Below, piece after piece: positions 1 to 34,178 of a stretch of 34,178 bases of DNA. The notes below the pieces were generated by a model that did no database searches, was not told the origin of the DNA, and saw nothing but the letters and a program-made list of their open reading frames with translations. The stretch is taken from positions 1-34,178 of the forward strand of contig WFSJ01000018.1 of the NCBI GenBank assembly GCA_015486055.1. Reading direction: 5' to 3'. Made by a program: the position numbers and the translations under genes. The stretch's first letter is position 1, and every line of letters begins with the position of its first letter. The DNA is from Acidobacteriota bacterium. GTDB taxonomy: Bacteria; Acidobacteriota; Aminicenantia; S016-38.

Positions 1-78
1 TCTTACAAGAAGAATTCCAACGAGACTCAGGGCCAAAAATATCGCCAAGAATAAAAGCCATTCCCTGTAATCACTCAT
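1..78 (-). CDS. N-terminus of an unidentified membrane protein (cut by left window edge)
   Basis: Only the first 26 codons are present, and the rest lies beyond the window. The visible peptide starts MSDYREW and continues as a strongly hydrophobic stretch, residues 8-25, which fits a signal anchor or first membrane helix. The start is supported by a near-consensus promoter (TTGACA, 16-nt spacer, TAGAAT) whose -10 box ends 6 nt before the ATG; there is no ribosome binding site, so a leaderless transcript is likely. The family cannot be told from so little. Sensor kinases and other membrane proteins often begin this way. Confidence 0.5.
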   Translation of the reverse strand, partial: MSDYREWLLFLAIFLALSLVGILLVR

Positions 79-84
79 AAATAA

Positions 85-112
85 ATTCTAAATTGAAAGC
101 CTTTATTGTCAA
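85..112 (-). promoter_or_regulatory. Sigma70-type promoter for the left-edge gene
   Basis: On the minus strand TTGACA (112-107) is followed after 16 nt by TAGAAT (90-85). The ATG at 78 begins 6 nt after the -10 box, which would place the transcription start at or next to the start codon. Inference from sequence match only. Confidence 0.6.
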
Positions 113-157
113 GATCCCGCTCTAAAAATTGCGTATTCTAAAAAGAACACACTCTGC

Positions 158-2083
158 TTATATCCTGGAATTAAAAAGTTCCACAGAGCCCGAAATGGAT
201 TCCTTGCTTGCGAACTCGGGTAATTCAAAAAACCAGTTCCTTCCGTCGTATTGAAGGTTCTCTATATTGGAGCCAATCTTCGCTTTCGCTTTAAAAAATC
301 CCCTCAATGCCATGCTCATACTCCAATCTTTTGGAAGATGAAGATATACTCTCATTTTGTGGGTTGAGAAAAATCTATCACCCGGTTTGTCGCTTCTCCC
401 CCCTGTCCCCTTTATATCTATCTGGAATGAAATTGAATCCTTGCTTTTAATGGCGGAAACAGCACTATAATAATAACCTACAAGCTCCCGCAGAGAAATA
501 ATTCTCTTCAAATTATAGGTCTCCTCCCATTGTGTCAGAAATTCATCAAACCAGTTAAATCCGTTCAAAGCTATGTCCCAATCATGAATGTAAATTTGAA
601 CAGGGGTTACGGCTAAATGCCAGTAAAGATTAGTGGATGGGGGCCCATAGCTCCCGAAATAGGTGTTATACACAGATACATACCAATTAGGTCTAAAACC
701 CTTTTCCCCTCTAAAGTATATGTTGCCAGCACTAAATAAAGGGAATCCGTAATCATAAGCAAGCTGCAATGTCGTTTTGTCAAAGGCATGCCCTGGCGGG
801 ATAAAAGATGTTGGTTCTTTGCCAAACCACTTGGTCAGTTTGGAATATGCTGTCTCTATTATCTGTTCCTGAACATTCCTTGGCACAGGATTTCCTGTAT
901 AAAGGTCCTTAAATTCTCTTTCCCAGATGTAGCCTGCAGTAAATCTGTTAGGAGCACTGCACCAGAGGTCCCTCCTGTAATTTATGTGCGTATATCCGTG
1001 AAATTCTATATTTATATCTCCCTTATTCTGGAGGTCCTTTAGACCCTCATATTCCTGTTTGTAATCGTAATAAGAACCTGCATTCCATCCTGAGGTCGCC
1101 TCAAATTCCACCTCAGGAGCATCAAAAACCATCCCACAACCTCTAACAGCTGGAGGTTTTCCATTGATAAATAATTTCCCCTTGGATACCCCTGGGTCAA
1201 CAAATCCTATAATTACCAAGAAACTGGCATGGGCATTGTGCTTTTCAAGAATATTTCCAATATGTTGAAAATCCTCCTTAGAAAATCTCCAGTTATAAAC
1301 AGGAGCTTCACTGCTCCCTTCTGACCATGTATATCTATGAAAAAGGAAATCATCAACTCTGAGAATGAGAGTTTTTGAAAGGTCAAAATAAACAAATCCG
1401 TATCCAGAATTTTCAAGTATTGCCCTTTTAAGAAGGAGTAATCTCGCATCCTCCTTGGTCCTTCTAAAATATGTGTACCACCAGGAAAGAGAATTATCGC
1501 TGAGATTAAAGGTATAATTCACCCCCTTTCCAAATCTGTATGAGAAAAATACGGGAACATTATCAAGGGTGGAGACATAAACCTTACAGGATCGCTCAAT
1601 ATCCACAAGCCTGAGATAATCATTCTTGAGTTTCACATTAAGGAGGTCATCGGTTATCGGCTTTATGGCGTGTCTGATTTTGATAGTTTCACTATAGAAT
1701 TTCCCCCCTATCTGTTTTATCCCGAATATAGCCTGAAAGGCAGGATAACCAACCATAACATCTGTAAAGCTTAGAAGAGATACCCCTTCCCTGCTTGCTT
1801 TTTTGAGAAGGTTCAGCTCGTATGGGGAAAATTCCCCAGGTCTCCTGAATATCAAAACTGAGGTGAACCTGAGTTCATCACCTTTAAGAAGTGTTTGTGC
1901 TCCAAGTCTTTTCAAGGAGCTTAAAACTTCATATTTTATTCCCGCTGCCCCAAGAGCATCTTCTATGTGCCCTTGGAACTCTCCAATAAATGAGCTTTTG
2001 CCCTCTATTATCAGAACTTTGTATCTAACCGATGAGAAAAGGAATAAAGAGAATAGCAACAAAAGAAAACTTCTTCTAACCAT
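158..2083 (-). CDS. Secreted two-domain protein with polysaccharide-deacetylase-like (NodB fold) domain
   Basis: 641 aa from the chosen ATG. Residues 1-19 form a signal peptide or signal anchor. Residues about 20-225 look like a Rossmann-type domain resembling glutamine-amidotransferase-like folds. From about residue 235 there are carbohydrate-esterase-4/DUF2334-like marks: an ILRVDD motif (Asp244, Asp245) and EFHGYTH (His362, His366) as probable metal ligands, then an IPPGHAFD segment and an IHDWD segment. A C-terminal beta-rich part of about 100 residues follows. The likely role is de-acylation or hydrolysis of an extracellular or periplasmic glycan; the substrate is unknown. An ATG 18 nt upstream is open, but those codons contain the ribosome binding site (AAGGAGG) for the start chosen here. 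The gene stands alone behind its own promoter. Confidence 0.75.
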   Translation of the reverse strand: MVRRSFLLLLFSLFLFSSVRYKVLIIEGKSSFIGEFQGHIEDALGAAGIKYEVLSSLKRLGAQTLLKGDELRFTSVLIFRRPGEFSPYELNLLKKASREGVSLLSFTDVMVGYPAFQAIFGIKQIGGKFYSETIKIRHAIKPITDDLLNVKLKNDYLRLVDIERSCKVYVSTLDNVPVFFSYRFGKGVNYTFNLSDNSLSWWYTYFRRTKEDARLLLLKRAILENSGYGFVYFDLSKTLILRVDDFLFHRYTWSEGSSEAPVYNWRFSKEDFQHIGNILEKHNAHASFLVIIGFVDPGVSKGKLFINGKPPAVRGCGMVFDAPEVEFEATSGWNAGSYYDYKQEYEGLKDLQNKGDINIEFHGYTHINYRRDLWCSAPNRFTAGYIWEREFKDLYTGNPVPRNVQEQIIETAYSKLTKWFGKEPTSFIPPGHAFDKTTLQLAYDYGFPLFSAGNIYFRGEKGFRPNWYVSVYNTYFGSYGPPSTNLYWHLAVTPVQIYIHDWDIALNGFNWFDEFLTQWEETYNLKRIISLRELVGYYYSAVSAIKSKDSISFQIDIKGTGGRSDKPGDRFFSTHKMRVYLHLPKDWSMSMALRGFFKAKAKIGSNIENLQYDGRNWFFELPEFASKESISGSVELFNSRI

Positions 2084-2088
2084 GATAA

Positions 2089-2095
2089 CCTCCTT
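2089..2095 (-). promoter_or_regulatory. Ribosome binding site deciding the start at 2083
   Basis: AAGGAGG on the minus strand, 5 nt before the ATG at 2083. It lies inside the codons that follow an upstream in-frame ATG at 2101, which argues that the upstream ATG is not used. Confidence 0.75.
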
Positions 2096-2111
2096 TTTCA
2101 TTAAAGATAAA

Positions 2112-2129
2112 ATTATAACATCATGTCAA
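2112..2129 (-). promoter_or_regulatory. Extended -10 promoter for the deacetylase-like gene
   Basis: Minus strand TGTTATAAT (2120-2112) is a perfect extended -10 element (TGN plus TATAAT). A TTGACA lies at 2129-2124, too close to act as the -35 for this -10 box; paired instead with a TTTAAT 18 nt downstream it would give an alternative promoter. Either choice gives a short leader carrying the AAGGAGG site. Confidence 0.5.
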
Positions 2130-2270
2130 GAGTCGTATGTGGAGGAAATTTCATTCTCCGTTCCCTGCCGTTTATCCCCCACAGAAGAGCTTACAATTCT
2201 TATTCCCTTCCTCTTTTTTATGTGCAAGACATTATCTACTCGCGTGAGCTTAATAAGTTCAAGCTAAAAT

Positions 2271-2331
2271 TCGAGCTTTCAGCTCGATTAAATATAAACA
2301 CTATGAGAAAAAATTTTTCCCTTTTTTCTCA
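2271..2331 (-). terminator. Two hairpins downstream of the PEBP gene (possible terminator)
   Basis: An inverted repeat TGAGAAAAAA / TTTTTTCTCA (2304-2313 and 2322-2331, 8-nt loop) starts about 20 nt past the PEBP stop. A second, shorter stem, CGAGC / GCTCG (2272-2276 and 2282-2286), follows; read on the minus strand it is trailed by AATTTT. The first stem is AT-rich and the second has a weak T tract, so termination is only plausible. No other gene is seen in 2084-2353. Confidence 0.35.
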
Positions 2332-2353
2332 GGTAACGTTAGCACCGAAAGGA

Positions 2354-2869
2354 TTATCTCCTTGAATAAAGGCCTACGAGTTCTGCTTTGGCAAGGATAT
2401 GGCCTTCCATGGCATTGAGAAGTTGTTCCTTCTCTTCCCCTGCAGGCAATCCAAGGATAGCATCAAGGGCATAGAGCTTAAAGAAATATCTATGGGTTCC
2501 AGACGGTGGGCATGGACCACCATACCCGATTCTCCTGAAGCTCGTTGTGCCTTGTTTTATACCCTCTCTTGTTTCCTTGTCGGCAGGGAAATTCTCGGGA
2601 AGACCTTCCATTGTCGGAGGAATATTATAAACAATCCAGTGAACCCATGTTCCCATTGGAGCGTCTGGGTCGTCAACTATCAGGACAAGGCTTTTGGCAC
2701 TCTCAGGAATTCCTTTCCAGTTAATTGCTGGTGAAATGTTATCCCCATCGCAGGTATACTTTGAGGGAATAAGTCTCATATGTTCAAAGGCTGTGCTTGT
2801 TATCTCCATTTTTCTACCCCCTGCAATGATAAATACTGACAATATTAGAAATAACCCTATTTTCCTCAT
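2354..2869 (-). CDS. PEBP / YbhB-YbcL family protein, probably exported
   Basis: 171 aa. It carries the phosphatidylethanolamine-binding-protein signatures in order: DDPDAP (about residues 67-72), HWIVYNIP, then GYGGPCPPSGTHRYFF. Residues 1-18 are hydrophobic and could be a signal peptide, as in E. coli YbcL. An internal ATG at residue 21 (MEITST), preceded by AGGGGGT, would give a cytosolic YbhB-like form. The upstream ATG is favoured by a promoter whose -10 box ends exactly 6 nt before it. The biochemical role of bacterial PEBPs is poorly defined; ligand binding is the usual assumption. It lies 27 nt after the glycerate kinase gene and appears separately promoted. Confidence 0.88.
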   Translation of the reverse strand: MRKIGLFLILSVFIIAGGRKMEITSTAFEHMRLIPSKYTCDGDNISPAINWKGIPESAKSLVLIVDDPDAPMGTWVHWIVYNIPPTMEGLPENFPADKETREGIKQGTTSFRRIGYGGPCPPSGTHRYFFKLYALDAILGLPAGEEKEQLLNAMEGHILAKAELVGLYSRR

Positions 2870-2875
2870 ATTTAA

Positions 2876-2904
2876 ATTTTATAACACAGATAGGATTTAT
2901 CCAA
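2876..2904 (-). promoter_or_regulatory. Promoter for the PEBP gene, leaderless geometry
   Basis: Minus strand TTGGAT (2904-2899), 17-nt spacer, TAAAAT (2881-2876), then 6 nt to the ATG at 2869. No ribosome binding site is present. The -35 box overlaps the stop region of the glycerate kinase gene. Confidence 0.5.
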
Positions 2905-4168
2905 TATATAAAAGCCTGAGGTCCCTCACATTGGTTCCTGTAGGGCCTGTTATTATAAGATTTCCAGTTTTCTTAAAGAATGAGAAAGAGTCGTTGTTGG
3001 AAAGAAAAGGTTCTTCGGAAATCTCAAGCTCCTTCATTCTCCTGTATATCCTCTCATTAAAGCATGCACCTGCAGCGTTTGTTACCCCATCTATTCCATC
3101 TGTTCCAATGCTGAGGACAGAAAATTTTCCCGGAAAATCTCTGAGCTCTTTTACCATTGAGAGGGCAAATTCAAGGTTCCTCCCGCCCTTTCCCTGACCT
3201 CTGATAGTTACAGTAAGCTCTCCTCCTGAAATTAAAAGGACAGGAGGAGTGACAGGATTTCCGCTCCTTTTTATCTCGTAGATTATTCCTGAATAAAGCT
3301 TTGCAATTTCTCTTGCTTCCCCTGAATCTTCTCCGGTAAGAATTAAGGTTTTTATTCCCTTTTCTTCGGCAATCTTAGCTGTTTCTTTAATTGCCCGGAA
3401 TGTGTTTCCTGTTATGTGGAAAGCGGATTTCTTAAATATTTCCTCTCCTTTCTTTGGCGTCTCAGGGAACTTCTCAATTGTTGATATATATTCCGAAAGA
3501 CCATATTTTTTTAAGATTCTCGCTGCGTCCTCCTTCTTCGTCGGATCAGGTACTGTTGGTCCTGAACCTATATCATAGGATCTATCAAATTTTACATCGG
3601 ATATGGCAATTGTTATAACCATTGAGGGGAAAAACGCCTTGGCGAGTCTCCCCCCTTTTATTTCTGATATGTGTCTCCTTACTGTATTTATCTCTTCTAT
3701 ATCGGCCCCTGAATTTAGCAATCTTCCTATGACTTTCCTTTTATCCTCTATTTTCAGGGGAGGAAAAGGAAGAGATGCAAGAGAAGATGCTCCACCTGAA
3801 ATGAGGAATAAAACTGTATCTTTCTCCTTCATTTCCCTGGCAAATTTCAGGAGCGCTTTTCCTCCTTCGAGGCTTTTTTTATCTGGTATTGGATGTGAGC
3901 CCTGAAAGATTTCAAACCCTGGGATCTCCTCAACCATTGGAGAGATGATCATTCCCTCAAGCCTGTAAGGAAACATGCCAATAATGCCTTTTGCCATATC
4001 CAACGAAGCTTTTCCAAGTGCTACAATCCTTGGAGGCTTACTCAGTGGATAAATTTTCTCTCCAATTACAAGGCTTCCGTCCTTATAATTCACACATCTT
4101 CTAACAAGTTCTCTTCCCTTTATACGATTAAGCGTTTCAAGGGCAATGTCTCTCAGTTTCTCTTTCAT
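2897..4168 (-). CDS. gck: Glycerate 2-kinase (GckA/MOFRL family)
   Basis: 423 aa, the usual length for the GckA-type family (DUF4147 plus C-terminal MOFRL domain), which phosphorylates D-glycerate to 2-phosphoglycerate and feeds glycolysis. Visible family motifs: LGKASLDMA near residue 50, GSHPIPD, ISGGASSL, NTVRRHIS followed by KGGRLA, IGSGPTVPDPT, and in the C-terminal domain GQGKGGRNLEFAL, IGTDGIDGVTNAAGA and ITGPTGTNVRDL. Older databases call this family hydroxypyruvate reductase, a misnomer. It overlaps the end of tmk by 32 nt out of frame and has no clear ribosome binding site, so translation may be coupled to tmk. Confidence 0.93.
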   Translation of the reverse strand: MKEKLRDIALETLNRIKGRELVRRCVNYKDGSLVIGEKIYPLSKPPRIVALGKASLDMAKGIIGMFPYRLEGMIISPMVEEIPGFEIFQGSHPIPDKKSLEGGKALLKFAREMKEKDTVLFLISGGASSLASLPFPPLKIEDKRKVIGRLLNSGADIEEINTVRRHISEIKGGRLAKAFFPSMVITIAISDVKFDRSYDIGSGPTVPDPTKKEDAARILKKYGLSEYISTIEKFPETPKKGEEIFKKSAFHITGNTFRAIKETAKIAEEKGIKTLILTGEDSGEAREIAKLYSGIIYEIKRSGNPVTPPVLLISGGELTVTIRGQGKGGRNLEFALSMVKELRDFPGKFSVLSIGTDGIDGVTNAAGACFNERIYRRMKELEISEEPFLSNNDSFSFFKKTGNLIITGPTGTNVRDLRLLYIG

Positions 4169-4757
4169 TCAATATACTTAAAACATTTCTTTTAGATTCT
4201 AAGAAAACTTCCTCTAAGGGCTGAGAAGCGTCAATCCTTACATAACGAAATTCTGTAAGTATCTCTATATAAATTTTATTTACTTTCTTCAGAAAATTTC
4301 TGTTCTCAAAATGAGGTAGTAGTCTTTTCTTTCTTGAGAGGGAAAGTTCCGGGTCAAGGTAAAGGAAAAGGACAAGGTCGGGTATCGGAAATTTCTCGTT
4401 CATTTCGCATATCCTAACCGGGGATATTCCCTTTGCTCCCTGATAGGCACAGTTTGACAGATAATACCTGTCGCAAATTATAGTCCTTCCCTCCTGAAGA
4501 TTGGGGAAAAGAAAATATTCCACATGGTCTTTCCTATCCTTTATAAAGAGCTCAAGTTCTTCTTTCGGTGTAATATCCTCACTTTTTATTCTTTCCATTA
4601 ATTCCCTTCCATATTTCCTTCCTGTAGGTTCTTTTGTTAGAACCGTATCAAATCCACATTTCTTTAATGCTTCCAAGAGTAATCTTGAAATAGTTGTTTT
4701 CCCAGAACCATCTATCCCTTCAATGACAATGAATTTTCCTGTTCTTGATTCTCGCAT
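4137..4757 (-). CDS. tmk: Thymidylate kinase
   Basis: 206 aa, normal length. It phosphorylates dTMP to dTDP in the cytosol for DNA synthesis. The P-loop is EGIDGSGKTT (residues 13-22). The DRYYLSNCAYQG segment (from residue 96) holds the conserved dTMP-binding Asp-Arg-Tyr, and the DRKDHVE segment (from residue 74) matches the family DRxxH region. The basic LID stretch (SRKKRLLPHFE) is near residue 145. A weak AGAGGGG site lies 11 nt before the ATG. It follows dnaN after 89 nt with no obvious function of their own. A dnaN-tmk neighbourhood makes sense for replication supply. Confidence 0.95.
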   Translation of the reverse strand: MRESRTGKFIVIEGIDGSGKTTISRLLLEALKKCGFDTVLTKEPTGRKYGRELMERIKSEDITPKEELELFIKDRKDHVEYFLFPNLQEGRTIICDRYYLSNCAYQGAKGISPVRICEMNEKFPIPDLVLFLYLDPELSLSRKKRLLPHFENRNFLKKVNKIYIEILTEFRYVRIDASQPLEEVFLESKRNVLSILNERETERHCP

Positions 4758-4846
4758 TTAACTTTGTGCCCCTCTTAACATGCTAATTTAGACTAAAATG
4801 ATGCCTATAGCTCTAAGAATGATAGCAAGTAGAATACCTGCCCGTT

Positions 4847-5932
4847 TCATGACCTTATGGGCATTACAACATAAAGATATTTTAGACCCTCATTTAGAGG
4901 CTCAAAAACAACAGCTTTCCCTACTTCTTGTGTATAGAATTTTATAAGGTCTGAATCAACAGTGCTTAAGAATTCTATTATGTATCTCGGATTAAATAAA
5001 ATCCCAAAGCTTTCCCCTGAATAATCCATCTCCATTTCTTCTTTAAACTCCCCAAGGTCTGGATTAAGGGATTTCACCGTTAATTTCCCCTTTTCTAAAA
5101 GAAAATCAACTCCAGAAACTCTTTCATCTATAATTATTGAAGCCCTCTTTATTGCCTCAAGAAGGGAGTCTTTATTCATTATAGCTTCGTAGTTAATCTC
5201 CTCTGGAAATACAGCTTTATAGTTTGGAAATTTTCCTTCTACTTTGGAAACATTCATAATTTTTCCATCAAACTCAAAGAATATATTTCTCTCATCCTCT
5301 CCTATTGAAATTGTCTTTTCCTCTGTTTTCTGCAGCTTTGAAAGAACATTTTTCAATATCTGATATTCCTTTTCTTCTGGAAATTTATATTCTTTTTCAA
5401 CGTAGGAAAGCCTATGTCCATCAGTTGAGATCATAATGGCCTTCCCTTCTGACAGCTTAAATAAAACTCCATTTATCACGAAACGGTTGTCTTTTACATT
5501 GATAGCAAAGTAAGTTTTTCTTATAAATTCCTTAAATATTTCCGAGGGAAAATCTTTTATGTCAAATCTCGGAGTCGGAAATTCTGGAAATCCTTCAGGT
5601 GAAGAATACAAAATTTTGAAAGGGGATTTTCCATCGCTTACTTCACAATGGTTTGGAGTAAGTGTTTTTATTGAAAAATTTTCTGAGGAGAAGGACTTTA
5701 TTATTTCATATAATTTCCTTCCATCTATTTCTATCTTTCCATCTTCTTGCACATCAGCATCAAACTTTATCCTTATTCCTATTTGAAGATTTGTTGCTCG
5801 AATTTCAAGGGATTTTTTCTCAGCTATCAAAAGGATATTTGAAAGGTTCGGATTTATTATTCTCCTTTCAATAACATCCTGAAGAGGGGTTAAATTTTCT
5901 ACCATTTTTTCTTTAGAAACTTTTATCCACAT
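4847..5932 (-). CDS. dnaN: DNA polymerase III beta subunit (sliding clamp)
   Basis: 361 aa, close to the usual 365-375. It forms the dimeric ring that tethers the replicative polymerase to DNA. The three-fold repeat of clamp domains can be followed: residues 1-120; about 125-245 with the FVINGVLFKL and STDGHRLSYV signatures; and about 246-361 ending in the typical YLYVVMPIRS C-terminus. An in-frame GTG at 5938 exists, but the AAGGAGA site lies directly against it and 6 nt before the ATG at 5932, so the ATG is preferred. A perfect DnaA box overlaps this start codon. It lies 120 nt downstream of dnaA, same strand. Confidence 0.97.
   Translation of the reverse strand: MWIKVSKEKMVENLTPLQDVIERRIINPNLSNILLIAEKKSLEIRATNLQIGIRIKFDADVQEDGKIEIDGRKLYEIIKSFSSENFSIKTLTPNHCEVSDGKSPFKILYSSPEGFPEFPTPRFDIKDFPSEIFKEFIRKTYFAINVKDNRFVINGVLFKLSEGKAIMISTDGHRLSYVEKEYKFPEEKEYQILKNVLSKLQKTEEKTISIGEDERNIFFEFDGKIMNVSKVEGKFPNYKAVFPEEINYEAIMNKDSLLEAIKRASIIIDERVSGVDFLLEKGKLTVKSLNPDLGEFKEEMEMDYSGESFGILFNPRYIIEFLSTVDSDLIKFYTQEVGKAVVFEPLNEGLKYLYVVMPIRS
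5923..5931 (+). promoter_or_regulatory. Consensus DnaA box overlapping the dnaN start codon
   Basis: TTATCCACA, an exact match to the E. coli high-affinity DnaA box, within the codons Met-Trp-Ile of dnaN. The best-matching box in the window. Confidence 0.65.
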
Positions 5933-5983
5933 TTCCACTCTCCTTTATTTTTCTTCTTCTATTTTACCAATAATATACAAAGA

Positions 5984-6021
5984 CATAAAGTAATAATAAA
6001 GAAATGAGGAAATGTGGAAAA
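5984..6021 (-). other. dnaA-dnaN intergenic DnaA box with AT-rich trio-like stretch (candidate unwinding element)
   Basis: Minus strand TTTTCCACA (6021-6013) is followed by a CCTC-containing 13-nt spacer and then TTATTATTACTT (5999-5988), which resembles the repeated trinucleotides (CTA/TTA reading) after the last DnaA boxes in B. subtilis oriC. The remainder of 5933-6052 is AT-rich and holds no gene. The spacer is longer than in B. subtilis, so the trio assignment is tentative. Confidence 0.4.
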
Positions 6022-6052
6022 CACTTTAAACAAGGGTTTTTGACTGTTGAAA

Positions 6053-7357
6053 TCATCTGAAAAACTCCTCAATTTCTTCAAGTTTTCTATTGAGCTTTTC
6101 ATCCCTTTCCTTCATTTCCTCTATTTTCTTTATCGAATGGAGAACTGTAGTATGATGTTTTCCACCAAAGTTTACCCCTATTTCTGTAAGGGGTAGATTC
6201 AGTATCCTTTTAACCAAATACATTGCGACCTGTCTTACAAAAGCAATTCTTCTAATATTGGTTTTCATCTTTATTTTTTCTGGGTTCTCTATTCCAAAAC
6301 TTTGACATACACTTTCTATTATTTCATCTACTGTTGTTTTTGCCTTAGCTTCTTCGTTTACTTCTGCTATTGTTTTTAGAGCCTCCTTTGTAAGAGAGAT
6401 TGAGACAGGTTCATTTTTTAAGGTAGAAAGAGCTTTAAGTCTTATAAGAGCACCTTCAAGTTTTCTAACATTGGACTTTATCTTTATTGCAATATATTCT
6501 GCTACATCCTCAGGAATGGGAAAATTCTCAAATTCTGCTTTCTTGAGCAGTATTGCTATTCTTGTCTCAAGTTCTGGTGGTTGAATATCGGCAATTAGGC
6601 CCCATTCAAATCTAGAAAGAAGCCTATCCTCAAGTCCTTCTATATTTTTTGGGGGTCTATCACTTGAAAGAACTATTTGCTTTTGCGAATCATATAATGT
6701 GTTAAAAAGATGAAAGAGCTGAATTTTTGTTTGTTCCTTCCCTGACAAGAACTGTATATCATCTATTAATAGAACATCTATTTTTCTGTATTTCTCTTTG
6801 AAATCTATAATCTTATCGTTTCTTAAGTATGTCACCATTTCATTCATGAATTTTTCAGTTGTAGTGTAAATAACAATAAGTTCAGGCCTATTATTTATTA
6901 CAAAATGGCCTATAGCATTCAAAAGATGTGTTTTTCCCAGCCCAACATCCCCATAAATAACCAATGGGTTATAACTTTTACTTGGAGATTTCGCTACAGC
7001 CAATGCAGCAGAGTATGCAAACTGGTTTGAAGAGGCAACAACGAAGTTCTCAAATGTATACTTTGGATTTAGTATTGTGGTTATCTTTTTCCTATCCTGC
7101 TTTTTTGTTTCCTCCTCGCTTTCCTCTTCGTGAAAAATTTTTACCTCATAGTTTTTTTTAAGAACTTCCGTAATTACAAGATGGAAAATATCCGGGAAAT
7201 TTTCTCTGAACATCTTCTTAAAACTCGGACTCGGAGCTCTTACATAAAGGACATTTCCCACCTTTCCTACATATAGCAAGGGCATAAACCAAGTCTCAAA
7301 AGAGAAAGGGTCTACCCTTGATTCAATTTCCTTTAATATATCTTTCCATATCTTCAT
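6053..7357 (-). CDS. dnaA: Chromosomal replication initiator DnaA
   Basis: 434 aa. Domain I is residues about 1-75 (IWKDILKEIE, SFETWF motif). A short acidic/basic linker, residues about 76-95, is domain II. The AAA+ domain, about 96-330, has Walker A GDVGLGKT (136-143), Walker B LLIDD (196-200) and the sensor/arginine-finger segment DRLLSRFEWGL. Domain IV has the DNA-binding signature with FGGKHHTTVLHSIKKIE. An in-frame GTG at 7375 is open, but the alignment-typical start is the ATG at 7357. That ATG has no ribosome binding site and abuts a cluster of DnaA-box-like nonamers, which suggests autoregulation by DnaA. The upstream gene stops only 39 nt away. Confidence 0.97.
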   Translation of the reverse strand: MKIWKDILKEIESRVDPFSFETWFMPLLYVGKVGNVLYVRAPSPSFKKMFRENFPDIFHLVITEVLKKNYEVKIFHEEESEEETKKQDRKKITTILNPKYTFENFVVASSNQFAYSAALAVAKSPSKSYNPLVIYGDVGLGKTHLLNAIGHFVINNRPELIVIYTTTEKFMNEMVTYLRNDKIIDFKEKYRKIDVLLIDDIQFLSGKEQTKIQLFHLFNTLYDSQKQIVLSSDRPPKNIEGLEDRLLSRFEWGLIADIQPPELETRIAILLKKAEFENFPIPEDVAEYIAIKIKSNVRKLEGALIRLKALSTLKNEPVSISLTKEALKTIAEVNEEAKAKTTVDEIIESVCQSFGIENPEKIKMKTNIRRIAFVRQVAMYLVKRILNLPLTEIGVNFGGKHHTTVLHSIKKIEEMKERDEKLNRKLEEIEEFFR

Positions 7358-7388
7358 TTTCCACAAAATTTCCACAATATGTGGAAAA
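7357..7388. promoter_or_regulatory. Cluster of three DnaA-box-like nonamers at the dnaA start (oriC/autoregulation candidate)
   Basis: Plus strand TTTTCCACA (7357-7365) and ATTTCCACA (7368-7376), then the inverted TGTGGAAAA (7380-7388). The last two form a perfect inverted repeat TTTCCACA-ATA-TGTGGAAA (7369-7387). The cluster fills the gap between dnaA and its upstream neighbour. Confidence 0.6.
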
Positions 7389-7396
7389 CCTACATT

Positions 7397-10177
7397 TTAA
7401 AAGTCATATCCTATCCAGAAATTGTAGACTGAAAACTTATTGGATTGTAAATCTGTTCTCTTTACATACTCAATATGTATAGGAAAAGAAAACAAGAAGA
7501 ACTCCAGTCCATATCCATAAGAGGCTATGGCGTCAACAAGCTTTATATTCGGAAAGTTTCCTTCTGCAAACTTAAATGGAAGCCCAGGCAATCTTGTTCC
7601 ACCAATATCAAAGAAGAAAACCCCCCTCACAGGCCCTATATTCCCTATAGGTGTGATTGTTATATATGTTATTGGAAAGCGAAATTCAGCATTAAAATAG
7701 AAAGTCTGGGTACCAACAAGATACCTGTAGCCAACACTTCTTATTTCATTATTTCCCCCGATAAAATCATAGAAGGGAGTTTTACCGAAGCTACCATAAT
7801 AGTATCCTCTAAAAGCAAATAGGAAATCCCTTCCAATGTTTAGGTATTTTCTTGCATCTATTTTCACTGTGTAATTGTCAATTTTGGCAGAATCAAGAGG
7901 GAAAGCTTTGCCTAAGTACAAATTAAAAGTATCCCCTTCAAGGGGCCCGAATTGTTTGAATCTTGTGGTTTCCCTGACAAAACTGAAATCTACATGGAAA
8001 AATTTTCCTGAATAGAAATTTCCTGTTGGAAAGAACCCCCCAGCATCCTCCTTTATTTCCATGGCCCCAACAGATGATTCTATCCTGTGATAGAAGTCAA
8101 TAGGGTAATAGAAGTAAGCATTAGCTCCTGTGATCCTTCTTTGAACCATTGTTGGATAATATCCATAATAATAACCGTAGAAAAAGTAAGTTTTATACTG
8201 GAAAGCATTTAAACTCCACCAGAGCCTTTTTTTCTGGTTCATGTAACCGAAGTGGTAAGACTGGTAGTAATAATCATTGGATGCATAGAAAAAGAGTCTA
8301 TGGTCAGAGAATATATCCGAAAAAGAAATGTATGCAGAGGTGAAAAGCCTACCATCTGTCGAATATGCTATTGTTATTGGAAGGGTAAAATCAGGGGAAA
8401 GTTTTCCAATCCCCTTCCTCAGTTTAATCTTACTCTCTTTTATACTTGCATGGACTTTCTCCCATATTGCTTTTCTGTGCTCTTCTTTGTATTTTTCAAT
8501 TACAATGGGCTCCATTGAGTAAAGCCTAAACATGTTTTTGAAGTAGCCGTTGAAATAGATTTTTCCGTTTTTGAATTGTGGAAAGAAACACCCAGTTGAA
8601 ACATCTGTATATCTTTTAACAATGCCAGTTTTAATGTTCATGGAATATATGTCAAACCCTCCCTCCCGGTTAGAGGAGAAAAGGATATCCTTGCTATCCA
8701 GAAAACTTGGATTTATATCCGCTCCATTTCTAAAGGTTAGCTGTGTGATCTTTTTCATTTCTGGAAAATCAGAGAGGAAAATATGAATTTCCTCTCCTAT
8801 CATTGAAGAAAATGCAATTGATTTACCATCCGCAGAGATTGAAGCTTCTTTTATGTAGTATCCCTTAGGAGAAAGCCTTCTCAACTTTCCCGTTCTTAGG
8901 TTGAGGAGAAAAATATAAGCATTACCCTTTTTAAAACCCACAAATACTATATTTTTCCCTTCAGGTGAAAATTGGGGAGAAGTGGGATTGTATATTCCCT
9001 TCAATTTGTATTCCCTCAGGATCTTTCCCTTAAAGGAGTCAATTACAAATAACCTGTAGTATTTAGTCCTTTTTCCGAAAAACGCAATCCTTTCCCCTTT
9101 CTTATCCCAGGCTATTCCTCTGCCCGTTGCAGGGTCATAGCCCAACCTTATCTTTTGGTATCTTGTTGTCACTCCAGGAGTGATATTTCTTATCTTTTTT
9201 CCATCTCTCATTGATATTAGAACAATATCGTAATCTGCCTGGGAATAGTTGACAGTTAAAATGGCCGCTACTTCGCCGGAGGGTGAAAGCTGATAGGAAA
9301 ATATGTATATAAAAGGAAATCTTGGAGAAATTGGAACGCCATAATCATCTGGCATTGACTTTCTGAGATACTTAGCAAATTTAACCCTTAAATAGTGCTT
9401 GAACCGACTGTTGAAAACTTCCCTTTCAAGGTGAAAAGCACTTCTTAGCGGGTTTCTATATCTTATTATCCTGTCCTTTTTTACCTCCCACCATAGTTTT
9501 CTTATCCCCGTAAGCCCATATTTGTCCCTTATGAAATCGAACATTGCGTGTCCAAAGTCATATGGGACCCTTCCGCTTCCTCCAATTAAACTGCCTGTTC
9601 TTGAAAGCAGGGGAATATTATCGTTAGCAACAGCATCAACAAGAGTCACCACAGGAAATGGCTGCCAATTTCCCGTTGCAAACTCAGCAAATCCTTCCAT
9701 CATCCAGAGCGGAATCTTGATCCTGAAAATTGCAGAGGGAGAAAGCCCCTCATAGAGAAGATAAAATTCGAAGGTATGAGTAAGCTCGTGGTTTATGAGC
9801 CTTTTTAATTCAAAAGGAGGAAGGTCTGCTGGAATGACAACCCTTCTTTTAAAGGGCTCGGAAAACCCAAGAACCTCTTCCGGAACTATTCCTCCGTACA
9901 GATTGGTCTGCTCAAAATCAAAATGGTTTTTGTAGAAAATTATAGGTATTTTTTCCTTGATATCAGCTCCTGTAAGAGCGCGGAGTTTTGAATAGCACTC
10001 TTCTGCGTACTGGAGAATCTCAGGAAGTCTTGTGCTGTCATAAAAAAGTATCCTGAAGTGGGACGAGTCATATTCCTTCCATTTAAAATTGTTGTATATG
10101 ATCTTGTTCTTTCCAAAATAGGGAATCAATTGTGAAAAAAGGAGATAAGGAAGTAAAAGGATAAATATTTTTTTCAT
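7397..10177 (-). CDS. Zinc peptidase (MA-like) fused to TolB-type beta-propeller and C-terminal outer-membrane barrel
   Basis: 926 aa, three parts. A signal peptide (residues 1-15) is followed by a gluzincin-like peptidase domain (about 35-270) with the zinc motif HELTH (130-134) and a downstream WMMEGFAEF segment supplying the likely third ligand Glu161. Residues about 285-560 contain repeated WD40/PD40 (TolB-like) blades with phrases such as LSPSGEVAA, FSPEGKNIVFVG, SADGKSIAFSS and ILFSSNREGGFDIY. From about 600 on there are aromatic, alternating beta strands with an Omp85-like GGNNEIRSVGYRYLVGT segment, ending in Phe as outer-membrane barrels do. It is probably surface or outer-membrane anchored; the substrate is unknown. 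An AAGGTG site precedes the ATG; the gap to the lipoprotein gene upstream is 3 nt. Confidence 0.8.
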   Translation of the reverse strand: MKKIFILLLPYLLFSQLIPYFGKNKIIYNNFKWKEYDSSHFRILFYDSTRLPEILQYAEECYSKLRALTGADIKEKIPIIFYKNHFDFEQTNLYGGIVPEEVLGFSEPFKRRVVIPADLPPFELKRLINHELTHTFEFYLLYEGLSPSAIFRIKIPLWMMEGFAEFATGNWQPFPVVTLVDAVANDNIPLLSRTGSLIGGSGRVPYDFGHAMFDFIRDKYGLTGIRKLWWEVKKDRIIRYRNPLRSAFHLEREVFNSRFKHYLRVKFAKYLRKSMPDDYGVPISPRFPFIYIFSYQLSPSGEVAAILTVNYSQADYDIVLISMRDGKKIRNITPGVTTRYQKIRLGYDPATGRGIAWDKKGERIAFFGKRTKYYRLFVIDSFKGKILREYKLKGIYNPTSPQFSPEGKNIVFVGFKKGNAYIFLLNLRTGKLRRLSPKGYYIKEASISADGKSIAFSSMIGEEIHIFLSDFPEMKKITQLTFRNGADINPSFLDSKDILFSSNREGGFDIYSMNIKTGIVKRYTDVSTGCFFPQFKNGKIYFNGYFKNMFRLYSMEPIVIEKYKEEHRKAIWEKVHASIKESKIKLRKGIGKLSPDFTLPITIAYSTDGRLFTSAYISFSDIFSDHRLFFYASNDYYYQSYHFGYMNQKKRLWWSLNAFQYKTYFFYGYYYGYYPTMVQRRITGANAYFYYPIDFYHRIESSVGAMEIKEDAGGFFPTGNFYSGKFFHVDFSFVRETTRFKQFGPLEGDTFNLYLGKAFPLDSAKIDNYTVKIDARKYLNIGRDFLFAFRGYYYGSFGKTPFYDFIGGNNEIRSVGYRYLVGTQTFYFNAEFRFPITYITITPIGNIGPVRGVFFFDIGGTRLPGLPFKFAEGNFPNIKLVDAIASYGYGLEFFLFSFPIHIEYVKRTDLQSNKFSVYNFWIGYDF

Positions 10178-10180
10178 GGT

Positions 10181-10762
10181 TCACCTTAAAAGATAATGCA
10201 TCATTCTCTTCCTCTGATAGGAAATATCCGACAAAAGGGAAGAGGTCATTCTCTGCAGGACCGCATAAAGGGCGAAAACAGAGGATTCATAGTCCGGGAA
10301 CTTCATCCTTTCCTTCATGCATCTGTGATATTTTATCTCCTTGATTGTAAAGCAAAGATCCATAGAGATAATTTTTACCGGGATCAGCCCGGAACTTAGC
10401 CGCGAATAAGGCATGTATTGTTCATTTGCGGAGATCCCGGAAGAAGTTCTGTCGTAATATGAATATGCATGGCTTAAACTTGCCTTGTATTCCACCGTAA
10501 GTTCAGGTATGCTGTTCCCCTCAGCCACTTTTATTCCTCCCTGACTTTCCAGCTCGTTTTTTATAAACTTTTCCACTTCGCCCTTGAAGTCCTTAATTTC
10601 CACAAACTCGTTCTTAAGCGACTCCTCTTTTACTTCGAGGCGAAGCTTCTTGAGGTGAACATTGATAGAAGGAGGCTTTAAAACCTCCATTTGAACCCTG
10701 AAGACATGGGTACATCCAGAAAGAAAGATGGCCAATAAAACAAAAAGGAAATTCCTTCTCAT
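10181..10762 (-). CDS. Putative lipoprotein of unknown function
   Basis: 193 aa. The N-terminus MRRNFLFVLLAIFLSGC is a textbook lipoprotein signal with lipobox LSGC and acylated Cys17. The mature part is alpha/beta with several Lys/Glu-rich segments, and I do not recognise a family. LptE-like or other small envelope assembly lipoproteins are possible but not supported by a motif. It begins with an ATGA overlap with the TPR gene upstream and stops 3 nt before the peptidase-barrel gene, so the three are almost certainly cotranscribed and probably act together in the envelope. Confidence 0.75.
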   Translation of the reverse strand: MRRNFLFVLLAIFLSGCTHVFRVQMEVLKPPSINVHLKKLRLEVKEESLKNEFVEIKDFKGEVEKFIKNELESQGGIKVAEGNSIPELTVEYKASLSHAYSYYDRTSSGISANEQYMPYSRLSSGLIPVKIISMDLCFTIKEIKYHRCMKERMKFPDYESSVFALYAVLQRMTSSLLSDISYQRKRMMHYLLR

Positions 10763-11121
10763 TTCCTTTTCCTCTTTTCCGAGAGTGTTTTTCCCGATTC
10801 ACCTGTTTTCCTTCCTTCCTTGCTTAACTCAAGGAATATTGCGTAATTGGCTTTTATTTCTCTGTCTTTAGGAGCAAGCTCGAGGGCTTTTTTGTAACAT
10901 TTCTTTGCTTTTTTAAAATTCCCAAGGGCCTCATAGGCTACTGCCATATTATTATAAGCCTGTGCAGTTTTCTTTATCTCAGTTGCCCTCTTGAACCGGT
11001 AAAGAGCCTCTTTCCAAAGCCTCATCTTTGCAGATTTTATTCCGAGATCTATATTGTAATGGTAAAAATTAGGGGAGCAGAAAGGAAGAAAGAAAAGGAG
11101 CAGAAGAACAAAATTCCTCAT
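10759..11121 (-). CDS. Small exported TPR protein
   Basis: 120 aa. A hydrophobic signal (MRNFVLLLLFFLPFCS) is followed by at least two tetratricopeptide repeats: residues about 27-60, and about 58-95 with the phrase YNNMAVAYEALGNFKKAKK then CYKKALELAPKD. The C-terminal tail is Lys/Arg/Glu-rich. The Cys near the signal end is not in a good lipobox, so lipidation is uncertain. An in-frame TTG at 11139 would add six residues, but a perfect TATAAT ends 6 nt before this ATG, so the ATG is preferred. It heads the TPR-lipoprotein-peptidase operon and probably supplies protein-protein contacts for that group. Confidence 0.75.
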   Translation of the reverse strand: MRNFVLLLLFFLPFCSPNFYHYNIDLGIKSAKMRLWKEALYRFKRATEIKKTAQAYNNMAVAYEALGNFKKAKKCYKKALELAPKDREIKANYAIFLELSKEGRKTGESGKTLSEKRKRK

Positions 11122-11127
11122 AGAGGA

Positions 11128-11133
11128 ATTATA
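11128..11133 (-). promoter_or_regulatory. Perfect -10 box 6 nt before the TPR gene start
   Basis: Minus strand TATAAT (11133-11128), 6 nt, then ATG at 11121. No convincing -35 box at 17-18 nt. The geometry matches the other candidate leaderless promoters in the window. The rest of 11134-11271, downstream of bioY, shows nothing recognisable. Confidence 0.45.
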
Positions 11134-11271
11134 GGACAAATTTCCTAATTACCGAAAGAGAAAAAATTGCAGAAGTTTATTATTCATAAGTATATTGGAA
11201 CTGTAGAGAGAAAAATAGAAAATTAGCAGGATAAAGGTTCGCGACAGGGAGCAAAAACTTAAGCGAATGAG

Positions 11272-11778
11272 CTAAATTATAAGGGAGAGAGCGATTATTT
11301 TCAAAAGATCTCCGGGAATAAAGGGGAGCAAACCCAAATAAATGGAGTTTTTTACTCCCACAAAGAGAGAAAACCACGCCAGGCCCAAGACATAAATAGG
11401 AATGGAGGCCAAGCAGAGGTATAAAAACCTCTTTGGAAGGAGACGGAATTCTCGCTTTTCGTAAAAAAGCCCTGAAAGATAAGCAGCGATTGGAAATCCT
11501 ACAAGGTATCCAGCGGTTGGTCCTGAGAGAAATGCTCCTCCTGCAAAGAAAGGAAGACCCATAGCTCCTCCTGTAATGTATAAAAGAACGGCAGCGGATC
11601 CCTCTTTCTTCCCGAGATATACCCCTAAGAAAAGGACAGCAAAAGTCTGAGCAGTTATTGGAACAGGAGAAAATGTCAAAGGGATGTAAATTCTTGAAGC
11701 AAAAATAAGGAGGATAGTTCCACCAAGTATTTTTATGGCAGAAGATGTAGTTTCATTTATTAAGGCCCTATTATTCAT
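11272..11778 (-). CDS. bioY: Biotin transporter substrate-binding subunit BioY
   Basis: 168 aa, about six membrane helices. BioY is the S-component that binds biotin and can work with an ECF ATPase module or alone. Family marks: PVPITAQTFAVLFLGVYLG (about residues 37-55), GGAMGLPFFAGG, SGPTAGYLVGFPIAAY, and near the C-terminus LPFIPGDLLKI. The C-terminus is slightly short compared with typical BioY proteins of 180-190 aa. It starts with a 4-nt ATGA overlap with the acyltransferase and is the last gene of the long operon. No EcfA, EcfT or biotin synthesis gene is visible here, so energising partners must be elsewhere if used. Confidence 0.9.
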   Translation of the reverse strand: MNNRALINETTSSAIKILGGTILLIFASRIYIPLTFSPVPITAQTFAVLFLGVYLGKKEGSAAVLLYITGGAMGLPFFAGGAFLSGPTAGYLVGFPIAAYLSGLFYEKREFRLLPKRFLYLCLASIPIYVLGLAWFSLFVGVKNSIYLGLLPFIPGDLLKIIALSLII

Positions 11779-12506
11779 TTTTCACCTCTTTTTCTTATCG
11801 TTTTTCCTGGACTCCCAACAATTATACTATATTCATCATATTCTCCCTTTAGGAGAGAGTTTGCACCTACCACACATCCTCTTCTCAGCCTTGTTCCATC
11901 GAGGACAATGACAGAAGCTCCAAGCCAGCAATCTTCTCCTATTTCCACCCCCATAGTTCTTTTTATTCCCTGTTCCACTATAGGAATGTCCCTTCTTTCA
12001 AACTCGTGTTCCCCACCTGCAACAATGTAACAGTGACCTGCAATGAAGCTATTACTGCCGATCTTAATCCTCAAAGTGGAGTATATTGTTACATTAGCTG
12101 AGATGTTAACCTCATTCCCTATCTCAATTTCTCCATCTTTACAGGAAAGTGTTGAATTTCTTGCAAACACGCATCCATCACCTATTTTTATGCCCCCTGT
12201 TTTGGCATCAATCATTGTGTAGTCATCAAAAAAAACATTGTTTCCTACCTCAATTTTCCATGGGTTCCTTATTATCATTCCCCTCCCAAAAGTAACGCCT
12301 TTCCCTATCCTTTTGAAGAGGGACTTGAAAAATATCTTCCTGAGAAGATACCCCAGAGCTCCAGGGATATTGGAGAAAAAGGTTATCACGAATTCATAGT
12401 ATAAGAACCTTAGGAATCCGACTTTTCCACTTGCCAGTTCCCTATATTTCTTAAAGGCTGACCCTCTTTCCTTTAAGATATCCCTTGTTTCATGTGAAAC
12501 ATTCAT
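11775..12506 (-). CDS. Hexapeptide-repeat acyltransferase (LbetaH, WbbJ-like)
   Basis: 243 aa. Residues about 70-235 are left-handed beta-helix hexapeptide repeats (IGKGVTFGRGMII, VEIGEDCWLGASVIVLDGT, RRGCVVGANSLLKG) ending in the typical VGSPGKTIRKRG tail; the probable catalytic His is in the AGGEHEFERRDIP segment. The N-terminal 65 residues include a possible amphipathic or membrane-contact helix (FLRFLYYEFVITFFSNIPG). Such enzymes O-acetylate sugars of LPS or exopolysaccharide, fitting its place right after the Kdo genes. Its second to seventh codons carry a parS-like sequence (Asn-Val-Ser-His-Glu-Thr), so the start region is under two constraints. ATGA overlaps with kdsC and bioY. Confidence 0.85.
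   Translation of the reverse strand: MNVSHETRDILKERGSAFKKYRELASGKVGFLRFLYYEFVITFFSNIPGALGYLLRKIFFKSLFKRIGKGVTFGRGMIIRNPWKIEVGNNVFFDDYTMIDAKTGGIKIGDGCVFARNSTLSCKDGEIEIGNEVNISANVTIYSTLRIKIGSNSFIAGHCYIVAGGEHEFERRDIPIVEQGIKRTMGVEIGEDCWLGASVIVLDGTRLRRGCVVGANSLLKGEYDEYSIIVGSPGKTIRKRGEK
12486..12501. promoter_or_regulatory. parS: parS-like ParB-binding site (copy 1)
   Basis: TGTTTCATGTGAAACA, one mismatch from the widespread bacterial consensus TGTTTCACGTGAAACA. It lies in the first codons of the acyltransferase gene, about 4.9 kb from parB. It shares 15 identical bases with the second copy at 23223. Confidence 0.8.
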
Positions 12507-12970
12507 TTCAAAATCATTTCAATCAGCTCCCTGAGAGCTCCTTCTCCTCCCTTCTTTTTTAGGACTATTTTAGCTTTAACCTTTACTGTCCCCGTAGCAT
12601 CTGCCACTGCAGCTCCTATCCCTGCTTCCTCCATGGCCGGAATGTCCTGGATATCATCCCCCAAGAAGACAGCTTCCCCTTTCTTTATTCCGTATTTTTC
12701 CATAATCTTCTTCATGCTTTTTCCTTTGTCCTTTACCCCAAAATAGACATCCTCTATGCCGAGTTTTTTTGCTCTTTCCTCTGACGTCTTTGAGGGGAGG
12801 CCTGATATTATTGCAATTTTTATCCCCGATTCCCTCGCCAGATGAACTGCCATTCCATCTCTCACATTAAAAGCCTTTACAGGTTCGCTAGATCCCTCAA
12901 AGAAATAGAGTTTTCCATCTGTAAGGGTCCCATCAATATCCACCCCTATAAGTTTTATCCCTCTCAACAT
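12503..12970 (-). CDS. kdsC: 3-deoxy-D-manno-octulosonate 8-phosphate phosphatase
   Basis: 155 aa. A HAD-superfamily phosphatase that removes phosphate from Kdo-8-phosphate, third step of CMP-Kdo synthesis. Motif I is GVDIDGTLTDG (Asp11 nucleophile, Asp13 acid/base), then the KdsC-typical FNVRDGMAV, motif II ISGLPS, motif III Lys in the VKDKGK region, and motif IV GDDIQDIP. The C-terminal GGEGALRELIE matches the KdsC tail that reaches a neighbouring active site. The ATG at 12970 is preferred because a GGAG site lies 8 nt upstream and because it makes a TGATG stop-start junction with kdsD. A longer start at 12991 would add seven atypical residues. Confidence 0.94.
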   Translation of the reverse strand: MLRGIKLIGVDIDGTLTDGKLYFFEGSSEPVKAFNVRDGMAVHLARESGIKIAIISGLPSKTSEERAKKLGIEDVYFGVKDKGKSMKKIMEKYGIKKGEAVFLGDDIQDIPAMEEAGIGAAVADATGTVKVKAKIVLKKKGGEGALRELIEMILK

Positions 12971-13929
12971 CAGAAAAGCTCCGTTCTCCACAGATCATGG
13001 AGATGAAGCAGCCCCTTTAGCCTTCCCCCTTTATCTGGGACAAGAAGGCATGTTATCTTCCTTTCCTCCATAATTCTCAGGGCCTTTGCAGCGAGTTCTT
13101 CCTCATCAATTGTTATTGGGTTAGGGGTCATTATTTCCCCTGCTTTTTTTTGAATAAGGGAGCCTGAACGAAGAAGTGCCCTTCTCAGGTCTCCATCTGT
13201 TATTATCCCTACAAGATGTCCTCTCTCAGAAACAACGGCAGATGTTCCAAACCCCTTTTCATTCATTATTTTTATCACCTTTCCCATTGGGTCCTTTTTA
13301 AAAACAACAGGAAGCTCTTCACCAGAATGCATGAGATTTTTTACCTTCATGAGTTTCTTTCCAATAGCTCCTCCTGGGTGATATTTAGCGAAGTCGTCCA
13401 TTTTAAACCCCCTTTTTACCATAAGGGCAATCGCCAGCGCATCTCCGATCGCAAGAGTTGCCGTGGTTGATGCGGTTGGGACAAGGCCAAAGGGAGAGGC
13501 TTCCCTACTAACGCCTGCATTTATTGTTACATCCGCATTCCTTCCCAAAGATGAATTAATATCGCCTGTTATTGCAATCAGGTTCAGTCCAAGCCTTTTT
13601 ATGAAGTAAATAAGTCTTGTTATTTCTTCTGTTTCTCCACTATATGAAACTGCTATTATTATGTCTTCTTTTTTTATCATCCCCAGGTCACCGTGGACGG
13701 CATCAGCGGCATGGATGAAAATGGAGGGGGTTCCTGTGGAGGATAATGTGGCCGATATTTTTCTTGCTATGAGGCCGGATTTTCCAACCCCCGTGAGTAT
13801 TACCCTTCCCTTACATCCTGCTATTGCTTCCAAAGCCTTTTGAAATTTTTCCCCGAGATTTTCCCTTACTTTCTTTAGACCTTCTTCCTCTATTTTTATA
13901 GTTTCCTTTCCCGCCTCTAGTTCCTTCAC
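12970..13929 (-). CDS. kdsD: Arabinose-5-phosphate isomerase (KdsD/KpsF/GutQ)
   Basis: 319 aa. It converts D-ribulose 5-phosphate to D-arabinose 5-phosphate, entry step of Kdo synthesis. The SIS sugar-isomerase domain spans about residues 30-185, with LTGVGKSGLIARKISATL, the HAADAVHGDLGMI segment holding the conserved His, and SYSGETEEI. Two CBS domains follow: about 195-255 (VKNLMHSGEELP, GFGTSAVV, GIITDGDLRR) and about 260-318 (EIMTPNPITI). The start is taken as GTG at 13929, which has a GGGAGG site about 7 nt upstream and gives a GTGA overlap with the kdsA stop. A TTG 15 nt further upstream is the alternative. Confidence 0.95.
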   Translation of the reverse strand: MKELEAGKETIKIEEEGLKKVRENLGEKFQKALEAIAGCKGRVILTGVGKSGLIARKISATLSSTGTPSIFIHAADAVHGDLGMIKKEDIIIAVSYSGETEEITRLIYFIKRLGLNLIAITGDINSSLGRNADVTINAGVSREASPFGLVPTASTTATLAIGDALAIALMVKRGFKMDDFAKYHPGGAIGKKLMKVKNLMHSGEELPVVFKKDPMGKVIKIMNEKGFGTSAVVSERGHLVGIITDGDLRRALLRSGSLIQKKAGEIMTPNPITIDEEELAAKALRIMEERKITCLLVPDKGGRLKGLLHLHDLWRTELF

Positions 13930-14738
13930 CTTGTCGCCTCCCAAACTTTTAAAAGCTTCTTGAGGTTTTCTTCAACTTTTGGAAGCCTCATAGAATTTGC
14001 CCCATCAGAAAGAGCTTCCTCTGGCCTCGGATGAACTTCCATGAATATCCCATCCGCTCCTGTAGCTATGCCTGCTTTCGCCATTGTCATTATGAATTCT
14101 GGTTCTCCTCCTGATTTTGAGCCAAGGGCAGAGGGTTTCTGAACAGAATGAGTTGAATCTATAACGACGGGATAGCCCGTTTTCCTCATTATTGGGATTG
14201 ACCTGAAATCGACAACAAGGTTTCCGTATCCAAAGAAAGTTCCTCTTTCAATTAAAATTGCCTTCTCCCCTCCGCTGTGCTCTATTTTTTCTACAACCTT
14301 AAAGATATCCCACGGTGCAAGAAATTGTCCCTTTTTCACGCTGACAGGAACCCCTGTCTTCGCCGCTGCAGTCAGAAGATCGGTTTGGCGTGACAAAAGA
14401 GCAGGTATCTGAATTAAATCTACAACTTCAGCAGCTTTTTTTGCCTGCCATGGCTCGTGGATATCAGTAGTGATGGGGATAGAAAATGTTTCTTTCACTT
14501 TCCTCAGCATTTTCAGGCCTTCCTCAATTCCTGGTCCTCTGAAGGAAGAGATAGAGGTTCTGTTTGCTTTGTCAAAAGAAGCCTTTAAGATATAGGGAAT
14601 TCCGAGTTTCTTCGTTATTTCCTTCATATATTCTCCAATTTCAAACAGAAGATCGAGGGATTCTATCACGCAGGGTCCTGCTATCAGGAAGAAAGGCTCA
14701 GATGGAACCTTTATATTACCTATTTTGAAGCTTTTCAT
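13926..14738 (-). CDS. kdsA: Kdo-8-phosphate synthase, apparently metal-dependent class
   Basis: 270 aa, normal length. It condenses arabinose 5-phosphate with phosphoenolpyruvate to Kdo-8-phosphate. TIM-barrel motifs: IAGPCVIES near residue 20, [35 protein letters not shown], and [12 protein letters not shown]. The Cys in AGPCVIES, with the later DSTHS, MEVHP and LSDG segments, corresponds to the Cys/His/Glu/Asp metal ligands of the Aquifex-type enzyme. The E. coli metal-free class has Asn at the Cys position. It overlaps pyrG by 23 nt; no ribosome binding site is obvious. Confidence 0.96.
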
Positions 14739-16338
14739 ATTTTTTTTTCTTTGCTGCCCTTACAAATTCAACAAATAATGGATGAGGATGAAATGGATTG
14801 GATTTGAACTCTGGGTGGAATTGACAGCCCAAGAACCACGGATGATCCTCTAACTCAATTATTTCAACAAGTTTTGATTCTGGATGTTCCCCTGTTATCT
14901 TAAGCCCGTGTTTTTCAAGAACGCTTCTGTATTCAGGATTGAATTCGTATCTATGCCTGTGTCTTTCCTGAATCTCCTCTTTTTTATAAGCTCTAAAAGC
15001 ATTTGAAGATTTTTTAAGCTTGCATTTATATGTCCCAAGCCTCATTGTCCCCCCAAGCTGGATAACCCCTTTAAGATTAGGAAGAAGCTTGAGAACCTTA
15101 TACGGAGAAGAAGGATCAAATTCCTCGCTGTTGGCTTTCGTCAGCCCTGCTCTATTTCTTGAAAATTCTATTGTGGCGATCTGCATTCCCAGACAGATTC
15201 CGAAATATGGAATTTTGTTTTCTCTTGCATATCTTACAGCTTTTATCATACCCTCTATTCCCCTCTCTCCGAATCCTCCCGGGACTAGAATTGCTACAGA
15301 ATTTGAAAGGAGGGCCTCTGGCCCTTTTTCTATGATTTCTTCTGCTTCAATCCATCTCTGCTTTACCTTGACATTGTTTGCAATTCCACCATGGAAGAGA
15401 GCCTCGTTAAGGCTTTTGTATGAATCCTTAAGCTTTACATATTTGCCCACCATTGTTACCTCAACTTCGTCCACCTGGGATTTCGCTTTATTTACAAGCT
15501 CTTTCCATTTTGAAAGATCTCTTGCCTGCTTGTTCAAATTAAGCATCTTCAGAATTTTTTTATCTAGCCCTTCTCTTGAGAAATTGAGGGGGATCTCATA
15601 GATAATGTCCACATCCTTTGCGGATATAACTGCTTCCTCCTCAACATTCGTGAACAGGGCAATTTTTTTCTTTATATCTAAAGGAAGCTCTCTGTCCGAG
15701 CGGCAAAGCACAAAATCAGGTTGAATTCCGATGGCCCTTAATTCCTTTACTGAATGTTGGGTAGGCTTAGTTTTAAGTTCTCCTGCGCTATTAAGAAAAG
15801 GGACAAGGGTCAGGAGAATATAGACAACATTTTCTTTCCCCTCTTCGAGGCCAATCTCCCTTATTGCCTCGAGGAAAGGCAAACTCTCTATATCCCCGAT
15901 GGTTCCGCCGATCTCCACGATTGAAACATCTACTTTACCTGAGAATTTTCTTATGGCTTCTTTTATCTCATCTGCCACATGCGGAATGACTTGAACTGTT
16001 TTTCCGAGATAATCACCTTTTCTCTCCTTGTTTATTATTGACCAGTATATTTTCCCTGCAGTGTAATTGCTTTGCTTTGTTGTCATAAAACTAGTGAACC
16101 TCTCATAATGACCGAGATCAAGGTCAGTTTCTGCTCCATCTTCAGTGACGAAAACCTCCCCGTGCTGAAATGGGCTGAGGGTTCCGGGATCAACATTTAG
16201 ATAAGGGTCAATTTTTTGCATGGAGATTTTAAGACCCCACGCTTCCATCAAAGCCCCGATACTCGCAGCAGCAACTCCTTTTCCCAGGGAGGAAACAACA
16301 CCACCTGTTACAAAAATATATTTAGTTCTTTTTGCCAC
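14716..16338 (-). CDS. pyrG: CTP synthase
   Basis: 540 aa, full length. It makes CTP from UTP with glutamine nitrogen. The N-terminal synthase domain (about 1-265) has [13 protein letters not shown], the [20 protein letters not shown] segment and [14 protein letters not shown]. The glutamine amidotransferase domain (about 290-535) has [12 protein letters not shown], the nucleophile Cys in FGICLGMQ, and the His-Glu pair in [18 protein letters not shown]. The start is GTG with AGGAGG 7 nt upstream, inside the end of kdsB (17-nt overlap). Placement among Kdo genes is sensible because CMP-Kdo synthetase, encoded just upstream, consumes CTP. Confidence 0.98.
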
Positions 16339-17029
16339 AAATTACCTCCTCTATCTTTTTTACATCCTCCTGGGTATCAACAGAAAAGGAAATTCCATCC
16401 CATCTTACCATTTTTATCTTTTCCCCACTGGAGATCAGCCGCAACTGTTCAAGTTTTTCGGAAATTTCAAGAGGAGATTCAGGGAGAGATAAATATTTGA
16501 GAAGACCTTCCCTTGAGTATCCATAGATTCCCACATGCTTTAAGAAAGGTCCCCCATAGGGAATAGGGGACCTGGAAAAGTATATGGCATAATCGTTGCT
16601 ATCCATTACAACTTTCACCCTGTTTGGGTTATCCTCTTCCTCTTCTTTCATTTCACAAAAAAGGCTAACGAAATTTTCCCCCTTTTCAATGGCTTCCGCC
16701 ACAAGATCGATGGCCTCCCCTTTTATTAGAGGTTCGTCCCCTTGGATGTTTATATAGGCATCCGCCTTAAATATCCTTGCAACTTCTCCAACTCTTTCTG
16801 TCCCACTTTTGCATTTATCAGAGGTAAGAACGGCTTTCCCACCCCATTTTTCAACTTCTTTCTTTACAGATTCCTCATCTGTGGCAACTATTACCCCTGA
16901 GATTTTCTTCGCTGAGTATATCCCTTCAATTATCCTTGCGATCATGGGCTTTCCGCATATATTCCTTAGCACCTTTCCAGGGAATCGGGTAGAAGCGTAT
17001 CTTGCAGGAATAACCCCTAAGATTTCCAT
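16322..17029 (-). CDS. kdsB: CMP-Kdo synthetase
   Basis: 235 aa. It activates Kdo with CTP to CMP-Kdo, the donor for lipid A glycosylation. Nucleotidyltransferase motifs: [16 protein letters not shown] (residues 6-21) for CTP binding, [17 protein letters not shown], and the metal-binding NIQGDEPL. Later segments [15 protein letters not shown] and [10 protein letters not shown] with DTQEDV are typical of KdsB. It overlaps bactofilin by 13 nt and pyrG by 17 nt. With kdsA, kdsD and kdsC in the same operon, the whole path from ribulose 5-phosphate to CMP-Kdo is encoded. Confidence 0.96.
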
Positions 17030-17385
17030 TCCTTCTCTATCTCCTTGGATACTTCTTCCTTTGGCAGAACCCTCGCCTCCCCTTTATATCTTGCCCCTTC
17101 CTTTATTGAAAGAACCGGAGAAATAACGTCAGCATTTATCCTAGCAGTTTCCTCAAATTCCACCTTTTCCTTGGCAAATATCTTTCCTTTTACTCTTCCG
17201 CTTATCACAATTTCTCCAACAATGATTTCGCCGTCAATTTCCCCCTTTTTTCCCACGATTATGTCTGAAAGACTTTTTATCTTCCCTTTAATTTTTCCAT
17301 CCAGTCTGAGGGGGTTTTTTGCCTTTATATCACCGATTATTTCTGTGCCTTCATCTATATAAGCGAGGAAAGGGGATTCACTCAT
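17017..17385 (-). CDS. Bactofilin (polymer-forming cytoskeletal protein)
   Basis: 122 aa. The repeated short beta-strand pattern (TEIIGDIKAKNPLRLDGKIK, IVGKKGEIDGEIIVGEIVI, SGRVKGKIFAKEKVEFEE, INADVISPVLSIKEGA) is the right-handed beta-helix of bactofilins (DUF583), with short charged tails. Bactofilins self-assemble without nucleotide into filaments that scaffold cell-wall enzymes; in Myxococcus they also position ParABS components. Here the gene overlaps parB by an ATGA and kdsB by 13 nt, so it is coupled to both segregation and envelope-sugar genes. A role linking chromosome-pole positioning with envelope growth is an inference. Confidence 0.92.
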   Translation of the reverse strand: MSESPFLAYIDEGTEIIGDIKAKNPLRLDGKIKGKIKSLSDIIVGKKGEIDGEIIVGEIVISGRVKGKIFAKEKVEFEETARINADVISPVLSIKEGARYKGEARVLPKEEVSKEIEKEWKS

Positions 17386-18170
17386 GATTTTTCACCTCTT
17401 AAAATTTCTATTAATCTTTCAAGGTTTTTTCTATCCTTAAAATAAATTTTTAAAACTTTTTTACCTACCATTACCTTTGCTCCAAGAATCCGAGAGAGAT
17501 CCTCTTCAAGAACCCTTATTTCGGTAGATTTTCCTCCCTTTTCTTTTCTGACCAGATCCTCGGTTTCCCTGACAGTGATATTGGCTTTCCTGAGATTTTC
17601 AAAAACTTTCATCATCCGAATTGGATCTTCTATGGAAAGAAGAGCTCTTGCCTGCCCGTAGTTTATCTCTCCTTTGTGGAGAGCGTCCTTTATTTTTTTA
17701 GGGAGATTAAGAAGCCTGAGAAGATTGGTGACAGAGGAGCGGTCCATGCCCGATATTTTTGCAAGTTCTTCGTGGGAGAGAGAATAGTTCTTTCTGAGCT
17801 TTTCCAGATCTTCTGCAAGCTCTATTGGAGAAAGGTCATCTCTCATTACATTTTCTATAAGAGTTATAACGGCAGCTTCTCTTTCATTTAGCTCTTTCAC
17901 AATTGCAGGAATTCTCCTGAGCCCTGCCTTTAGGGCAGCTCTCCACCTTCTCTCGCCTGCTATGAGCATGTAACCAGCTTCGTCCCTTTTGAGAAGGATG
18001 GGCTGAAGCACTCCTGTTTCCTTTATTGAGTCCGCAAGCTCATCAATACCAGAAAAATCCCTCCTTACTTGGAAAGGGTTTGGCCTTATCATGGATACAT
18101 CTACATAGATTAATTCTCCTCCCCCTTCTTCAAGCAGGTCCAGTAATCCTTTTCCAAGACCTCTTTTCAT
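17382..18170 (-). CDS. parB: Chromosome partitioning protein ParB (Spo0J)
   Basis: 262 aa. A CTP-dependent DNA clamp that loads at parS. The N-terminal domain has IRPNPFQVRRDF, then the CTP-binding AGERRWRAALKAGL (from residue 71) and LIENVMRDDLSPIELA (from residue 104). The helix-turn-helix that reads parS is about residues 131-157 (LSHEELAKISGMDRSSVTN). The C-terminal dimerisation region is about 205-262. It starts with an ATGA overlap with parA. Two parS-like sites lie about 4.9 kb and 5.1 kb away on either side, inside the same operon. Confidence 0.97.
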   Translation of the reverse strand: MKRGLGKGLLDLLEEGGGELIYVDVSMIRPNPFQVRRDFSGIDELADSIKETGVLQPILLKRDEAGYMLIAGERRWRAALKAGLRRIPAIVKELNEREAAVITLIENVMRDDLSPIELAEDLEKLRKNYSLSHEELAKISGMDRSSVTNLLRLLNLPKKIKDALHKGEINYGQARALLSIEDPIRMMKVFENLRKANITVRETEDLVRKEKGGKSTEIRVLEEDLSRILGAKVMVGKKVLKIYFKDRKNLERLIEILRGEKS

Positions 18171-18925
18171 TTTGCAAGCATCTCCTTGGCCAGACTTAAA
18201 TACGCCTGAGCCCCCCTTGATTTTATGTCGTATAAAATTATTGGTTTTCCATAACTTGGAGCCTCACTCAATCTTACATTCCTTGGGATAACAGTCTTAA
18301 ATACCTTAGCGGGGAAAAACTTTCTTGCTTCTTTCTCTACCTGTCTTGAAAGGACCGTTCGCTCATCATGCATTGTTATCAGAACTCCCTCAATGAGAAG
18401 ATTAGGGTTGTATTTTTCCCTCACCTTCTTCACCAATGTCATCAGATCGGAGAGGCCCTCAAGGGCAAAGTACTCACTCTGAAGGGGTATTATGACAGAA
18501 TCTGCTGCTATCAAGGAGCTCAAAGTCAGATACCCCATGGAAGGGGGACAGTCCAAGAGGGTAAAATCAAATTCTTTTTTTATTTCCCTGAGCTTTTTAT
18601 TGAGAAGTAATTCCCCATTCTCTTCCGACATGAGTTTTATCTCACCAGCTAACATTGATTTTGAAGAGGGAAGAAGTTTAAGAAATTTTATTTCTGTTTC
18701 CTTTATGGCTTCCTCCCAGGTTCTTTTTCCTGTGATTATATCCACTATTGAGTAATTTTCCTTTCTTTTGTCAAAACCAGAAGCAGTTGTTGCATTTCCC
18801 TGAGGATCCATGTCTATTATTAATACTTTTTTTTCTGCTAAGCTAAGAGATGCCCCAAGATTTACAGCAGTGGTGGTCTTTCCGACCCCTCCTTTTTGAT
18901 TAGCTATTGCTATTATTCTTCCCAT
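18167..18925 (-). CDS. parA: Chromosome partitioning ATPase ParA (Soj)
   Basis: 252 aa. It forms a nucleoid-bound ATPase gradient that moves ParB-parS complexes. The deviant Walker A is NQKGGVGKTTTAVNLGASLS (from residue 9) with the signature Lys11; Walker A-prime/B-type segments are LIIDMDPQGNAT and LLDCPPSMG, and the C-terminal VIPRNVRLSEAPSYGKPI is typical of chromosomal Soj proteins. It has no plasmid-type N-terminal helix-turn-helix, which agrees with a chromosomal role. It overlaps the end of rsmG by 26 nt out of frame. Confidence 0.97.
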   Translation of the reverse strand: MGRIIAIANQKGGVGKTTTAVNLGASLSLAEKKVLIIDMDPQGNATTASGFDKRKENYSIVDIITGKRTWEEAIKETEIKFLKLLPSSKSMLAGEIKLMSEENGELLLNKKLREIKKEFDFTLLDCPPSMGYLTLSSLIAADSVIIPLQSEYFALEGLSDLMTLVKKVREKYNPNLLIEGVLITMHDERTVLSRQVEKEARKFFPAKVFKTVIPRNVRLSEAPSYGKPIILYDIKSRGAQAYLSLAKEMLAK

Positions 18926-19469
18926 CTTTACGAATTATAACCAAGAAAAGCTTATCCTTTCCATGAACTTTTACTACATTAGAATTATACTTTTTTATTT
19001 TCTTTAGGAGAAGCAATCTTGAGGTTTCTTTTTCTCCCGTGACGAAACAGAACCCTTTCCTTATATAGCCGCAATTTTCCCTTATAAAACTTTCCTTCTT
19101 CTTAATTCCCATAGACGATAAATAATCGAACTCTCCATTACAGAATTTTTTGTGAAATAAGGAGAAATCACCTTTGAATACATTTATTTCTTTAAGTCCG
19201 AGTTCAAGGATTGTCCTTTTTAAGAAAAGCGCCCTTTTTGCCTTTGGCTCAACAAGAAGCAGCCTTTTTTCAGGGGATAAAATTTTTATAGCCAACCCTG
19301 GAAATCCAGCGCCTGAGCCTATGTCAACCAGAGAAGAGAAAGGTTCTAAGGCTACGAGAATCTGGGAGGATAACGTCCAGAGAAACTCAAAGGTTTCATT
19401 AAAACTGATCCTTGAAATCAGGTTATACTTCCTATTTTCCCTTCTCAGGATTTCTCTAAATCTTTCCAT
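18900..19469 (-). CDS. rsmG: 16S rRNA (guanine-N7) methyltransferase RsmG
   Basis: 189 aa, somewhat shorter than the usual 205-240 because the N-terminal helices are reduced. It methylates N7 of G527 (E. coli numbering) in 16S rRNA. Signature KYNLIS is at residues 14-19, and the SAM-binding loop is VDIGSGAGFPGLAIKI (48-63), followed by LVEPKAKRALFLK. The ATG lies within the last codons of mnmG (25-nt overlap). No earlier start codon fits the frame without deep overlap, so the short N-terminus may be real. Canonical position in the mnmE-mnmG-rsmG-parA-parB order. Confidence 0.94.
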   Translation of the reverse strand: MERFREILRRENRKYNLISRISFNETFEFLWTLSSQILVALEPFSSLVDIGSGAGFPGLAIKILSPEKRLLLVEPKAKRALFLKRTILELGLKEINVFKGDFSLFHKKFCNGEFDYLSSMGIKKKESFIRENCGYIRKGFCFVTGEKETSRLLLLKKIKKYNSNVVKVHGKDKLFLVIIRKDGKNNSNS

Positions 19470-21262
19470 TCCTTTATCTTCACGATTAGCAGGGAAAGTG
19501 CCGCCGGAGTCATCCCTGAGATCTTTCTGGCTTCACTTATGGTGGAAGGGGCGTATTTTTTTAACTTTTCCTTTAATTCTTTCGAGATTCCCTCTATGCT
19601 TAAAAAATCCATACCTTCAGGAATGTTTAGACTCTCTTCCTTGCTTAATCTTTCTGCAGCCCTTTTTTCCCTTTCGAGATACCCTCTGTACCTGAGCTCT
19701 GCCTCAAGAAACATTTTCTCATTGTTGGTCACAGGCCTTAGATCCTCTGGAAGAAGATCGAGAATTTCATCTAAATCAATATTTCTAGAAGAGAAAAGCG
19801 ACTGGATTGGCTTCCCCTTTTTCTTCTGAAAAGAGATATATTTTCTTCCCCTTTCTTTTCTCTCTTTTGACCGAAGAAAGTCCTCGTAGGTTTCCTCATC
19901 TATTAGGCCAAGTTCTTTCCCGAAAGGAGTAAGGCGGAGGTCAGCATTATCAGACCTGAGGTAAAGTCTATATTCAGCCCTTGAGGTGAATAGCCTGTAG
20001 GGTTCATCCACTCCCTGGGTTACAATATCATCTATCATAACTCCAATATAGGCTTCATCTCTCCTCAGGACAAACGGAGGCCTTGAGTTTATCTTTAATA
20101 CAGCATTTATCCCGGCAATTATACCCTGAGCCCCAGCTTCTTCATAGCCTGATGTCCCATTTATCTGACCTGCAAGAAATAAATTCTCTATTTTTTTTGT
20201 CTCCAAAGTTTTTTTGAGCTGAATAGGCTGGACGAAGTCGTATTCAATTGCATAACCAGGTCTCATCATCACTGCATTTTCTAGTCCCGGAATCTCCCTC
20301 ATAAATGCTTCCTGAACTTCGTAGGGAAGGGATGATGAAAGCCCATTAGCATAGATTTCCTTGGTATCCAATCCCTCTGGCTCAAGGAAAATGTGATGCC
20401 TTTGATGGTGAGGGAACTTTACTATCTTATCCTCTATAGATGGGCAATATCTAGGGCCTATTCCCTTTATCCTTCCGCTGTAAAGTGCGGAACGATGGAG
20501 ATTTTCCCTTATTATCTTATGCACTTTCTCATTAGTGTACCCAAGATGACAAACTATTCTGTTGTTGAGCTTCCCTTTTGTCCTGAAACTAAAGGGGATT
20601 GGCTCGTCATCTCCTTCCTGAACTTGGAAATTTGAATAGTTAATTGAATCTCCGTGTATTCTCATGGGAGTTCCTGTCTTGAGCCTTCCCATTTTGAAAC
20701 CAAGATTTCTGAGATTTTCAGCCAATTCAATTGATGCTGGTTCATTTGCCCTTCCAGCCGGGTAGTTAATCGTTCCGATATGTATAAGTCCATTTAGGAA
20801 GGTTCCAGGTGTTAAAATCACAGCTTTTGATTTTATTCTTGTTCCATCCATCAATTCCACTCCCTTTATCTTTCCTTCCTTAATTATTAAACGAGATGCT
20901 ATTCCCTGATAGAGAATTAAATTCTTCACCCTTTCAAGGTAATGCTTCATCTCAATTCTGTAAAGAGCCTTGTCTTCCTGCGCCCTTGGTGCTTGAACTG
21001 CAGGCCCCTTTTTCCTATTCAGAAGCCTGAAATGAATTCCGCACCTGTCCGCCATCCACCCCATAATTCCTCCAAGAGCATCTATTTCTCTTACGAGCTG
21101 ACCTTTTGCAGTTCCTCCGATTGAAGGGTTACAGGACATCTGGGCGAGAGTATCAAGATGAATGGTAAGGAGCATTGTGCTTGCCCCCATCTTTGCGGAA
21201 GCATAGCAAGCTTCTATCCCTGCATGTCCTCCCCCTACAACGAGAACGTCTACATCAATCAT
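19445..21262 (-). CDS. mnmG: tRNA uridine 5-carboxymethylaminomethyl modification enzyme MnmG (GidA)
   Basis: 605 aa, full length. An FAD enzyme that, with MnmE, modifies wobble uridine 34 of several tRNAs. The dinucleotide-binding motif is VVGGGHAGIEAC (from residue 8). Family segments include SCNPSIGGTAKGQLVREIDALGG, TPGTFLNG, GRLKTGTP, GPRYCPSIEDKI and FLAGQINGTSGYEEAGAQG. The C-terminal helical domain binds MnmE and tRNA. It starts with an ATGA overlap with mnmE, consistent with stoichiometric production of the two partners. Confidence 0.98.
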   Translation of the reverse strand: MIDVDVLVVGGGHAGIEACYASAKMGASTMLLTIHLDTLAQMSCNPSIGGTAKGQLVREIDALGGIMGWMADRCGIHFRLLNRKKGPAVQAPRAQEDKALYRIEMKHYLERVKNLILYQGIASRLIIKEGKIKGVELMDGTRIKSKAVILTPGTFLNGLIHIGTINYPAGRANEPASIELAENLRNLGFKMGRLKTGTPMRIHGDSINYSNFQVQEGDDEPIPFSFRTKGKLNNRIVCHLGYTNEKVHKIIRENLHRSALYSGRIKGIGPRYCPSIEDKIVKFPHHQRHHIFLEPEGLDTKEIYANGLSSSLPYEVQEAFMREIPGLENAVMMRPGYAIEYDFVQPIQLKKTLETKKIENLFLAGQINGTSGYEEAGAQGIIAGINAVLKINSRPPFVLRRDEAYIGVMIDDIVTQGVDEPYRLFTSRAEYRLYLRSDNADLRLTPFGKELGLIDEETYEDFLRSKERKERGRKYISFQKKKGKPIQSLFSSRNIDLDEILDLLPEDLRPVTNNEKMFLEAELRYRGYLEREKRAAERLSKEESLNIPEGMDFLSIEGISKELKEKLKKYAPSTISEARKISGMTPAALSLLIVKIKEWKDLEKS

Positions 21263-22614
21263 TTTCCTATGCAGAACTTTGAGAAAATTCCCTTTAAAAC
21301 TTCATCTGTCTTCACTTTCCCTATAATTTCCTCAAGGGCACTGATGGCTGTGCGTAGTTCCTCTGAGATTATTTCCTCTGGGGTTTCCGATTCGGCGAGG
21401 GAAATTGCCCTTTCTATACTTACCAAGGACTTTTCAAGGTTTGCTTTCTGGCGGGAGTTTATATAGACCATCTCCTGCGGGATTTCCTTAGAGAAAGTCT
21501 TCCACATTTCCTTCCTTAATGATTCAAGATTTTCTTTCTTTTTAGCAGATATTTTTACCCTTTTACCTTCCCCGAGTTTTTTTATTTCAGATTCCCGGAG
21601 GACTTCTGGAAGGTCGGATTTATTAAGAACGAAGAGAGTTTTTTTATTAACTGTAAGTTTAGCCAGTTTCTGATCCCCCTCGTCAATTTGGCAGGAAAGA
21701 TCCAGCAAGAATAGGATTCCGTCTGCTTCGTTAATCAGAATTTCGGCCCTTTTCATTCCTTCCCTTTCTATCATGTCGGTGGGGTTTGGGTTCATCCCTG
21801 CCGTATCAATGATTATGAAAGGGACTCCCCTGTAAATAATTCTTTCTCTAAGGAAATCTCTTGTGGTTCCCGGGAATTCGGTAACGATTGCTCTTTCCTC
21901 TTCAAGGAGTGCATTGAAGAGGGAGCTTTTGCCTACATTTGGTTTTCCCACAAGCACCAATTTTATTCCCTCAAGGATTTGCTTCCCACTCCCAAAAAAG
22001 GAAATAAGCTCCTTGATCTCCTCCTTAACTTTCCTCAGAGAAATCAAAACATCTTTCCTCTCTATCCCTATGCCATCATCAGGGAATTCTATTTCTGTTT
22101 CCAGTACAATTATAAGCTCAAGCAGCTCCTTTCTCAGTTTCCATATTCTTTTGGAAAGGCCGCCTTCAAGTTGAGAAAAGGAGAGCTTGACCCCATCATA
22201 AGATTGAGCTTCTACAAGGTCTTCAATAGCCTCGGCACCAGGGAGGTCCATTTTACCGTTGAGAAAAGCCCTGTAGCTAAATTCTCCTGGCTTAGCCTGC
22301 CTTGCTCCTGATTTAAGGGCAAGCTCTATAATCCTCCAAACTATTATTGGATTCCCGTGACAGGTTATTTCAACCATGTCTTCGCCAGAATAGGAGGAAG
22401 GGGCTTTGTAATAAATCATTATTCCATCATCAAAGAATTTATTGTCCTCAAAATCGTAGAGCTTTCCGTAAGCTGCTTTTCTTGGAATAAATTTTCCTTT
22501 GGGCTTGAAAAATTTTAGAGCGATTTTCAACGAATCCCTTCCGGAGAGTCTGACCATAGAAATAGCTCCCTTCCCAAGAGGGGTTGAAGGCGCAACTATT
22601 GTGTTCTCAATCAT
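21259..22614 (-). CDS. mnmE: tRNA modification GTPase MnmE (TrmE)
   Basis: 451 aa. Partner of MnmG. The N-terminal formyl-tetrahydrofolate-binding domain (about 1-118) has TPLGKGAISMVRLSG; the helical region has PGEFSYRAFLNGKMDLPGAEA. The inserted G domain (about 217-375) has the P-loop GKPNVGKSS (223-231), G2 with GTTRDF, G3 DTAGM and G4 NKSD. The C-terminus FCIGK keeps the catalytic Cys448 of the CIGK motif. It overlaps jag by 8 nt and mnmG by 4 nt. Confidence 0.98.
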   Translation of the reverse strand: MIENTIVAPSTPLGKGAISMVRLSGRDSLKIALKFFKPKGKFIPRKAAYGKLYDFEDNKFFDDGIMIYYKAPSSYSGEDMVEITCHGNPIIVWRIIELALKSGARQAKPGEFSYRAFLNGKMDLPGAEAIEDLVEAQSYDGVKLSFSQLEGGLSKRIWKLRKELLELIIVLETEIEFPDDGIGIERKDVLISLRKVKEEIKELISFFGSGKQILEGIKLVLVGKPNVGKSSLFNALLEEERAIVTEFPGTTRDFLRERIIYRGVPFIIIDTAGMNPNPTDMIEREGMKRAEILINEADGILFLLDLSCQIDEGDQKLAKLTVNKKTLFVLNKSDLPEVLRESEIKKLGEGKRVKISAKKKENLESLRKEMWKTFSKEIPQEMVYINSRQKANLEKSLVSIERAISLAESETPEEIISEELRTAISALEEIIGKVKTDEVLKGIFSKFCIGK

Positions 22615-23230
22615 GCCTCATCTTCGTAATCCTGACCCTTTTTAGATAACCTTCTTCTTCACTTTTACTTGTCACCCCGTCCATTGAATTTACCACCATA
22701 TGAATTATTCTTCTTTCGTTGGGCCCCATCGGGAAAAGCAGCTCTTCTTGTCCTGTTTCCCTTACCCTTTCAGCTATCCTTCTTGCCAGCCTTCTGAGAT
22801 AAGCTTCCCTTTCCCTTCTGTATCCATTAGCATCTGTTATGATTCTCTTTCCAATAAAAGGGAAAAGCCTGTTCAAAAGATATTGGAAATCGTTTAGAAG
22901 CTCCCCATGGTTTTCAGTGAATATGTAGGAATCGTCACCTTGGTAATCAACAATTAGAATATCACCTTTAGCATTTATAAGGTTGAAATTTCCAGATAAG
23001 GAAAGACTCCTCCTAAAGTATTCAAGAAATTTTTTTAGCTCTTCCTCTTCACTTTTATCCTTGACCCAGGCTGAAATAAAAATTTTTCTTTCTTTCCCGA
23101 AGAAGGATGTTTTTCCCTTGATTACCCTGTAGGCAAGTTCATCCTTTGATACTCCAAAATATTCCTCTGCTTCCCCAATTACCTCCTCAAGATTCTTGCC
23201 CTGAAACTCTTTCTTTTCCCTATGTTTCAT
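22607..23230 (-). CDS. jag: Jag/KhpB RNA-binding protein (Jag-N, KH, R3H)
   Basis: 207 aa. Residues about 7-55 match the Jag N-terminal domain (FQGKNLEEVIGEAEEYFGV, KTSFFGKERKIF). The KH domain is about 80-145, and the R3H domain about 145-207 has LRRLARRIAERV and GPNERRIIHMVV with the Arg-x3-His signature (Arg173/His177). The KH loop, normally GxxG, aligns to ENHG here, so the first glycine is lost. KhpB proteins bind small and messenger RNAs and influence cell division and envelope growth. The ATG lies inside the second parS-like site, with AGAGGT 6 nt upstream, and the gene overlaps yidC by 11 nt. Confidence 0.93.
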   Translation of the reverse strand: MKHREKKEFQGKNLEEVIGEAEEYFGVSKDELAYRVIKGKTSFFGKERKIFISAWVKDKSEEEELKKFLEYFRRSLSLSGNFNLINAKGDILIVDYQGDDSYIFTENHGELLNDFQYLLNRLFPFIGKRIITDANGYRREREAYLRRLARRIAERVRETGQEELLFPMGPNERRIIHMVVNSMDGVTSKSEEEGYLKRVRITKMRHD

Positions 23231-24764
23231 GTGAAACCTCTATTTTCTTAAGATATTGATTTACTATGTGCTGTTGGCCTATGGAAAGAAGGTTATAGGT
23301 TAACCAATAAAGAACCAATCCAGAAGGGAAAGACGCAAAGAGAAAAGTAAAGAACCCTGACATGAGGATGGCCATCATCTTCTGCTGTCCAGGGTTTCCC
23401 GAAGGAGTCATAAGCTGAAGGATTAACTGACTTACCCCCATCAAAATCGGGAGTATGTAGTATGGGTCCTTTGCAGAAAGGTCCTTTATCCAGAACATGA
23501 AGGGTTGCTGCCATAGTTCTACTGCTGCTGTTAACAGGCTGAAAAATGCCCATAAGATAGGTAGCTGAAGAAGAAGGGGAAGACACCCCGATGCAGGGTT
23601 AACGCCTTCCTTCTTATAAAGTGCCATAAGTTCCATATTCATTTTTTTCTTTGTCTCAGGATCAGCACCTTTATACTTTTTCTGTATTATTTTGATCTTT
23701 GGCTGGAGCTTCTGCATTTTATACATACTTATAGAGCTTTTGTATGTAAGAGGATAGAAAAGAAGCTTAATTAATATTGTCAGCAGTATTATGGCGATCC
23801 CGTAATTAGGGATTGTATGGTCATAGAGCCACTTCATAGCTTGAAGGGTAGGAACCCCTACGAACCAGAAAAGCCCAAGACGAACAGTTTTTTCTGTCTT
23901 TTTACCTATTTTTCTTAAAATAAAATAGTCCTTTGGACCTATATAAATCTTTTCCGGGGAAAAAGAAGCAAGGTATGGTTTTCCATTTATTTTAAGGACT
24001 TTCCCCTTTGTGGAAAAGAAAAGGGAGATAAAATACCTATTTTCATATCCTATCCACTGAGAAGAAATTATATCCTCTTCCTTTTCCTTTGTTCTCTTTA
24101 CGGAGTTTCCCAGCAGATAAACAATTTCTCTCTTTTCCATTTGGCCCTTTGGATTGTTGCTTATTGAGGCAAGACTTGGACCCCAGAGAATCCATCCTTT
24201 TGGTTCACCATCTACAACAACAACAACCCTTGAAAGGAGGGTGTAAGGTTCTTTATAGGCATATTCCTTGAGGACGAAGTTTTTCTCATCTTTTTTAAGG
24301 TAGAACACAAGCTTTCCTCCATCTTCCTTATAGGAATAAACAGAATTATTGGCCCATTTGTCGAATTTCTCGTTACCAGTGAAAACCGAAAAGGGATGTA
24401 AAGTTCCAGGGGGAACCATATCAAGGAATTTGCCATCTCTTTTGTATTTCTTCAGTTTCCAGCTTTTTAAAACTCCGCCTCTGGTTGAAAAGGAGAAATT
24501 TACCAAGGAATTCTCTTTTTTTATCTCCTTTTCCCCTGAAAGAAACCCCTTAATTGAAGGGAATTTTTCAATTGAGATTTTCTTCTTGGGAGTTTTAGCC
24601 TTTGGCTGAGATTTTGAGGCTTCTTTCTTGACCTCGGTTTTTTTGGGAGGAGCAGGAGAAGGCTGGATATTCCCCCCCCTTTTTAAGAAAAATATCTGAT
24701 AACCAATTATTATTAATGTAGCAAGCACAATGGCAGCCAACAGTCTTACTTCATCACTTTTCAT
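23220..24764 (-). CDS. yidC: Membrane protein insertase YidC
   Basis: 514 aa. It inserts and folds inner-membrane proteins with or without SecYEG. A first membrane helix (about 8-27) is followed by a Lys/Pro-rich stretch (to about 65) and the periplasmic P1 beta domain (about 75-330) typical of Gram-negative YidC. The conserved five-helix core starts near residue 340 (IILLTILIKLLFYPLTYKS) with the QKLQPKIKIIQKKYKG loop, MELMALYKKEGVNPASGCLP and LQLPILWAFFSLL. The groove Arg of E. coli is Lys in this core (ILIKLLFYPL), a common substitution. Ribosome binding site TAGGAG is 6 nt from the ATG. Confidence 0.97.
   Translation of the reverse strand: MKSDEVRLLAAIVLATLIIIGYQIFFLKRGGNIQPSPAPPKKTEVKKEASKSQPKAKTPKKKISIEKFPSIKGFLSGEKEIKKENSLVNFSFSTRGGVLKSWKLKKYKRDGKFLDMVPPGTLHPFSVFTGNEKFDKWANNSVYSYKEDGGKLVFYLKKDEKNFVLKEYAYKEPYTLLSRVVVVVDGEPKGWILWGPSLASISNNPKGQMEKREIVYLLGNSVKRTKEKEEDIISSQWIGYENRYFISLFFSTKGKVLKINGKPYLASFSPEKIYIGPKDYFILRKIGKKTEKTVRLGLFWFVGVPTLQAMKWLYDHTIPNYGIAIILLTILIKLLFYPLTYKSSISMYKMQKLQPKIKIIQKKYKGADPETKKKMNMELMALYKKEGVNPASGCLPLLLQLPILWAFFSLLTAAVELWQQPFMFWIKDLSAKDPYYILPILMGVSQLILQLMTPSGNPGQQKMMAILMSGFFTFLFASFPSGLVLYWLTYNLLSIGQQHIVNQYLKKIEVSHET
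23223..23238. promoter_or_regulatory. parS: parS-like ParB-binding site (copy 2)
   Basis: TGTTTCATGTGAAACC on the plus strand, two mismatches from the consensus TGTTTCACGTGAAACA. It spans the yidC C-terminal codons (Val-Ser-His-Glu-Thr) and the jag start codon. It shares 15 identical bases with the copy at 12486. Confidence 0.7.
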
Positions 24765-24773
24765 ATTTGTCTC

Positions 24774-24983
24774 CTATGGAACAGGGTCATATCCTCCAGG
24801 GTGAAATGGATGACACTTTGAAATCCTCTTTATAGAAAGAAATCCTCCCTTTATGACCCCGTATTTCTTTATTGCTGCTATTGAATATTCCGAGCATGTC
24901 GGAGTAAATCTACAGGAAGAGGGGAAAAGAGGGGAAATTAAAAGCTTATATGCTTTTATCAGAAATACAAGAAAATATTTCAT
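24774..24983 (-). CDS. yidD: Membrane protein insertion efficiency factor YidD
   Basis: 69 aa, normal for this small family. It helps YidC-dependent insertion and peripherally binds the inner membrane. Hallmarks are an N-terminal amphipathic/hydrophobic helix ([16 protein letters not shown]), [20 protein letters not shown] with its conserved cysteines, and the [14 protein letters not shown] ending. It starts with an ATGA overlap with rnpA and stops 9 nt before yidC, the only non-coding gap in the long operon. Confidence 0.96.
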
Positions 24984-25321
24984 TTTATTTTATCCAGGCA
25001 TTTTTTAAATTCATTCCTCAAAGCTTGAAAATTTGCATTCTTTCCAGGCTTTTTTATATAAACTACAATATCAACCCCCTTGTCTTTTCTTTCAAGCCTG
25101 AAAATTTCCCTCATCTTTCTTTTTACCCTATTTCTCTCTACAGATTTATCAAATTTTTTATTGACAACGACAGCAAACCTATCGTAATCAAGGAAATTTT
25201 TCCTCCAAAAAAAAGAAAAATATCTTGTCTCCTCCCTTTTCCCCTTCTTAAATACAAGAACTATCTCCTTTGCTCTTTTTAATCTTCTTTCCCTCGGAAA
25301 GGAAAGATCAAGACGGAGCAA
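24980..25321 (-). CDS. rnpA: Ribonuclease P protein component
   Basis: 113 aa. Protein subunit of RNase P, which matures the 5' ends of tRNAs with the rnpB RNA (not in this window). The N-terminal [19 protein letters not shown] and the central RNR signature [15 protein letters not shown] (about residues 62-76) identify it. The first available start is TTG at 25321, which lies inside the end of rpmH (14-nt out-of-frame overlap). No ATG occurs before the conserved region, so this non-standard start is probably used, with translation coupled to rpmH. Confidence 0.94.
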
Positions 25322-25445
25322 GTCTCCACCTGCCCTTACTTCTTCTTCTCCTGATGACCTCCCTTCCAGCCCTGGTTCTCATCCTGACAAGAAATCCATG
25401 GGTTTTCCTTCTTTTCCTTCTGTTGGGTTGAAATGTCCTCTTCAT
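25308..25445 (-). CDS. rpmH: 50S ribosomal protein L34
   Basis: 45 aa, the usual size. The whole protein matches L34: [19 protein letters not shown], then [19 protein letters not shown] and a WRLAPS tail. Very strong ribosome binding site GGAGGAAAGG directly before the ATG. It is the first gene of the long minus-strand operon, directly behind a good promoter with a predicted leader of only about 13 nt. In many bacteria rpmH is transcribed divergently from dnaA across oriC; here dnaA is 18 kb away and on the same strand. Confidence 0.97.
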
Positions 25446-25455
25446 CCTTTCCTCC
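25446..25455 (-). promoter_or_regulatory. Strong ribosome binding site of rpmH
   Basis: GGAGGAAAGG on the minus strand, immediately upstream of the rpmH ATG; the GGAGG core is 5 nt from the start codon. Confidence 0.8.
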
Positions 25456-25464
25456 GAAGTGGTA

Positions 25465-25493
25465 ATATTACTAAATTATCTTTGATTAGTCAA
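25465..25493 (-). promoter_or_regulatory. Sigma70-type promoter of the rpmH operon
   Basis: Minus strand TTGACT (25493-25488), exactly 17 nt, TAATAT (25470-25465). It lies in the 83-nt gap between ggt and rpmH. It is the only convincing promoter I see for the 18-gene run. The gap shows no DnaA box and no clear terminator for ggt. Confidence 0.75.
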
Positions 25494-25528
25494 GGCCTGT
25501 TATATGGGGCATTCGTTAAAGGGAAAAG

Positions 25529-27148
25529 CTAACGGGAGATTCCTCCCCTTCCATCTCCCCTCGGGTCTGCAATAGGGAGATATTTTCCCTGCCATAAATA
25601 AATTCCGTTTACATCTCCTATATTTCCCCTCTTTTTTATTTTATACCCCATATTCGAAAGAGAACTGAGGATCTCTGGTGAAAGATTTCTTTCCACTAAA
25701 AGCTTATCAGGCATCCACTGATGATGGAGCCTTGGGACGTAGACCGCCTGCCACGGGCTCATTCCAAGCTGGTAAATATTGAGTATCACCTGAACCACCG
25801 AGTTTGGAATTGTTGTTCCTCCAGGGCTGCCAAGTACAGCTTCTACATTGCCGTTTTTTACAATAATAGTTGGGCTCTGAGAGGAAAGCATCCTTTTTCT
25901 TCCCTCTATGTAATTGGCCTCTGCACCGATAGCTCCAAACTGATTTGCAAAACCTGGGGTTGAAAAATCGTCCATTTCATTGTTCAGGAGAAAGCCAGCA
26001 CCCTCTACTACAAGTCCAGACCCGAAGAGGCTGTTAATTGTATATGTATTAGAAACAGCCATTTTTCCATCAAATACCGAGAAATGAGTTGTCTCTTTTC
26101 CCTCGTATTTAAAAGGGTTAAAGTTAAAATCCTTAAGAGGCAGAGGCTTTAGAAGAAGTATTTTTCCTATTCTCTCCTCAAGATAAGCCCTGCTTCTTAG
26201 ACCATTTATTGGGACACTTGAAAAGTCAGGATCCCCCATGAACTTTGCTCTGTCATAAAAGGCAAGCCTCATTGCTTCTACAAGAGTGTGGTAGTAAAGG
26301 GAAGAGGGGCTTTTGAGCTTTGCTCTTTCCATCACAGTAAGGATTGTCCTTAAAATTAACCCTCCGCTTGAAGGGAGAGAGGAGACAAGAACCTTTCTTC
26401 CCATGTAATTTATTTCCTCAGGTTTTCTCCATCTCGGCTTGTAAGAAAGAAGGTCCCTCTTGTCCATTATTCCCCCCCATTTTTTCATCGCTCTTAAAAT
26501 CAGGCTTGCAGTTCTTCCTCTGTAGAATCCATCCTTCCCTTTTTTTGCTATCAATTTGAGGGTTTTTGCAAGACTCTTTTGAATTAAAATATATCCTGTC
26601 TCTGGCGGTTTTCCCATTGGGAGAAATATTTTCGCTGTCTCGGGAAATCTTGAAAGGAGCTCTTTCTTTCTTTTGAATCTTTCGGCCTGGAAAGCTGATA
26701 TCCTGAACCCATTCTCTGCAAGGGAGATAGCAGGTGCCAGCACCTTTTCCAAAGGGAGTTTGCCAAAGCGCCTGTGTGCTTCAAGAAGGCCTGCGACTGT
26801 ACCTGGAACACCAGCTGCGAGCGCTCCAATAAGGGCTTTCTCTCTCAGGAAATTTCCGTTTTTGCCCATGTACATGTCTTTTTTCGCATAAAGCGGGGCA
26901 ATTTCTCTGTAATCTAAAAAATATGGGTTTTCACCGTCCCAGATAACCATGAAGCCTCCGCCACCGATGTTTCCCGCAGATGGGTATGTAACAGCAAGGG
27001 AAAAACCGACAGCAACCGCAGCGTCAACAGCATTTCCCCCTTCCTGCAAAATTTTTAGTCCTGCTTCCGTTGCATAATAATTATCAGAAACTACTGCACC
27101 CCCGACAAGAAGAGATGCAAAGAGAACAACAACTAAAATTTTTCTCAT
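25529..27148 (-). CDS. ggt: Gamma-glutamyltranspeptidase / glutathione hydrolase
   Basis: 539 aa. An N-terminal-nucleophile hydrolase that cleaves and transfers gamma-glutamyl groups, exported by a signal peptide (residues 1-18). Motifs: NAVDAAVAVGFSLAVTYPSA, GNIGGGGFMV, and the self-cleavage site before Thr353 in KETTHFSVFD. The small subunit has NTYTINSLFGSG, LLNNEMDDFS, SSQSPTIIVKNG and VLGSPGGTTIP. Mature chains would be about 335 and 187 residues. The start has a strong AGGAGG site. It diverges from the PAP2 gene with only 27 nt between starts and is followed by the rpmH promoter. Confidence 0.96.
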   Translation of the reverse strand: MRKILVVVLFASLLVGGAVVSDNYYATEAGLKILQEGGNAVDAAVAVGFSLAVTYPSAGNIGGGGFMVIWDGENPYFLDYREIAPLYAKKDMYMGKNGNFLREKALIGALAAGVPGTVAGLLEAHRRFGKLPLEKVLAPAISLAENGFRISAFQAERFKRKKELLSRFPETAKIFLPMGKPPETGYILIQKSLAKTLKLIAKKGKDGFYRGRTASLILRAMKKWGGIMDKRDLLSYKPRWRKPEEINYMGRKVLVSSLPSSGGLILRTILTVMERAKLKSPSSLYYHTLVEAMRLAFYDRAKFMGDPDFSSVPINGLRSRAYLEERIGKILLLKPLPLKDFNFNPFKYEGKETTHFSVFDGKMAVSNTYTINSLFGSGLVVEGAGFLLNNEMDDFSTPGFANQFGAIGAEANYIEGRKRMLSSQSPTIIVKNGNVEAVLGSPGGTTIPNSVVQVILNIYQLGMSPWQAVYVPRLHHQWMPDKLLVERNLSPEILSSLSNMGYKIKKRGNIGDVNGIYLWQGKYLPIADPRGDGRGGISR

Positions 27149-27189
27149 TTTTCCTCCTGTGCTATTCTATATTAAATGAGAAAGATTTT
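27135..27189. repeat. 15-bp inverted repeat covering both divergent start codons
   Basis: AAAATTTTTCTCATT (27135-27149) and AATGAGAAAGATTTT (27175-27189) are complementary at 14 of 15 positions, 25 nt apart. Each arm contains a start codon, of ggt and of the PAP2 gene. It may reflect shared Met-Arg-Lys-Ile codons rather than an operator. Confidence 0.5.
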
Positions 27190-27862
27190 CTCCCTTTTTC
27201 TTTTTGTAGTTTTTCTGCTTCCGGGTCAGAAGAAGAAAAATACGGAGAAGAAGGCTTTAATCATTGGCAGTGTAGCCGTTGTCCTTTCCCTGCCGCTTGA
27301 CTTCTCCGTTAGGAAATTTGTCGCAGATGGAAGAAATAATTTCGTCGATGGTCTTGCTGAGTTCTCCAATAATTTTGGGGATGGAAGGGTTCTTGCTCCC
27401 TTTGTTGCATTCACCGGAGTGAGTGGCCTCATCTTTAAGGACAAGAAGCTGGAAAAAACTTCTGTAGAGGCAGGCGAGAGCTTTATAATATCAGGCGCCA
27501 TTGCCAATGCTATAAAAACTATCACCATGAGAAAACGGCCGTCTTCTGGAACCAACCCCTTTTCTTTTTCCTGGGGGAATAAAAGCTTTCCTTCAGGTCA
27601 TGTAACTGTTATTTCTGCAGTTTCCACAGTCTTTGCAAAGGAATACGGCTGCAAAGCATTTTATGCTATCCCTGCCCTTACCGCCTTTGCAAGGATAAGA
27701 AAGAATGCCCACTGGCTCTCTGATACAGTTGCTGGGTTTACTCTTGGGTATGTTGTAGGCTCCTACGTTGTAAGGAAAAAGGGATTTTTTGCGATATATC
27801 CTACAAAGGACGGTTTTGCATTTGTTATAGGAATAAGGGATAAGAATGCTTCCGGCTTTTGA
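27176..27862 (+). CDS. PAP2-family membrane phosphatase
   Basis: 228 aa. A signal or membrane helix (1-17), further hydrophobic helices, and the three PAP2 motifs in order: KTITMRKRP (Lys114 to Pro122), SFPSGH (137-142) and ARIRKNAHWLSD (Arg173, His179, Asp183). The family dephosphorylates lipid phosphates such as undecaprenyl pyrophosphate, phosphatidic acid or lipid A phosphates, with the active site facing the periplasm. Which substrate applies cannot be told. No ribosome binding site precedes the ATG; a weak TATTCT lies 7 nt upstream. It overlaps mtnA by 17 nt. Confidence 0.9.
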   Translation: MRKIFSLFLFVVFLLPGQKKKNTEKKALIIGSVAVVLSLPLDFSVRKFVADGRNNFVDGLAEFSNNFGDGRVLAPFVAFTGVSGLIFKDKKLEKTSVEAGESFIISGAIANAIKTITMRKRPSSGTNPFSFSWGNKSFPSGHVTVISAVSTVFAKEYGCKAFYAIPALTAFARIRKNAHWLSDTVAGFTLGYVVGSYVVRKKGFFAIYPTKDGFAFVIGIRDKNASGF

Positions 27863-28826
27863 GTGGAAAGGAAAGAGTCTTTTGCTCCTTGACCAGAGAT
27901 TGCTTCCCTGGGAGGAGAAATACTTGAAGCTTAAAACCTTAGAGGATGTGGCAGAGTCAATAGAGAAAATGAAAGTGAGAGGAGCTCCTGCAATCGGGTG
28001 TGTTGCAGCCTATGGAGTTGTCCTCGGCTTGAAGGAGGGCAAAAGCCTGAAGGAATGTGTTGAGAGGCTTTCAAAGACAAGGCCAACTGCTGTGAATCTT
28101 TTCTGGGCTCTTCAAAGGATGGAGGAGCTGGGAAACAATCCTGTAAAAGCAGAGGAAGAGGCAAGAAAGATAGAGGAGGAAGATTATCAGGGAAATCTAA
28201 AAATGGGGGATCTCGGTTCGGAGCTTATCCCCCCAGGTGTTAATATCCTTACCCACTGCAATGCAGGGGCACTCGCAACATCGGGCTATGGAACTGCGGT
28301 TGGGGTTATAAGAAAAGCATGGGAAAAAGGGAAGGTTAAGAGGGTTTTTGTTGATGAGACAAGACCCTATCTTCAGGGCGCGAGGCTTACAACATGGGAG
28401 TTCCTGAATTTAGGGATCCCAACGACCCTTATTACAGACAACATGGCAGGTTATTTTATATCAAAAGGCAAAATTGGAGCTATTGTGGTTGGAGCAGACA
28501 GAATAGCTAAGAATGGAGATGTGGCAAATAAGATAGGAACTTTCACCCTGTCGGTTCTTGCAAAAGAATATGATGTTCCTTTCTTTGTTGCGGCGCCAAT
28601 CTCAACTATAGATCTTTCAATGGAGGCTGGAGAAGAGATTCCAATAGAGGAAAGGGCGAGAGAGGAGGTTCTTTATATAAACGGGAAAAATATCGCCCCG
28701 GAGAATGTAGATGTTCGCCATCCTGCCTTTGATGTTAGCCCTGCTTCTCATATTGCTGCTATAATAACAGAGAGGGGAATTGCTTGGCCTCCTTATGAGA
28801 GGACTCTCAGGGAATTGGTGAAATGA
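27846..28826 (+). CDS. mtnA: Methylthioribose-1-phosphate isomerase
   Basis: 326 aa, eIF2B-alpha/MtnA superfamily. In the methionine salvage pathway it isomerises 5-methylthioribose 1-phosphate to the ribulose form. Motifs: VRGAPAIG (44-51), THCNAGALATSGYGTAVGVI with catalytic Cys138, DETRPYLQGARLT, TDNMAG, and GADRIAKNGDVANKIGT with Asp218. The C-terminal DVRHPAFDVSP is family typical. No other methionine-salvage gene lies nearby, so a stand-alone role is likely; some MtnA homologues act on related pentose phosphates. ATGA overlap with coaX. Confidence 0.95.
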   Translation: MLPAFEWKGKSLLLLDQRLLPWEEKYLKLKTLEDVAESIEKMKVRGAPAIGCVAAYGVVLGLKEGKSLKECVERLSKTRPTAVNLFWALQRMEELGNNPVKAEEEARKIEEEDYQGNLKMGDLGSELIPPGVNILTHCNAGALATSGYGTAVGVIRKAWEKGKVKRVFVDETRPYLQGARLTTWEFLNLGIPTTLITDNMAGYFISKGKIGAIVVGADRIAKNGDVANKIGTFTLSVLAKEYDVPFFVAAPISTIDLSMEAGEEIPIEERAREEVLYINGKNIAPENVDVRHPAFDVSPASHIAAIITERGIAWPPYERTLRELVK

Positions 28827-29566
28827 TAATCACGATAGATGTTGGAAACACAAATGTTGTTATAGGTGGTTTTGAGGGCGAAGAACTCAAGTGGAAATGG
28901 AGAATTTCCTCTCATCAGGAGCGGACCCCTGACGAATGGTGGTTCTTTCTTAAGGAAATCTTTGCTTACTCCCCTGAAGGGGTAATTATCTCCTCTGTTG
29001 TGCCGTCAATTTCCAGGACTCTTGAGAACTGCTTCGAGGGGCATTATCAAATTCGGCCCATTTTTTTGGCTCCTGGTATTAAGACAGGACTTCCTATTTT
29101 GTATGACCCCCCGACATCCGTCGGTGCGGACAGGATAGCCAATGCTGTTGGTGGAATAAAGAAATATGGAATTCCGCTAATAATAGTTGATTTTGGCACA
29201 GCTATTACTTTTGATGTTATCTCGGACAAAAAGCAATACGCAGGGGGATTAATTTTCCCTGGAATATCTACATCATCTGAGGCTCTTTTCGCAAGAGCTG
29301 CAAAGCTTCCGAAGGTGGAATTTTCTCCAGCAAAAGGAATTGTTGGGAAGAGCACAACCTCAAGTATAAGAAATGGAATCTTCTTAGGTTTTAAATCCCT
29401 TGTGGATGGTATTATAAGGGAAATAAAAAAGGAGATAGGGGATTCAAAAGTTGTAGGAACAGGAGGAGAGGGGAAGGAGATATCCTCAGCCTCTGAGGAG
29501 ATAGAAACCTATGATGAGGAGCTTACCCTTTTAGGCCTGAGACAAATTTATGAACTCAATAGATAA
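28823..29566 (+). CDS. coaX: Type III pantothenate kinase
   Basis: 247 aa. First step of coenzyme A synthesis from pantothenate, ASKHA fold. DVGNTN phosphate-binding motif (6-11), SSVVPS, the GADRIANAVGG segment with Asp103, VDFGTAITFDV (from 122), and the GGLIFPGIS segment are all diagnostic. Type III enzymes need a monovalent cation and are not feedback-inhibited by CoA, which is family knowledge. It overlaps mtnA by 4 nt and the following unknown gene by 17 nt, so the plus-strand genes form one operon. Confidence 0.96.
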   Translation: MIITIDVGNTNVVIGGFEGEELKWKWRISSHQERTPDEWWFFLKEIFAYSPEGVIISSVVPSISRTLENCFEGHYQIRPIFLAPGIKTGLPILYDPPTSVGADRIANAVGGIKKYGIPLIIVDFGTAITFDVISDKKQYAGGLIFPGISTSSEALFARAAKLPKVEFSPAKGIVGKSTTSSIRNGIFLGFKSLVDGIIREIKKEIGDSKVVGTGGEGKEISSASEEIETYDEELTLLGLRQIYELNR

Positions 29567-30110
29567 GGAGGAGTATTTCAGGAAAATTGAAGGGGCCTGG
29601 AGGCGGTGGAGCAGATTTTTATTCCTTTCCAGTAGGGATATGGAATTCCTTGAGGAACTCTGGTTGGAGAGGATTCCTCTTGATGTGGTTTTAAGGAGTT
29701 TGGAAGGAGGATTTACAGCTGTATTCAGAAAAAAGAAGAAGAGGATGATAACCCTATGGAATCTAAAAAAAAAGATTTACGGGGAAGAGAAAAAATTCAG
29801 GGAGAAAATGGCAGGCGCAGGGGAAAAATGGCAGGAAATCTTTAGGGTTGAAGGTGAAATGGGAGAACTTCTTAAAAGAGCTCATAGACTACTAAAAGAA
29901 GGACAGGCAGAAAAAGCCCTTGAGCTGGAAGACCTCATTACTGAAAAGATGTGGAAAGAAGCAGCGGAGGATGAAAGGGAAAAGGCCCTGAATTGGGCAA
30001 AGGAAAGGGTTAAGAACCTTAAAATTTCCTCGGAGGCAAAGGAGGAAATCGCCCTCAAGGGCGCCAAAAGACGCCTTCGAGAGAGGAAAAGAATCCCGTT
30101 TATTTTCTGA
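29550..30110 (+). CDS. Unknown helical protein at the end of the mtnA-coaX operon
   Basis: 186 aa, not confidently recognised. It is highly charged and almost entirely helical, without signal peptide or membrane segment. Residues about 20-55 (FLFLSSRDMEFLEELWLERI, then PLDVVLRSLEGGF) resemble a short N-terminal motif common in uncharacterised proteins of Acidobacteriota and Deltaproteobacteria-like genomes. Residues about 70-185 are Lys/Glu-rich and likely form long helices or a coiled coil. The only usable start overlaps coaX by 17 nt. Its 3' end overlaps the end of the convergent kinase gene by 11 nt, leaving no room for a terminator. Confidence 0.75.
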   Translation: MNSIDKEEYFRKIEGAWRRWSRFLFLSSRDMEFLEELWLERIPLDVVLRSLEGGFTAVFRKKKKRMITLWNLKKKIYGEEKKFREKMAGAGEKWQEIFRVEGEMGELLKRAHRLLKEGQAEKALELEDLITEKMWKEAAEDEREKALNWAKERVKNLKISSEAKEEIALKGAKRRLRERKRIPFIF

Positions 30111-32943
30111 GCTCTTCTATCTTTTTCTTCAGAAAGTCCTCATCGGCGCTGGGAGTGGACATATAGAAACTCCTAAGCTCATCTATTCTTCTTTCCACCT
30201 CAGAGAATTTTCCTTCTTTTTTTAAGAGCCTTATTCTGGCTTCAAGCAGAAGAGGATGGTTAGGATTATAGCTAAAGCCATCCTCAAGGGTTCTTCTTGC
30301 CCTGCTTAAAAGGCCCAGTCTTATCTCAGCAAATGCTTTCTGTGCGGTGAAAAATGCCCTTTCGTAAGGGGTTGCCCAGTATCCGAGCTTTTCCTTTATG
30401 TTCATAAGCTTTCCATAATATTCAAGGCCAGATTTGTCCTGTTTTTTCAAGAGACATTCTGCCATGCTTTGAAGGTAATATTTGTAGATTGGGAAATAAT
30501 TCTCTTTATCTATCCTATTCTTCTTTATCACTTTTCCCATCCAGTTGGCTTCTTCACACCCCTTCTTCACATTGTGCTTTTTAAAATATATTAGGGCTGA
30601 GGCCCAGTGAAGTTCCGGTATGAGGTTGTGTGGGTCTTTGGCATCAAAGAGCTTCTTTGCCTTTCTTATATCCTCTTCTGCTCCTTCCATTCCAAGCTCT
30701 TCCCTGAAATAGGCTCTTTGAATATAGGCTCTTGCAAGATTTTTCTTGCCATTTACCATGGACATATAGGTTTTGTTGTAGCTGAATGCCTGCTTTATGG
30801 CTCCCTTGAGGAATAATATGTCCGCTATGCTCCCGTAAACCCAGTCTAAGGAAGGGTCCCTTGCAAGGGCAGTTTCTTTATTGGTAAGGGCCTCTAAGTA
30901 ATTTCCCGAGTAAAAATAACCGTCACCAAGTGAGTCAAAAGCATTGGCCACATCGCTTATGGTTTTGTATTTTTCAAAATACTGAATCCCTTCTAAATGT
31001 TCTCCAAGATAAAGGAAGCAGTATCCCGCATGGTTTAGTGCCGGGGAAAAATCTGGCTTTATCTCCAAAGCTTTCCTGTATTCTTCTACGGCTTTCTTAG
31101 GGGAAGCTCTGTGGAAATAAGCTTCTGCGAGGTTGTAGTATGAGTATTTATCAAAAGGAAGCCTTCGGGCAATTTTCTTGAGGAAATTAATCTTTGCTGG
31201 GAAATTCATTTCAAGCTCTGCCTTTAGAGATTGAATCCTCCATAGATCAAGTTCAAGAAGATTTTCCCTATGAAGAAGGGAAAGGTTAACCTGCTTTCTT
31301 GCACCTGCGGTCTGCTCAAGGAACATGAGGATCTCTGCTTTAAGAAAATGCGCGAGCTGGAATGAACTGTCTTTCTTAAGAGCGAGATTTATATATTTCC
31401 TTGCCCCTGAAACAGAGAGGCTTTCCCAGGCTTTTTTTGCTTTTAGATAATAGATGAGAGATTTGTAATTTCTTGTCAGCATTGTTGTGAGTTTCTTTCT
31501 TTTCCTGAATTTCAGGTTGAGAAGCTTTGCCACTTTTTCTCCAAGGGAATCTATCTGATAAGAGAGAAGTGATTGAATCCCCTCTCCAGAAATGGTTATC
31601 GGGATAATTCTGTCCCCCTGAGAAAGTTTAACCTCTAAGGTGTACATCTTCCCGTATTTTTTTAGCCTCCCGGAGAGAAGACCAATTATATTGTATTTCT
31701 TGAATAGAATTTCCTCTTTTATCCTTTTCCTGAGATCACTGTAAGCCTCTTCGTCTATTATGCTTGTTCCTTCCAAGAGGAGGAGCTTCTGAGAAAGAAG
31801 ATATGAAATTGCAGTTGTGTTATCTTCAGAAATTCCTTTCTCCACCGTAAAGTCCCTTATTACTATATTCTTTAAGCCGGGATTCTTCCCCATATTTAGA
31901 ACAATTATGGCCAACAGAATGGAGACAGCTAAAATTGGAAGAACAATTAATGGAAGTGCCCATTTGCCCCTTTTGGAAGCGGCATAGGTGTTCCCTGGCA
32001 GGGTAGAAGATTGGGAAATCATTGGAGGAGTAAGCTCCTCCAGCTGGTTTAAGGAAGCCAATAGTTCCCCCCCATCCTTAAATCTCCTAAGAGGGTCCTT
32101 TTCAAGGCATTTCATAATTACGGGGTCATATCTTCCTGGGATTTCATCCAATAGATTTGATGGGCGAGGCGGAGTTTCGTGGAGAAGTTTGTAAAAGGTT
32201 GAACCTGTGTCTCCACCACGGAATGGATTCTTCCCTGTAAGCATTTCGTAGAATACAACCCCTAAGGAAAAAATGTCTGTTGAAGGGGTTAATTTTTCTC
32301 CTTTACACTGTTCAGGAGACATATATGCTAAGGTTCCCACAACAGTGTTGGCAGTTGTAAGAGATTCATCGCTCTTGGAAAATTTCGCAAGCCCGAAGTC
32401 AAGTATTTTTACCTGCCCTGCGGGGGTAACCATTATATTAGATGGCTTTATATCCCTATGAATTATTCCTTTACTGTGAGCGAGGGAAAGAGCGCTTGCC
32501 ATCTGCTTTGCATATGAGAGAAAGGAAGAAAGTTGAACTTTGCCATTTTTTTTCAGTATTTCATGCAAGTTTTTCCCTTCTATGAACTGCATCACAATAA
32601 AGTCAACATCATCACTTTCATAGATTTCATGAATTATACATATGTTTTGATGTTCAAGAATTGAGGCGGTTTGTGCTTCTCTTAGGAACCTCCTCCTCGC
32701 TGTATCATCAGATCTTAATTCAAGAGGGAGAATTTTTATGGCCACTCTTCTTTTAAGCTTTATATCCTTAGCTTTGTATATTACCCCCATTCCTCCTTTC
32801 CCTAAAAAATTCTCTATCTTAAATCTTCCTTTTAGAACTTCCCCTGGCTGGAGGTTCTCAATATTTCTCAGGGGGAAGCCACATTTTTGACAGGTGAATC
32901 TTTCATCTGGGTTTTCAGTCCCGCAAAGAGAACACTTTATCAT
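30100..32943 (-). CDS. Zinc-ribbon Ser/Thr protein kinase with membrane anchor and C-terminal TPR domain
   Basis: 947 aa. An N-terminal zinc ribbon (Cys4, Cys7, Cys18, Cys21) precedes a Hanks-type kinase domain (about 41-300). All key residues are intact: glycine loop GKGGMGVIYK, Lys70 in VAIKILP, HRDIKPSN with Asp164, DFGLAK with Asp182, and the MSPEQ activation segment. A membrane helix (about 328-349) separates this cytosolic part from a long outer region: first a TolB-N/FlgO-like alpha-beta stretch (about 355-480), then many TPR units (about 490-920; YYNLAEAYFHRASPKKAVEE is one). It could sense envelope state through the TPR part. It begins with an ATGA overlap with the CxxC protein gene. 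Confidence 0.92.
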   Translation of the reverse strand: MIKCSLCGTENPDERFTCQKCGFPLRNIENLQPGEVLKGRFKIENFLGKGGMGVIYKAKDIKLKRRVAIKILPLELRSDDTARRRFLREAQTASILEHQNICIIHEIYESDDVDFIVMQFIEGKNLHEILKKNGKVQLSSFLSYAKQMASALSLAHSKGIIHRDIKPSNIMVTPAGQVKILDFGLAKFSKSDESLTTANTVVGTLAYMSPEQCKGEKLTPSTDIFSLGVVFYEMLTGKNPFRGGDTGSTFYKLLHETPPRPSNLLDEIPGRYDPVIMKCLEKDPLRRFKDGGELLASLNQLEELTPPMISQSSTLPGNTYAASKRGKWALPLIVLPILAVSILLAIIVLNMGKNPGLKNIVIRDFTVEKGISEDNTTAISYLLSQKLLLLEGTSIIDEEAYSDLRKRIKEEILFKKYNIIGLLSGRLKKYGKMYTLEVKLSQGDRIIPITISGEGIQSLLSYQIDSLGEKVAKLLNLKFRKRKKLTTMLTRNYKSLIYYLKAKKAWESLSVSGARKYINLALKKDSSFQLAHFLKAEILMFLEQTAGARKQVNLSLLHRENLLELDLWRIQSLKAELEMNFPAKINFLKKIARRLPFDKYSYYNLAEAYFHRASPKKAVEEYRKALEIKPDFSPALNHAGYCFLYLGEHLEGIQYFEKYKTISDVANAFDSLGDGYFYSGNYLEALTNKETALARDPSLDWVYGSIADILFLKGAIKQAFSYNKTYMSMVNGKKNLARAYIQRAYFREELGMEGAEEDIRKAKKLFDAKDPHNLIPELHWASALIYFKKHNVKKGCEEANWMGKVIKKNRIDKENYFPIYKYYLQSMAECLLKKQDKSGLEYYGKLMNIKEKLGYWATPYERAFFTAQKAFAEIRLGLLSRARRTLEDGFSYNPNHPLLLEARIRLLKKEGKFSEVERRIDELRSFYMSTPSADEDFLKKKIEELRK

Positions 32944-33560
32944 TCTTCTTTCCTCACTTTCACTTTTACTTTCCCAGAGGAAATAACAACTTTCAACTTT
33001 AACTTTTTTCCAGAGGATAATGAGTTTTTAATCTGGGCTTTCATCCTCTCAAAGAACTTATTCCTATCCATTATGTTTAATCCCCTTCTCTCGACCTCTT
33101 TTCTGAGCCGTGAATAAAGCTTTCCCAAGCCCTCATCCAATTCTTCTCCTTTTTTAATTTCTACCCATTCCTCCTCTTCCGCCTTTTTAGCAGGCGCGCC
33201 GATTTTGGAGGGCCTCCGTGTCTTCTCTATAGGTTTTCCCTCCTCTATCCTTTTCAGTGTCCTTTCCCACATAGAATTGTAAGTGTTGAACTTTATTGCA
33301 AGCTGTTTCGCTCTGAAGAGCAAATGGTATTGATATCCTTTTTTATCAACGATTGAAAAGATTTGCCTTTTTAATTCATCTCTTTCCTTTAAAGGAGGAA
33401 CCCTTTCAAGACCCATAAAAAACCTTTCAAACGCTTTCTTGAGGTTTTCAAACTTGTTTTCTAATATGGGAATTAACTTTGGAAATTCCTTTGGTAATTC
33501 CTCGCTCATTTTAGCTATAAAGGTAGAACCACAAAAGGGGCAACCATAAATCCCTTCCAT
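32940..33560 (-). CDS. CxxC protein resembling the MXAN_5187 C-terminal-domain family
   Basis: 206 aa. A single CPFCG motif at residues 7-11 (half a zinc ribbon) is followed by a helical segment with the phrases FFMGLERVPPLKERDELKRQ and YHLLFRAKQLAIKFNTYNSM (about 45-100). I associate these with a domain found in Myxococcus MXAN_5187-like proteins, whose function is unknown. An acidic linker (about 118-150) leads to a basic Lys/Arg-rich C-terminus. A later start at Met18 would drop the Cys motif; neither start has a good ribosome binding site. It sits between an unknown gene (50-nt overlap) and the kinase (4-nt overlap); a partner or substrate role for the kinase is plausible. Confidence 0.75.
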   Translation of the reverse strand: MEGIYGCPFCGSTFIAKMSEELPKEFPKLIPILENKFENLKKAFERFFMGLERVPPLKERDELKRQIFSIVDKKGYQYHLLFRAKQLAIKFNTYNSMWERTLKRIEEGKPIEKTRRPSKIGAPAKKAEEEEWVEIKKGEELDEGLGKLYSRLRKEVERRGLNIMDRNKFFERMKAQIKNSLSSGKKLKLKVVISSGKVKVKVRKEE

Positions 33561-33891
33561 AAGGGATTCTTTTGCCCTGGACTAGGACTTCAAGCTCCTC
33601 AAGATTTTCTGCGCTATTAAAGAAGTTTTTAAGTTCTTTCACCTGGGATTTTTCAAATCTAACCTCATGAGTTTTCCATTTGCCCTCTCCATATTCCTTG
33701 TAAGTTGGGCTTTTCCTTGCTTCTCTTAGGGTCTTTTCATAAGCCTCACTTATTTCTGGCCTGAATCTGAAAAGAATGAAGAATTCCCCCTTCTCTTTTG
33801 GGAAAAATATCTCCCTCAATCTTTCCTCAAGTTCTTCTCTCTTTATGCTCTTTTCAAGAATGGAATGATCATATTTTTCTCTCTTTTTCAT
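33511..33891 (-). CDS. Small unknown protein in the kinase operon
   Basis: 126 aa, not recognised. No signal peptide. It is charged and alpha/beta, with a Lys/Glu-rich N-terminus and an apparently structured C-terminal half ending in the hydrophobic LVQGKRIPYGRDLWLPLLWF segment. It starts 2 nt after the pgeF stop; a GGAG lies 12 nt before the ATG. Its last 50 nt are shared, in another frame, with the start of the CxxC protein gene. That overlap is much longer than most in the window and could mean true dual coding or an incorrectly early downstream start. Confidence 0.7.
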   Translation of the reverse strand: MKKREKYDHSILEKSIKREELEERLREIFFPKEKGEFFILFRFRPEISEAYEKTLREARKSPTYKEYGEGKWKTHEVRFEKSQVKELKNFFNSAENLEELEVLVQGKRIPYGRDLWLPLLWFYLYS

Positions 33892-33893
33892 AG

Positions 33894-34178
33894 TTAAATT
33901 TTAGCTCCAGTTTCCCCCTTTATCAAACCTATAAAGGAAAGCATCCTTTTACTATCCCCTCTTCTGTGGGAGTAAAAGATCTCAGGATGACATTTTGTAC
34001 AGAGGGGCAAGCTGTGGATACTTTCCATCCTTAATCCTTCCTCTATTAGCTGCCTCTTTGCTGTTGTGGGAAGTGCTAAGTTTCGCCCTTTCATACTATA
34101 AATTAAGCCATTATTCCGGAAGCATCTCGGCACTTCTTTTCCCACTTCATAACAGCACGGCCCGATTGAAGGTCCAAG
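33894..34178 (-). CDS. pgeF: PgeF/YfiH-family (laccase-domain) purine nucleoside phosphorylase, C-terminal part
   Basis: The C-terminal 94 residues; the gene continues past the right window edge, as the frame is open to base 34178. The visible start reads LGPSIGPCCYEVGKEVP, the conserved GPxIGxCCYEV motif of the family, and further on PLCTKCHPEIFYSHRRGDSK carries the metal-binding Cys/His and the SHRR signature. Members were first called polyphenol oxidases; characterised ones act on purine nucleosides (adenosine/inosine phosphorolysis and deamination), and some affect peptidoglycan editing. It is the first visible gene of the pgeF-unknown-CxxC-kinase operon. A GTG at 34145 is internal, not the start. 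Confidence 0.92.
   Translation of the reverse strand, partial: LGPSIGPCCYEVGKEVPRCFRNNGLIYSMKGRNLALPTTAKRQLIEEGLRMESIHSLPLCTKCHPEIFYSHRRGDSKRMLSFIGLIKGETGAKI

Follow-up and report, generated by a model that had tools for sequence, protein, structure and literature searches.

Most of what is known about outer-membrane biogenesis comes from Proteobacteria. The POTRA domains of BamA and TamA receive substrates, PlpD has a POTRA domain, and BepA also has TPRs. The Pfam family PF00149 is a metallophosphoesterase family.

The 'Omp85-metalloprotease' group is defined by PF00149 in the main text of Heinz and Lithgow 2014 (PMC4104836) and is on that ground not counted as a precedent for the locus described here. 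Closer is the WD40-Omp85 subfamily of the same main text, in which an Omp85 barrel follows a TolB-like propeller and a POTRA domain is absent; the subfamily is likened there to a BamA-BamB fusion. BepA of E. coli, a periplasmic zinc peptidase, either promotes LptD or degrades it, and probably does so on BAM (PMC8423444). A peptidase-Omp85 protein, its partners and their phylum-wide coupling did not turn up in searches of open-licence papers other than preprints, and open-licence papers gave nothing useful on the envelope of Aminicenantes.

Gene layout and predicted architecture

The window, that is, the whole stretch of 34,178 nucleotides analysed, belongs to an Aminicenantes MAG (Acidobacteriota). 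All three open reading frames claimed in the original prediction are present on the minus strand (Table 1). The TPR gene, whose longest ORF opens at TTG 11139, with the ATG at 11121 as the likelier start, overlaps the lipoprotein gene by 4 nt, and 3 nt separate the latter from the fusion gene. It is confirmed that the three genes are real and form one group; the co-occurrence counts across genomes given below indicate that this grouping is not due to chance.

Table 1. Coordinates of the genes, domains and motifs of the locus, in window positions.
Feature	Position	Strand	Details
TPR lipoprotein gene (probable)	10759..11121	-	120 aa from ATG at 11121
Outer-membrane-type lipoprotein gene	10181..10762	-	193 aa
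Peptidase-propeller-Omp85 barrel fusion gene (predicted)	7397..10177	-	926 aa, signal peptide approximately residues 1-16
Peptidase domain (predicted)	9362..10078	-	residues 34-272; PF13485 and predicted structure
HELTH zinc-binding motif	9776..9790	-	residues 130-134
Glu161, candidate third zinc ligand	9695-9697	-	invariant in relatives
TolB-type beta-propeller	8483..9310	-	residues 290-565
Omp85-type barrel (predicted)	7400..8377	-	residues 601-926, C-terminal Phe926
Long loop with GGNNEIRS	7709..7783	-	residues 799-823; Arg813 invariant in 99/99
Junction to dnaA	7357..7396	.	two 9-mers and stem-loop

For the N-terminal domain of the fusion protein, a gluzincin-type peptidase (clan MA, Peptidase_MA_2-like) is predicted, with an HExxH motif and a distal Glu. 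Residues H130, E131, H134 and E161 are invariant in the alignment of 99 out of 99 relatives, 7 paralogues among them, and the HExxH motif and Glu161 both lie on helices in the AF2 model. With the window protein alone, PF13485 fell short of its cut-off (0.0021); it aligns to the peptidase domain of this protein over positions 2-198 of its 201, and matched 18 of the 22 fusion-family members at E ≤ 1 (best 2.1e-7). This 22-member alignment was taken from 28 extracted sequences, of which L028 and L030 were dropped for a wrong reading frame and four others by choice.

The propeller was detected in the window protein by Pfam (PD40, 2.1e-12), and its best match by predicted structure was TolB 3iax (Z 24.8, 242 aligned, 2.4 Å). 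No Pfam match was obtained for the barrel of the window protein; PF01103 (Omp85) matched 10 of the 22 family members, the window member not among these (best 1.5e-11). In the AF2 model (pLDDT 82.8), residues 601-922 comprise 15 long strands and a short one, and the barrel matched that of TamA 8us4 (Z 21.8, 280 aligned, 3.6 Å) and that of BamA (Z 21.6); a 16-strand Omp85 barrel is thus predicted at the C terminus. The structural matches listed for the whole fusion were propellers and barrels; since a single domain may occupy such a list, the lack of peptidases in it does not speak against the peptidase. A POTRA domain was not found in the fusion by Pfam at E ≤ 1, and its N-terminal part consists of peptidase and propeller in the model. 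The loop-6 motif of Omp85 proteins is (V/I)RG(F/Y), and the long loop of the fusion presumably occupies its position; it reads IRS..YR, with Arg813 invariant and the Gly after this Arg not conserved. Pfam family matches and predicted structure agree with the HELTH peptidase, TolB-like propeller and Omp85-like barrel originally proposed for one 926-aa chain, and structure prediction, named at that time as a check, yielded the barrel.

The second protein, with the lipobox Cys at residue 17, had been reported as an unrecognised lipoprotein and is now recognised by its predicted fold, which is of the LptE/PqiC/PelC/FlgT/CsgG type. The fold matched the uncharacterised 6osx (Z 12.3), PqiC (11.9), LptE (10.8), PelC (10.0) and also the TolB N-terminal domain (8.7). 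PF04390 (LptE) was absent among the first 25 of the 32 Pfam families listed for 46 lipoprotein members; these members gave one match to CsgG, at chance level, and FlgT_M matched 16 of them weakly (best 0.00086). Sequence searches of the PDB with the barrel, peptidase and lipoprotein profiles retrieved nothing relevant.

The third protein, described originally as a small exported TPR protein, indeed carries one clear TPR and a second repeat-like stretch (TPR_1 5.8e-12, Pfam), but should be corrected to a probable lipoprotein. It has an N-terminal lipobox-like site (MRNFVLLLLFFLPFC followed by SPNFY...), and the lipobox-like Cys is present in 79/83 relatives under a loose rule that accepted a few doubtful ones.

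Co-occurrence, inheritance and the junction to dnaA

The contig search retained the best 80 of 244 relatives. TPR and lipoprotein genes lie upstream of the fusion gene in all 71 Aminicenantes loci counted, each of which has 1100 bp or more on that side; nine loci with a shorter upstream stretch were left out, as was L148, whose ORF had been called in the wrong frame. Under a stricter adjacency rule the count was 66/71, the other five being overlapping stop-to-stop ORFs in unchanged order. Among 297 Acidobacteriota genomes, 129 carried the barrel protein and 125 of these had the lipoprotein too, versus 5 of the 168 non-carriers, after paralogue-only genomes (18 of the 147 with a match) had been separated by hand at an E-value cut of about 1e-50; four carriers had no lipoprotein match. 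When any match was counted, 128 genomes had both proteins, 19 the barrel only, 2 the lipoprotein only and 148 neither. Since 168/297 genomes yielded no fusion ortholog, the module is not essential to Acidobacteriota. The co-occurrence of the three genes, proposed initially as a check, is supported by these counts.

A single-sequence search had suggested that the trio was limited to one family; this was rejected, as a profile found the lipoprotein beyond it, and the former search missed it because the lipoprotein evolves too fast. Models built without the window's family recovered the window TPR protein at 2e-32 and the window lipoprotein at 2.3e-5. Neighbourhoods outside Aminicenantia were read for 20 of 107 ortholog carriers: the trio is kept in 11/20 loci, and in 9/20 the partner genes are not next to the fusion gene. 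Five genomes retain the lipoprotein without a fusion ortholog, the TPR gene adjoining it in 4/5. The TPR-lipoprotein pair of one derived clade has been relocated beside topA and is still paired in 6/6 genomes examined, out of nine with relocated partners, and in one genome (L195) both form a single ORF. Once dnaA distance is allowed for, the distances of lipoprotein and fusion still correlate (partial r 0.75 for 25 loci, in non-independent pairs), and the module tracks vertical descent in a tree that included 19 of the 71 Aminicenantes sequences. No relative of the module was found among the viral contigs searched.

Read-through into the dnaA gene downstream had been suggested as possible. The 39-nt gap reported earlier holds for a dnaA start at the ATG at 7357; counted to the start of the longest dnaA ORF, at 7375, the gap is 21 nt. 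Two TTTTCCACA 9-mers, at 7357-7365 (+) and 7380-7388 (-), are DnaA-box-like repeats and, with a stem-loop at 7369-7387, fit the own control region of dnaA at least as well as read-through. dnaA is located downstream in 43/74 Aminicenantia loci and in 0/18 of other Acidobacteriota; the adjacency is lineage-specific, a special link to dnaA is not supported, and a functional tie of the module to dnaA was rejected on the count outside the class. A sigma-70 promoter scan found 17 sites versus 16.9 expected, and therefore no promoter is claimed.

Proposed function and alternative explanations

Elsewhere in the genome there are two further Omp85 ORFs, similar in size to BamA and TamA, a BamD-type gene and an LptD gene; PF04390 is matched once, by a different ORF on contig C10, and a TolQ-R-A-B-Pal-like operon with its own TolB is located on contig C34. 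Given these separate genes, the trio is additional to the Bam, Lpt and Tol systems. The lipoprotein and the TPR protein were rejected as the LptE or BamD of this genome, since genes of both types were found elsewhere, and the module was rejected as a Tol-Pal component, having a propeller preceded by a peptidase and not by the TolB N-domain in addition to the separate operon. A PF01435 search of the genome retrieved two M48 proteins, the fusion not among these; both look like membrane-bound HtpX types, and no BepA-like exported M48 was found.

By inference, the module most likely serves assembly or quality control as a BAM-like complex that contains its own protease. That the trio constitutes one outer-membrane complex for barrel or lipoprotein assembly with proteolytic quality control is put at about an even chance. 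The Omp85 barrel would reside in the outer membrane, and its peptidase and TolB-like propeller would lie on the periplasmic side, where BamA carries its POTRA domains; both lipoproteins, the TPR protein and the one with the LptE fold, would be anchored next to the barrel, as BamD and other Bam lipoproteins are at BamA. Such a complex may receive some of the outer-membrane barrels or lipoproteins that are nascent or have stalled, to be bound by propeller and TPR protein; the barrel would aid their insertion or expose them, and the zinc peptidase would cut those that fail or need maturation. The module would then be BAM plus BepA in one unit.

The lack of a POTRA domain and the separability of the partners (the 9/20 loci, the five genomes without a fusion ortholog and the four carriers without a lipoprotein match) were counted against an assembly complex, as were the 168 genomes that yielded no fusion ortholog.

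A type V-like display is unlikely. The Omp85 barrel would carry the peptidase-propeller at its N terminus out to the cell surface, as happens with the patatin domain of PlpD, lipoproteins would help export or plug the pore, and the outcome would be a protease on the surface that serves nutrition or cell contact. The main text of PMC4104836 places an enzyme domain N-terminal to the Omp85 barrel in PlpD. A Salinibacter plasmid protein matches peptidase-propeller residues 4-530 at 25% identity and, as a 633-aa ORF, is too short for a barrel, and the predicted lipoprotein fold matches LptE and CsgG, lipoproteins that plug a barrel or form a pore. However, PlpD has a POTRA domain whereas none was seen in the fusion, and vertical descent together with housekeeping neighbours (dnaA, topA) suits envelope maintenance better than accessory secretion.

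An envelope-integrity tether, in which the TolB-like propeller binds peptidoglycan-associated proteins, the barrel is a mere anchor and the peptidase serves to trim lipoproteins or peptidoglycan linkers, is more improbable still. It would explain why the propeller is closest to TolB, and the lipoprotein, matching the TolB N-terminal domain that the fusion lacks, could rebuild with it a TolB-like unit; however, the genome already encodes a separate TolB within a Tol-Pal operon, and the invariance of barrel residues, for example the loop-6 Arg, suggests that the barrel is more than an anchor. A mere by-product of position, with three unrelated envelope genes upstream of dnaA, would agree with the frequent dnaA adjacency in Aminicenantia but is very improbable, being already contradicted by the co-occurrence data: the trio is kept in all 71 loci, many without dnaA, and in more than half of those sampled outside the class, and the TPR-lipoprotein pair persists after relocation and as a natural gene fusion.

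Extending the assembly and quality-control complex to the phylum, we tentatively consider, at less than even probability, that the module is a third Omp85 machine in addition to BAM and TAM, vertically inherited through much of Acidobacteriota, in which a barrel-propeller-zinc protease chain and two dedicated lipoproteins make assembly and proteolytic quality control physically one unit. If true, it would provide a simple, testable example of coupled outer-membrane protein assembly and quality control at phylum level, and functions for three proteins now annotated automatically only as TPR, propeller or nothing.

Comparison with known systems

With the WD40-Omp85 subfamily the fusion shares an Omp85 barrel and an N-terminal TolB-like propeller without POTRA. 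It differs in its peptidase domain, the word 'peptidase' being absent from the main text of PMC4104836, and in its two lipoproteins, the section on the subfamily naming no partners. According to that main text the other subfamilies are conserved at genus level only, whereas the fusion family is phylum-wide. PlpD (type Vd secretion) resembles the fusion in having an enzyme N-terminal to an Omp85 barrel; the fusion differs in its peptidase plus propeller, its lack of POTRA and its dedicated lipoproteins. The likeness to LptE/PqiC/PelC/CsgG-type lipoproteins lies in the predicted fold, without a Pfam LptE match among the families listed.

BAM and the module have in common an Omp85 barrel, a propeller, a TPR lipoprotein and one more lipoprotein; the module has no POTRA, its propeller is covalently fused and it contains a protease, and genes of BamA and BamD type exist elsewhere in the genome. 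BepA is likewise a zinc peptidase and is tied to outer-membrane barrel assembly, a link that the module may share; it belongs to M48, whereas the fusion peptidase is of a Peptidase_MA_2-like Pfam family and is covalently joined to an Omp85 barrel.

Architecture of the trio

The genes of the trio lie on the minus strand in the order TPR protein, lipoprotein and 926-aa fusion, with dnaA next after them; the TPR and lipoprotein ORFs share a 4-nt overlap, and the lipoprotein and fusion ORFs are separated by a 3-nt gap. The window forms the terminal part of a 230-kb contig; the genome measures 1.86 Mb and is 98.87% complete. Its near relatives carry the name Candidatus Aminicenantes, which places the organism within this group of Acidobacteriota.

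Features of the trio and its surroundings (nucleotide positions in the window; residues for parts of the fusion)
Feature	Position	Strand	Details
TPR ORF	10759-11121	minus	
Lipoprotein ORF	10181-10762	minus	
926-aa fusion ORF	7397-10177	minus	
Peptidase-like part	residues 34-272		Pfam Peptidase_MA_2 in 18/22 family members
Propeller	residues 290-565		PD40 repeats and TolB fold
Barrel	residues 601-926		about 16 strands in predicted model
TTWTCCACA 9-mers around dnaA	5923, 6013, 7357, 7380		span 5923-7388
BioY gene	11272-11778		between acetyltransferase and TPR genes
Conserved block upstream of trio	11775-17029		CTP synthase, DAHP-synthase-family (KDO-8-P synthase-like), KDO cytidylyltransferase-like, KdsD, KdsC, acetyltransferase
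Bactofilin gene	17017-17385		adjoins parB
PknB-like Ser/Thr kinase gene	30100-32943		947 aa

The original prediction of a peptidase, a TolB-like propeller and an Omp85-like barrel in one chain was supported by Pfam and predicted-fold matches and by residues H130, E131, H134 and E161, invariant in all 99 relatives, including seven distant paralogues. Ahead of the three parts, the chain carries a signal peptide and also a PYYGKNK-type motif that is conserved. In the AF2 model (mean pLDDT 82.8, pTM 0.79), the predicted propeller matched TolB (Z 24.8, 242 residues, 2.4 Å) and the predicted barrel matched TamA (Z 21.8) and BamA (Z 21.6); PF01103 was matched in 10 of 22 family members, and no POTRA domain was found in the fusion with Pfam. 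GGNNEIRS, whose Arg is invariant (99/99), lies in the long loop 799-823, presumably where Omp85 proteins carry their loop-6 motif.

Paralogues of about 1030 aa (loci L043-L049), about 25-29% identical to the fusion, keep HExxH, the Glu and key barrel residues, with no trio partners nearby. A 633-aa Salinibacter plasmid protein (L211, 5944-7845), annotated as basic secretory protein-like and too short for a barrel, matches the peptidase-propeller part.

Under a loose rule, a Cys follows the hydrophobic stretch in 79 of 83 TPR-protein relatives, being doubtful in a few, mostly outside Aminicenantia; since the Aminicenantia members have a clear lipobox, this protein, too, is likely to be a lipoprotein. 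The 193-aa lipoprotein (lipobox Cys at residue 17) is 55-57% identical inside its own family and 10-23% identical to counterparts in other families. It had been considered unrecognised, but its predicted model (pLDDT 90.7) matched LptE best with Foldseek (1.6e-5), then PelC, TraT and FlgT, and with VIA-align, at Z values falling from 12.3 to 8, the uncharacterised 6osx, PqiC, LptE, PelC, CsgG and the TolB N-terminal domain. At locus L195 (3836-5041), a single ORF joins the TPR protein and the lipoprotein.

Co-occurrence of the three genes

The predicted co-occurrence held: both partners were upstream of the barrel gene in 71/71 Aminicenantes loci whose sequence extends 1100 bp or more upstream of it, and across 297 Acidobacteriota genomes the lipoprotein was present in 125/129 carriers of the barrel ortholog vs 5/168 others. 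Without correction for ancestry, Fisher's test gives p about 1e-71 for this contrast. A single-sequence search found the lipoprotein in its own family alone (6/60 genomes). A profile built without the window's family recovered the window copy at 2.3e-5 among 10,152 ORFs and gave 130 hits, the same number as the full model; among those listed (E above 1e-8, or from the window's family), all were at the expected place.

In other Acidobacteriota, 11 of 20 neighbourhoods contained the trio. Judged from the tree, separation of the partners from the barrel gene is derived, because the remaining nine group as a single clade that lies within the trio bearers (FastTree support 1.0); in all six genomes examined from this clade, the genes for the TPR protein and the lipoprotein remain a pair, next to topA. 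Four of the five lipoprotein-only genomes belong to one genus (L200-L203), in which the barrel gene has been lost from between lipoprotein and dnaA; a TPR gene could be identified in three of the four. Additionally, over 25 loci, barrel-protein and lipoprotein distances correlated once dnaA distance was accounted for (partial r 0.75), correlations with TPR-protein distances being lower (0.46 and 0.39).

Surroundings and dnaA junction

The block upstream of the trio is kept as one unit in the window's own family. BioY is absent from its position in L052, L054 and L055, and L053 and L056 have a different 176-aa ORF there.

The gene dnaA lies 3' of the barrel gene in 43/74 Aminicenantia loci vs 0/18 others. 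Read-through into dnaA, previously suggested as possible, may occur but found no support. The junction contains two copies of the 9-mer TTTTCCACA. Five DnaA-box-like TTWTCCACA sites occur in the window vs 0.92 expected (none of 100 shuffles reached five), four of them at 5923-7388. At the junction, exact sites occur in three of six same-family relatives and close variants in the other three. The region 5923-7388 is a candidate origin or dnaA autoregulation site.

Proposed role and comparison with known systems

The genome has separate BamD-type, LptD and LptE genes, other Omp85 ORFs of 775 aa (BamA size) and 851 aa, and a TolQ-R-A-B-Pal-like operon, read by eye from ORFs; therefore, the trio is an additional system. 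Both M48 proteins of the genome look membrane-spanning, and no BepA-like exported M48 protein was found in it.

Taking as models BamA-BamB-BamD and BepA, which acts on LptD, probably at BAM (PMC8423444), we propose that the trio products would form a complex for outer-membrane assembly or quality control that has a protease built in. Its position, substrate and activity are inferred, as is the complex itself. The chief rival explanation is surface display of the fusion's peptidase, as in PlpD. The WD40-Omp85 subfamily has been published (PMC4104836); the literature searches returned no match to the trio's built-in peptidase, two dedicated lipoproteins or phylum-level coupling.
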